From contig NC_057919.1 in the NCBI RefSeq assembly GCF_018873765.1, positions 59,123,484 to 59,187,483 of the forward strand: a stretch of 64,000 nucleotides of DNA, read 5' to 3'. The translations under genes were made by a program, and so were the position numbers. This DNA is from Telopea speciosissima. Lineage: Eukaryota > Streptophyta > Magnoliopsida > Proteales > Proteaceae. Positions 1 through 64,000 of the stretch are shown piece after piece. Position 1 is the first letter of the stretch. Each line of letters opens with the position of its first letter. The notes below the pieces were generated by a model. It worked only from the letters and a program-made list of their open reading frames with translations, was not told the DNA's origin and made no database searches.

Positions 1-101
1 AAAACTCATCGCCACTAATTTCTTATTTTGCCTGAACTACAAGGCTTTCTCTATGGATTTAAGCATATTCTGAGTCTTCCTAAGCTTATCTTGTATAACA
101 G

Positions 102-2736
102 GTTGTTCAGAAGACTGCTGCGACCTTTGCACCTAGGGCTTCCACCGCATCAAAGAACCCAGCAGTACCCGGGACTGTTTTGTACACTGTTTTTGAAGTT
201 CAAGGTTATGCCTCAATGTTGCTTGGTGGGGCACTTTCGTTCAATTTCATATTTCCATCGAATGAACCTGATATATGGAGATTAATGGGGATGTGGTCCA
301 TTTGGATGTTTTGTAAGTGAATGCTTCATTTAGTGTCCTCTTTACATTGCATATTGGGTTTGAGACTTCTTTAGTCGTCTGAGAACTACTTAATTTTTGT
401 ATATCTATCTTCTGTTTCCGATCCTTGAGAACTTTCCTGTTTGTTACATCAAGGCTTATAGGTCCACAATGTTGATTCTTGGAATTTAGAATGATTGCTT
501 ATTATCGGAACTATATTTTTCAATATCGTTCGTTCCAGTTAAGGAGACTGAAATGTTTCTTTTCCCTCTGCATCTGTCTTAAGTGTATGGAGAATGGGGA
601 AACAGTTGATCACTTGTTTTGTCAGTGTTCCTTTGCCAATAAGTAGTTTCATTTTGCTGAGGGTGTGTGTTTCATCTGAATTGCCTTTTCCCCAAGGATG
701 TTTAGGGCTTATGTGGTTTTTTGCTTCCTGCTTCTTTTGGAGAAAGAGGCAAAATTTCATGGAAAGCTATGTTACTGGAATGTTTATGGTGCCTTTGGGA
801 GGAGATGAATTAGAGATTGGTCGAAGAGGCAGTCATAGAGAGGATCACCAGGGGAGTTGCTTTCTGGGCTTTAGCAGATCAGCTTTTCAAGGAAGTCCCA
901 GTTTTCTATTTGTTCAGAATGGAAAAATATCATTTTCCCCTCGGAGATGGAGTGTTGGACAGATTCAGAGGTTGACATCTCCTCCATTTTGGTGCAGTTT
1001 AGCTTAATTTTGATGGATGTTTTATTGGGAAACCTGCGTCCATCGGGGTTGTAATCAGGTTTAGCTTTGGTGCCATTGAGAGAATCTACTTGGGACCAGT
1101 GGGACAGCAGGACTCTCCTGCGGTGGAGCTGCTATCCCTTTACATGGGTCGGATTTTGCCACCAAGGAAGGTTTTACTAACATAGTAGTGGCAGGAGACT
1201 CAACTGTGTTTGGTGCTTGGATTACATCTCTTGAGGATTGCCCTTGGGGATTTGCCAACATCGTGAAACAAATTAAGTTCTTGGTTTCTCAAGTGAACTG
1301 CTTGTTCCAATGAAAGCCTAGGTCAGCTAATATTTGGCTTACATAATGGCTGAGCAAGGTGTGGTGAGACCTAAGTGCTGCTCTGGGTACTGTTTTTTCC
1401 TTTGTAGCATTTCACATTATACTTTTGGTTTGGTTTTTGGAGGGTAATTTATGTTGCGTTCAAATTTTGGGTGTTATGTGTTGTTGGGGTGGCCGGGTGA
1501 GTATCTTTGCTGCTTCTGTAGTTTGTACTCTTTATTTTCTTTGAATTTAATAAAGTTGTTGCTTTAAAAAAAATGATCCTCTGTGATGCCTAATTGAACT
1601 TTTATCTACCTTTGATACCTTTGAATCTCCTTGGCTCAAATTTTTCACTGGAAAAGTAGTATCATGTCCAAACAATTGTCCAGTCTTAATAGTCACTCCA
1701 TCGATGCTGTTGACTTGGTTTTTTGCTTATTTCTTTAGCTTTTGATGTGTTGTTATATGGCTATACCTGAGGATGAGGCATCATTTTTGTGATACACTGA
1801 TACTTGGTAGGTGAGAAACAGACCAAGTAGTTCTGTCCTCAAAAGGCATTCAGAATTTTCATTTTTGTTTTCCTTCTCTGAATTTGTTGTGCAGTAACAT
1901 AACACAGTCTTTGTTGGTAAAGTTGTTCAATCTCAATTTGGTACACTTTCTTTTTATTATATATATATATTTTTTGCGAATTTAAATCCATGGGTTTAGG
2001 TAAGAAACAACCTTCCACTTAAAGGTCTTGCAAAATAAGTAGTTGCTACTGGCCATCTATATGGACTTGTGGAGACTGGATGATGCTAAAGACTGCTGGC
2101 AACCTTTGACCAGCCATGCTATCCATTGGTGAAGAGGAGTTTGTCTTTTCTGGCATTGTTTCAATTTCCAACTGTTCATCTGGTTTTGATGGATGTATCT
2201 ATCTCTGTGCACATGCATGTGTGTGTGTGCTGGCTGGTTTACATCCACGTAGAAAATTACATGAATGCAGAATGTGCGACCAATGTAAATATTAAGTAGC
2301 CAGGTTCGATATTTCCTTCAAGCATCTCAATTTCCTAAGCATGCTAAAACCTGATAAGCTGTTTTGCATGAATATTGACTTAGTTTTCTGAGCTGTTAAG
2401 TTCTTTTCACTTCTGTTTATAATCCTCCTTTGTGTTTTCTCATATCTGCAGCAATACCTTCCCTTCGGGCTCGAGACTGCTCAAAAAATGAGAAAGAAGC
2501 TCTCAACTATCTTTTTCTTCTTGTTCCACTACTAAATGTTCTAATTCCATTCTTTTGGAAATCCTTCTCAGTCGTCTGGTCTGCAGATATTATAGCATTT
2601 TTTGGGATGTATGCATGGAAGGTACGACTCTGTTTCTTGGGTTTTCTCTCATTTTGATTTGTGATTACCTTCTTAACTTGTTGCTTGAAATATGTTTATC
2701 TTGTTACAGCTTGGCTGGCTGCAGAAGTCAGAATAG
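102..2736 (+). CDS. Plant-conserved membrane protein, unknown function, 3' exons only
   Basis: Three exons are joined in one frame: 102-312, 2452-2621 and 2710-2736, ending in TAG; earlier exons lie left of the window. Borders are clean: acceptor ACAG at 98-101, donor GTAAGT at 313, acceptor CTGCAG at 2446-2451, donor GTACGA at 2622 and acceptor TTACAG at 2704-2709. Codon TCA is split between the first two exons. The peptide has hydrophobic stretches (around VLYTVFEVQGYASMLLGGAL and LFLLVPLLNVLIPFFWK) and ends AWK-LGWLQKSE, so at least two or three membrane segments are likely. From memory it matches a single-copy plant protein annotated as a plastid membrane protein (At3g61870-like); I give no symbol. 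The first intron shown is 2139 nt because a LINE fragment sits in it; the last is only 88 nt. Exon structure is well supported, function is unknown. Confidence 0.85.
540..1573 (+). mobile_element. LINE 3' fragment in intron
   Basis: The + strand holds a degraded zinc-binding reverse-transcriptase motif around 574-650 (CLKC, then HLFCQC after NGETVD) followed by an RNase H-like stretch at about 990-1320 (FNFDG, IGVVIRF, GDSTVF, WI). These match the C-terminal zf-RVT and RNase H domains of plant L1-type LINEs. AATAAA near 1548 and an A-run at 1566-1573 mark the 3' end. Several stops and frame changes show it is dead. It is 5' truncated and has the same orientation as the host gene, whose intron (313-2451) contains it. 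I could not find a convincing target duplication, so the 5' limit is approximate. Confidence 0.75.
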
Positions 2737-3913
2737 GTGCATGATATAGTGTGTTATGTTCTTTGTCAAAAGGTTTCTTCAACTGGCTTCTCTTTGCTCA
2801 TAGAAAAGCTGTATGACTATCAAATTGAAGTGAGTAGTCTCTCTTTTTTTTGGTGGGAGAGGGGGAGGGGGAGGGTTAGTGTTATAGTTAGTGATTGGTC
2901 ATCCATTCACCGTGTATCAAGTAATCCAAGGTAGTTGGGCAGTTAAATCTCTCTACTTGGTCACATGGTCTCTACACAAGCGTTTGGGCCACGCCTAGGT
3001 ATCTACCCAGGGGGCAGAGGCATTATCTCACGGTACCCTGTGAGAGGGTGTAGGAAACACCACCAAGTAGAGATCTTTTTCCATATATATATTTTCCAGT
3101 TCTTTATGGATAGGCAATAAAAGGTTCTCTGGTACCAAACAGATTGCTGAAGTTGAAGTAACTTGGAGAATGTAAAGGCTGATATAATTGACTCATGACA
3201 GTTATTTATTCATCAATTAAATGATATTTGTAGTTGTCAAATTTTTTTTTTAATTTTTATGTATTTGCTGCCAACATTGATGAATTCCATGAGCAGCTCC
3301 TAGGTGCAGTGAACTCTCTCCAAAATTAGATAAATAAACAAACAAACAAACAAAGAAAGCAATCCCAAAGTTGGACTTTGAGGTGAAAAGAGCTTATTAT
3401 TTATTTTCATTGATAAGGTCAACCCATATAAGAGAAGCCTCTGTGCCCAGTACACAATGATACCGGCATGCTTGATATTCCTCTATTTGCATCATTCCAA
3501 TCTGATGGTGAAAACAGCTCCCATGGTTTGAGGCCTTTCTTCTGCTCTCTCTCTCTCTCTCTCTCTAAGAGATAGAGAGAGAAAGAGAGAGAGAGAGAGT
3601 CTTGATTTTTATCTCCACCAGGTACGCCTTCTGTATATGTTTCATTCCTATTATTTTCCTTCAAATATCACTAAATTTAATCATTTTGATTTAACTACAG
3701 CCCTCTATGATTTTCACGCTTTCTACCCTTTTTTAGCAGTCAAACATCTTTGGAGTTTGGAGAAGTATTGGCATGGATTCCAAATATTTGCCATGTCAGT
3801 TCAAGTTTTTAAGGCAAAATTCTGTAGCCAGTTTTGAAATTTCAGTACTAGAGACAGTGTGTACAGTAGTAGTCTGGAGTAATTAGAAGTGCAAATAGAC
3901 ATACATGGAGATG
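2737..3913. other. 3' flank of membrane protein gene, no gene seen
   Basis: This is the 3' UTR and intergenic DNA after the stop at 2736. I see a purine-rich block near 2855-2875, an (aaac) microsatellite near 3335-3355, and AT-rich DNA. The stretch 2930-3070 has inverted TACTTGGT/ACCAAGTA segments (near 2957 and 3063), which may be the ends of a short unclassified repeat. No protein-like frame was recognised. Confidence 0.5.
3544..3599. repeat. (CT)n followed by (GA)n, self-complementary microsatellite
   Basis: A CT run of about 23 bases is followed by AGAGATAGAGAGAGAAAG and a GA run. The two halves are inverted copies, so the tract could fold into a hairpin. It is seen directly in the sequence; no function is implied. 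Confidence 0.9.
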
Positions 3914-3918
3914 CATAC

Positions 3919-4385
3919 TGTTGTGCAAAGATTTCTGCCGGAGAGAAATCTACTGGTGGCACATTTGATATGCTAATAACTAGATGGAATTGGGGAATAA
4001 CGGAGATGAGACTGCGAAATACTCTCTTTATTGAATATCCAATATTGCTAATTGAATTCCTCTACATGAGGGTCTAGTCCTTAATTTATAATGAGGGATG
4101 GGATCTTGGACGATCCTTGCTATTTCAATAGTTTTCTTTTCTGTGTGCACGGTTTTAGAAAACTCCCATTCTAGTTTGGATTCCCCACAAATCCTGGGAT
4201 CTTCGGGATTCTTGAGACACGTGGGATCCTCCTTTGGTGGTTATGTAATTGCTGTGGTGGGGCCTAATTTTATAACCGTCGTGCGCGTGGGAGTTTCCAA
4301 GCGCGCCTGCAACTTGCCTTCCTTTATGAAAATTGGGGAGTCCACGTGTATGGTCAAGATTTAAAGTACGAAATATGGTGTATCA
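3919..4385 (-). repeat. 3' LTR of the Tat element
   Basis: This 467-bp repeat is the partner of 15768-16236. Just inside it, in element orientation, is a purine-rich tract (AGGGAGTAGGGGGCAA, complement of about 4386-4401), which fits the polypurine tract used for plus-strand priming. The outer edge abuts CATAC at 3914-3918. Confidence 0.95.
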
Positions 4386-5028
4386 TTTGCCCCCTACTCC
4401 CTTTACTGCAGTTGAGGTTGAGGGAGTAATGTGATAAGCATCGTCGATGGGCCTTGATGAATTGTCGAGAGCTCGGATTGCTAGTCTGAGTCTGACTAAC
4501 ACGGAGTCTGGCCTGGTTGGAGATGATTCTTCTTCTTTTGGACCTTTTTGCCCTTCATTGGTTATCTATTCATGCGCCGCCACTAGCCGCTGTTAGCGTG
4601 TGGGAGCAAAATATCTGTCGCCTTTTACGCATTTTGAGGGTAAATTGATGGGACGTCATAAAGTTTAATTTTTGAACTTCTTCACTTTCCCGGTGTTCTT
4701 TGATGATGATACTCTCTATTCGAAGTCTAGGTCCTTTCTTCTCCCTGTCATCTGATCCATTAAAAATAATCGTGCCTTTGGATCTAACGGGGGTTACGAG
4801 AGTGTCCCCAAGGGTATAAAATGTTTCAGCCTTCCTTAGTTTTCTTATCTCATCGTCTTCAAGTTCCTCTGTCAAAGATATTTCTTCGAGTTCTGCCTTA
4901 GCATTGTTCTGTGCCTTCCTTCTTTCTTCAATCGCAATCTTCTTTGTTCCAAGTAAGTGTTTTTCTTTCTTTCTCTTCTTTTTTATCTGCACTTCCTTTC
5001 TCTGTTTGTTTATATCTGCTTCGGGGAA
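4386..5028. other. Tat element, segment between 3' LTR and antisense ORF
   Basis: This holds the polypurine tract next to the LTR and a pyrimidine-rich (+ strand) stretch at 4690-5010. It looks like the leader of the antisense ORF: a donor-like CCAAGTAAGTG is at about 4949-4959. A 163-codon lysine/glutamate-rich - strand frame (4570-5061) is open here, but its composition simply mirrors the CT-rich other strand and I do not accept it as a gene. Confidence 0.45.
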
Positions 5029-8000
5029 ATGGGAAAGTCCAAGAGAAATTCTTCTTCCCAAGATGACTCAGAAGTAGAATCCCTGTTAAATGAGGGTGAG
5101 AGATTGTTCCACGGGGTTACTCAGGAAGGAAACTAGGGAATCCCCCGTCTATCACCCCTAGACGGAGGCGCAAGTTCTAGAATCTCCACATTTGTTCCTT
5201 GGAGCTCCACTGGGGCGTTTGTCGGCACCTTCAGCCTTGAATCCATGAAACGGCTAGGTAGGAAGGGTTATCGAGTTCGACAACCGCAACAGGACCCTAC
5301 TATTGGAAAAGGGGTCGATGAGATTCCCTCCATTCTTACTGACTATAATCTTTTGGAGATAAAAAATGTCTACGCGATTCCCGAGGAGGTTATTCTTAGA
5401 GTTCCATCTCCCGAAGATAGACTGAGTCAGCCCCGACCTCGGGAGGTGGGGCTTATCCTGGACGCCTTTGAAGCGGGGTTTCAATATCCCCTTTCTCCTT
5501 TTGCGGGCTGACTTCTCAGGCATTATAAGATAGCTCCCAGCCAACTGGTTCCCAACAGTTGGAGATGTGTGGGAACTTTTTTAATCAAGTGCTTTCGGTT
5601 GGGGAGATGTCCTTCTGATGCCTTCTTCATTAGGTGCTTTACATTGAATCAAAATAGTGGTCATCCCGGATGGTATTATTTTCACCAACGCGGTGTACCG
5701 GTAGTGGGTTCTCTACCTTCGTCTAACCACGGATGGAAGCAGAGGTTTTTCTGGGCAGTCTGTGAGGGGCCTAAGTGTCCCACCAAGTGGAATTACCCTG
5801 ATACCACACCTGGGAATAAAATTCCATCCTTGGACTCCGAGGATCAGGTGACTCAGGAAAAGATGATAGCTGATAATAGTCGCATCAAGGCAGAGGTTAT
5901 CGATGTCTAGGATATAGGCGAGCTAGAGCGGGGTGAGCATTTTGGGAATTCCCTCTTTCCCCTTTTCGGGGTGTCCCAGGTAGTATTATAACCTTTCCTT
6001 TGCTTGATACTTTCCTTTTGTTGGTTGCAGTGGAGTTTCCTTTGGATTCCCTCACGTCATTTATAGAGAAGGAGGACCTTCAAGTTGTCGGGGACAAAGT
6101 TGTGGCCCCCTCAGATAAGAGCAGGAAGAGAAAAGCGTCCTCCATCGAGTTGGGCAAGGATTCCCTGAAGAAGGGATCGTTCAAGCTTCCCCATGCGCCT
6201 CTCCGAGGTTTAGAAATTGTAGAGGTTTTCTCGGGTAAGGAGAAAACTTCTGACCCAGGGTTGGTCTCCCGGGAAGAGGGGTCCTCCGTGATCCAGAAAG
6301 GCCTTCCTCCTCTTGGCAATACCAATAAGGACAAGAGCAAGGGCAAGGCCAATCTTGATGTGTTCGTTCCCTGATGGTCCATCAGCAACGACCAGAGGGT
6401 GATTAGCAATATCACGGCTGTCGAGAATACGGCCCTGAATTGCGTTGCCCCACCAGACCAGGATTGGCTTTCTGAGATGTCTGATGAGACGCCGGAGAAA
6501 TCGACCCTTGCCCGGGCCTATAAGGTGACGTTCTATTTTCGGTCTGTACTGTTTATTTTCTCCTTGCTTGCTGATTCTCATTTTGTCTTCATATTAGACT
6601 TTGGCTTTTGCTTCGGAATTGGTGGAGCGCAAGAGAAAAGTCGCCTCGGTGTATCAAGAATCCAAGAGTGTAATGACGGAGTTGAGGAAGGCTGCCCAGT
6701 ACAACGATGAACGGGTCTCGCTTCTAAATACCCAGCTGGCACACTTTGAGGGTAGAGAAAGATTCTGCAGTGAAAGCACTGGAAATAGCTCAGGAGAGTC
6801 TGAGGGAGGCGAAGGAGCAAGTCCAATCTTCCACGACATCTTATGGGAAGATGAAAAAGAAGCTGGGCGAGAAGAAACAACTGCTTCGTAATCTGCAAGC
6901 GGATCTTGACAGTCTGAGGGCTCAAGTTAATGATGCCAGGACCAGGGCCCTCAATAAATATCTTAAATCTGAAGCTTGCAAGGTTCATCACATGGGGACG
7001 GTTTCTCTGACTATGTTGAAGACGGCTTACTCCATCTGGGTTCGAGTGAAGGAGAGACAACTGGATTTCAACTTCGAGGGGATATCCAAAGTGGAGTATA
7101 TGCTTAAGCGGTTAGAGTCGGGCGCCTACAAGCCTGCCTCTTCGATGGGAAAATTAGACATCCCTCGTCCTTCTTATTTTGTGATTCGTAAAGTGCCCTC
7201 CAACGAGGCCGATGGGCAAAGCTCTTCGGTTAGCCCAGGAGGAGCTACTATCGGCGAAACTGGCCAAATAGTGACCTCTGTTCCTTCTAAGACCAGCAGG
7301 GAGAGGACAATCCTCCCCCGGCCCCGTCGACCACGCCAGCCGCCCTCGTGACCCCTGAAGATGTTGTAGACGCCTCTACGGTTTAATCTCTTTGTTACAC
7401 CAGATGTTACTGCATTGTAGCTGTTGTTTTTTTGTAATCCCAGGCTTCTTGATTAATGACAAATGGCCATAGGCTTTATTTGCCGTTTTGGATTTCTGTC
7501 TAGTTGCATATCCGACCATGACTCCTTTCCCCTTTTTTGCCTAGGATCATCCTCCCTCGTCCGATGTCGTGGCTTGGGAGGCTTCAGAGCGTGGGAAGGA
7601 GTTGTAATCTCAGATAGTAGCACATGACAGAGCCAATGCTATACTGAGGAAGCGTAACTCTCAGTTGGAAGCAGAATTGGAAGATCATAGGTCCCTTGAG
7701 CATTGGGAGAAAGATCTACTGGCTAGGTTAGAGTTTGCTCGGGATATTGTGGATAATGTGAGTGACTATCTCTGGGCTGAAAGATATGCCGCGGTGAACC
7801 TTACAATCAACACGTGGTTCAATCGGCTGCATTTTAAAGTTTCTGTGTGGATAAGGCTTTAGAAGGCGCTCAACGCCTGTATAACCGAGTGAGGGAGGTT
7901 GTGCCCTATTTTAATTGGGGGAAGATGAGATTAGGTTTTGACCCGTGTGTTCCTGTATGGGAGGTTGTACTTGACCCCTTAATACTATCCATACCTTTCT

Positions 8001-8071
8001 TTCCTCCTCCACAGAATGTTCCAGGGCCTTTGCCCCCTAATCCACCTCGCCCCAAGCTCACACATTTGTAA
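5029..8071 (+). mobile_element. Antisense additional ORF of the Tat element
   Basis: This region is coded opposite to gag-pol, between pol and the 3' LTR. An N-terminal domain (about 5245-5850) has text typical of the 'putative gypsy type transposon' family: SQPRPREVGLILDAFEAGF, a following HYKIAPSQLVPNSW stretch and GWKQRFFWA. Two intron-like gaps follow, about 5970-6029 (ending TTGCAG) and about 6520-6595 (ending TTAG), consistent with the spliced antisense ORFs known in Tat elements. Downstream parts (6601-7351 and 7620-7862) are coiled-coil-like, rich in E, K, L and Q, and end in a proline-rich tail near 8040. The function of such ORFs is unknown. This copy is broken in several places. 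Confidence 0.75.
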
Positions 8072-9544
8072 CTGCTGTTGTTGTACCTCGGGCCACAATT
8101 TTTTCCCCCTTTGATGTATATATGGTAGGTTTGGCTTCATGCTCGGTATTTATCAAATTTGCGGCACTTGGTTTTTCTTTCCTTGAGTTGTCAAATTTTT
8201 CTTTTCCTTTGGCTCCTAGTGACGTTTGCCCTTCTCGCTAACATAAATGCTCATTATGGCACGAATCCTCTTTTCAGAGATTTTTGAAGATTCCCCACAC
8301 TAACATTTATTATTTCCTTGTTTGACTGATGCTTCGCATACTTCATCATTAATGAAGTTGGCGCAGAAGCCGAATCGCTGCCTGGGTAATCGCATCCTTT
8401 CCCATTTTTGGAGAAGCGTTTGTCCATTGGGGTTAGGGCACGTGGCCTTGGGAGTAACTTCCCATTAAGTGGGGTAGTTGTTCCCTTAATATTCTCTTTT
8501 GCCTTTGAACCGTCGTTTCACCCTATAAATAGGGCTAGCATCCTTTAGACTTTTGCTCCCCAAGAAGAGATGGGTTCTTCAGTGTTGTATTCCCGTAGCG
8601 GTTCCATAGAAACTCTGTGCCTCTTATGGTGTTTTGGTTGCGGTGGTTTTCTTAGATGCCGTGGTTCCATACTTCTGAAGGTCTACCTTTCTGGAACTGC
8701 TATGTTCAACTTCAATCTTCAATCAACATTTCTCTTCACAGTTTCGATCCTCAATTGACATGCAGTATCCTTTGGGTTAACGGGCCGTGATGGTGCCTCT
8801 CTGTGTGCCTTCCCTTTGCCAACTCTTTGGAGAAGGAAGGTTGCATCGGAGAGGTGGAGAATCTTCAGGAGGCTGCTTGCCGCCGACCTCACTATTAACG
8901 CATTTGGTGGGCGGTGGTGTGGATTTGTCAGTGTGCTGGGGAACCAGAAGCCAGTTAGATGTCGAGTGCTTTTCAGACTCCTCACTTCCTATGGTATGAG
9001 AGGAGAGTAACAGGGCTATTTTGGTGCTTTAGCGTACTGATGGTGAATCTCATTTGGCAAAGCAGCTGCCTTTTGATTCTCGGAATTGCTTTGGAGCAGG
9101 TGGTGCTACCTTACAGGTGTCGAGCTCGGTATCGATCATTGTGATATCGTTGTCAATGCTACCCCTGTCTCACACTTCGTAATCTACGGGGCTCAAGTTT
9201 CATCAGCCTTCTTCTGCTCGGGAGTACACAAACTCTGCAAAGAGGGCTTTCTCCTATCGGTGTGGTTGTGTTATTAGTTTGCCACGTTTTCTCCTTTGAG
9301 AGAACTTTGTTCTGTAACCGATCATAGCTTCATCGTAGTACTTGTAAACCTTACTGTGTACTTGTATTTGAAAGTTGTAATTGCTTTGTAAGCTTGTACT
9401 TGAATCATTACATACTTGTACTGGTAGGCTGAAATGCTAATAAAAGAATTTCACCATCCAAGCAATTTTCTTTGTATACTTTATTTTTGCATACTTCATC
9501 TTTTTATTGCTTGGCATTGTATTCCCGTTTAGTGTTTTCCTTTA
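8072..9544 (+). other. Tat element, non-coding spacer with a TATA-like site
   Basis: No protein-like frame was recognised. The + strand has CACCCTATAAATAGGGC at about 8519-8535, preceded by G/C-box-like DNA and followed 25-35 bp later by CATCCTTTAGAC, which resembles a plant TATA promoter with a start site near 8555. It would drive RNA through the 60-bp array and antisense to integrase. This is inference from layout only. Confidence 0.4.
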
Positions 9545-10030
9545 TGATCGGATTGTCGCTTCCTTTGATTGGGGGAAACGCCCTTGTGGTCCAACTCACC
9601 ATTATGGTCGGGTGATCATCATCTTTGCTTTGAAAAAACGCCCCTATGATGCAACTCACCATTATAATCGGGTGACCATCATCTTTGCTTTGGAGAAATG
9701 CCCCTATGGTATAACTCACTATTATGGTCGGATGACCATTGCCTTTGCTTTGGGGAAACGCCCCTATGGTGCAACTCACCATTATTGTCGGATGACCATC
9801 GCCTTTGCTTTGGGAAAAAGCCCCTATGGTGCAACTCACCATTATGGTCGGGTGACCATCATCTTTGCTTTGGGGAAACACCCTTATGGTACAACTCACC
9901 ATTATGGTCGGGTGACCATCATCTTTGCTTTGGGGAAACGCCCCTATGGTACAACTCACCATTATGGTCGGATGACCATCGCCTTTGCTTTGGGAAAATG
10001 CCCCTATGATGCAACTCACCATTATGTTGA
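9545..10030. repeat. 60-bp tandem array between pol and 3' LTR of the Tat element
   Basis: About eight copies of a unit of exactly 60 bp run head to tail, for example around TTATGGTCGG, ATCTTTGCTTTG and CGCCCCTATGGT. Middle copies differ by only a few bases; the first copy is the most diverged. Because 60 is a multiple of 3, both strands stay open (176 codons on +, 191 on -), so these ORFs are a by-product of the period. Tandem arrays in this location are known in Tat-lineage elements and can seed satellites. Seen directly. Confidence 0.95.
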
Positions 10031-10455
10031 TCGCTAGCACATTATTAGTAACAAAAATAATAATATTGCGAAGAGTCAATAATATTGCAAAGAGTCATTA
10101 TGTTTATCATTAATTTGCTTAATTAATCATTGATGTCTCTATCGGCCATGGCTTGAACTTTCAATAAATGATAATTTGGGATTCAAACAACTGGGAACTG
10201 ACCTTTATTGATAAAATTTTTGCAAGTTCTCTGCCTTCCAAGATCATGGTATTGGTACCCCCTCCAGGGTCTCCAAATGATAGGCTCCTGGGGCTGCTTG
10301 TTTGGAGATTCATTATGGTCCTTTCCAGTTGGGTGATAACTTTCCCATGGATCTTGGATCTGAGGCTTCTACCTTGCGTAGGACCAGCTCTCCTTGATGG
10401 TACCTTCTAGCTTTCAGCTTTATGCTGTAATGGCGTGCTGTTCACTGTTGGTGCA

Positions 10456-11430
10456 CTAGTTCTTTACCCGGGTTGTTTCTCTGATTTCCTCCAACAGGTC
10501 TAAGTTTATTCTTAGCTCTTTTTTGTTAACCTCGAGATTATAGAGTTGTACCCTCAGCGAGATTTCTCCTGTCTCCACCGGGAGCACCGCTTCTGTTCTA
10601 TATGCCAACATGAAGGGTGGTTCGCCAGTTGCCAACCTCGTGGTTGTCCGATATGCCCATAGAATGTTAGGCAGTTCTTTCACCCACAAACCTTTGGCCG
10701 TTTTCATTTTTTTCTTGATTCCATCTAATAGAATTTTGTTCATTGCTTCCGCTAGCCCATTGGATTGGGGGTGAGCTACTGAGGTCTTCCTTAGTTGAAT
10801 CTCATATTGGTCACTAAATTCCTTGAACTTTTGCTCAAACTGCTTTCCATTGTCAGTAATGAGGGTTCTCGGGATTTTATACCTGTAGATGATTGAATGG
10901 AGGAAGAAGTTTCAAACCTTTGCAGCGGTGATTGTTGCCAAAGCTTCCGCTTCTACCCATTTGGTGAAATAGTCGACGGCTACTACCACAAATTGTCTAC
11001 CTCCAGATGCCTTGGGGAAGGGCCCCAATATATCCATTCCCCACTAGATAAAGGGCAATGGGCTTGAGATTGAAGTGAGCTCTGTTGCTGGTTGGCACGT
11101 GATGGGTGCAAACTTCTAACATTTCAGGCATTTGAGGACAAAACTCATTGCTTCTTTGCGGAGGTACGGCCAAAAGTATTCCTGTCTAATGACCTTATGG
11201 GCGAGTGCTATGCCCCTCAAGTGTTGTCCACAAATGCCTGTGTGTATCTCCCGAAGAACATACTTTGCCTCAGATGGTCGGAGACACTTCAAATAGGGCA
11301 TTGCAAATGCCTTTGTATATAGTGTTCCCCCTATCATCGTGTACCGCGCTGCCCTCATTCTGACTTTCTTTGCTTCTTTTTTGTTAGTGGGCAATATGCC
11401 CTCTTGAAGGTAGTTGACTAAGGGGTCCAT
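10456..11430 (-). mobile_element. Integrase region of the Tat element
   Basis: At 11116-11430 the - strand encodes an integrase zinc-binding-like segment (HTGICGQHLRG, HKVIRQEYFWP and CLKCQ). At 10456-10743 it encodes the integrase C-terminal part (WVKELPNILWAYRTTTR, GEPPFMLAYRTEAVLP). The catalytic core lies between, in degraded form (IDYFTKWVEAEA-like text can be read near 10950-11000). It is a fossil. Confidence 0.85.
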
Positions 11431-11625
11431 CTAGCAAGGTTCCATCTCGATCGATAATACTTCCTCGGGCTGCTCTATACTTGGAGTACCGAGCACATCC
11501 AGGTACACCGTTCTGCCCAGGTCTTGAAAATCTGAGGTGGCTAGCCTAGAGAGGGCATCTGCTGATGCATTTTGTGTCTTGGGTACCTGAAGTATCTCAA
11601 AATGGCTGAATTTTGTGATCAGGTC

Positions 11626-13086
11626 CTACACTCTTCTCAGGTACTGGGCCATTCGTGATTCTTTTGCCTCATACTCCCCCTTGACCTGGTTAACTATTAG
11701 TTGGGAATCACTGTGGACGGTAAGACTTTGTGCCAGTTTCAGTCCTACAATTAGGGCTTCATACCCGACCCCATTATTAGTTGTCTGAAATTCAAATCTC
11801 AGCGCGTACTGCACCAAGAACCCTCCAGGGCTGGTTAGTATCAATTCTACCCCACACCCTTGTGTGTTGGATGAACCATCCACATACAGTGTCCACTCTT
11901 CTACCACCTCTTCAGGTTCCGTGGTGGTAGGGATTTCTTCTTCAGGGAGTGTGCATTCTACCAAAAAATTCGCTAGAGCCTGTGCCTTTATAGCAGTTCA
12001 GGGCATGTAATGGATATCGAACTCCCCCAACTTTATGCACCACGCTACCAGCCGTCCTGAGTGGTCGGGTTTGGCCAATATCTTCTTCAAAGGCTGGTTG
12101 GTGATTACTTCAATGGTGTAAGCTTGGAAATATGGCCTTAACTTTCGTGCCGCCGTAATCAACATGTAGGCATATTTCTCCACACCGCTATACCTGGTCT
12201 CGGCGTCCAGGAGTACCTTGCTGACATAATAAATTGGTTTTTGGGTGCGCCCGTCTCCTTGGACCAATACCGCGCTAACTGCAACAGCAGAGATGGTCAA
12301 GTACAACTGCAATGTGTCCCCTGGTTCTGGCTTTGTCAGGAGAGGGGGTTGTGCCATATATCTCTTTAGCTCTGTGAAGGCTTTCTGGCATTTTTTGGTC
12401 CATTCGAAGGTGAGCTTGGCCCCCTTGGTTTTGCGTTCCTTTGCTCTGTTCTTGAGAGCCTTGAAGAAAGGCAAACATCGGTCTCCCGAAGTTGAGATAA
12501 ATCTCCCGAGCGCGGCTATTCTTCCCATGAGTTCTTGTAATTCCTTAACTTGTCCAGGTGGATGCATCTCGAGTATAGCCTTGATCTTTGCTGGATTTGC
12601 CTCTATCCCTCTTCTTGAGACCATGAAACCGAGGAACTTTCCTGATGTGACTCCAAAGGCGCACTTGGCCGGGTTCAACCTCATCTTGCTTTCTCTTAAA
12701 ACCTGAAATGCCTCATTCAAATCTGCAATGTGATCTTGTGCTTTCAAGCGTTTTACCAGCATATCATCTACATAAACTTCCACATTACGGCCTATTTGAT
12801 GCCTGAAAAGGTAATTTATCAAGCGCTGGTAGGAAGCTTTGGCATTCTTTAATCCGAAAGGCATGCGAATATAACAATATGTATCTCTCCCCGCGATAAA
12901 AGAAGTTTTCAAAATATTAGGTTCATACATCCTGATCTGATTATACCCTGAGTAGGCATCCATGAAAGAAAACATTTCATGGCCTGCCGTGGCATCTATC
13001 AATATATCAATACGAGGCAAGGGGTAGTAGTCTTTAGGACAGGCTTTATTCAAATCTGTAGTCAATACACATTCACCACTTGCCAC
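11626..13086 (-). mobile_element. Reverse transcriptase and dual RNase H region of the Tat element
   Basis: The RT core is clear: LNKACPKDYYPLPRIDILID, MDAYSGYNQI, RMPFGLKNAKASYQRL and the catalytic YVDDMLVK. The first, Ty3-type RNase H follows (VQGDGRTQKPIYYVSKVL). A second, archaeal-type RNase H is at 11626-11964 (YVDGSSNTQGCGVELIL, NNGVGYEALIVGLKLA, VHSDSQLIVNQV). The double RNase H is the recognised signature of the Tat lineage. Part of a broken element. Confidence 0.9.
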
Positions 13087-13381
13087 TTAGCTTGGGCACC
13101 ATTACAACGTTAGAAAGCCATTCTGGATAGATAGCCTCCTCGATAAAATCGGCGTCATGCAGCTTGGTTACCTCCTCGATCACTTTTTCTTATCGCTCGG
13201 GAGCAAAGGTTCTTTTCTTCTGGAATACTGGCTTAGCAGTGGGGTATAAGCTAAGCCTGTGTTCAGCTATCTTCCTGTCTATCCCGGGCATGTCAGCAGC
13301 GGACCAGGCAAACACGTTCGCATTTGTCCTTAAGAAGTTTATGAGGGCGGATTTTCTTTCGCCATTCAGGCCTGCGCCTAT

Positions 13382-14078
13382 CTAGATGGTGCGCGTGGCA
13401 TCCCCCTCCACTATTTCCACAGGGATCAACTCCTCGGCTGGCTCACTTCTCTCCTGCTCACCAATATCTCGGTTCTCATCCAGATGGATTAGATGCATTT
13501 GGGGCTCCTTTCCTTTGGTCCTCAGGTATCCTTCGTAGCAGCGTCGGGCCTCCACTTGACTTCCTTGACATTCTGGAACGCCATGATCAGTTTGGAATTT
13601 CATAACTAGGTGTGGGATTGAAACCACCGCCTACAGTACGTTGAGCCCTGGCCGCCCCAATATCCCATTGTGCATGGAATTCACCTTTACCACCAGGAAG
13701 TCATCATTACCGTAGAGAGTTTGGGTTCTGTCCCCACGGTAACCAACAGCTCAATCGATCCTTCCACCTGTACCGGGGCCCCATTGAAACCGTATAGGGC
13801 ACTCTTTTCAGCATCTCGGGTTTCAGGAGCATCTTTTCAAAGGCATCATAATATAAGATGTCAGCTGAACTCTCATTGTCCACCGGGATCCTTCCCACCA
13901 TGCAATTGGCGATAACCATCTTGATCACCAAGGCATCATCATGGGGAGATTGAATATCTGCCAGGTCTTCATCGAAGAAGGTGATGTGGTAATCGGTTCT
14001 CCTCTTTTTTATTATTGTCTCGGCTTGGAGTACATTCTGAGCGTGCTGCTTTCGGGAGTTTGAGGTTTCTCCTCCCAT
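13382..14078 (-). mobile_element. Protease region of the Tat element
   Basis: Between gag and reverse transcriptase the - strand encodes a retropepsin-like segment: an entry segment ending FFDEDL, then VGRIPVDNESSADILYYDAF, which corresponds to the aspartic-protease active-site region of gypsy elements. The region after it is the usual linker to RT. It is degraded. Confidence 0.7.
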
Positions 14079-14180
14079 ACCAGGTCCACCAAATATGATT
14101 GTTATCTCCCTCAGGGGTACATTCTCGGTATGGGGCTTACCTCGGTGTGGTTCCTCTTTATCAGCTCTGGGGGGTGATCT

Positions 14181-15716
14181 TTATCTCCCCTCTGGCTCCC
14201 GAGCACGATAACCTGGCTTGCGGTCGTTTCCTTTTTTCTTGACGAGTTGGCCTAGGCGCCCTTTCTGGATGAGAGCCTCTATCTCGTCCTTCAACTGTCT
14301 GCACTCCTTGATATCGTGATCGTGGTCTTGATGAAAATGATAGTATTTGTTCTTGTTGCGCTCATGCACCGGCTTGACCATCTTGGCAGGCCAGCGTAGG
14401 GTCACCTGGTCTTTGATTTCATTCAATATGTGTGCTCGAGTATGAGTCAGGGCCGTATAAGCCGGCTCGGATTCCAGATCTGTAGTTTTGGGGACCCAAG
14501 CTTTTCTGTCATCTTTCTTTTTCTTACCATCCTTGTCATCTCAACTGCGTTTTGCGCCAACTTCTCGGGGGTTCTCTTCCTTCTTTTCTTGAGCTTTCTT
14601 CTCGGTTCTATCTTCTTTCTTGGCCGCAAGAACTTCGGCCAAGTTGATATACTTTTCACATCTCGAAATCAACTCATACATGTCTCCTGGTTCGTCCATG
14701 ATTAAGGATTTTTTCAACTCGACATCACAAATTCCGCTATGCAGTGCCTAGAACTTCACCATTTGATCCAAGTTTCGTACCTCCAAGGCTTCTTTATTGA
14801 ACCTTGTAAGAAAACCCCTGATGGATTCGTCGGGGCGCTGCTTTATGGCCAGAAGATTGGCGACTGTTTTCTTGTGAACTCTACTGCTTACAAAGTTAGC
14901 CAAGAAGGCCCGGCCCAGATCTGTGAAATTGGAGAGAGACCATGGAGGGAGCCGAGAGAACCATTGTCGCACCGCTCCCTTCAGGGTGGAGGGGAAGGCC
15001 CTGCACATTATAGCGCCTGAAGCGCCTTGGAAGAACAGGAGGGACTTGAAAGTTTCCAGGTGATCCTCCGGATCCGTGGTGCCTGCATATTGCTCTATGG
15101 CTGGCATCTTGAACCCCTTTGGGAGGGGTTTGAACCGAACCTCATCCGTGAACGCCAAGTTCGTAGTGAAGTGAAAGTTGTGAATCGGGGCTTGGTTCTT
15201 TCCCCTTATGACTTCTTGAATCTGGTCTTGGAGTTCCAAGACTTTGTCGTTTAGGGCTTGCTCAACCTTTGTCATGTGTGAATCTTGATTCTTGGCGTTT
15301 TTCGGCATCTCCTTGTTCCTTCGTCGGGTGTTGTTTGCATTGTTGTGGTTCTCGCTGTGCTCTGGGGAACGAGATCTTCCTCCGCTTGGCGGTGGCGGAG
15401 GAGGTATAGGGATCCCTTGCAGGAGACCACGCTGTATCTCCAGCATCTGCTCCATCTTGTCATCCCAGCGGGCCTGCATTGTGTAGAATTGTTCCACTCT
15501 TACGTAACGTGGTGGGTCCCCTGGGAGCCTTGGCTGAGACTCCTCCTGACGCGGCAGCTCCTGGTCTTCTGGGATAAGATCTTCACCTCCTTGTCGGGAA
15601 GCAGTCGGACGGGCTAAGGCTCCTCCCTGACCAGCGGCAGAAGGTCCTGGAGGAGGAATAGCCGCGGCGGCGGCAGCGGATTGAGTGATCCTTGATTGAT
15701 TTCTTGTATTGGTCAT
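14181..15716 (-). mobile_element. gag region of the Tat element
   Basis: The - strand frame starting near 15716 has an alanine/proline-rich N-terminal part, then a charged stretch, then a Retrotrans_gag-like core (AIEQYAGTTDPEDHLETFK, VRQWFSRLP, LLAIKQRPDESIRGFLTRF). The part near 14181-14426 resembles the C-terminal gag segment typical of this lineage, with a CHFH-like degenerate motif (HFHQDHDHDIKECRQLKDEI). It follows the 5' LTR directly. It is a fossil with breaks. Confidence 0.85.
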
Positions 15717-15767
15717 GGTGGGATCTTCGTAGGTCTTTGTTCTCCATTTCCCACAGACGACGCCAAA

Positions 15768-16236
15768 TGTTGTGCAAAGATTTTTGCCGAAGAGAAATCT
15801 ACCGACGGCACAACTCATATGCTAATAACTAAATGGAATTGGGGAATAACGGAGATGAGACTGCGAAATACTCTCTCTTTATTGAATACCCAATATTGCT
15901 AATTGAATTCCTCTACATGAGGGTCTAGCCCTTAATTTATAGTGAGGGATGGGATCTTGGACGATCCTTGCTATTTCAATAGTTTCCTTTTCTGCGTGCA
16001 CGGTTTTAGAAAACTTCCATTTTGGTTGGGATTCCCCACAAATCCTAGGATCTTCGGGATTCTTGAGACACGTGGGATCCTCCCTTGGTGGTTATGTAAC
16101 TGCCGTGGTGGGGCCTAACTTCATAATCGTCGTGCGCTTGGGAGTCTCCAAGCACGCCTGCAACTTGCCTTCCTTTATGAATCGTGGGGAGTCCACGTGT
16201 ATGGTCAAGATTTAAAGTACGAAATATGGTGTATCA
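15768..16236 (-). repeat. 5' LTR of the Tat element
   Basis: This 469-bp repeat matches 3919-4385 at about 93% by eye. In element orientation it begins TGATACACC and ends TTTGCACAACA. A TATA-like TATAAATTA lies at about 15933-15941, read on the - strand, and is a reasonable core promoter. The outer edge abuts the CATAC target duplication. Confidence 0.95.
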
Positions 16237-16561
16237 CATACCAATATGCATTATAGAATTTGATCAAATTAAACCATACAAATTCGACATGAGGTCAGTC
16301 TGCACTTAAAATCCTCTGCTGTGTTGTCGGATGTGCACCGCCGCCCCACCAGTACTGCAGAGGTTCCTGGTCCCTTGTGTAGTAGATATCCAATTGTCAG
16401 AATATGGTCATTCCATGTGGCAAAAATGAAGCATCCGTTGGAGATTCCTCAAGCAAGCCATCCAAAAAAGAATTATTATATATATGTATTTTGAGAATAG
16501 ATAATAGCGATGATATATAAGGTCATAGGTTTCTTTTTTGATGAAAGCTGGTCATAGGTTT

Positions 16562-17838
16562 TTTTTTTTTTTTTTTTGGGTAGAAAATAGATTTATTGTG
16601 AAAGACGGAAACGACTCCTGTGGTCTGGTACAAGGTCACCAGCTACATAGGGATCGGAATTGGGCTAAACTGTCCTTTCCGTAACAGACAGTGCCCTCCT
16701 AGCCTGGGAATCTGCTACACCATTCACGGTCCTTGGAACATAAGAAAAAGACACATCTTCAAGATAAGTAACCAAATGGTGGATGTCATCGAGGATTGGT
16801 TGAATAGATAGGGGGGAAGGAAGAGGCGCAGGCTGCAGGAACCGGATCACCATTTGATTGTCGCTTTCTACCTGCAACTTGTACGTGCCCTTAGAGATTG
16901 CTTCAAGAAGACCTTCGCGTATTGCAAGCGCCTCCCCTAACATAATATCCTCAAAATAAATGGGATTAGACATAGCAATTTTAGCGCTGGCTAAGTGGTC
17001 TCGAATAATGAAACCCACCCCACTCCGCTTGCTGTCCTTACTAAGAGAAGCATCACAACTTAACTTAAAGGTACCATCAGGGGGAGGCGACCTGCCCTCG
17101 CTATGGGACTGAACTGCTCGCCTAGGCCTTTCCTCTGCAATAGTATCAACTGATATAAACTCCTCCCAAACCGTCTGAGCTACTGTGATAACTTCTTCTG
17201 GGCGCCAATCTCGTCGACCAAAAATAAGATCATTCCATGCTCGCCAAAGGAACCAACACACAAAGGAACTAAACGATTTCAAGCTGCATGATTCACTTTT
17301 GCCATTCCTTGCAAACGACGACCAACATTGAATCCAGCGATAGAGTTTAGCATCTTCCCCTACTGGCAGCTTGTAAGAAAGTGTACACCCAAACTACACT
17401 GCTATTGCAAATGAGCAGTTCAAAAAAGTATGATCAGTAGTCTCCTCCGCCATTCCACATCGTTGGCATTGGATGTCTACAAGTATCCTCCGGTGACTAA
17501 GCACTGCCGTAGAGGCTAGCCCATCAACACACGCTCCCCACATGAGATGACGAATCTTTGGGAGGGAATTGCAATGCCAGATAGATTTCCACACTTCAGT
17601 TGGGACTGCAGGCCAACTGCTAGACGTTGAATGGGCATTCGCTGTCATCTCCTCAGCCCTCCAGCCATTAGATAGGACATGGTACATACTCACTCTTCAC
17701 TGAGAAAATGCTGTGTTTATCTGCTCCCCAAACCATTTTATCCACCTGCGCAAACACACCGAGCTGAATCTGGAGGATTACGTTGGCGTCAGATGGGTGG
17801 AAAAACCTGCTAATGACATCTCTCTTCCAAACACGATT
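16562..17838 (-). mobile_element. 5'-truncated LINE (zf-RVT and RNase H)
   Basis: This 1.28 kb insertion is bounded by a 13-bp target duplication, TGGTCATAGGTTT (16549-16561 and 17839-17851). The T-run at 16562-16577 is the poly(A) tail on the - strand. Reading leftward from 17838, the - strand encodes the tail of LINE ORF2: FFHPSDANVILQIQL, then KIRHLMWGACVDGLAS, a zf-RVT zinc motif (CQRC, then HTFLNC), a WFLWRAWNDLIF segment, and an RNase H domain (LSCDAS, GVGFIIRDH, GEALAIREGLLEA, VESDNQMVI, GVADSQARRAL). Two large frames (17394-17693 and 16665-17282) are separated by frame damage. It is a relic. Confidence 0.92.
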
Positions 17839-18146
17839 TGGTCATAGGTTTCTTATTGAGAGTAAACCTAACATATCAGAAAGAATTGTCAATGGTTCTT
17901 TCTTTGTAAAAAAAATGCTACAATCTAGTGATTCATCTATGTTAAAAAAAAAATGCGTACCTTAAATTTTACTACATTTTTTAAATCAATTTTTTGAGAT
18001 TAAAATATAGATACCATTTGAAATGTTTGATTAACATATTTAAGTAAGAGGTTAAGGTAATTACCCATTAAAGTACAAAGTTTAGCATGATGAGCCTATG
18101 CCCACCTAGAAATTTTGGGGCTTGATGAAACATCTTTGAAAAACAA

Positions 18147-18222
18147 AGGTAAGGCTGTGTACTTTATGACCCTCCTCAGACCTGCAGTGACGAGAGCCTC
18201 GTGTAATGGGTATTCCCTTTTT
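18147..18222 (+). mobile_element. Au-type SINE, 3' half
   Basis: GGTAAGGCTGTGTACTTTAT, followed by CCTCCTCAGACC and GAGCCTCGTGTAATGGGTAT, matches the 3' half of the Au SINE family and the fuller copies at 29911-30079 and 35051-35206. The RNA polymerase III box half is missing. It lies about 200 bp upstream of the COA4-like start codon. Confidence 0.8.
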
Positions 18223-18419
18223 GAGTTCTACATGAATATCTTTTCCTTGGTGGAGGAAAACTTTATCCTTCTACGAACCTTTTAATCCCTTATTCGTCGT
18301 CTCCTTTTCCTCAAACCAAACGCGGCCCTAGAGCAAAAAAGATTCCGAGTCTTCATCTCGTCTAAACTCTTCTAACCTACTGTTTATACTTTTATACCCA
18401 AACACCCTTTCTTTCAGTT

Positions 18420-18727
18420 ATGGACGCATCAAAATCTAGCAGTACCGTGCCGCCTCAATCTCCGCCTCCGCCTCAGCCTCAGCCTCCGCCTCCGTCTGGG
18501 ACCTCATCGCCTCCATCTTCTCCTCTGCCTAACTCCTCACCGCCTCCCCTTCATCAGACCGACGCAGACGAAGACGACGAGAACGTCAAGCAACTCAAAG
18601 AATGCTCTGTTCTCTACTTATCTTTACAGGTAAAGCTGTTTTGTATTTTGCCCTATTCATATCAATGCTCTTTCTCTTAAAATCATAAAGGTAGAAATCG
18701 AATTCACCGCTTTGGAATTAACCCATG

Positions 18728-18763
<36 letters not shown>

Positions 18764-19612
18764 GAATGCCTTGTTCAGAGCAACAGGAATTGGAAATCTT
18801 GCCAATTGGGTATGACTCCTCCCACTCCCCTTTCTTCTCTTTGTTCATATCTCATACTGTATACGATTATAGGTAATTGCAACTATCACAAGAACCCATT
18901 TACACTAAAACATCCCGATTGTAAACCATTTCGGGTTCTCGAATGATCGAGTCACATCTATGTCTCGAATCTCCATTTCCAAAAACAGACAATGCAGCAA
19001 CCATGTAACCAGAAAACCCAACTCTGCCCCTAATCGCAACACTTTGAGGTCATATCTCTGGACGCACAATCCGCAATATAAAAATTAATGTAAATTAATT
19101 AAAATAAACAATTCATTTGGATTTGATGGACACTATCTAACATAGACTGTAAACGATTATAGGTAATTGCTATTTGCTAGTATATGCTGACAAATTAACC
19201 TCCCCCTTCTTATGGGTTTTGAGGCGTTTATCTCTTCTTATATGTTTCCTTTTGTTTTTTTAATTGACCCAAGCGTTTAATTTCTCTATGCTTGCATTTT
19301 TATAATTTCTATGGGTTTCAGATGTCTTGTGAAATGTGAATATGTTATTCTTTTATGAGAGTTAAGATTTCCAAAAAGCTAGTCATTGCTTACTTGTTGG
19401 TTCCTTTCTCCTTGTTTGTGGGGTATATTGTTTTGGTTACTTATTGATTTCTTCTCTTTGTTTGTGTTTGTGAGATACATTGTTTTCTGGCATTCTTATG
19501 TGTCATTTTATGTTTGTTTATGAATTTAGTCCTTGGTTTTGCTGTGTTTTGAGCAGAGGTAAAGGCTTTGAAGGAATGTCATGAGAGGAAGCGCAATAAC
19601 AAAGAACAGTGA
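18420..19612 (+). CDS. COA4: COA4/CHCHD8-like twin-CX9C mitochondrial protein
   Basis: Three exons join in frame: 18420-18629, 18764-18809 and 19557-19612 (TGA at 19610), giving 103 residues. The first 55 residues are proline/serine-rich and then acidic. The domain follows: Cys62 and Cys72, then Cys83 and Cys93, each pair separated by nine residues (ECSVLYLSLQEC and CQLEVKALKEC), with NRNWKS between, as in human COA4. Such proteins are imported into the mitochondrial intermembrane space by Mia40 oxidation and help assemble cytochrome c oxidase. The start at 18420 is the first ATG of the frame. Two oddities: exon 2 is preceded by a (TG)14 tract, and an imperfect 80-bp tandem duplication begins inside the last codons. 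The CX9C fold is certain; the COA4 assignment rests on remembered family sequence. Confidence 0.85.
18733..18760 (+). repeat. (TG)14 microsatellite at a splice acceptor
   Basis: Fourteen TG units end directly at the CAG acceptor (18761-18763) of exon 2 of the COA4-like gene, taking the place of a normal polypyrimidine tract. Length changes here could alter inclusion of the 46-nt exon, which encodes the second and third cysteines. Confidence 0.95.
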
Positions 19613-19762
19613 GAATTGCTGAGAGTCACAAACTGCAGCAAGAATTAGCTAAAATTAGTAAGTGAGATTTGTTCATTCTCAAAGAACAGTGAGAATTGCA
19701 GAGTCACAAACTGCAGCAAGAACTTGCTAAAACTAGTAAGTGAGATAACATTTCTTCATTCT
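19600..19762 (+). repeat. Tandem duplication across the COA4-like stop codon
   Basis: Two adjacent copies of about 80 bp (19600-19679 and 19680-19762) both begin AAAGAACAGTGAGAATTGC and end TTCATTCTC; they differ by small indels and a few substitutions. The first copy starts in the codons for KEQ and contains the stop. In the +1 frame it reads VRIAESHKLQQELAKISK and then a stop, which looks like a natural helical tail. Confidence 0.9.
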
Positions 19763-21295
19763 CAATTTTGGTGAATGCTAAGATCTGAAATGCTTATTGG
19801 AGAGTCAGGTAAACTACAAGTAGGTTTTGGTGTTTTGGGATTGTTTCTGGTATTTTGTAGCTGAGTTCAGTTGTTTTTCTTTTTGGGGTTTGCTTGAGCC
19901 TTATTTGTGATTTCCCTGCAGTTATTTCTCTTCTTTTTTTTTTTTTTTTTAATTTTTAAATGAGGTGTGTAAAGACCTGGTCATCTTATCATTTACAAAA
20001 TAATGGAGTTCACCTTTATGAGAATTCTTTGGCTCAGTGACTGAAGGATGCACTTTTTGGTTTCTGAGGTTTGGTTTGCTTTGTGGTTGGTTCTTGTTCT
20101 CTAAATCGGTAGGTAAAAAGAATATTTGTTTTAGGGAAGGATCTGAGTTCTAATTGTTTCAACTAGATAAATCTAATTTGCTCCTTTAAATTGTTGAGAG
20201 CTGTGCACTTAAAAAAAAATATAAGTTCCAGTGCTTATCATTGAATCTAATGACAAGTATTAGGCTGATTTCTTCTCTTCCTGAACATATTAGTATTACC
20301 CTTCTAATCCATACAATTGGGTCCTATCACAGACCAGTATTGCTATGAAAGGTTAAGGAAAATCTAGTTGAGGGATGGGAGGGAATCTCATAATTATTGC
20401 AATTCAAACAGTTGGTGAGATGATATTTAATGACGAGGTTGATTATTCAAGAATAGTCAATTTGATTCTCTGTCATGTATTGCCAAGAGAGGCCGAGAAA
20501 ACCTAGTCGAGGGACCATTGTTCTTGGATCCCTTTCCTATGATAGTTGAAGGTTTGACAGGAGAACCAAAACTCCTCTTTGTAAAAGAAGTGGAAAATTG
20601 ATGGGGGGAGATCCATCACAGTGGCAACTGAGGTTGTTTGGAGAAGATCACTTGGGCCCTGCGCCGGGGTTGGGGAGGGGAGGGGAGGGGAGGGGAGGGG
20701 AGGGAGGGCCGGACCGCCGGATTATGTGTTTATTTTCCATGTTCAGTCAGAATATGGTATCTATAACTCATGGAACGCTTCAACAGTTTGTTGTAACAGT
20801 GATACTCCAAGTAAAGAAAAAACTTGGCTTTGTATGCTCTAATAGTATGATCAGGGGGGGAGAGGGGGGGGGGGGGGGGAAGGGATATTTCGCTTAAAGT
20901 TGGGGATTGTCTTGATATATGTTCGTGCTTTTGTTTCTGTATTCATAATATGTGTATTTGAGCATTGTTGAGTACTCTTTCATTAACTTGTGGCACTACC
21001 TCAGTGAACATCATTAAAGAGGTACAAACTGAGCATGAATTATGAGTTACTTCTGTGGCTCTTTTGATGTTTCTTTTATGGTTGAAATACATAATACCTA
21101 ACTCTTTGAAGCTTTCTTCGAGATAGAGATATACTTCTGAAATAATGCCAATGTCTTGACTATGTTTGCTTTGAAAACTGAATCTGGTTCACAAAAAACT
21201 TGAAAAACATTGCCATGGAAGTTTCCAGATTATGGGTAGCATTTGAATTTACAAGGCATGATCACCATTGTTTACTCATCCATAGTGAAAACCAT
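19763..21295. other. Intergenic, no gene seen
   Basis: This is AT-rich DNA with a T-run near 19935-19952. There are two G-rich tracts: (GGGGA)n at about 20672-20706 and a nearly pure G-run at about 20855-20880, both able to form G-quadruplexes. No exon-like or protein-like frame was recognised. Confidence 0.6.
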
Positions 21296-21723
21296 TGTGA
21301 TTAGGGTGTTCATCTCTGGTTGATCCTTTGTTCAATGATAATCGCATCGACTATTGCATATTAAAACTGAATAAAGAATCGGTTATGAAATCAAATAAAA
21401 ATCGTATCGAGTATTGCTTATCATTTCGTTGCTTTCCGACTATTGCTTATTGAAATTGAATAAAAAAAGCATTTTTCAAACCGAATAAAAAATCCGTACC
21501 GTTAGCAATCCCACTCGGTGCGATTTTGGTATTGAAAATGCATCCTTGTTCTTGGTAGAATACAATTTTCGTATTATTTCGCTTTTGTCTCACCTAACTT
21601 ACATGTTTTCTCCTGTTTTATTTTAAGCTTACGCCAGAATATCTGATAATAATTTAAGGGAGGGGGGATTGCTGCCCAGCTGCGTGGCCACTGTACCAGC
21701 ACGGGTTCAATGGGAGCATACAT

Positions 21724-22690
21724 GCATCCAGCTAGGGGTTAGGATGGTCATTTCATGGTGCATTGTGTCGGTGTAGGGGACATTGCTTTGCAGCATTCTT
21801 TTTTACCATTATTTAATTGAAAGGGGGATTGTTGTCAAACTGCGTTAATGCTGTCAATTTGGAACCAAAATGGTCCATACCAAATTGAACTGAAGAAAGA
21901 TCAGTATGGTTTCGATATCTAAAAAAGGAATCTTCCTCGATATGATACGGGTTGATATCTAGAAGGAATCTTCCTCCATATGATACGAATTTTTATCACC
22001 TCCAATTCGCTGTCCCCTCCAATTCCCTCCAATCCCTCACATAGGAGCAGAAGTGATCACCCTACCCCACCTTGGGCAGTGTGTTCGGGCAGTGGATAAG
22101 GTGGACCTTTCCGCTCTTATGTGAGGGATTGGAGGGAATTGGAGCGGACAGAAATTGGAGGTGATAACGATTCCATATGATACATGTTTGATATCCAAGG
22201 CAAAACCATTCGTACGAACAACACCAAATTACCTATTCGCTAATTGAAGTGCGAATACACATGTTTCAATATAAATATATATTATGTATCTCAATACGTA
22301 TTATATATATAGTTCATATCTTATGTATGTATCTCACTATCAAGGATTCGGATGGTTAATTTTAATAAGTTATAGTGGGAGATAATTGCGTGAGTGGTGG
22401 TTAAATTAATAAGAATACACATGTATAATAATTATATATGACGTATCTCATATATTATATGTGTATTTTAGTAATCTGAATTTTCAAATCGAATAATAAT
22501 CGCACCGACAGTTGCATATTAGAACCGAATAAAGAATTGTTTATTAAACCAAATAAAAATCGTACAGACTAGCTTATTAGAATTCGAATAAACTGGTTTT
22601 AGAAACCGAATAAAAACCGTACCGAAACCAATTCGAATCAGTGCGTTTTTGGTATTGCAAATGCATTCCTGTTCTTGGTATGAAAGGGTG
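21724..22690. repeat. Segmental duplication, copy 1
   Basis: About 0.8 kb here is repeated directly in 23102-25640. Shared landmarks in order are AGGATGGTCATTTCATGG, GGAATCTTCCTCGATATGAT, TTCGTACGAACA, CCTATTCGCTAATTGAAG, GGATGGTTAATTTTAATAAG and AACTGGTTTTAGAAACC. Copy 1 carries a 175-bp MITE (21993-22167) that copy 2 lacks. The sequence is non-coding and rich in CGAATAAAAA-type motifs, also seen more weakly at 21330-21560. Confidence 0.85.
21993..22167. mobile_element. MITE with long terminal inverted repeats
   Basis: The ends TTATCACCTCCAATTCGCTG and the complement of GGACAGAAATTGGAGGTGATAA pair, and the pairing continues inward (CCTCCAATCCCTCACATAGG), giving arms of about 55 bp. The matching spot in copy 2 of the segmental duplication (about 23680-23700) lacks it, which proves it is an insertion. 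Confidence 0.85.
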
Positions 22691-23120
22691 TCAATCGGTT
22701 CAGTTTCGGTCATTAAGTTTGGTTTTATGTCTTGATGGTGTGACCCAAAACTGAACCGAAAATCGACTCGGTTTTGGGACTGCCAATCGAATCCAAACCT
22801 GCTTGATTCGGTTCGGTTACGGTTAAATTCGGTTTCCAAATACATTTCTAATTCGGTTTCCCAACAATCAATTGCCAACTCCTGTAACCGTTGAGCACAA
22901 TCCTAGGAAGCTGATTGAGGATAAGAACAAATCTCCCTCCCTTAAATTATTATCAGATATTCTCCCATTGGCCCTGTGCTGATGCAGTGGCCACTCAGCT
23001 GGGCAGCAATCCCCCTCCCTTAAATTATTATTAGATATTCTCGCGTTCGTTATCTTTTAAACCCAAGCTTAAAATAAAACACGAGAAAACATGTAAGTTT
23101 TTTTAGGATGATCATTTCAT

Positions 23121-23542
23121 GGGATTATTATCCTCTCCAATTCCCTATAGGTCGATAGTGCGGCAGTGCTAGTGTGGATGTCCGACATGTGGTAGCTCGG
23201 ACATCCAACGATCTGAGCTCAACATAGTCAATGAGCTCGGACTGTTGGATGTCTGAGCTGCCACGTGTTGGGCATCCACACTAGCACTGCCGGGCTATAG
23301 AGAATTGGAGAGGATAATTTTCCCATTTCATGGGATCATTATCCTCTCCAATTCCCTATAGGTCAGTAGTGCGGCAATGCTAGTGTGGTTGTCCGACACG
23401 TGGTAGCTCAGATGTCTAACGATCTGAGCTCAACATAGTCAATGAGCTAGGACTGTTGGATGTCTGAGCTGCCACGTGTTGGGCATCCATACTACCACTG
23501 CCGCATTGCCGGGCTATAGGGAATTGGAGAGGATAATTTTCC
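23121..23542. mobile_element. Two tandem hairpin MITEs sharing 8-bp repeats
   Basis: Two units (23121-23323 and 23332-23542) each run from GGGATNATTATCCTCTCC-like to GGAGAGGATAATTTTCC and are almost fully self-complementary (ATCCTCTCCAATTCCCTATAG at one end, CTATAGNGAATTGGAGAGGAT at the other). CATTTCAT occurs at 23113-23120, 23324-23331 and 23543-23550, that is on both sides of each unit. The empty site is visible in copy 1 of the segmental duplication, where CATTTCAT (21749-21756) occurs once. An 8-bp duplication fits hAT. Confidence 0.85.
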
Positions 23543-24051
23543 CATTTCATGGTGCATTGTGTAGGTGTAGGGGACATCGCTGTGCAAAGTTGTTTTTCCC
23601 CCAAATAAACATTTAAAATTGTACCAAATTGAAATGAAGAAAGATCAGTACGATTTCGGTATCTAGAAAAGGAATCTTCCTCGATATGATATTGGTTCAG
23701 TATCCAAGGCAAAACTATTCGTACGAACAGTACCAAATTACCTATTCGCTAATTGAAGTGTGAATACACATGTTTCAATATAATTATATATTATGTATCT
23801 CAATATGTATTATATATGTATTTCATATCTTATGTATGTATCTCACTATCAGGATTCGGATGGTTAATTTTAATAAGTTATAGTGGGAGATAATTGCGTG
23901 GGTGATGGTTAAATTAATAAGAATACACATGTATAATAATTATATATGATGTATCTCATATATTATATATGTATTTTAGTTTCTGAATTTTCAAATCGAA
24001 TAATAATCACACCGACAGTTACACATTAAAACCGAATAACGAATCGTTTAT

Positions 24052-25436
24052 TTTTTGGTAGAAAGAAGATTCATTAAAGGATAGTATGTGTACAACCTAA
24101 AGCTTCAGATTCACAAAGATCATGAAGCCACGGAGTGGAATTTGGCCAATCTGTCATACACATAATAGACAGGGCCTTCCTAGCTAGGGCATCTGAAATA
24201 CCGTTCATAGCCCGTGGAATACATCGAAATGAAATGAAATCAAAAGAGGAGGATAATCTCCTAATATCTGAAATAATGGTAGAAAATTCATAGAGTGGAT
24301 GTTGGTTTTGGTCATGGATATAGTCGATCACCTCCTTGCAATCTGATTCCACTTGAAGATTAGCGAAACCAACAGCCACAGCTTCTATAAGAGCACATCG
24401 AATTACAATAGCTTCACCTCGAACTGCCAATTTAAAGTGGTGTGGAATTGAGATTGCCTTCACCTGATAGCTCCTATGATCTCTGAAAATGAAACCTAGA
24501 CCCCCCTTTGAACTTCTATTTCTCAATGTTGCATCACAATTTACCTTACGATAACCCACCGGTGGAGATATCCAATTGATAGTAGCAGCAGACGCACAAT
24601 AAGATGTAAATGTTGTTGCATGGCCACTAGCAGAAGTAGCATGGAACTCAAGAAAAGCTCGCTCGGCCACAGTGATTATCTCTTGTGGTGTCCAATTTTT
24701 AGTGTTGAACACATAATCATTCCTTGCTCTCCAAAGATACCAGCACAAGAAAGAAGCGTGTGATAGAGATTCACGAGCAACTTTCTTATTTTGGCGATAT
24801 AAGGAATCCCAACTATTCAACCAATCTGAGAACTTGGGTACCTGATTTGTTGGAGGTTTATATGATAAGGAACTATCAAGCCAAACCGCCTTGGCAAATG
24901 GACACTCAAGGAGCAAGTGATCTGCTGTCTCTCTGTTTGCACCACAACGACGACACGATGGATCGATAGGCACTTGCCGTGAGAGGAGACCATCACCCGT
25001 TGCAACGCCTTCCGCACATACTCTCCAACAAAAAGATTTAATTTTTGGGAGAGTTTGGAGTGACCATATGCGTTTCCACACCAACTCAGGTACCAACTCC
25101 CATTGATGTACACGAGAGGAAGAAAGACCCGTGGCAGCACGCTCAAGATTTAGATTCGATAAGAGATTGTATGCTGATTTTACAGTAAACACCCCCATCT
25201 TAGATGCACCCCATATTTGCTAATCCTCACTAGGGTATAGGCTCATATTTATTTTGAGAATTACATCCATATCCTCTGGATGGAAATACTGTTGGAGCAA
25301 ATCAACCTTCCACGATCTGTTGACAGGGTCAATAATATCGGAAACAAAATGCAAAGGGCAAGATGCTGGTTTCGGGTGTTTCACCTTGAAATGAGGTTGG
25401 GTTGGCACCCAACTATCACACCAAATATTCACTAGT
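24052..25436 (-). mobile_element. 5'-truncated LINE with intact zf-RVT/RNase H frame
   Basis: This 1.39 kb insertion is bounded by an 18-bp duplication with one mismatch (24034-24051 and 25437-25454, GAATAA[C/A]GAATCGTTTAT). The - strand has a 70-codon frame (25220-25432: WCDSWVPTQPHFKVKHP, FHPEDMDVILKI) and then a 374-codon open frame (24074-25198). The latter has KSAYNLLSNL, a zf-RVT motif (CRRC, then HLLLEC), FLCWYLWRARNDYVF, and an RNase H domain (VNCDATLRN, GGLGFIFRDH, GEAIVIRCALIEAV, VESDCKEVIDYI, NGISDALARKAL). The tail is only a short T-run. It landed in the already duplicated segment, so it is younger than the duplication. Long open frame and near-perfect duplication suggest a fairly recent insertion. 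Confidence 0.93.
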
Positions 25437-25673
25437 GAATAAAGAATCGTTTATGAAACCAAATAAAAAGCGTACAGACTACCTTATTAAAATTCGAATA
25501 AACTGGTTTTAGAAACCAAATAAAAACCGTACCAAAACCAATTCGACTCAGTGCGATTTTGGTGTTGCAAATGCATTCCTATTCTTGGTATGATACGGTT
25601 TTGGTATCTCCTTTTTGTCCCTTGCACTGAATTGAAACCGAATTGAATAATAGAATCCCAATTGACACCCTTA

Positions 25674-26333
25674 GGCTGCGTGGTGCTGTGGTCTCTGCAC
25701 CAGTACAGGTACCAAGGGAGCACATGTGGCGTATCTGATAGGGGTGGGATTTTTCATTTTAGGAGGGGTGTGGTGGTCATTTTGACCTTCATGTGTGTGG
25801 GCACACATGTTGGGTAGCCCGCCAGCCTTTTTTCCCCCTAATTTAATTTATAGAAAAAAGAATGTTGCCTGATCGCCTAGTGCCTGTGCCTAAACACTTC
25901 CTCCTTGAAATGACCACTCACCCCCAATAGAATAAAAAAAATCCCCTTGATTGATGAACCTGTGCATCCCCTCATTGACCCCTACGTTGGTGCAAAAACC
26001 ACATAACCAGAATACCAGACATCTTTCTTCCATTAATTTATGTATACATGATGGTAAGGGTTTTAAAAGCCAGAATCGGGTCCAGCCAATTCCGATCCTG
26101 GCTGGAATAGGTACAAAAGTTGCCAGAAACGGAAGCTGTCGAGATTGGCCAGAAAAGGGTGGAAACCTAGAAAATCTGTATGGAGAGGCTAATTCGAAGT
26201 AGCTTGAATCAGGATCAGACTCGGCCGATTCTAATTCGGACCAGGTGACATCGATCGATTTGAAGTGGCCTTATCGAAGTGATTTGAATCAGGATCGGGT
26301 TAGACCGATTTCGATTCAAATTGACCTTCATCC
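25674..26333. other. Intergenic, dispersed repeat fragments
   Basis: At 25674-25850 there is sequence like the inverted arms at 21680-21800 (GGCTGCGTGGTGCTGTGGTC, GTACCAAGGGAGCACATG). At 26050-26330 there are diverged motifs such as GAATCAGGATCGG and CCGATTCTAATTCGG, a dispersed plant repeat also seen near 55090-55350. No gene was recognised. Confidence 0.5.
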
Positions 26334-26526
26334 GATCCGACACTTTTTTTTTTTTTTTTTAAACCTGATGGATTTAAAAACTAAAAACCTGATGGATGAT
26401 GAATGATGGATGGGAATAATGGCGTGTAAAGATCCGACACTTTTTTTTTTTAAAACCCTGATGGATTTAAAAAAACCAAACCCTGATGGATGATGAATGA
26501 TGGATGGGACTAATGGCGTGTAAAAC
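26334..26526 (+). repeat. 97-bp tandem duplication upstream of the phosphoglycerate-mutase-like gene
   Basis: Two adjacent copies start GATCCGACAC plus a T-run (26334 and 26431) and end GATGGATGGGA, then TAATGGCGTGTAAA. Each copy contains two internal CTGATGGAT segments. The duplication ends about 200 bp before the start codon, inside the likely promoter. Confidence 0.9.
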
Positions 26527-26562
26527 ACTATAGCGTAAAGGAGTGGAGAGCACGAACAGGAT

Positions 26563-26580
26563 ATATATACGCGTATATAT
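26563..26580 (+). promoter_or_regulatory. TATA-like element inside an 18-bp palindrome
   Basis: ATATATACGCGTATATAT is a perfect palindrome, 146 bp upstream of the chosen ATG at 26726. It is the only strong TATA-like stretch near the gene. It is followed by a GAA/GAG-rich 5' leader (about 26640-26715). Confidence 0.5.
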
Positions 26581-26725
26581 GAAGTGTACGAACTCGTCAT
26601 CAATCTCATTTCTGAAACCTACAGAAGGAAAATTAAGCACGAAGAAAGAAAGGAAGAGAAGAAGAAGAAGAAGAAGAGAGGAAGAAGAAGGGAAGAGAAG
26701 AAAAGAAAGATTGAGAAGAGTGGAC

Positions 26726-27745
26726 ATGGAGCATCTACCATCACACGTCGATATACTGCCCAAGAGAATAATATTGGTGAGGCATGGAGAGAGCCAAGGC
26801 AACCTAGACGACACTGCCTACACCACCACCCCAGACAATCAGATCCCTCTCACCTCTCACGGCATCGACCAAGCCCGCTTCGCCGGCCAACGTATCCGCC
26901 ACCTGCTCTCCGACGACGGCCTCTCCCACAACTGGAAGGTTTACTTCTACGTATCACCCTACCGCCGTACTCGATCCACCCTTAGAGAGATCGGTAGGTC
27001 TTTTCCCAGGAACCGAATCCTCGGGGTCAGGGAGGAATGCAGGATCAGGGAACAAGATTTCGGCAATTTCCAGGTGGAGGAGCGGATGAAGGCCATAAAG
27101 CTAGCCCGTGAGCGATTCGGCCGCTTCTTCTTCCGATTCCCTGATGGCGAGTCCGCCGCCGATGTCTTCGACCGCCTTTCCAGTATGTCAACTACTCAAA
27201 CCATCTTCTTCTTCTTCTTCCTCTTCCCCTCTCGTTTTCTCTTAATTTCTGAGATTTGTACTTCCGCAGGTTTCATGGAGTCGCTGTGGAGGGACATAGA
27301 CATGAAGAGGCTTGATCACCATCACAAACGTGGTGATGAGACAAACCTCATCATCGTGTCGCACGGGCTGACCATGCGAGTGTTCCTGATGAAATGGTTC
27401 AAGTGGACGGTGGAGCAATTCGAGCACCTCAACAATCCGGGCAACTGTGAATTCCTGGTCATTCAATTGGGTTCAGGTGGAGATTACAGCCTTGCCATCC
27501 ATCATTCCGAGGAGGAGCTCCTCCACTTGGGACTTTCCCCCGAGATGATCGCCGACCAGAGATGGCGCGCCAGCGCCACTAAGGGGGACTGGAACGAGAA
27601 ACACTCTTGGTACCTCGATGGCTTCTTTGATCATCTACCTTCTTCCGATTCCTCCTCTTCCGACTCCGACGACAATAATAATAACAACAATGTTCATCAC
27701 GACCACCAGGGGGAAAAGGAAAACAACGCCCCTGTCAAATGCTAA
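26726..27745 (+). CDS. Phosphoglycerate mutase-like (histidine phosphatase superfamily) protein
   Basis: Two exons, 26726-27182 and 27270-27745, encode 310 residues. The 87-nt intron has donor GTATGT and acceptor CCGCAG and splits a serine codon; it happens to be open in frame, which would otherwise insert a phenylalanine-rich stretch. The N-terminal RHG motif that carries the phospho-accepting histidine is at residues 19-21 (IILVRHGESQGN). YVSPYRRTRSTLREI and REQDFGNFQ follow, and the second histidine is near residue 184 (IIVSHGLTMRVFLMKWF). The C-terminus is a Ser/Asp/Asn-rich tail. Length and motifs match the plant family of At3g05170/At1g08940. The substrate is not established and it is probably a phosphatase rather than a glycolytic mutase. 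The start was chosen because upstream in-frame codons are low-complexity leader. Cytosolic location is likely, as no targeting peptide is visible. Confidence 0.93.
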   Translation: MEHLPSHVDILPKRIILVRHGESQGNLDDTAYTTTPDNQIPLTSHGIDQARFAGQRIRHLLSDDGLSHNWKVYFYVSPYRRTRSTLREIGRSFPRNRILGVREECRIREQDFGNFQVEERMKAIKLARERFGRFFFRFPDGESAADVFDRLSSMSTTQTIFFFFFLFPSRFLLISEICTSAGFMESLWRDIDMKRLDHHHKRGDETNLIIVSHGLTMRVFLMKWFKWTVEQFEHLNNPGNCEFLVIQLGSGGDYSLAIHHSEEELLHLGLSPEMIADQRWRASATKGDWNEKHSWYLDGFFDHLPSSDSSSSDSDDNNNNNNVHHDHQGEKENNAPVKC

Positions 27746-28799
27746 ATAACCATTATTTCTTATTCTTTTGTTACATTGTTAATGACAAAGAAGCATATTT
27801 CAGCTAGGTTTGATTGAGTTAGAAGAATCTACACAGAATAATACCAATATTCATTTTTTTTTACCACCATTTCCATCACTTCTTTTAGTCATTAATTTGT
27901 ACAAAGTCAATGAACTAGCCTCTGTTGTAGCAAAATCAACAAAAGTCTTTAAAATAATAAAAAAAGTTTCTAAAATAGTATTGATGTGCATATTTATCTA
28001 TCGCCAATGAACATGCCTCGCGTGACATGACATCTCTGACTAAGCACGCAAACAATTAACCATGTGATCAATAAGAATTCTCCACAAACGGAAGTAAATC
28101 TATCCGATATCAACCACAATTACCAAACAAGCACAAATCTGTGAAAATCTCTGCCTTTTCTCCCCAATTCTAATTTATAGAATTCCATTCGATTTCAATC
28201 CGACTCTGATCTAATTCGAATTGAAATTGATGGAGGCTGATTCCATGTCTTTAAACTTTGGACTCATTACATTTGCATCCTTGAAACAGATTCTTTCATT
28301 TTCCTTAGTTGGGTTTAAGTTGTACGCTGCACCAGAATGAATGCTATATAAACCCAGGTGCAGAAAGAGAAGATGCAAGGCCGTGGTGGCCAACGAGACT
28401 TTCGGTAACCGAAATTCAGCAACATAAGGTCAAGTAGAGCAGAAGAAGAAGAAGACAGGTCAAGTGGAGTATCCAGATGGGAATCGACTACAAAAGGGGG
28501 CAAGAAAACAGTGTCGATGATGCATTCTAAAGAACTAGTGGCATTGCCCAATTTATTCATACCTCATTCTGAAGCATGGTGCTCAATCCCATTATGAACT
28601 AAACTCACCTCTCACCTTCAGGTGATTCATTGTTAGTAAACTTGATAACAGTTGAACCTCATGAGAACAGAAAGAAAAGAAAACAAGTTAAAATCATGAT
28701 CCTTTTAAAACATTCAATGTGAATAAAATAACTAGAGTAATAACTATGTTTAGACAGATACTATTATTCTTGATTTAAGAAAAACCATCACAATAATCT
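27746..28799. other. 3' flanks of two converging genes
   Basis: This is the 3' UTR of the phosphoglycerate-mutase-like gene on the left and of the convergent MSRB gene on the right. It is AT-rich. No additional gene, hairpin or repeat of note was seen. Confidence 0.6.
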
Positions 28800-31700
28800 T
28801 CATTCTGATGATGCTGGAACAAACTTGACTGAGATGCTGTTAACACAATGACGTTCGTCAGTTGGTGTAGGGAAACCCTCGCCTTTAAATACATGACCAA
28901 GGTGCCCACCACAAGCTGCACATGTAATTTCAATTCTCCTCCCATCTGGGTCAGCCTGAAAACATGTAACCACATATCACATTATATGTGAAGTAGTTGT
29001 TTTTTAAGGCTGTGTTTGGTCTGCATTCCTGGAAAAGATTCTGGGTCTAGAACGGATTTTAAAACCCAAATCTTCTCTATTTTCTCAAGTCAGAATGCAT
29101 TCTAAACCCAAAATCTATTCCGAGAATGCATACTATACACAGCCTAAGGTACTGAAGGGGATTTTGGGGTGGGGGGGGGGTGGGGGTGGGTGGGCGGGGA
29201 GAACCAATAAAATAGAAGAGCAAAGCTTACTGTACGATTTATGGCTCCAGGAAGACCCTCAAAGAAAGCCGGCCAGCCACAGCCAGAATCAAATTTTGTA
29301 GTGGATCTATAGAGGGGTGTCCCACAACCTGCGCAGTTATAGATCCCTTCACCAAAAAACTTGTCATATTCCCCAGTGCCTGGGAACCTGCATATCATCA
29401 AACTATTAGTATAGTTACAAGCACCAAACCACACTAAAGCCACAGATGAATTTGTCATGTCCGCCATAAATGAGCTGCATATTCTGTGAATCTTTATTAG
29501 CTATGTAGATTGTGATATCTGTAACAAGAACTCACTATTAAGTGAGATTGAATGACTTGGTTGATCAGTGAACCATTGGTTGATTAGTGAACCAGAGATA
29601 ACTTGGTTTGAGCTCTTAACCATATGCACATGGGTACATACTTATGGCCTTATTTTGTGGAACTGCTTGGGGACATACAACTAAATGGCCTCAGTTCAAG
29701 TTACGAAGCATATCAACTAGTATTATCTGGAAACCACATTATGGAAGGGACTGTTGTAACACCCTAAATATGACAAATACGCAAGGATCCTAAAACAATG
29801 TGATAGTGGCTGCTAAATCAGGCAATCGTGGTACCCAAGAGGGGGGGGGGGGGATGTTGAGGAATCATTGCAATGGTCAAAAAGGTTCATATATTCTGTT
29901 CCCCTTAGAGGGCGGGCCTCGGCGCAACAGTAAAGTTGCACATTGCGACCTAGTGGGCGTGGGTTGAATTGGGAAACAGCCTCCCCATGAAGCGGGAGTA
30001 AGGCTGCGTACATATCTGCCCCTCTCTCGAACCCGCAGTGGCAAGAGCCTCGTGCACTGGGTATCCTTCTATTTCTTTTCCCATTACCTACCCTAACATG
30101 GACCCATCTCTTTACAGTTACCTTTTTGACAACGATACAATTATAATAACATTTTGTATGATGAATTTTACCTAAAAGAAATGAGAGCAGCGAGAAGGAA
30201 AACACAAAGGCATGAAGAGAGAAATAAGATAATTTAGAATAACTCAAATCTGCTGCAACACAGAACACTGAGACACAAGTCCACAGTGTGTGTCTGGAAG
30301 ATGCAATATAAAGGGATTTGCTGATGTTGATCATGTTGGTAAATGAAATAATCCTTCAATTAGTTCAACAACAACAAAAACAAACTCCGCCTAACCAACT
30401 TAATGGTTAGTACCACTTTGCACATTCAATCAGTTCAATGGATAATAGATAATTTCCATCTGAGGTCAGGGCACCTACAACATAAACTTTCACTTTAATG
30501 CATGAGTCGATTATTTTTTCTCCAGTACTGCTGTTAAGCATGGAAGAATGACACCTTTATTGGAGTAATACTACTACAATAAGTCAAATACATACATGCA
30601 GAAACCTGGCTTCAGCAGATCCCACATCCATACTCAGATGCAGACCACTGCACAGTTTGGTTTGAGTGTACAATATAAATAGGGTTAGGAAAGACCAACT
30701 TCAACCTCAAAATACTGCTTAATGTTTGGCTCAGTTTGGGTAGGGTTGGCAGTTTGGTTTAGGTGGTTTCCCCCACTATTTCAACACCAAGAAGAGGGTA
30801 AAACTGCTAGAGAAGTAGCACATGACATTCTTGATAGCCATAATAATAGTTCATAGGGCAGAGACGACCGTTACTTTGGGCATCTCTAAAGAGTTCATTG
30901 TCGGTGATTGGCCCACTATGGTTAGTACCACTCTGCACCTTCACCACCCGAGGAGGAAACTGGTAGGGGAGCTCTTACTGGTTGTAAATTGTGGAATTAG
31001 GAACACAAGGAATACTGAGTTTTATGGGATCTCAATTCGCCTCAGTAGCAGATAACAACCTTGATAACCATATAGTAGCTCGCAGGGTTGCTGCTTTCTG
31101 GGGTGTCTTTAAATAGTTCATTGTAGGTGATTGGCCCATTATGGTAGTACTCAGTGGTCAGTACCACTCTTCATCACCTCCACAGATTGTCACTATGGAC
31201 AATATGAGAATCCTGGAGGGATTGAAAGAATGCTCATAGATAGTCTGGTCCAGTACTGCTGCCTTTCTAGGCTGATCATTGTTGGTCAATTTGTGCCAAA
31301 TGCCTGGCTGTCCAACTGGGACTTAGAATCATTGAGGAGATCAAGAGTAGTGTTGAGGGTGAATCCACTACTAGATAGTTGATATCATCCTTGAAAAATA
31401 TCTAATTAAAATTGCTACAAAGTTCTCCCAACTCTTTAGTTGATGGTTAAACAAAGAAACTCATAGCCAAGAAAGTAGTGGCTTTGAACCGTGTGTTCGG
31501 GTTCTCTTGTCCATTCTAATAAAATCATTTCATACTGATCAAAAGAAGAGGTTGATTAAGAGTTATCAGATTTGGGAAGCCCCAAGTAGATAATGAACTG
31601 GACTGACTCAAGTTGCAAGAGATTTGGTATTGGACCCACCTGATTGCGACCTTTTATGGAGTCCTTGGATCATTCAAATATGCTTTTCTGCTATTCAGGT

Positions 31701-33304
31701 ACCAAGGACATTAGCATCTTGCTTTTCGATTTCTTTCTTTTAAACCCAGCCTTTAGTCTATCCAAGCAACTTGATATTCAAAACCTTTCTTCTGATATGT
31801 CTAATTTATTTTAACTTTATTCCAGTTTTGAGTAATCTATTGATAATAAAATTGGAGTAACAAAAAACAAAAAAAAAAGAAGAAGAACATCTGATTGAAG
31901 ACCAAAACTATTTTCCCTAGTCATCAATTGTGATTTCCTTGTTCCACAGTCCCATAATTTCTAGCATTCAGCACCTCCCCATTGACTGACTCAAATATGC
32001 CAAGGAACCATCAATCTTGAAAAAATATTTACTTTGGGACACGTAATCCACAACTATAAATCTTATGGTCCACAAACTTAGGTTCTCTGTACACATCCAC
32101 ATGCCCAAGATTTTTGGGAGCCATATAGAGTCTTCAAACACAATAGTGCCAATCAATTAAGTGAAGGGCCTGGCAATGCTCACACCCTGCCCCTGTCCCT
32201 GTCCCAGTCCCAGTCCCAGTCCCAGATAATTATATCTTCTATTCCTAGATGCTTTAATTATGCTTTGCTAGCTCATTAACATGTCTCTCAAGTACTAATC
32301 CCTGTATCGCACTCCCTTGGAATTTTCACATTAACATGAGACTGGACCACCTTCAGCATTACTAACACATAAGCTTTTCCAAACTTTCTGCCAGTGTGCC
32401 ACTTGCACCATTTCAATATCCTTGTGAAATCATGCATACAAACACAAGGATGGTCTTGAGAAATTAAGGTCATCCCTATGGAGGATTATATGAAAATTCA
32501 AATATATATTTAGTTTACAAATGGCACTTAATGATCAAAGTCTGTGCATGCCACTCTTTTTATGCAGATCAATCACATCACTAAAAAATTTAGGGATGTG
32601 GAGGTTTGGGTACTTGTCTTATAGCAACCATCCAAAATGTAGAAAATCAAGTTTACAAATCACCATGGTTGCTCCTGTACTAAGGTTTGGACAGGTTTCA
32701 CTATAGAGCTTAATGTTTCGTCTTCTTTGGTTTTACCAATCCAATCAGAGAAATGAGAAAATCACATAATTAGGACCCACAGAGACAAATCACCAGGGAA
32801 TGAGAGATCAACTGAAATTCAAATAGATTTTTGCAATTGGCGACTTAAAAAGATCCGAAATGCAGCATTCAGCAAATGGGTACCTAAACACGAACCGCGA
32901 AAGTAATCCATGAACACAGGAAGATCAAATTGAAAAAATCAAAGCTCAAATTGCGAGTCTTACTCGGTTCCTTTCTGGCGCAGAATACGGAATTGCTCCG
33001 GGGAGAGAATAGCCTGCCATTCTTCCTCCGATTTCTGAACAGAGCCAGTGGCAGCCATGGCCACTACTCCACCTCTAAAGCTCCTCCTGCTCCGATAAAA
33101 GCACGCAGGAAACCCAGTGGCGGAACTGGTCAGGGATTTGGGTGTTAAAGGAGATTCGTGGTATTGGGTTTTGCAGAGAAGATGGAACGTAGATTTTCCA
33201 GAAGAATCAATGTGACCAAGGAATCGGGATACAGGGGCTTTAGGATTGATAATTAGGATCCTCGGTGACGAAAAGGCTGTGATTTTGAGGAGTTGGACAC
33301 CCAT
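28800..33304 (-). CDS. MSRB: Peptide methionine-R-sulfoxide reductase B, plastid type
   Basis: Three exons on the - strand (32964-33304, 29231-29387, 28800-28955) join in frame to 217 residues. It reduces methionine-R-sulfoxide in oxidised proteins. Zinc CXXC pairs are C132/C135 (NCAGCG) and C178/C181 (CAACGG). The catalytic cysteine is C203 (ERHCVNS). A resolving cysteine is present at C150 (FDSGCGWP), so this is the two-cysteine, thioredoxin-regenerated (MSRB2-like) form rather than the one-cysteine MSRB1 form. The first 85 residues are rich in Ser, Lys and Arg with few acids, consistent with a plastid transit peptide. An upstream in-frame ATG at 33367 would add 21 residues; I prefer 33304 because those residues are acidic and unlike a transit peptide. 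Intron 1 is 3576 nt and holds an Au SINE. Confidence 0.95.
29911..30079 (+). mobile_element. Au-type SINE in MSRB intron
   Basis: GGCGGGCCTCGGCGCAACAG, then GTGACCTAGTGG-like text, GGGTTGAATTGGGAAACAGC, AAGGCTGCGTACATATCTGC and GAGCCTCGTGCACTGGGTAT follow the Au SINE consensus from the tRNA-like head (A and B boxes) to the 3' end. It is antisense to the host gene. Ends are approximate, as I found no clear target duplication. Confidence 0.9.
30820..31160. repeat. Diverged direct duplication in MSRB intron 1
   Basis: About 30820-30930 (ATAGCCATAATAATAGTTCA, TTCATTGTCGGTGATTGGCC, CACTATGG) recurs in diverged form at about 31050-31160 (ATAACCATATAGTAGCTCG, TTCATTGTAGGTGATTGGCC, CATTATGG), offset by roughly 230 bp. 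It is an old tandem duplication within the intron with no coding content. Confidence 0.6.
32187..32225. repeat. CCCAGT/CCCTGT short tandem repeat
   Basis: GTCCCTGTCCCAGTCCCAGT and one further CCCAGT-type unit form a hexamer tract in intron 1 of the MSRB gene. Confidence 0.85.
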
Positions 33305-33519
33305 CTCATCCGTTGTCGCAACTTGCCAATTCTGTAACTCAAAATCTGCTTCGGAAGTTGTGGCCACATGTGGAACGCTTGAACCTCAAAAATCCATCAC
33401 TCGCTTGGGATTCCATTAAAGTTTGAAAAACCAGGAACCGACTCGGCTACTCGGCTGGATTGTCGAATTGAATCAAACTTTAAAGACCGATTCAGGTTGA
33501 CTCTGATACGGCCCAAAAG

Positions 33520-34041
33520 TAAGGATGTCAACGGATATTTGAAAATCCGTTTTTGATCTATGTTTGAATCTGTCTAGAATTTGGTCAAAAAACTAATCCA
33601 ATACGAATATGATAATCTCCCTATTTGACGACAGTAATAAAATGTCTGAAATATATCTTTGTGTCCGTCTATCCGATTAAGATTAAAAAAAATAAAAAAT
33701 TTATATATTAAGATAATGATTCTTTTTCTAAATTTTCTATTGATTTATATATTATTTTATGCATTATGATACATAGAATCACATATTTAATATAAGATAA
33801 AATAAAAAATAGAAAACTTATGAAAATCAAAGAATAGAAAGAATAGAAAAAAGGATAGTTGTTGAACTCTCAAGTCTCAACCCTAACCCTCATCAACAAA
33901 ACCGTTAAGATGTTAATAGATAGGACATTATCCGAATTTAATTGAAAACTAATTGGATATTATTTGAATCTATCCGAATATAATCGAATACAAATATGAT
34001 AATGCCACTATCAAATCAAATTCGATCCGTTTACATCCTTA
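33520..34041. mobile_element. hAT-type MITE upstream of MSRB
   Basis: The 522-bp element has 17-bp terminal inverted repeats, TAAGGATGTCAACGGAT and ATCCGTTTACATCCTTA (one mismatch). The flanks CCCAAAAG (33512-33519) and CCCAAAGG (34042-34049) form an 8-bp duplication with one change, which fits hAT. The interior is AT-rich with further CCGAATATAATCGAATA-like motifs and no coding potential. It begins about 215 bp upstream of the MSRB start codon, within the probable promoter. Confidence 0.88.
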
Positions 34042-34049
34042 CCCAAAGG

Positions 34050-35050
34050 CATTTTTGTACCATAGTTGGTTCGATAAATACGGTTTCTAAGGATTAAAGT
34101 GATAAAGATTTCAAAAATTGGATTACAATGGTAAGTTAATTAGGAATGGATTAACTAAAGCATCTAATGTTTATGTTTAAAAGATTGCCGATCAAATGAC
34201 CAAATCATGTTTTAAATGGGAGAATCTCTCGTGTTCGAACACCTTCCCCGGGTCATGTTTATAATAAAAAGTTTTATTTAAATTTCTAATTGTATCTAAA
34301 TTATTCATTTTTCAAAAAGAATATCATTGATTTTTAAAATCGATTCAGTAAAGAAATCTCTGTTGGGGGTGTTGGGACTGTTGGGGAGTGTGGTCCTTAC
34401 GCAAACGTGGGATCAATGGGAGCGCACCAAGGAATCAACAGGGAGAGCATTTCTGCTGTTCACTGGGTGAAGCAGTCATTTTACTCCCCTTTTGTGTCTG
34501 GGTGGAGAAGCCACACTCTCCCACAGGCCATTGCTTGGACCAAATTTTAGGAGCAACATGGTGGTTGTTAGAAAACCAAATCATCTTCATCAATTGATGA
34601 GTTAAATCTCTTTTCTCTGCATCATATGACGAACTAAATCTCACTTCTCCTTCATATTCCTTTTCTTCCATTTCATGAAGTTCTCCCCCTTCTTTTTTTT
34701 AAAGGTTTCTTCCCCTTCTTTTTTTTCAAGGTTTCTTGTTAAGAGAGTTTTTCTCCACCCATGGTGAAGGAAATCAAAGGTCTGAATTATACCCCTTATT
34801 ATATGAAGTATTTCGAATTTGAAGAGTAAATGATAAAAAATACACAAAGACTACTTTCTCTGCAATTAAATAGGAGATTTACCTGTCTAATATGATCAAA
34901 ATTGGGTATGATGTGCATTTTTCATGGGGCAAATTGGGTTTGAATTGAGTGATGTCTTAAACAGGGTGGGTACAATTTAAACCCCACCCTCCCCTGCCAC
35001 TTTGCCATCCCTATCTGCAATTCTGTGATTATATTTCATCTCAAAAGAAG
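34050..35050. other. Intergenic, repeat fragment, no gene seen
   Basis: At 34365-34600 there is a GGGAGCGCACCAAGG-type segment distantly like the repeats at 21690-21760 and 25680-25740, probably one dispersed family. The rest is AT-rich with poly-T tracts. No protein-like frame was recognised. Confidence 0.5.
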
Positions 35051-35206
35051 GTGAACCAGTGCACGATCCCACCACTATGGGGTCTGGGGAGGGTCATAAA
35101 GGACACAACCTTATCCCTGCTTTCATAGAGAGGCTGTTTCCAGACTTGAACCTGAGACCACTTGGTCACAATGGAGTAACCTTACTGTTGCACCAAGGCC
35201 CGCCGT
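35051..35206 (-). mobile_element. Au-type SINE
   Basis: On the - strand the sequence reads GGCGGGCCTTGGTGCAACAG, then GGTTCAAGTCTGGAAACAGC, then GACCCTCCCCAGACC and GATCGTGCACTGG, a full-length Au SINE with a recognisable B box (GGTTCAAGTCT). It has diverged from the copy at 29911-30079. Confidence 0.9.
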
Positions 35207-36950
35207 CAATTATGTTTCAGCTCAATTACGCTAATTTTCAAATTTCCACTAGAAAGAGATCTCAACCATAAATCTACCAACATGAAGATCTATGGTCAGC
35301 ACAGAGAGTTTATCACGATGGTGGAACCAGGTGACACTGACTCACTGGTCAAAACCATGGAAAGTCTCCCAAACTGCAAACAAGCCTTTTGCAAAAGCAT
35401 CACTACTGAACCTAAACAAAAATCTACAAGGGCAACTTGATATTCTATCTGACAAAATAGAAAATGGCAACATTCATGCCAAGTTAAAGCATTAGGAACC
35501 AAGTCAAAGCATTGCTGGAGAAGGAAATTGAACTTTGGAGACCCAGTTTTATCATATTTGACATTGCAAATAGCATTGGATACATGGATGATGAGTAGAC
35601 TGAAATTTGAATAGAACTAATATTGGAACTTTCCACTACCTCATAAATAATGTTCTTTCTAAATTTAGTGCAAAGTAGAACATGTCAACACCTACCTTCT
35701 CTATCTTCTTACCAGATTATTGTGATCCACATCCCCAGCTTGAGTGTCTTCTCTAGACAGATAACCTTCAGCATAAGCTTTGCAATGCTTCCCAAACTAA
35801 TTTCTATTCCCTCCTCTGACATTGGATGAGCATGTTCCCGTATATACAAGTCCTTTAGGTACTCTTGAATAGCAGAAACCACAAGATCAGTGTGGTCTGT
35901 AATGCACAGAGCAACATGAAATTTTAGTCTGGGTTAAGGTACATGCGCAGATCTTTGATGGTATGCCAAACACAGCATCAAATGATTTCTGCCACCAGAT
36001 CAATAACCTGCTTGTCATTTATCTGTCACCAAAGTTTCAGCATGTTAGTCAGAGAAAATATTCCTCACAAGATAGAAAGTGCTAATTTTAATTCTTTGGG
36101 TAGCTCTGCTGCCTTTCTTTGATAAAAAAATACTTTAAATGGCTAAGCTTTATATCATATCTGTAACTCCTGGGTCCTGAAACTGAAGTTACCTTACTAT
36201 CGGTTGAACGACCTAACAAATAATTTGGCTTCAATACAGCCAAGCAAAATAAATTCAAAAAGGGGTATCGAATGAAGAATATGTAGCAGAGGATTAATGA
36301 CATTCATATATGTTTCATACTGAGGTGTATTAGTACAGGACTTCCATGTTTCCATCATTTATGACTTTATTGATAGCCCTCTTGTTGAACCAATCTGCCA
36401 CCAAGTAGACAATCACTGCCCTGAAAATTGTCAAACCAACAATCTTATGTAAAGTAGCCAAGTTGGCTCCCCAAAATTGCCTTCCATATTCGATATATCC
36501 TCCTTGTTATGTGCATGGCTATTTCCCGGGCAGTACTTAAACTGAAAGTATAATATTCTCAAAAATGTAAGCCAAGGGAGCTGATGTGGATCCAAGTGCT
36601 GATCACACATCTGACCCAGAGGTCCCTTATCAATTAGATGAACTGGATGATCCACAAAGTCATCATGTGGGTATAGGGTACATTATTTTTTAAGAGACCT
36701 ATATTGTAAACCTTGAAAATCTTTCCCCCTAATGTACAGAATAATAAGTTCCATAATTGTGATCTGTAATTAAGCTTAAGATTTTTGAAAACAGTTCAGT
36801 ACCCTTTAAATGCATATGAAACAGGATGAAGTGAAGAAACTTCTTGACGTCCATCTACTTTGATTCACTGCCATTGAGAAGAAAAAAATACTGCTAAGTA
36901 AAGAAGATAACGGATATAATCAAGTTCAAAGCACAGAATGAGAAACACAC
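35207..36950. other. Region downstream of PP2C gene, no firm gene
   Basis: Two - strand stretches look faintly coding. One is 36330-36420, with an acceptor-like TTTTCAG, then an open frame containing YLVADWFNKRAINKVINDG, then TAA. The other is at about 35730-35910 (IQEYLKDLYIREH, and in another frame KHCKAYAEGYLSRED). Neither can be joined into a gene and I do not recognise the family. The remainder is AT-rich. Confidence 0.35.
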
Positions 36951-37136
36951 CGTTTCCAAGCACCTGGAATGTGTTGGAGATGGAACAACACAAGCAGGGT
37001 TCCGCTCTGTTGGAAAGTTGAGCTGATATGAGTGAGATTCTGTGAAATTGCTTCTCACTGATCGGTACATTTCTGATCCCCCAGATATTGTCTTCATGTT
37101 AACTTCATGAGTTCCATCAGTAGTGCCAGCACCTGA
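36951..37136 (-). CDS. Possible alternative last coding exon of the PP2C gene
   Basis: The - strand stretch has an acceptor-like ATTAG before 37136 and a donor-like ACG/GTGTG at 36950-36951, and is open for 62 codons (SGAGTTDGTHEVNMKTISG, then ESHSYQLNFPTERN and VVPSPTHSRCLET). Its phase matches a GTATGA donor overlapping the PP2C stop (37617-37618). If spliced to the acceptor TGGCAG near 36870, the next codon is TGA. A variant C-terminus is therefore possible. This is inference; there is no transcript evidence. Confidence 0.45.
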
Positions 37137-37612
37137 CTAATAGAATTTGAAGAATGATGTGTTAAGCAATAACCAAGCAGCATGCTGCAGGATACAAAAT
37201 GACTCCAGCAGGTAGAGATCCATGGTCAACCAAAGGCACAGAAAGGCAAATGACAGGCGCACAGGGAGGCATTTAAGTTCTCCCATGCCAAACTCAGATG
37301 AAACTAGATGATGTCAACAGTTTACCATCCCATTCCTAGATGGTCGTATAAGAGTGGGGGAAATGCAACAAGAAAGTCCTACAGACGAGATGGTTAGACT
37401 ACCCATTCAGGTTTCTTGTGGCAAAGAAATCCCAAGAGGGACCCATTGATAGGAGGTCACTCTTGTGACCCAGTCAATTCTTACCACATGTATGGCCATT
37501 CCATTGGTAAAACATATTTACAATCTACCAGCCTAATAAAGATCTTTGACATTAGCCAGCATAAAGTGTAGAAAATCTAGCATCCAGAGGAAGACTTGAA
37601 GGTTCATTTCAT

Positions 37613-40600
37613 TCATACATTAGATAAATCCTTGACATGTACGACAATGATTGTGATGTCATCTGTTCTGTTTTCATGTTCTAACCATAGCCTGTATGAT
37701 TCTCCAGCGATGGCAGCACATGCATCTCGTGGATCTGTGTACCTCCCCACCTATATACAAAGGACAGTTGAATTGTAAGGAACCATGAAGGTATCAGGAT
37801 AAGGCGTCCAAAAATAAAAAAGAAATTTCAATTACTAGCTAAAAGGAACAATATTAGTCCCATTATTGCACAAACTTATTCAGGATACAAACTTATGGAC
37901 ATGAATTCATATCTTGAAACCCCCCCCAACCCCAATATGAGAGAGAGCACAAAAAGTTTCTCAAAAGAATGACTGCTTGGTTTCCCAAAGATTCATGAAA
38001 AAGGACAATCAAACTGTATCAGAGGGAGGGGGGGGGGGGGGAGTTCCACTTTTCCCTTGCTCAGAACTGCAGCCCTTCCTGGCTCTCTCAACCTTGGCCA
38101 AACATGAGAGAGGAGAAGATATGCTTAAGAGAAAACAACCTATTCTTAATTATAACTGAAAATTTAAGTGGTTTCTCCAAATACAAGGGTCAATGGTTGG
38201 CCCAGAATTGAGAGAGACAGAGAGAGACTGTGTTGGAAAAAAAAAATCATGGCTTTACTCTTTGTTATGGATCTTATCAGTTGTTCATGGTCATTAAGTA
38301 GGTAAGAGTTTTAAAATCTCTTTAGTTGACTAAAATCTTTATTTAAATCTGCAGGAATTGGCACATACCAGCTCAGCAATTGCAAATCTCCTGAATTGTC
38401 CAGAGTATTTTAAAATCTACTGGATATGTAGTGAATCTAGGCATGGAAACTGGCTTTCAGGATCAGAATTTCAGTTTTGTCAGCTTAAATAGAAACTCCA
38501 CTAGGGGTAAACTGATCAGACTGAAATCTGGGTTTATGCTTCTATGAATTTGCTGTCAAGCCTAATCTCCTATCACACTTTAGTTGGAATAATTGTCTGA
38601 TTGGAAGACCTAGATTTTGCCAAAACAGGTGAAATTAATATGAACTGATGTGCAATTGATTCTAAATATTATTCTTTAAATTTTCAGACAATACTAACCC
38701 TTGGTGAAGTCTCTGGTTCAGTTCCCATAAAGCTGATTTGTCCAGATGCGTTTAGCACTACTTCTAAGATTTATTACTATTTGACTGTTAAAGCATATCT
38801 GTGGGTTCCACTATTAGTAGGATCGGTTGTCCTACGTCTTACAGACCCACCCAACATCATTGAGCTACATGCATAAGTCTGGTGGTGCTTCAACCGGGTA
38901 AAACCCATAGTGCACAACAACAATGATGACGACAACATGCAAGCTAAGTTTTTCTTACGAAAAAAAAGAAAGATTTGTGCCATCTCACAGATTCACCAAC
39001 TTAGCAAGGAAATGTAAATTCATAGAGAGTTGTCGCTTCAGCCCTTTCCTGGGAGAATCTTGTGGCAAACTATAGAAAATTGTCAGGTACAATGTAAAAG
39101 ATGAAAAAAATGAAGCTAATAATTCTCTCATAAACTCAATCATAACAATAGTAAATTATCTTCATCTGATGTTACCAAAAAAATATATATATCTTCATCT
39201 GAAATTCTTTTTTACTGCTAAAGAAATAGGAAGAAATATTCATCTGAGAAACTCAAATGGAAATGGATTTCCCAGGCAGTCGACATGTGGAACCTATTGA
39301 TCATCAAGAGTGGAGATGGTGAAGAGGAAATACTAGGCAAAGAATTACCAGAAAGAAAAACAGGTTCTTGTTGGCTTGTTGAGAACTACAGAAAGTAAAA
39401 GAGAGCTATGCGAAATGCTAACTTATAAAATGGAGGCAATAGCTTAGTCTCTATGGATTTTTGGGTATTGACCATCAGAGAATAATGAATAACTATAGCA
39501 AGTAACATCCAAGAATAAGGTCAAAGATCCTTTGTAATAATGCCGTGGGTTTTAAGACCTGGAGCGATGGGCTTCTCTGGCAAATGGAGTGCTAATACGG
39601 TCTACCTGCAGTCAAAATTATAAGAGACCCTCTATAATAGCCACATGTGGATTTCCCTCATCCACTTCAGCCCATGGCACACCCTGTTTTGCACTTCTGT
39701 TATATACTTATATGAACTAGATCCTCCCCAGTCCCCTCCCCCCCCCCCCAAAAAAAAAATATATATATATATATCAAGTAGGATTAAAAAGTGGCTGCCT
39801 TTAACCATATGGAAAAAGAATGGAAAGGCAACAGCCTACAGAATACTCATAACGCTTTTCTGGACAGCCACTCAACCTCCATGTCTCAGATAGATCAAAA
39901 AGAGAATTTGATTTTGTTCATGTAATCCATCTCAATATTCATGAAGACTATCTAATTTACAATAACAAAGAAGAGTTCGTCCAAAGAACAACAAATATAT
40001 AGAAGAAGAAAGGATGGAACAGGATGAAAGATTGGATGTTGGTAATGCTGAAAGCAATCCAACTATGGTCACTGGGATTATTTCCTGCAAAGTACAGCAG
40101 CCAGACTAATACCAACAAATAAAGTCACATGTATCAATAAATTTCTATAAAAGGGGTTCCTTATAATTAGTTTTCAGCCTAACTCTGTATTGTCTATTAA
40201 TATTCAGAGTTAAGACTGAGTTTTCCCTACTACAGCAGATTTTTCTATGCATTTGCTTTCATGAACTCCCATCTACATATTACTGATTTGGTGATGTAGA
40301 GGTCAGTTTTAAAAACCAATTCTCCAATTCCAATCCATTTCTTTGAATTTTGTGAATTTCTTCCTTGATTGGGGATACAGATTGAACCAATCAGAGTAAG
40401 CAGCAGAAAAGATTAATGGGCAAATGAAAACTGGCAGAAAAATTTAGAGAAAAAAAAAAATGTAACTCATGTAGAACATCTACTTTCCCCTTCCTTTTTC
40501 ACCCACACACAGATATACAATCGAGGAAGAAAAATCACGAAGAAGTTGAATAGAAACAAGGATAACGAAATGATAAATTGAGTTTCACAAGGGAAAGCTC

Positions 40601-41655
40601 AAAAGCAGTTGTATGGAAATAGCATTCATGAGATGAGTAAATATCCAAAATACAAACAGTAAAAGAAGCCAAAGACAAATCCTATACTCCTATCATGAAG
40701 TGATCATGGAGATTACCATATTGACAACCTCTTGGCTAGAGAGGAACTCGAATACCCCATCGCTAGCAATTACAAAGAACAAATGATTAGATGTGAGCTG
40801 AACAACTGAAACCTCAGGAGCAGCAATCACACCAATCTTCTCAGCTGTACTATCACCAACGCTCCTTGAAAATGCAGTGCCAGGATACATCCCATTCTGT
40901 ACCCAAAGTCTTGGGGGATCATTACCAGCACTCTCTTCATCCCCCCAGCTCTGAATATCAGGATCCTTGTAACCCTCCACCTGATCAACAGTTAGAACCC
41001 TCGCCCCACAAAGCTTCACCCTCTCATATTCATCTTTCCTGAATGGTGTCTGGTCACGAGAAAGGTCCTCCGCGACAACCCGATTTCCACTCTTGACAGC
41101 AATTACAGCCCTTGAATCACCCACATTTGCGACATAAAGGGTATCCCCACAAACAAGAACTGTAATTGCAGTGGTACCACTCATTGAATCGTCTATCTCA
41201 CTACTGTGAAGTTCGGAGTTCGTGGTTAGGACTGCAGAATTATATGCCTTTACAGGATCTTCCAACAATGCGGGATCCTCAGAGAGAATCTCTATCAGTC
41301 TATCCTTAACAAAGTTAGAACACTGGGTGCCAAACTGGCCATGACCATCGAAGACCCCAAAGAAATGGAGATCCGGGTTACCTTGGACTTGGGTTTTGAT
41401 GCAGAAACTATCTTGGTTTTCTTTCTCAGGGGAGTCTGGGTAGTAACCTCGTTGCGTGAGGACTGAGAACTCTAAATGGAAGTTGTGGGAAGGCACAGGA
41501 GCAAACTCTAAAGACCTCTCAGTGAGTGTGTTTCGATAATTCCCAAATACATGTAGGTTGTGGCTCTTGCGTATACCAGAATCTCGAAAATCTCGAATAT
41601 CCCCATCGGATGAAGATGGGTAGCGGCCACAGCACTTTCCGTGGACACAACCCAT
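37613..41655 (-). CDS. Protein phosphatase 2C, PP2C35-like
   Basis: Two exons (40717-41655 and 37613-37750) encode 358 residues ending [16 protein letters not shown]. It is a metal-dependent Ser/Thr phosphatase. Metal-binding motifs are visible: ENQDSF (about 80), VFDGHGQFG (101-109), [30 protein letters not shown] (near 300) and the final DD in RTDDITI. The N-terminus MGCVHGKCC has Gly2 and Cys3, expected for myristoylation and palmitoylation, so membrane attachment is likely. Length and sequence match, from memory, Arabidopsis At3g06270 (348 residues) and rice PP2C 35. The first exon's frame is open further upstream (to 41706), but MGC is the accepted start in this family. Intron 1 is 2966 nt. 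An optional third exon may exist at 36951-37136. Confidence 0.93.
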
Positions 41656-43200
41656 TTTGGAAGAAGAGGAAGAATATCCCAAAAGATCAAATTTCGGAAT
41701 AATCACTGTACGAGAAGGCCAACAAAAAGCACTAAACCCAGTAATGGTTTCAAGTTATGGTGGGAGCGGTAAAACCTGCTCTCCTCAAATGGGAATATTG
41801 CGTTTGAACTTTACTGAAAGTTCCTTTTCTTCTTACGAAGAACCCTTCTCCTTGAAGCAAACTTGGTTTAGCCCAAAATAAGGAAAAAAAGAAACTGAGA
41901 CTCAGAAGACAATCTGGGTTTTCAGACGACGATTGTAATCTGGTTTTTGTTTGGGACTTGAGAGAAAAGTTTTCTGCCGAAATTCATCAAAAGATTTCCA
42001 TCTGAAAAATTTTAAAAAAAAGTGCTAAAAAGGAAAACCAAAGAACCCTAAAGAAGAAAGAATCTGAGAAGACTTTCACTGATCCAGTGATAAGATTTTT
42101 CGCAGAGAGGGCAAGTTAAACCGCTTAAAGGTTTGTGCTTTTCCTGCACAAGATCATGACTAAAGAGCAGAATTTGGTGAAAATTCAAGAAAACAACAGG
42201 GACCTAAAAACAGCAACAACAGGTCGAAAAGGAACGGATGATGACGAAATGGGGGGTTTCTTTCAAGGGCAGACTCTGTTTAGGACTTTGGGTAGATGAA
42301 ATTGGGAGTGGGACACTCTACAGAAAACCCATGTTCCAAGAAATAAGACAAGATTTTTTATGAAGACCTAGCAAGCAAGCAGTGCAGTCCTCTCAGAAAT
42401 CAGAATGGTTTAGTCTGTGTCACTCATACTCTGATCCTTCTTGTGAGTCTCTTTTTCCTGATGAACACTGAAATGAAATGGGCTTTTCTTCGAGGGAGGT
42501 CTTCTTTCATATTTTATCCAAGTTGAAACATCAACGCCTCTCATAGTCTCTCATGACTCTCATCTCATTCCTTCCCAAGACATGTCCTTGTTGGGGAGTC
42601 TTCAGTTTCCACACAAATCTTCTTGTCACCACACACGTTGTCAAATACATTGTAACCATGGGTCCATGATTCTTACTATTTTTTTTTTTATATTATATAA
42701 AATTGAGGTGAATTATTTAATTTAAGAGAATTCTTTTTCCCTTAATTTAAATACTCATTAAATTAATAAAAGGAGTTCATTGGCCCAATGACACCCCCAT
42801 GGGCATGAAGACCTCAACTAGACCTTGTATTACAGCCCCTCATTGGGGTGTCATTTGCTCGATTTTGGTGTGAGAATGGGTGAGTTCAAAACCAATCCAA
42901 TAAGGTTGCATCAATTCGATTTCAGTTGAGTTTGGATTCGCTTTTTCTAATTGTTGTGTTATCGGTTTAGTATCAGGTTTAGTTTGACATGTACATATAT
43001 TCATAAGCATAAATATGAGAAAAATATGTTTGTTTTAATGAAATTTGAGCTGGCATCGGATTCTTATCGGATTATATTAGTTCGGGTTCGATTTCGATTC
43101 GATTTTCTAAGATTGGTTCGATGTTATTAGTTTCGGTGCAGTCTAGTTTGGGTTCGATTTCGCAAAATTCCAATCCAAATTCCGAAACCAATCACAAATG
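41656..43200. other. PP2C 5' region and intergenic repeat fragment
   Basis: 41656-42600 is probably PP2C leader and promoter on the - strand; I could not place the start site. At 42880-43200 there are degenerate motifs such as TCGGGTTCGATTTCGATTCG and GGTTCGATGTTATTAG, part of the dispersed CGGTTCGGTTT-type repeats of this genome. No second gene was recognised. Confidence 0.45.
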
Positions 43201-43554
43201 AATGGTGGAACAAGGCATAAATATTTGGATATGAGCATATCCTCCTAAATCTAGCTGAATCAAGAAATTAAAAATCCATTCATCATAGCCGCCCTTAATA
43301 TCAAACAAATGAAAACTTAGAGATGGGGTTTTCCTAGATGAGTAGAAGTGTTGAAAACCAATTTACCAAAGGTGCTGAATCAGTCCATGTCTCTATGGAT
43401 TCACTTCTTAGAGACAATGCCCTTTTGACTCTTTGTTGGGTTTCTCATATCTAGACTTCTTGGGAGCATCCTGCAACCCCATAGTCTCCCCATAGTCTGC
43501 ACAAGTAGTAATCACTTTGTACTTGTGGAAGATAAATAAACCTATCCAGCTTCT

Positions 43555-43579
43555 GTTTTTTTTTTTTTTTTTGGGTAAG
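43555..43579 (-). mobile_element. LINE insertion reduced to a poly(A) tail
   Basis: Only 25 bp (G, a T-run, then GGGTAAG) lie between two perfect 16-bp copies of AACCTATCCAGCTTCT (43539-43554 and 43580-43595). On the - strand the insert reads CTTACCC plus poly(A). This resembles the 3' ends at 16578 and 45747 (CACCC plus poly(A)), so it is an extreme 5' truncation of the same kind of LINE. Confidence 0.85.
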
Positions 43580-43879
43580 AACCTATCCAGCTTCTTTAGA
43601 TGCATGGTTATGGCTGCTATCTGTAGACACTGAATTTGTTACCTTAAAAGATCCTTCAATCAATGCTGAAGGAGGTATTGTTTACTTTCCCCTACAAATG
43701 TAGATTTTTTTTTTTTTCAGTAGTAGAAAGGGGGTATTTCATCAACGCAAATATTTGCCAATGAAAAAAGACGTAGTATGCTAGTGCAAATATTCTCCAA
43801 CAAAAAAAGGGGTATTTCGCCTACAAAAATACCTATTTTCTACCAACGAAAAATAGGCTATTTCGCCGACAAAAATTCA

Positions 43880-44800
43880 AGCAAATTATAAGAAAAAAAT
43901 CCAAAGAAAAACCCTCCTAAAAATTCCAAGGAAATCCAATACCAAGAATCTCCCTAGAGTCAAAATTCTGCCATGAAGGTCATAAAGGGTACCAGAATTC
44001 TACAGAATTGAAGGGAAAGAGCCAAGGGCACGTTTCTTTCCCTTATTTTCAGTAATTTCAATTTATTTTCCAAACTATCTTTATACACCATTGTAATAGC
44101 GAATTCCGCTTAATCTCATTTTTAGCTGTCATACTGCTAAATTTAGGATTTTCCAAAATAGAAAAATCCCCTTCTAATTGTTATACCTCAAATTAGGACT
44201 TTCAAAATGCTCATCATTATATTTCACTTCATTGTAATAGCCAAATTCCCAAGAATAGTATAAAATTATTTCCTTCTGACGAGGATGGTCCATGTTCCTC
44301 AACCCCTAGGGAGGTGGGGCACATCATACTACGTTATGACTTGATCATTACTAAGGGTACGTAAGCAGCTCGATATTCGAGCCTGATCCACCTTTTCACA
44401 CACACATAAGTATTTTACCGCCGGAACTACAATATGACCTGATCCCTAGTAAGAGTACATAGGCAACTTGGCAGTATATTACACCAAAGTTCGGTCACTC
44501 CTATATATATTTCCCCATTATATCATTGTTTATATATTCTTTACTGCTTTCACATCTAGATACCTAGATTAGGGTTAGATTTGATGTTTTAATGTGCATG
44601 CTAGAATATAGATTAGGACTGATCCAACTAGGAGACTAGCCTTTGGCCGAGAGGATGGGCCCGTAAAACCTTCCCAGCATGTAATTTGACACCTACCCAA
44701 AGATTTGGGAAGACCAAAAGCTTTATCCATTGCGAGTCAATCTCTCCCCCTTTGGTGGGAAGACCTATGTAAATCATTTTGGATCCTAGACCCTAATCTA
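43880..44800. mobile_element. LTR-retrotransposon-like fragment, unclassified
   Basis: Two stretches (about 44325-44400 and 44430-44500) share TATGACCTGATCCCTAGTAA-type text followed by GTACGTAAGCAG or GTACATAGGCAACTTGG, a pattern common in plant gypsy LTR and leader sequence. No paired LTR, coding domain or target duplication was found. It is an old fragment and its family is uncertain. Confidence 0.35.
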
Positions 44801-45033
44801 GCTGACGACTCCTAAAACATATATCCACTCTCTCCTTGAGGGTGGAACAGTGGAACCCCAAAGGTGCATGGATTTCCACCTCGTGCACCTACACCAGCAC
44901 ATATTACAATAGGATAATTAATGGATTGTAGCATAATGTGCATCGACTGGAGTGAAATAGTTATTTTAGGTGTGGAGAGATTAGAAAAAGGTGGAGCCAA
45001 GATGTTTAGATGTGAAATCCATATGGAGATGTA

Positions 45034-45758
45034 TTGCATAATAACATTGGGGTCGGAATTCTAAGATTTAAAAATAATAGAATTTCAAGCACACCAAAGG
45101 GAGCTGAGAGATCTAATCCAACTCGGATTACAACGCACATTTCATGTTATTTATCTGATATGAAACTGTTTCCCCCATCTATCACACCCTCGAATGTAAA
45201 TAATGAGGCGGATGTTTGTTTATCTATTTCCCAATTCCATGGCTTATCAAACCTCGAATTTCATGATGCAATTTGCGCAGGATACTGCATACCAGGTTTG
45301 AGCATAGCAGGATGGGCTTATTGTTTTTTGATGGGAGGAAGACTTATCTTTTTTGCTATTGGATTTCAATCTGCTTCGACGAAATTGGAACCGATTTTGT
45401 ACAGTATCAGAACTGAGCTGGATCAAGCATCAGTTTTGGGGTTGCAGATCCAAGAAGTGTGGTATTCTTACCCTATGATCGTCGATGTTCTTCCATCTCC
45501 GCAGATCCAAGAAGTGTGGTATTCTTACCCTATGATCGTCGATGTTCTTCCATCTCCAACCAAATCAGCCTGGCCCATGCATCATCTTAAAGATCTGCTA
45601 TATATTTCTGACTCGTATAGTAGCATTAAGTATATAGATCATGGGGATCATTTTTGTATAACTATAGTGGTGAACTTGGCTCGCAATGCTCTTACCAACA
45701 AAACTGTATAAACTTCCTTATCTTAATATAACTTCTTTTCTTCTCACCCAAAAAAAAA
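45034..45758 (+). mobile_element. LINE 3' fragment with an open RNase H-like frame
   Basis: A single 225-codon frame (45034-45711) ends shortly before CACCC plus an A-run at 45747-45758, the 3' end seen in the other LINEs here. The C-terminal half fits the order of a plant LINE RNase H domain: DAICAG, SIAGWAYCFL, a mid-domain TKLEPILYSIRTELDQA and a final VVNLARNALT. The usual catalytic acids are poorly conserved. It contains an in-frame 57-bp tandem duplication (45445-45558), which doubles the peptide QIQEVWYSYPMIVDVLPSP. The first third of the frame is not recognised. It is probably a dead fragment kept open by chance or by youth. Confidence 0.65.
45445..45558 (+). repeat. 57-bp in-frame tandem duplication
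   Basis: Two 57-bp copies (45445-45501 and 45502-45558) begin CAGATCCAAGAAGTGTGG and differ by about one base at the end. The near identity shows the duplication is recent compared with the LINE around it. Confidence 0.95.
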
Positions 45759-46146
45759 AATCACATTCATCCAAAAGTGATGATGTATAAGGTTACTAAA
45801 AAACTCAATTAATCATAATGGCCATGCTACCCAATCCTTTTAGACAATGGACATGGAAAAAGGATATAACAAGCAGTTTCTTGATCATTATTGCAAACTA
45901 GATAGGATGTATCTAAGGTATTAAAAAAAAAAAAAAAAAATCAATCTCATTCTATTAGAAAAACCATTGTTAAGGATTTTCCAAAGAAAAAACTTGAATT
46001 TTGGATGTATTTGAAGCTTTCACATATTTTTTCCAAATATAGAAGATTGTGTGGTCTACGTATATACCAAATATATGAATGATATAAAGCAAGCAATTTT
46101 TGTTTTTCGTAAAGAAGCAAGCAATATTACCTAACCTATAAAAAGA

Positions 46147-47387
46147 GGGGCAATTACTATCATTACCCTACACTTAGCCTATATCTATTAAAACTATCCT
46201 ACTTTAAACTTCTTTTCTGAAACTACCCTGCTTTTAAACTCTTATATTTTCTTTTACCCTCATATTTTTAAATACCTAGATTGCCCTTCCTTTCCACCTA
46301 GTAACCTGCTAATTAATTTAACCTATCATTCTTTTTCTATTTTTTACTATTTTTGTCATTAAAATAGTAAAAAATGAAAGCACCCACCCGCTTCTTCTCT
46401 CTCCCCTTTTTTACTCCATTCATTTTTTTTTCTTCAAATTTTCTATCTAATTAATTTTTTATTCAACATTTCATCCTCAACGTTCTTCTTCAAATAGATC
46501 ATGGTTCTAAGTATCGGTATCGTATCAGACGATATGTACCGATTTTGCTAGTTACTGATATCGTGTCGATACCGTATTGATAGCACGGTACATACAAGGG
46601 GTAAAATGATCAGAAAACTCATTTTTTAAAGGAGATTCAGGGGTAATTTGTCGGGTACAGCCGATCTAGGCCGATACCGTATTGGTATCATATCGGTTTT
46701 GCCAGTTACCGATACCCATTCTGATACTGTGCACTAAAACCATGGAACAGATCGATTCTCTTCAAAGAACCCCACTTCTTCTCTCTTTCCTCTTTTTATT
46801 CAATTCATCTTTCCGTGTTTTTTATTTTTTATTAACCTATACAACATGATTCTCGAGTCGTCACTCTTCTTCTCCCTCTTCATATTCGCACAAGCAGAAG
46901 TAGAAGACATGGGATAGAACGATACAAGATCAATCATCGGATTGTCTTTGCCTTCTTGGCGATTTCAGTTGAGAATCCATGAAAAATGGATCGATTTCAG
47001 AGAAGGAAACACACCTATAACGAAGATGAAGGAGAAGAACTGGATCACGGTGATGAAATGTTGAATAAAATATTAATTAAATAAAAAAATTGAAGGAAAA
47101 AAAAAACGAATGGAATAAGAAATGGGAGAGAGAAAAAACGGGTCGGGGTGATTTCATTTTTTACTTTTAATGATAAAAATAATAAAAAATAGAAGAAGAA
47201 TAGTAGATTAAATAGATTAGCAGATTACTAGATGAAAATGAAGGGCAATCTGGATATTTAAATGAGGGTAGAAGGAGATTGTAAGAGTTCAAAAACAGGA
47301 TAGTTTCAGGAAAGAAGTTTAAGGTAGAATAGTTTTAATAAATATAGGCTAAGTGTAGGAATGTAGGATAGTGATAGTAATTGCCCC
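46147..47387. mobile_element. MULE-type element with about 350-bp TIRs
   Basis: The element starts GGGGCAATTACTATCATTAC and ends with the inverted match (ATAGTGATAGTAATTGCCCC). Inverted similarity continues for about 350 bp on each side, through AAGGGCAATCTGG/CTAGATTGCCCTT and TTCAACATTTCATC/GATGAAATGTTGAA. It is flanked by a perfect 9-bp duplication, ATAAAAAGA (46138-46146 and 47388-47396). A 9-bp duplication plus long TIRs identifies the Mutator superfamily. No transposase is present. The core, about 46500-47040, includes a nested repeat (46508-46745) and unrecognised unique sequence. Confidence 0.92.
46508..46745. mobile_element. Nested MITE-like repeat of the CGATACC family
   Basis: The segment from ATGGTTCTAAGTATCGGTAT to CTGTGCACTAAAACCATGG has inverted ends (ATGGTT...AACCAT) and inner inverted CGATACCGTATTG and CGGTATCG motifs. 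Related text occurs at 55737-55900 and 56230-56460. It interrupts the core of the MULE-type element. Confidence 0.65.
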
Positions 47388-47396
47388 ATAAAAAGA

Positions 47397-47959
47397 TGAT
47401 GCTACCAGCCTTCCGCCTAATCTATGATAGATAGATAATGCCTTCATATACAATATTGCACGTACCACTGCTAGTAAAAATAGGAAAAAGGTAGAGTTTT
47501 TAACGGATGAGATCAGCCTTATTAGACTTAATCTCAGCCTTATATTAAATTTTAGATTTCTTTTTGATGGAATTATATTTAGTAAACGCATTTCAAAGCC
47601 GAGAAACACCAAAAAATTGTACTAAAGATATGAAACTCAGTTCTTTGGCACAACTCCAATCATCTCCGAGAGAGGAAGGCAATTTCGTCGTCGGAGTACT
47701 AGATCTATCTCCAATCATCGCCAATTTCTTCGCCGGAAATCAAGGCTGTTGAAGTGAGGACGTTCGTCGCGGACGCACCAGGCAGAGATCTGTTTCTTTC
47801 TTTTAAATTCCTTTTGTAATTTTTTGGCCTGTAATTTTTTGGCTTGCGCTGTAACGTGTGGTGGTCCGAGAAGCCGTTGATGAAGAACTCTTCTTGAAGA
47901 CTTGAAGGCTTGGAGACTTGAAGAAGAAGAAGAAGCCGAAAGAGTAGTCATGTGATAGA
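47397..47959. other. Spacer between MULE and LINE, possible LINE leader
   Basis: The DNA from about 47640 on has GC-richer, leader-like sequence and GAAGAAGAAG runs and may be the 5' UTR of the LINE that follows. No target duplication matching the LINE's 3' end was found, so the LINE start cannot be fixed. Confidence 0.4.
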
Positions 47960-48075
47960 AGATTACTCAGTTTTTTACCGATGGATATGGATCATTTTGC
48001 CACCACGATGGTGTGCTCGTAGTTTTTTTTTTCCTCCCCTGCTGTTGGAGTGATCTTACTTCTGTCTACTTGCTA

Positions 48076-48945
48076 ATGGCTTCGAAGGCGCTGACGATCT
48101 CACCCTCCCCATCTACTGCTGGATCATCTTCCTTCCCCTCTTCCCATCAGGACCAGTTTTACCAGCAACCGATTGTTTCTGATGAGGAAAACTCTGATGA
48201 TGAAGATACTTTCACTATCGATGAAGAGTATGAGGCCCATCTCTCCCACAGTGAGACTCACTCTCTTGCAGGTTGGATTCTATCGGGAAGGAGATACAGA
48301 AGACAATCGGTTCCTGAGGCTCTGGTCTCAGCTTGGAATACTACTTCCCCAGTTTATGTTTCCCCTCTCAAACCACATACTTATCTTTTCAAGTTCGAGC
48401 ACCCCATGGACCTGTACAATGTCTTGAATGAAACTCCGTGGTCGGTCGCGGGAAACATTATTGTCCTGGAACATTGGAGAGCAGCCATGGACTGGACTTT
48501 TTCTTCTACAGATATGTGGGTTCAATATCATGAGATCCCTGAAGAGCTGCGAGATCATCAACTTGTATCTAAAATGGTTTAGAAAGTTGGTGCGGTTAAG
48601 AAACTTCTCTTTGTTAATGGAGTCCGTGGGGGGCAACGAGTGCAGTACTACAGAGCTCGAACCACGGTGGACATCACCAAGCCTCTGAAACAATCCTTAA
48701 AGTTGAAGCGTAGAAATGGGGTTACCCAGGCCATGGAGATATGATACAAGCACCTCCCTTTGTTCTGCTACTACTGTGGTCGGCTGGGCCATGATGAACA
48801 GCGGTGCTGCACCTTATTTGAAGAGGAAGAAATCCATCAAAGTGCACATCACTGCGACAAAAATGTGGCCTGTTCGCAGTTCCCTCGAAGACGCTTTCAG
48901 CCTCACCTTCGCTGCCCGGCCCCAGATGCTGTTTTGATTGAGTAG
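48076..48945 (+). pseudogene. LINE ORF1: DUF4283-like domain and CCHC zinc knuckle
   Basis: The frame from ATG 48076 has a Ser/Pro-rich and acidic N-terminus, then a DUF4283-like RNA-binding domain (LVSAWNTTSPVYVSPLKPH, FEHPMDLYNVLNETPWSVAG, VLEHW, WVQYHEIPEELR). A TAG at 48580 interrupts it, after which the same frame resumes (KLLFVNGVRGGQRVQYYRAR), and a second in-frame stop occurs near 48742. The zinc knuckle CYYCGRLGHDEQRC follows at about 48763-48804. ORF1 proteins bind the LINE RNA. This copy is dead. Confidence 0.85.
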
Positions 48946-49742
48946 GCTCTGGCGTTCCTGCCTCAGTCTGAAACTCATGCCCCTGACCATGGTGTTGCTC
49001 AATGGCGGCGACATCCTGCAAGCTCGGCGGCAAGCTCAGGCCAAGCGGCAAATCCGGGTGGTGTACCTATTACCCCTAATAATTTCCTGATAACCCCCTC
49101 CATTAATCCTGCCCATGACCCCCGTGTTTCCCCTATATCCACTTCCCATTTCCCTTCTATTATGGAAAACTGCCATATTGATCCTTCTTACGTTAATCAC
49201 CACTCCACCTACCATTCCATACCACCTCCCCTTACCATTTCCCCTTTAAATGTTCATCCACCAGCCCCCCTACCCGTATCTTCTTCTCCTATTTCCTTTA
49301 ACCCTCCCTCCATTACCGATAATCCAGGGAGTCACCTTCTTATGCTCCTTAAAAATCTCCCCTAGACCCCTGAGATATCACATGCTCTAACGGCCCTCTT
49401 ACCCCACTTATCCAGCTGTACTCTCTCAGACCCGCCATCTGTGACCGCAAATCACTCCCCTCTACCCCAAACCCACACCCGAAACCACCCTATTGACCAA
49501 GGGCTGCACCCTACTCCAAAGCCAGACTTTATTGACCCTCTTCATGGCGAGCAACACGTCATACCCCCACCCTCTCACGACTCAAATCACCCTGGCCGAC
49601 GAGTGCAGGCTTCTAAGCGGCTGCGGTTGTCTTCAGAGTACACAGGTACAAACGATGATATGGACTTGGCTGCTGATGACTCTTCGACTTTTTTAGGATT
49701 GAAACCCGTGGAGACTGGAGGGAACCAGCTCCATGGGGGGAT

Positions 49743-52700
49743 ATGAGGCTGCTCGGGTGGAACTGTCAAGGGTTGGGGAGACCTCGACAATTCGATACCT
49801 TAATCATCTCCTCCAAGTTGACAGACCTGAGGTGGTTTTTTTAATGGAGACTAAAAGCAATGGCAAGGTTTTTGAGCAAATCAGAAGATGTGGAAACTTT
49901 AGTGGCTTTTCAATTGTGGACCCGATTGGTGCATTGGGAGGGCTTGCTTTGTTATGGAAAGAGTCTGTAAATATGACAATTCTGTCATTTGATGTTAACT
50001 TGTTTGATGCTAAAGTAAAGATTATGGACTTTCCCCCCTTTTACCTAACGTGTGTTTATGGTGATCCGGTGAAACATAAAAGAAAACTTGTGTGGGATCG
50101 TATTGTTGCGGTAGGAAGTTAAAGGCAAGGCAATTGGTTATGCTATGGTGATTTTAATTCTTACCTCTCCTGGCACAAAAAGGCTGGTGGTTCCAAATCG
50201 TGCTCTAGGGATTCTGACATCTTTAGGGAATTCCTGGATGCATGTGATTTCCTTGATCTTGGGTGCCAAGAGCCAAAATTTACATGGAATAATAGAAGAA
50301 GCGGGCAGTCGAACATCAGGATTCAGGTGGATCGTGCACTTTGCAACCCTACCTGGAGACAGACTTTTGAAGATGCAACGGTCTTTGTTAAGCCAGCAGT
50401 TAATTCGGACCACAACCCTATTGTTATTGACACTGAGGGGGGTTCTTCCCATGGACAAAGACCATTTCGGTTGGAGTCCATGTGGATGCTCTATGAGGAT
50501 TGCAAGAACACTGCTGCCAAGACTTGGTCCATCTTTACTACTGGTTCCCCTGCTCACCGTGTTCTAAGAAAGACCAATCACTGCAGAAATGTCTTCAAGA
50601 AGTGGAACAGGGAGGTGTTTGGAAACATCTATGAAAATATTAAAAATCTAAAATCCCAGCTGGAGCATATTCAGGGCCTTCCCAAGTCTGTGTTCTCACA
50701 ACAGAAAGAGTCTGACGTTTCAAAGCTTCTTGAGGATGAGTTACAGAAAGAAGAGGAGATGTGGAGGCAGAAGTCACGGATTGATTGGATCAGGGGAGGC
50801 GACAAAAATACTTCTTTCTTCCATATTTCGACTGTTAGAAGAAGGCATCGAAATCGGATGCTAAAGCTGAAGCACCCTTCTGGCCAGTGGTCGTCTAGTA
50901 CATCAGAGGTATCTGACATTCTCTGTAATTATTTTCAGCATATTTACTCTTCAGAACCTGTGCATGATCATGCTTTGGAATTGGTTCTGGATTCAATTGA
51001 GCCTATTGTGACTAGTGAGATTAATGAGGCTCTGTGCAAAGACCCAACAATGGAAGATGTCAGGCTTGCACCTTTGCAATGGCTCCTCTTAAGTCACCTG
51101 GACCGGATGGCTTACCACCAATATTCTATCAAAAATACTGGGATATTGTGAGGGACGATTTATTCTCCCTTGTGTTGAATTTTTTTAGAACTGGTATTAT
51201 CCCATCAGAGTTAAATCGTACCTACATTTGCCTTATTCCAAAAGTGGGAGTTCCTGAGACGGCGGACCAATTTTGGCCCATTAGTCTATGCAATGTGGCC
51301 TTTAAAATCATCACAAAGCTTGTTGCAGACCGCTTGCATGGAGTGTTGAACCAAATCATTGCCCCAAATAAGTCAGCTTTCATTCCTGATCGCCTTATCT
51401 CTGATAATATTATGGTAGCCCATGAGATGTTCCATTATATTAAGAAACAGAAGCGAGGTAAACACAGTTTCCTAGCCCTTAAGCTTGACATGCGAAAGGC
51501 ATATGATAGGCTGGAGTGGAACTTCGTGGAAGGTATGCTCTTAAAGTTGGGCTTAGATCGGCTTTGGGTTGACGGGGTGATGTCTTATATTAAGACAGTC
51601 ACTTATAATCTCTTTATTAATGGCTGCATAAAGGGTAAAATCATCCCAACAAGGGGGATTAGACAGGGAGACCCAATCTCACCGGCTATTTTCATCTTAT
51701 GTTCTCAAGCTCTTACTGCTGTTATTAAGAGAGCTGAGGCTGTAGGGAATCTTCACGGTGTTAGGGTGAGGCATAGGGGGGTTGCCATCACGCATTTGCT
51801 TTTTGCTGACGACTGTTTACTCTTTTCTAGAGTTAATTTGCAGGAAGTGAACTCTCTTAAGGAGTGCTTAGATCTTCATTGTCAAGCGACGGGCCAGGCC
51901 ATTAATTTGCAAAAGTCTAGCCTCACTTTCAGTCCAAACACCCATGTTAAATTCAAAAGATGGTTTTCAAGGGTGCTAAAGGTGAAATATGGAGAAGGCC
52001 CATCGAAATATTTGGGATTGCCAACTGACTTTGGTAGCTCAAAGAAGACCATTTTCAATGAAGTGAAGGAGAAAACTATGAATAAATTATAGGGGTGGAA
52101 GGGCAGTTTACTTTCTCATGCTGGCAGGGAGGTCCTCTTGAAATCAGCTATAAGCCCCATGTTAAATTTTGCAGGATCCCACTTGAAGTTGCCTGTCTCA
52201 TTTCACAATGCCATCAAGAGGGCCTCCTCAAATTTCTATTGGGGTAATGCTGAAAGAAATAGAAGGATCCATTGGATTTCTTGGCCGAGATTATGCAAAC
52301 CAAAATCAGTTGGTGGGTTGGGCTTTAAAGATACAAGGCTACAGAATCGAGCTCTCTTAGCAAAGGTGGCTTGGCGTTTGTGGCCAACTCCAAATTCTTA
52401 CTGGGCTAGCTTTCTCAAGTCTATTTACTACCTTGCCACTGATTTCTTGCATGCAAGATTGGGTAATCAACCTTTGTGGGGTTGGAGAAGTATTCTGGAG
52501 GGGAGGGTGGTGCTTTTGGATGGTTTATTGTGGAAAATTGGTGATGGCCATAAGGTTGATATTTGGAAGGACAATTGGATCCCTTCGCTGCCCAACTATA
52601 AGGTGCAATCCCAAAGGCCTGTGGACTATGGGCTCACTTTTGTTGCTGACTTAATTGATCCAACTAGCCGCACGTGGAAGACTAGCCTCTTACAGCGCCT

Positions 52701-54839
52701 GTTCCAGCCTGCGGAGGTTAATGCTATTTTAAAGATTTCTCGTAGTTTCTTCGCTGAAGAGGATATTCAGGTCTGGGGTGCCTCCAAGGATGGGCGCTTC
52801 TCTATAAAGTCGGCATATTGGCTTCTTGCGAAGGAGGAGGAGGCCCAAAGGTCAAGGGCAGCAACATCTAGAGTTCGCCATTGGGAGATGATTCCAGAAA
52901 GGGTTTGGAGGAGAATCTGGAAGAATGATACTCTGCCGAAGATAAAAGCCTTTATTTGGAGAACTTGCAGTGAAGGACTCCCAACAGGCTCAGGTCTTCA
53001 TGCTCGCCAAATTCCCATTGATCCAGTGTGCCCACGCGGATTTGAGAAGGAACCGGGGATCATCTCGTAGGGGTGTCAATAATACCCGGCTGGCCCGAAC
53101 CCGCCCGAACCCGCCACGAGCCCCGCCCGAACCCGACACGATCCGCAGCGGCCGAAGGGCGGTCGTGGTTGAGATTTTGGCCTGACCGGGTCGGGTCGGG
53201 TCGGGCTCAAGGTGGCGGCCTAGCCGGCCACGGCCCCGACCGACCTGAATTCTTTATAAGCCTTTATATGGCTGAAAATACCAAAATACCCATAAGAGTG
53301 ATAAATAACCCTAATCCCATATGACCATATTCCCTTTTCGTTTTCACTTTTCACATTTTCAGTATTCCCGTTCTTCTTCTACATCCATATGGTTGATTGT
53401 GGCGAGTATTTTTATTCATGGATGATTGTAGCAGAGTATTTTTATGGATGTTTGTGGCAGTATTTATATGGATATTTGTGGTAGATTATTATGGATGATT
53501 GTGGTAGTATTTTTATGATGTTTATGGAAGTATTTATTTATAGATGTTTGTGAGAGTATTTTTATTTATGGATGTTTATGGCAATATTCATATTTATGGA
53601 TTTTTATAGATGTTTGTGAATTATTTTTATTTAAATTTACAAGTCCCTCTCTCCCTCTCTCTCCTTCCCATCTTATTCTTATTCTTTATAGAATTTTTCA
53701 GGTTTTTTTTAGATATATTCTTTGATATATATCAATCGGGTCAAGAGGGTTAAAACAGTGGTCAAGACGGGGTCAATCAGTGGCCGATTCGAGTCTCTGC
53801 CTTTAGACCCTATCGGGGTCGGGTCAGTCGGGGTTAGGGCTGAGAAAACCCTGGCAGTGGTCGGTCGGGTTGAGGGTTTCTTGGCCTGCCAGGGTTGGGT
53901 CAGGGTCAGGGTCAGGGTTTAGACCTCTAGGGTCAGGGTCAGGGTTTTGGCAGGCCCGGCCCAACCCGACCCATTGACACCCCTAATCATCTGTTGTTGG
54001 ACTGTCCTTTCGCAAGAGCGGTTTGGCATGGAAGTTCTCTTCATTATTCCCCTCCTACGGATGTAACTCCCACCATTGCTGGATGGTTAGGTAGCTGGGA
54101 TGTCGTGTTTCGACATGACAAAAGGTTGGCGTGTGAGGCACTGTCGAAGGTAGCTTTCTTGTGCTGGTACCTGTGGAGAGCTTGGAATGAGTTGTGCTTC
54201 AATTCTATCTGCTGGACTCCCTCAGAAGTCATCTCCATGGCAAACAAGGCTTATTTGGAATTTGCAGAGGTTGGGAAGCCTGAAGGTCTCTCGAATTCGT
54301 CTCAGGTTGCAGATAGAGACTCCCCCCCTCAAGTCTGGATTGTACCTCCAACAGGTATTACAAAGATAAACTACGATGCTGCTCTCCCGCAAGACAATGC
54401 AAAGGGTGGTCTGGGATTGGTTTTGCGAGATCATGCTGGTAATTAGAGAAAGTTTGTTTCCATTCCCATGTGTTTCAATTCAACTCTTTAAGGAGAACTG
54501 CTGGCTGTTCGTGCTGCTCTGCGGCTGGCTCTTGAGTTAGGTCTCAAGCAGGTTCAAGTTGAGTCGGATTGTAGAGAGGCTGTGAACTATATCTTGGATC
54601 ACTCGTGTATAGCCCCTATCGATTCAGCTGTGGTGCTTGGTGATATTTGGAAGCTCTCTACTTCCTTTTCTTCTATTTCTTTTCACTGTATTTCTAGGGC
54701 TATTAATGGTGTTGCCGATGCCCTAGCCAGGAAAGCCCTGTCATTGGTGTGTTTGATAGATTGGCCTCTTTCTACTCAGTGGCTTCATGAGCTCTGTTCT
54801 CGTGAAGCTGCTGCTTGTACACACCCCCTTTCTCAGTAA
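49743..54839 (+). pseudogene. LINE ORF2: endonuclease, reverse transcriptase, zf-RVT, RNase H
   Basis: ORF2 begins at ATG 49743 (MRLLGWNCQGLGRPR). The apurinic endonuclease part is in mixed frames: VVFLMETKSN at about 49830, FSIVDPIGALGGLALLWKES, and TWNNRR-like text near 50290. RT has SPGPDGLPPIFYQKYW near 51110, CLIPKVGVPE, SAFIPDRLISDNI, KLDMRKAYDRLEW, RQGDPISPAIFI and catalytic FADDCLLF near 51800. Next is KSAYWLLAKEE, IKAFIWRTCSEGLP, and the zf-RVT motif split by the hAT element (CPRG left, HLLLDC right at about 53985-54005). RNase H is at about 54350-54760 (INYDAAL, GGLGLVLRDHAGN, VESDCREAV, NGVADALARKALSL). Breaks include a frame change near 49790, TAG at 52090-52092 and a stop near 54445. 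Confidence 0.88.
53068..53985. mobile_element. hAT-like non-autonomous element inside the LINE
   Basis: The ends TAGGGGTGTCAAT and ATTGACACCCCTA are perfect 13-bp inverted repeats. The target ATCATCTG follows the right end (53986-53993) and ATCATCTC-G precedes the left end, giving an 8-bp duplication with an extra or changed base. Removing the insert restores the LINE zinc-motif text. Subterminal zones are crowded with GGGTCGGGTC and GGGTCAGGGTCAGGG, typical of hAT transposase-binding regions. No transposase frame was seen. Confidence 0.9.
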
Positions 54840-54862
54840 ATTTCCCTCTTAGAAGGAAAAAG

Positions 54863-55548
54863 GTCTCTCTTGCTCTCAGTTCATATTCGATCCTTGCTTC
54901 CTTTTTTTTTTTTTTTTAGTAAATAAAGAAAATATTAGTTACTATATTTTTCTATAATTTAATTTTTTAAGCATTTATTTGCATGCCATGTGATAAATAC
55001 TGAAATGTTTAACTTCACTAGGCATAATGCTTAGAAGAAAAAAAAACGACGACATAGAACCGGGTTCTTATAATCATAAGCAGGCACGGAATCATTCAAA
55101 GTCGATTCCGATCCGAATCGAATCCAAATCAGCTTGAATCAGTTCGGTCCATCTGTTTTTAAGCTATTTTATAGTGAAAATAGTTACAATTTAGGAATCG
55201 AGAATCGGTCCTTGAATTGGTTTGATTCAAGGTGGCTTACAATGAAAATGACTAGGTATCGACCGATTTGGATCTGATTCAGACAATAACAATTAGGAAC
55301 TGTGGAAGTTGGGATTAGTATCAGCCGATTCCGATCTGTATCCGCCTATTCACAGATTCTCTTTTCTTAAAACCCTGCATAAAACCCCCACTCGGCCACA
55401 ACCATCGCCTGATTGGTGATGAAAACGATTATCTCTCAAAACTTTTCGCCAAAAAGGGAACTCTGTAAATATATAGGGAGCCAAAAGCGAAAAAGCATGT
55501 CTTAGGAAGACAGCAACGAGGCTACCAAGATCACACGGCCTCGGAAAA
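54863..55548. other. Intergenic, dispersed repeat fragments
   Basis: There is a T-run at about 54902-54918. At 55090-55350 there is a diverged repeat with GATTCCGATCCGAATCG and GATCTGATTCAG motifs, like that at 26050-26330. No gene was recognised. Confidence 0.5.
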
Positions 55549-55680
55549 TTATCTCCCCCAGTACTGGGGGCGATGTTGTGCGCATTGTGCGGCGCAGCAC
55601 CGCCCACGTGTGCACAGTGGGCCCCATCGTGCACACATGGGCGGTGCTGCACAGCACCTCCCCAGTACTAGGGGCGATAA
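55549..55680. mobile_element. GC-rich hairpin MITE
   Basis: The 132-bp unit runs from TTATCTCCCCCAGTACTGGG to CCCAGTACTAGGGGCGATAA. Its two halves pair almost throughout, including GCAGCACCGCCCACGTGTGC against GCACACATGGGCGGTGCTGC. It is much richer in G and C than its surroundings and should form a stable hairpin. The central GTGGGCCCCA is palindromic. Confidence 0.8.
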
Positions 55681-55736
55681 GGACCCCACGGCTTCCCACT
55701 TTGCTGTTTCCGTTCCTCTTTGCCTCTCCTTAACAT

Positions 55737-56470
55737 GGTTCGTAATCTTGGTATCGGTATCAGGTCGGTGGATCGGATCAAGATTAACCAAACTCGTGAC
55801 AAATATGACGCTGTTGCCCTTGTTTTTTGTAAAATAAAAATCCATTTTTTTTCTTTTTTATCCCTATTCGTACAGGTAGATCGGATTGGTCTCGATCGAT
55901 ACCATTCCGATCCGGCCAAAGTCGGCCTATCCGTGCTCCTTAGACCTCTTTTTGTCCGTGATACATGCACTCCTCTTTTTTATGCTTAGTCTTATATCTA
56001 AGCTTTAGTGCGTATGCTTAAAAGTTGAAAAGAACATCTCTTTTTATACTTTATAGTATCACGATGCTACCATGCATGAGGTCCCAGGTGTTTATCATGG
56101 TTTGAGAATCAGAATTAGATTGGAATTGACTTGATCTGATTTTGATCCGGTCGATTCGTATTGGATTTCTAGGGTTCATGTTGATTCGTATTGGATGATT
56201 TTGATCCCATTGTTGATTCCATTTAAAGCTTAGCATTGTTCATAATCTCGGATCGGTCGATATTGGTCAGACCGAATTGATATCGGTCAAGAATGTATCC
56301 TGACTGATTCAAAGGTACGTCCAAAGTGTAAAATGTTAATTAAAATTGATTTTTGTTAAAAAGCAGGGGTAAATCTGTTCAATCTAGCCGATCTGAATAG
56401 GTTTCGGCCTTGACCAATATTTGAGACCGATCTCATGATGAAAAACCATGATGCTTGTTGGTTGATTTTG
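55737..56470. repeat. Dispersed CGATACC/GATCGGT repeats
   Basis: Segments such as CATGGTTCGTAATCTTGGTA, TCGGTATCAGGTCGG, GATCGGTCGATATTGGTC and the final AAAAACCATGATGC resemble the nested repeat at 46508-46745. Ends beginning CATGGTT and closing AACCATG suggest MITEs of one family. Boundaries are unclear. Confidence 0.5.
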
Positions 56471-56798
56471 GGATGTCAATTTGGAATTGGAATTGAAACC
56501 GACTGTTTAAACCAAATCAAATCGAAAAAGTGGTTCGATTTTGATTTTGGAAAATGGATTTTATTTCGATTCAGTTCAATTTTAAAAGTTAAAAGTGGCG
56601 GTTTGAATTGAATCAAATTGAACCAACTAAAATGGATTCAAACTGAATAAAATATATTTGAATCCAAAAACCAAATATGAATCTAATGAAATCAAATAAG
56701 TTGATAGAAGTTTCAAAGCCTAATTAGACCAAATAAGAATCGAATCAAATGGTATCAGTTTGATTTTGATTTTACCTTTTTAAATTCATTTACTTTTT

Positions 56799-57183
56799 AT
56801 AAATTACATGTCACCCCTTGGTCTTTAAACGAAACTCAAATCACCCTTTGGTTTTTTAAAATATTCATCTATCTCCCTCTATAGTAATATTGGTGTTAGT
56901 TAGCTGTTAGTTATTGGTGTAAAAGGACTATTTTACCCTTGTATTAAAACATTAGAATTAAATGTACAATACAAAGGTAAAATCGTAAATCAACACTGGT
57001 CAAGGGTAGTTTAAGAATTTAAATTTATTTAACTGGCTGACATCATCACTTAACAACATAAAACTAACGGTAGGGACTAATTTGTCATATTGGGGTCTAA
57101 TATGGGGGGTGATTTAAGTATTTTCACAAATCAGGGGGTGATTTGAGTTTCATTTAAAAATTAGGGGGTGTCATGTAATTTAT
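56799..57183. mobile_element. Long-TIR MITE, family with 58454-58810, copy 1
   Basis: The ends ATAAATTACATGTCACCCCT and AGGGGGTGTCATGTAATTTAT are inverted, and pairing continues through ACGAAACTCAAATCACCC and GGGTGATTTGAGTTTCAT and then into the centre (TAACACCAATA-type against TATTGGTGTAA-type). About 385 bp long and non-coding. The terminal sequence is shared with the larger element at 59099. Confidence 0.82.
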
Positions 57184-57202
57184 CCATTTATATTTAATGT
57201 AT

Positions 57203-58316
57203 TAGGGGTGCAAATTTGGCCCTGTCGGCCCTGAGCCCGAACAGGGCTTGGGCTTAAGATTTCTGGGCCTGAGGGCGGGTGAGGGCCAGAAATTCATGGC
57301 CCTGAGTCAGGGTCGGGTCGGTTCCTGGTTGAGACCTCGGGTTCAGCCCGACCCTGATTTTGACCCTACTTTGGCCCTTTAGTTAGCTTTTGAATTTTAA
57401 ATTACCCATTATAGGATAAAATACTGCTCCCGCTTACAGCTTGTCTTCAACCTATTTACTTAATTACCCTTAAATTACATGTATTGTTCCTAAAATACCC
57501 AAACCCTAGTCGCTAAACCCCAACAATATCCCAATCTAACCCTAAAAATGTACCAACCCCTTTTATATTCTCATTTTCCCTGTTGTTGTCGTCTCCACGC
57601 CTCCACACCTTCTCAATCGAACCCTTGACGTTGACGACTTGACGGAGCTGTTGCTCGCCGCTATTGCAATTTCTGCAACCCAATACTTTTGACTTCCTTC
57701 TAGCTCTCATTTGAATTGAACCTCTGCGACTATACCTGTCGACCCTCTCTAATTTAACTGGTAAGTCTTTCTCTCCCTTCGTTCTACATTCTTATCTATT
57801 TTTGCATTTTTAATTAATGTATTTGACTTGTTTTCTTTGTTTCCACTTTCCAGGCTGCATATTGTTGGAAATCTGGCGTATTATTCATGACTTTAGAATT
57901 TTAGAAGCTTTGCAGAGAGAGAAACATAGAACATTGGCACCGGCCAGGGACCCCAAACCATTCATGTGATTTCTCCAAGAGATGTTCCATTTTATTTTCA
58001 TGGAATCTGCCCCAGATAGAGCATTCTTAATTTCTCAAACCCCTTTCTATTTTTTCATTCAACAAAGGAGAAAAAAGAAGCATCGTAATTCAGGGTCAAG
58101 GTCAGGGTCAGGGCCAACCTGACCCAGCCCTGCCTAATCAGGGCTAATTAGGGCAGGCTTGGGCTGGGCTATCTAGGCCCGTCAGGGTCAGGGTTAGGGT
58201 CAGGGTTTTAAGATCCTGAGTCAGGGTCAGGACGGGTTTGGGCCTAGATAAGGGGAATCAGGGTTGGGCTAGGGTTTCAAAAAGTCCGACCCAACCCGAC
58301 CCTGTTGCAGCCCTAA
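57203..58316. mobile_element. hAT-like element with GGGTCAGGG subterminal repeats
   Basis: The ends TAGGGGTGCAA and TTGCAGCCCTA are inverted with one mismatch, flanked by AATGTAT (57196-57202 and 58317-58323). Both subterminal zones carry TCAGGGTCGGGTCGG and GGGTCAGGGTCAGGG, as in 53068-53985. The centre (57530-57870) has a leader-like stretch with a good donor (CTGGTAAGTC near 57770) and acceptor (TTTCCAGGC near 57854), possibly the 5' UTR intron of the parental transposase gene. No transposase protein was recognised. Confidence 0.75.
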
Positions 58317-58453
58317 ATGTATCCTGAATCAAACCGAAATCAAACCGAAAAAATCAAAACCGGACTGATTGGCACCCATAGACAGCTGGTGATCCTTTGA
58401 TGCATTAAAGAGATGGAAGTGAGATAAGGTAAAGATATACGGATTAATTAAGA

Positions 58454-58810
58454 GTAAATTACACGTCACCCCCTGGTTTTCAAACGAAACTCAAATCACT
58501 CCTTGGTTTTTGAAAATATTCAAATCACCCCCTTTATTAGACCCCAATATGACAAATTAGTCCCTATCGTTAGTTTTATGCCGTTAAATGATGATGTCAA
58601 CAAGTTAAATAAATTTAAATTCTTAAACTACCCTTGACATCCAAACAAAAATTTAATTCTAATGTTTTAGTACAAAGGTAAAATAGTTCTTTCACACCAA
58701 TAATTAATAGCAACTAACACTGTTATTGTAGAGGGGTCAGATGAGTATTTTAAAAAATCAAGGGATGATTTGAGTTTCGTTTGAAAATCAGGGGGTGACA
58801 TGAAATTTAC
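58454..58810. mobile_element. Long-TIR MITE, copy 2
   Basis: GTAAATTACACGTCACCCCC at one end and GGGGGTGACATGAAATTTAC at the other are inverted. Inner pairs ACGAAACTCAAATCAC and GTGATTTGAGTTTCGT-like text match the element at 56799-57183, to which it is about 80-85% similar by eye, and which lies in inverse orientation. Confidence 0.82.
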
Positions 58811-59098
58811 CCATTAATACCCATTAATTAATTCGACCTGCCGTTAAAAATTGTTATTAATTAGTGTAATCAAACAATGGTCGTACAGTTTAAAGCTGTG
58901 CTTTATTGTTGTCTTCCACAATAATTTTACAATAAAAAATCCATTGGAATAAGTGAAACACGGATGCACGTGTGGTTCCAAATCTTTCTTCTCTTTTGTT
59001 GTTTGGGCAGTGACCCACCTAACAAGGAAGAATAATGGGAGCTTTTAGGGCTTTCTTCCCACCTAAAAGAAAAAAGCTTTGCTGGTATATAGTTATTC

Positions 59099-60662
59099 GG
59101 TAAATTACATTGTCACCCCCTGAGATTTGTATTAAATACAGAGCGATCCCTTATGTTTCTAAATTATACAGCCACACCCCTTGAGTGGATGGTAAATGGA
59201 CGGTGTTAAATAATATATTTTAAATACCAATTTTGCCCTCTTCTAATATCCTATTAATATCCAATGGGAAATTCCAACAAAACCCCTTTTACCCTTATGT
59301 ACAAAACCCTCTTTCTTCTCCAGAAACCACTGTCCTCTCCGGCGATCTGCAAGGGAGGAACTATCGACTTTCATTTTACATCTTAAACAAAAACCCTTCT
59401 TATTCAACATTCTTCTTCAACCTTCATCTTCAAATTCCGACAGAGGCATCTCGGCCAGGAAGGGGGAGGGTGGGGGTTCAGAGAAAATTATTGATTTTTG
59501 CAGAACAAAAGTTCAATCATGTAAACAATGGGAGGGTTCGGTTCAACGTATCCATTCACGTAATAGAAAGCTTTCCACTTTATGATTAACTTTTGCCATA
59601 ACTCTAGGGCACGCAAGCTCACTATCACCACCCCTGAAACTAGCCCAAACATAGACGGCAACCACATCAATAAATCCAATTGTGTCACAATATCCAAAGG
59701 CATCATTTGAACAAGGGATGATTGCATCTCAATCGGTCAAGGCCCAATCAATACCACCATTAATGAGGTTACTAGCGGACCAGGACATGGAATTAGGTAT
59801 TTTTTCCCTTGATCCCTAATCCTAATTTTCAAGAGAAACCCAGAAAATGTGTGGCTTTAACCAATTCAATGTTAACATTGTGGGTTTTATGTTTAAACAA
59901 CAAAGTTGGTAGCCTTGGCAAGTATCCAGATGAAAAGGATGTGAATGGAGTTGCAGTGACAAGCTGCACATTATCGAACACAGAAAATGGTGTTAGTTAA
60001 GCAATCTCCTAAACCTAAGAGTCTCTGTTTACAGAATTTTCCAGATCCGACCAAAACCTTCACCAGGTCATACTCGACTCACAAGATCTCAAGCATTGAT
60101 GAAGAGAAGTGGGAGGTGCAAGCGTTTAAAGATTGACGATTACGATTCCTAAGCGTTTAAAGAGAGTGGATAGCGAAACCTCTCTGTGTGTTTGTTCTTC
60201 AAGAGTTGAGCTCTAGCACTTATGCATAACCCAGGGTTTAATTTCATCTTTTTTGTTCAAGCAAATTCAAGCCTGGAGGGGAGATGGGGTGTGGTGGTGT
60301 TAGGTTGCAGTAGGTAGGGGCAGGTGGGTTGGGTTGCAGCAGGTGGTGGGGCCAGTGGGGTTGCAGAGAAGAAGAAAAAGAAGAAGAAGGAGAAGAAGAA
60401 GAAGGGGGGATGGTGATGGGTCCCATTAACTCTATTTCAAGGATAAAATTAGAAAAAGGAAAAAATTGAGCAATTAGGGGTATATTAGTCATTTTAAGTC
60501 ATGAATTATCAGCACCATACCAATTAACGGGAATGATATAACGGAGTGGGGCTGTCTGTAATAACTAACCAAACCTCAGGGGGTGTGGCTGTATAATTTA
60601 GAAACACAGGGGGTCGCTCTATATTTACTACAAACCTCAGGGGGTGGCAGTGTAATTTTTCC
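59099..60662. mobile_element. TIR element carrying a polygalacturonase fragment
   Basis: The two ends are inverted for about 90 bp: GGTAAATTACATTGTCACCC, then AGAGCGATCCC and CTAAATTATACAGCCACACC on the left, matching GGTGTGGCTGTATAATTTAG, GGGTCGCTCT and GGGTGGCAGTGTAATTTTTCC on the right. The outer sequence is shared with the MITEs at 56799 and 58454. Between the ends, about 59567-59995 is a GH28 gene fragment with a remnant intron. The right end abuts the LINE at 60663, so a target duplication cannot be confirmed. The layout is that of a Pack-type (gene-capturing) element, most likely MULE-like. Confidence 0.78.
59567..59995 (+). pseudogene. Captured polygalacturonase (GH28) fragment
   Basis: The + strand reads KAFHFMINFCHN, then KLTITTPETSPNIDGNHINK, VTISKGII, DDCISIGQG, INTTINEV and GPGHGI, then GT at 59797, about 110 nt of intron-like DNA, and GSLGKYPDEKDVNGV plus CTLSNTENGV. 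These are the consecutive GH28 blocks NTDG (here NIDG, 59648-59659), DDC (59717-59725) and GHG (59783-59791), in the correct order and spacing. The final block (RIKTW) is missing and the start of the enzyme is absent. A stop lies just before DDC and the junction around the intron is out of frame. Polygalacturonases cut pectin in the cell wall; this fragment cannot encode one. Retention of an intron argues for DNA capture, not retrocopying. Confidence 0.85.
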
Positions 60663-63600
60663 TTTTTTTGTTTGGTAAAGAGGAATTTTATTGATGAGAG
60701 GAGTCTTTACAAGCAGTCTTTACAAGTAGTAGTATCTGCAGCACAAAGTTGCAAAAGCCACTGAGAGGTTGTTGACCACAGAATCGGAGATTCAACTGAT
60801 AGGGCTGCCCTAGCCAAAGAATCCGCTACAGTGTTGGAGGATCTTGGAACAAAAGCAAGACTACATGAAACAAAAGTCTTTTGCAAACAATTAATATCAT
60901 AGCAAATGCTATAAATTTCCTTCTCCACCTGAGAACCTTCACCTAGCTGAATAATCAACTTTTGACAATCCAATTCAACCATGACATGGGTAAAGCCAAG
61001 TGTTGCCGCATGTAGGAGTCCAACCCGAATAGCGTAGGCTTCTCTAATGAAAGCTGAATCACACGGAATACCACAAGAGTTTGCTGAGATAGGTGCTAGC
61101 TCCAGATTCATCTCTCATGATAATACCAATGCCTCTATGTTTTGTCTTTCCATTCCACATAGCATCACAATTTACTTTAATAACATTCAGTGGAGGAGGA
61201 GTCCAAGTAGATCTTGTAATCATTTGCAGAGTAGAAGAGTCATCCTTAATTTGTGAGAGAGTCTGACCATTGGCTGATGTAGCTTCCCAAAATTCTATAT
61301 GTGCCTTCTCTGCAATGAGAATAACATCTGTTGGAGACCATAAATGTTTTTTGAAAATAAGGTCATTTCGTGCTCTCCATATATACCAAAATATGAAAGT
61401 TGCCAAAGAAAATCTATTTTGGGCCAGTTTTTTATCCTCCTGAAAAATGATATCCCAACTTTTAAGCCAATCTTTTAAGCATGGGTTCTCAACTTGTGGC
61501 GTTAAATGCGCCAATGAAGATCCAAACCACACAGCCCTAGAGAAAGGGCATGAAAGGAAAATATGCTCCACCGTTTCAAGAGGATAGCCACAACGTAAAC
61601 AAGACGGGTCTATAGGGATTTGTTTCTTGAGAAGGCCTTCACCTGTTGCAATTCCATCAGCACAACTCTTCGAAAGGAACATTTTAATCTTTGGAAGAGC
61701 CTGAGCATTCTATATGCGTTTCCAACAGTAATCATCCATTACTTGATTATTTTTTGTATGTATGGAAGAGGATGGCTTATTTTGAGAGACTGTAGCCCTG
61801 TTATTTGTAAGGATATGATACATCGATCGTACAGAAAAAATACCTGATTTGGAGCCGCCCCAGGTCAATTTATCCTCCTGTGGGTAAAGATTGAGATGAA
61901 TCTTGAGAATCTCTTTTATATCTGCAAGTAGACAGAAAGCATTTAGAAGATTCATTTTCCAAGTCCTTGTGTGATGATCAATAAGCTCAGAGACTTTCTC
62001 CAAGGGACAATCATTTGGTCTACTGGACCGAATTTTAAAATTCCTTGAAGTAGGGATCCAGTTATCTTTCCATATAGAGATGTTTTGTCCAGTACCTAAA
62101 ATCCACAAAAGTCCAAGAGAAAGACATTTTCTACCTTCCAATATACTTCTCCATCCTTAGGATGGTTGGTGTCCAATCTTTGCCTGCATAAAATCAACAT
62201 TTGGAAAATAGATATTTTTCATTAATCTAGCCCATGGTGAATCAGGATAAGACCATAGTCGCCATGCTGTTTTGGCCAGAAGAGCTTGACTATGGAGTTG
62301 TGGGTCTCTAAATCCAAGGCCCCCTTTTTGTTTGGACTTGTAGAGTCTATCTCAAGAAATCCAATGAATTTTATGAGTCTCAGAAGAGTCATCCCAGAAA
62401 AAATCTGAAGTCGCTTTTTTAATATCATCCAACACAGAATGAGGCATTTTAAAATGTGGCCCTGCAAAATTTGTCATTGGAAGAACCAATGCTTTTATAC
62501 GTACCTCCTTGCCAGCTGTAGAGAGAAGAGATTTCTTCCAACTTTGTAAATTTGAGAGTGTTCTTTCTTTAATATTCTGAAAAAGCAATTTTTAGACATG
62601 CCAAAATCAATTGGTAAGCCCAAATATTTAGAAGGACCTTCGCCATAGGGAATTTTCAAAACTCTAGAAAACCATCTCTTGAATTTATGATGAGTATTTG
62701 GGCTAAAAGTGATACGGAATTTTTTCAAATTTATTTGCTGGCCAGAAGCGGTACAATATAGATCTAGATAGGACTTCCATGCTAATATGTCTTTAATATG
62801 TGCTCTTCCAAATAATAAGCAGTCATCTGCAAATAATAGGTGAGAAATTGGATTGCCCCGCTTTTTAATTCGAATTCCCTAAATTTCACCATTAGCTGCT
62901 ACCTTATTAATAATGGCTGAAAGTGCTTGAGCACAAATAATAAAAATGGCCGGGGAGAGAGGGTCTCCCTGTCGGATACCTCTAGATGGAGATATTAGGC
63001 CACATTCTGAGCCATTAACCAACAAACTATATGAGACAGAGCTAATGCATGACATAACAAGATTAACCCAAATTGCAGAAAATCCCAGTGCGAGAAGCAT
63101 CTTTTCAATAAAAATTCAGTTGATTTTGTCATAAACTTTTCGCATATCTAATTTGATGGCCGTAATTTGAGAATGATAGTTGCTGGTTCTATGTTTAATA
63201 TAATGAAATAATTTATGTGCAATAAGAATGTTATCAGAAATATACCTGTCAGGGATAAATGTTGACTGAGAATGATCAATTACTGATTCCAGAACTTTTT
63301 TGAGATGCAAGGCGATCAGTTTTATTATGATCTTCACCATCACCGAGCATAAATTGATAGGGCAGAATTGATCTGGAGAATTTGCCTCCTTGGATTTAGG
63401 TATGAGACATATGAAAGTACGATTCAAAGCTTTGGAAAGATTCCCATGAATAAAAAAATCTTTCACAAAAACAAAAATTTCCTTGAACTCCTCTTCAAGG
63501 AAATCCCAATATTTTTGAAAACTTTTTGGTGGAAAGCCATCAATACCTGGAGATTTGAGTGGGGCCATAGAGAATAATGCAGCTTTCACTTCCTCCATGT

Positions 63601-64000
63601 CTAGACTCTTAGAGAGACCAACATTCACCTCATCAGTAATGATAGGTTGAATCCCTTGAGTGACCTCCATAATAGCCTCTACATTGGTAGGATCAACTTT
63701 ATATAGATCTTTGAAATACTTGCATAAAAGATTTTGAACTTCACCTTCAGAAGAGGTCCACCGTCCATCTGGATATTTCAATCTTAGAATTTTATTATGA
63801 TGGCGGTGTTTAAGAGTCATCATATGGAAAATTTTTGGGTTTTGATCTCCTTCTTTAAGCAAATAAATTCTAGATTTTTGTTTCCAGAATAATTCATTGT
63901 TCTGCAATTCTCTCTCCAATGTCTTAATGATTTCATCTTCTTTGGATGGGGAAAAATTAGGCTGAGATTGTAAAGCAGTCAACTCCTCAGTTAATTGCTG
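60663..64000 (-). mobile_element. LINE, ORF2 3' part, runs off the right edge
   Basis: The - strand carries most of a LINE ORF2 whose endonuclease lies beyond the window. From right to left: linker and RT start (63116-63982: FWKQKSRIYLLKEGDQN, MAPLKSPGIDGFPPKSF, TFICLIPKSKEAN, STFIPDRYISDNILIAHKL, IKLDMRKVYDK), RGIRQGDPLSPAIF (62879-63100), FADDC near 62820-62835, WFSRVLKIPYGEGPSKYLGL (62495-62728), the thumb-like part (62222-62588), IWKDNWIPTSRNF (61710-62141), zf-RVT (CLRC, HIFLSC) and FIFWYIWRARNDLIF (61059-61682), and RNase H to TGA near 60707. The C-terminus ends with LARAALSVE. The 3' UTR ends in CAAACAAAAAAA at 60663-60675. There are at least six frame changes or stops. It is related to, but distinct from, the + strand LINE at 47960-54862. 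Confidence 0.9.

Follow-up and report, generated by a model that had tools for sequence, protein, structure and literature searches.

The window analysed here, a 64,000-nucleotide stretch of Telopea DNA, contains at 59098-60662 what is probably a Pack-type transposon, non-autonomous and now decayed, that seems to have captured a genomic fragment of a GH28 polygalacturonase gene as DNA; MULE is its likeliest superfamily. This element is referred to below as the Pack element, and its parts, together with the LINE that adjoins it, are as follows.

59098-60662, about 1.56 kb, + strand: whole element, a non-autonomous TIR element with a captured GH28 fragment, recognised from its arms and its GH28 content
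59098-59185, + strand: left terminal inverted repeat
59191-59566, about 380 nt, no strand: left filler, without recognisable homology
59567-59796 (59567-59794 by alignment), + strand: GH28 block A (KAFHF...GPGHGI, with an in-frame TGA), corresponding to PF00295 positions 113-188 of 324 and to ADPG2 194-265
59797-59903, about 107 nt, + strand: putative retained intron, with a GT start and an end deduced from the reading frame
about 59904-59997, + strand: GH28 block B (VGSLGKYPDEKDVNGVAVTSCTLSNTENGV), corresponding to PF00295 positions 190-218 of 324 and ending at AG/TTAAGC
60000-60569, about 570 nt, no strand: right filler, with a GA-rich tract inside, without recognisable homology
60575-60662, - strand: right terminal inverted repeat
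60663-64000, - strand: L1-type LINE running beyond the window end, with RVT_1, RVT_3 and zf-RVT profiles, AATAAA and an A-rich tail

Inverted arms and the enclosed GH28 fragment

The aligned arms of the Pack element (59102-59185 and 60575-60658) are 84 nt long and complementary at 75 of 84 positions (89%). Since their local alignment score is 123 and none of 300 shuffles that preserve dinucleotides scored above 26 (arm-to-arm blastn E 3e-26), chance is excluded as the source of the inverted arms. The original prediction had given the element inverted ends of about 90 bp; its coordinates proved accurate to a few bases, and the ends are confirmed as these 84-nt arms. The outer motif of the left arm, TAAATTACATTGTCACCCCCTG, lies at 59101-59122, and the outermost three bases of the element were placed, with due reserve, by register with a neighbouring MITE (M2) and with a Mu element of Hieracium, both of which are described below. 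The arms differ at 9 of 84 positions (Jukes-Cantor 0.116), which presumably corresponds to an age of 4 to 29 million years, a range set by the assumed rates and given no weight as evidence. No second copy of the Pack element was found by blastn elsewhere within the 64-kb window, and neither an autonomous partner nor a donor gene was seen.

Translation in all frames yields KAFHFMINFCHNSRARKLTITTPETSPNIDG...RDDCISIG...GPGHGI in block A and VGSLGKYPDEKDVNGVAVTSCTLSNTENGV from 59905 in block B. The motifs NIDG, DDC and GPGHG, followed by the GSLGKYPDEKDVNGV block, thus occur inside the arms in the expected order on the + strand, just as had been read from the sequence originally. When searched apart, both blocks exceed the PF00295 gathering cut-off of 22.9 bits, block A with 56.6 bits (E 2.9e-15, 66 residues from HNSR onward) and block B with 24.5 bits (E 1.7e-5), and a longer stretch of block A, starting at profile position 113, reached E 1.9e-16 in a six-frame Pfam scan. 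Jointly, the blocks span about positions 113-218 of the 324 in PF00295, close to a third of the domain. The best-matching solved structures are plant enzymes, ADPG2 being the first of them (3.8e-20 with a bridged query, 7.3e-15 with block A alone).

GH28 sequence was also searched for beyond the arms. Pfam detected none outside them in the six frames of 56500-64000, with stops read as X and E up to 1. A tblastn search of the whole window with both blocks and two plant polygalacturonase stretches returned 16 rows, six of which are the blocks themselves, the remaining ten having E values between 1.3 and 9.9. The Pfam searches covered the window from 56.5 kb onward plus nine ORFs elsewhere, and the tblastn queries were confined to the part of GH28 present in the fragment. 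GH28 text extending past the arms had been named in advance as a finding that would refute capture, and over these ranges capture is not refuted. As in Pack-TYPE elements generally, the paired terminal inverted repeats of one element enclose a host gene fragment, and this fragment is confined inside the arms (Pfam over 56500-64000, tblastn over the window). The element also lacks a transposase of its own: no transposase profile emerged from the six-frame scan of 56500-64000 (E up to 1), in which the only profiles were those of GH28 and the RT-related ones of the LINE.

An older GH28 pseudogene fragment could in principle have been bracketed by chance, through two opposite insertions of related short elements and with no capture at all. 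MITEs with related ends are dense in this region, two of them lying within 2.3 kb upstream, and a target-site duplication around the whole element was not seen, as such an origin would have it. However, each arm consists of one outward-facing end, some 84-90 nt long, and has no second end of its own, where two MITEs would leave four ends, and a search for the end motif (up to 5 substitutions) in 59099-60662 found the two outer ends, one inner periodic copy per arm and nothing more. We therefore regard chance bracketing as improbable and retain capture by a single element as the preferred reading.

The filler of no recognised origin totals about 950 nt. For the left filler, neither the translations of two + strand ORFs, which span most of it (to E=1), nor the six-frame scan gave a Pfam match, and blastn against the window gave one short match of 40 nt. 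For the right filler, four translated pieces covering part of it were without Pfam match to E=1, as was the six-frame scan, one translated piece had no PDB match up to E=10, and the blastn matches within the window are confined to the GA-rich tract. The idea that the right filler represents a second captured coding gene was dropped on these Pfam and, for the one piece, PDB results. A 31-nt unit also occurs in the right filler as a direct repeat of two copies, 74% alike, at 60120-60181.

The intron-like stretch and the probable route of capture

The stretch between GPGHGI of block A and VGSLG of block B opens AG/GTATTT at 59797 and has a GC content of 0.32, against 0.43 and 0.42 in the flanking GH28 blocks. 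Profile positions 188 and 190 border the gap, about 107 nt being present where the GH28 family has a single residue; in the alignment with ADPG2 this residue is the S of GHGI-S-IGSLG. The stretch looks like a retained phase-2 intron, and its position may be a conserved intron site in plant polygalacturonase genes; the available portions of PMC5133928 and PMC4495986 give exon counts but no intron position. Block A is immediately preceded by AG at 59565-59566 and is likely to be one whole exon. This AG and the AG at the end of block B could be former exon borders, AG/TTAAGC possibly being a decayed donor site, in which case the capture would have taken in two complete exons with their intervening intron.

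At the conserved place, the junction that keeps the frame (59903/59904) carries AA instead of the expected AG. Provided that the split-Ser phase is right, the terminal AG of the intron would have decayed to AA. Use of the following AG (exon from 59906) would put the exon out of frame and yields GISW followed by a stop, while a later one (exon from 59913) keeps the frame as GPGHGISLGKYPDEK, minus three residues. Ten AG sites, with exon starts ranging from 59834 to 59957, were tried as acceptors, and two of them continue in the GSLG frame, namely those giving exons from 59844, which retains part of the intron, and from 59913. All ten spliced products are interrupted by the TGA within block A. 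The GT-bounded intron remnant of the original prediction is thus upheld at its GT start, but its 3' end is less clean than had been supposed. Given the in-frame TGA, the captured piece is a pseudogene, and this fragment, which holds one third of the domain, does not constitute a functional gene for the enzyme.

Since the intron appears to have been retained, the source would have been DNA and not mRNA, and gap filling by template switching is considered the likely route. Animal Pack-TIR elements likewise carry filler DNA between the ends of one element, and in the excerpts of PMC8277862 this captured filler is explained by gap repair with template switching; the Telopea element differs from them in its plant host. 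The fragment might instead be a retrocopy, or the remnant of a full duplicated gene, that was invaded by the element afterwards, and its decay does resemble that of an old pseudogene. An mRNA copy is argued against by the intron-like stretch at the junction, unless this is an unrelated insertion, and a remnant gene by the other two thirds of GH28, which Pfam did not find in the flanks (56500-64000), so that either origin is very improbable.

Under the preferred reading, that of DNA-level capture, the space between the arms would have been filled with a genomic polygalacturonase copy comprising two exons, the intron between them and, it may be, some of the adjoining intron sequence on either side; the probable mechanism is template switching while a gap in the element was being repaired. 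TIR elements that are non-autonomous depend for their movement on a transposase encoded elsewhere. Such an enzyme, acting in trans, would have bound the ends and moved the Pack element, or could have moved it, and a repeat of about 30 nt found in the ends may serve as a binding array. Later, the element would have mutated and the L1-type LINE would have landed at its right border.

The 3' end of this LINE has the minus-strand sequence ATCAATAAAATTCCTCTTTACCAAACAAAAAAAGG/AAAAATTACACTGCC, in which the LINE gives way to the element at GG or close to it. Its AATAAA signal and A-rich, apparent poly(A), tail abut the right end of the Pack element, and the region 60.7-64.0 kb contains, on the same strand, its RT, zf-RVT and RNase-H-like parts. 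No target-site duplication of 3 or 7-11 nt is readable around the Pack element. The 9-nt left flank is ATAGTTATT, and the best agreement between 9-mer flanks is 5/9 within 5 nt (P 0.76), or 6/9 when the right side slides to 14 nt (P 0.57). If the LINE inserted second, it would have separated the right target duplication from the element, and this copy would now lie beyond 64000. The opposite order would leave a duplication of the left flank in the tail of the LINE; since none is readable there, arrival of the LINE after the Pack element is favoured.

Outer ends, neighbouring MITEs and superfamily

Two MITEs lie upstream of the Pack element.

56799-57183, in opposite orientation to M2: MITE M1
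58454-58810, in opposite orientation to M1: MITE M2, with the tip GAGTAAATTACA, identical to the tip of the Hieracium Mu element

M1 and M2, being 81% identical over 383 nt, are one family as judged from that alignment. We compared their ends with those of the Pack element in eight combinations. Each of the eight scores, which range from 25 to 40, exceeds its shuffle mean (about 15-17), although the score of 25 for the M1 left end against the Pack element right end is below its shuffle maximum of 26, and that of 27 for the M2 right end against the same end equals its maximum. Six combinations align over 21-27 nt (for example 21/23 and 20/22), and the other two give 30/37 and 51/69. The same end sequence had been ascribed to the MITEs and to the Pack element, and this holds for the outer 22 bp or so and for little further inward. 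The usual family criterion is 80% identity over most of the ends. With just 21-27 nt aligned in six of the eight comparisons, the ends fall short of this, and the proposal of one family comprising both the MITEs and the gene-carrying element is not sustained.

What the Pack element and the MITEs have in common is the outer end motif and an internal periodicity of about 30 nt, which is clear in four of the six ends. Tandem Repeats Finder reports a period of 31 nt at 60570-60645, in the right arm of the Pack element, and one of 29 nt at 57105-57170. In a test of lags 28-32, the best identity observed was equalled by none of 5000 mononucleotide shuffles for the right ends of M1 and of the Pack element, by 7 for the left end of M2, by 24 for the left end of the Pack element and by 153 for the left end of M1; for the right end of M2, which is without clear periodicity, 534 shuffles reached it. 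It is conceivable, if doubtful, that such ends define a widespread plant MULE-type group, in which arrays of two to three units of about 30 nt stand behind a G-NG-TAAATTACA tip and one transposase, reading tip and array, co-mobilises MITEs and gene carriers that are alike only in the outermost unit. The Pack element could be used to test whether one transposase serves both MITEs and Pack elements via a short repeated end unit.

According to Table 5 of PMC10485273, the Hieracium PAR promoter contains a 1,233-bp non-autonomous MITE-like element whose target-site duplication led its authors to assign it to the Mu superfamily, and its printed ends start GAGTAAATTACA. The left end of the Pack element shares GTAAATTACA with it at bases 3-12, in the same register, a score reached by 17 and 18 of 500 shuffles. 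The right end agrees at bases 5-12 with one printed end (109/500), the best match of the other lying elsewhere (66/500), and as scored here neither match is significant. The left end of M2 has all of bases 1-12, GAGTAAATTACA, with the strict score found in 3 and 1 of 500 shuffles, while its right end agrees there at 9/10 for one printed end (236/500), the best match of the other again lying elsewhere (26/500). The M1 ends have bases 4-12 in common with the Hieracium element (41 to 70 of 500). Since these shuffles ignore register, the equal distance from the tip adds weight to the match.

The MULE target-site duplication is 9 bp long. Around M2, with TAAATTAC as anchor, the exact 9-nt repeat ATTAATTAA stands on both sides, an agreement of 9/9 that 0 of 3000 mononucleotide shuffles reached; its right copy is offset 10 nt outward, behind an apparent short local duplication, and at the strict place the flanks agree at 6/9 (P 0.17). 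The M1 flanks agree at 7/9 (P 0.12), with a best length of 11, not 9 (9/11, P 0.02). Several lengths and offsets were tried in these comparisons, and as support for a MULE the flank repeats of both MITEs are suggestive only. Long terminal inverted repeats, a MULE feature, are present in the Pack element, with 84 nt at 89%, a length that we take to be short for a MULE. Long arms separate most MULEs from other DNA transposons (PMC3310237, in part). From the outer ends, the M2 flanks and the arm length, MULE is the likeliest superfamily for the Pack element.

A Pack-type element of another TIR superfamily, such as hAT or PIF/Harbinger (8-bp and 3-bp duplications, respectively), is rather unlikely. 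The duplication is unreadable at the Pack element itself, the 9-nt repeat of M2 contains exact 8-nt repeats, and a transposase was not found in the six frames of 56500-64000, all of which such an assignment would accommodate. But long arms are typical of most MULEs (excerpts of PMC3310237), the outer bases match those of an element put in Mu by its duplication (PMC10485273, in part), and the longest exact flank repeat of M2 is 9 nt. The core of the original prediction, namely that a TIR element captured a piece of a genomic GH28 gene, stands as the best reading, with MULE membership likely but no duplication readable at the element.

The ends had been thought possibly new, a suggestion weakened by the Hieracium Mu element and its matching outer bases in the available part of PMC10485273. 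Among the matches listed in open-licence PMC papers, it is the sole one on plants by title for one set of end strings, while those for two further sets are, by title, biomedical or not on plant transposons, which does not establish absence. In the excerpts concerned, a 9-mer from the ends occurs also inside a TIR-like end in Trichomonas that shows no likeness otherwise, and two more occurrences are primers. Scans of viral and genome contigs for the end motif gave 0 matches; plants are generally absent from these, so that the result has no bearing on plants.

Known gene-carrying elements and other features of the window

The excerpted texts of PMC8903248, PMC13317346 and PMC3310237 amply document captures of this type, as had been stated for MULEs at the outset. 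Over 3000 Pack-MULEs are present in rice (PMC8903248, PMC13317346, the latter citing Jiang et al. 2004 on Pack-MULEs), and like the Pack element they are described there as non-autonomous, with long inverted arms, a host gene fragment and no transposase. The Pack element differs in that no target-site duplication is readable, in that its superfamily is assigned from outer-end similarity and a neighbour, and in having no clear GC-rich cargo. Rice and maize Pack-MULEs prefer GC-rich sequence, and GC is less variable in dicots (PMC3310237, in part); this preference is not seen here, as the blocks (0.43 in block A, 0.42 in block B) are scarcely above the whole window (0.41). The Hieracium Mu element shares with the Pack element GTAAATTACA at bases 3-12, the non-autonomous state, a similar length and imperfect long inverted ends. 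However, its printed ends differ past base 12, it belongs to a different plant, and the available part of PMC10485273 does not mention a captured gene. Repetition within the ends is also common to MULEs with tandem TIRs, but these double whole long TIRs (excerpts of PMC3310237), whereas here a single short TIR contains two to three copies of a unit of about 30 nt.

Among the matches listed in open-licence PMC papers, none reports by its title or the start of its abstract the capture of a polygalacturonase by a Pack-MULE. The packFinder program discards singletons (PMC8903248, in part). If the host genome shows several copies, the Pack element would add to the cases in which a transposon has shuffled a cell-wall gene of a plant, and antisense transcripts or small RNAs from it might in principle act on the donor gene. 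In maize, siRNA effects on donor genes have been reported for captured sequences (PMC13317346, in part), and effects of this type are possible for the donor of the Pack element. A host function for this copy is unlikely, and in annotation a single broken copy must not be labelled as a polygalacturonase gene.

The window contains several other repeats which, with the host genes named below, mark it by content as probable plant DNA. Between M1 and M2, at 57204-58316, lies an element with GGCCC/CCCTGA-rich ends (AGGGGTGCAAATTTGGCCCTGTCGGCCC ... TTGCAGCCCTA), whose flanks AATGTATT and AATGTATC agree by eye at 7/8, which suggests an 8-bp hAT-type duplication; its ends align locally over just 17 nt, pointing to a TIR that is short or decayed. 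A possible outer element at 56470-58385, whose ends resemble GGGATGTCAAT and GGGTGCCAAT and which shows CGGTTTTGATTTT-like text, is a guess, its ends aligning over only 16 nt; it may harbour M1 and also the hAT-like element as nested insertions. L1-type LINE copies or pieces occupy 48000-54850 (+), 24074-25219 (-), 16665-17696 (-) and 60663-64000 (-). RT-related profiles were found at 24077-25219 and 60.7-64.0 kb, the other LINE calls coming from the reading of ORFs; the ORF at 50123-51148, in the first of these regions, has no Pfam match up to 0.001. Remains of an LTR retrotransposon, probably Gypsy, are found at 10456-15821 (-), with gag at 14751-15821 and RT and RNase H at 12001-13086. A tandem array at 9563-10026 consists of 7.7 copies of a 60-nt unit and carries a repetitive ORF that is open in both directions. 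Finally, likely host genes encode a member of the histidine phosphatase superfamily (26534-27742, +), a SelR protein of the methionine sulfoxide reductase B type (29147-29500, -) and a protein phosphatase 2C (PP2C; 40696-41754, -).
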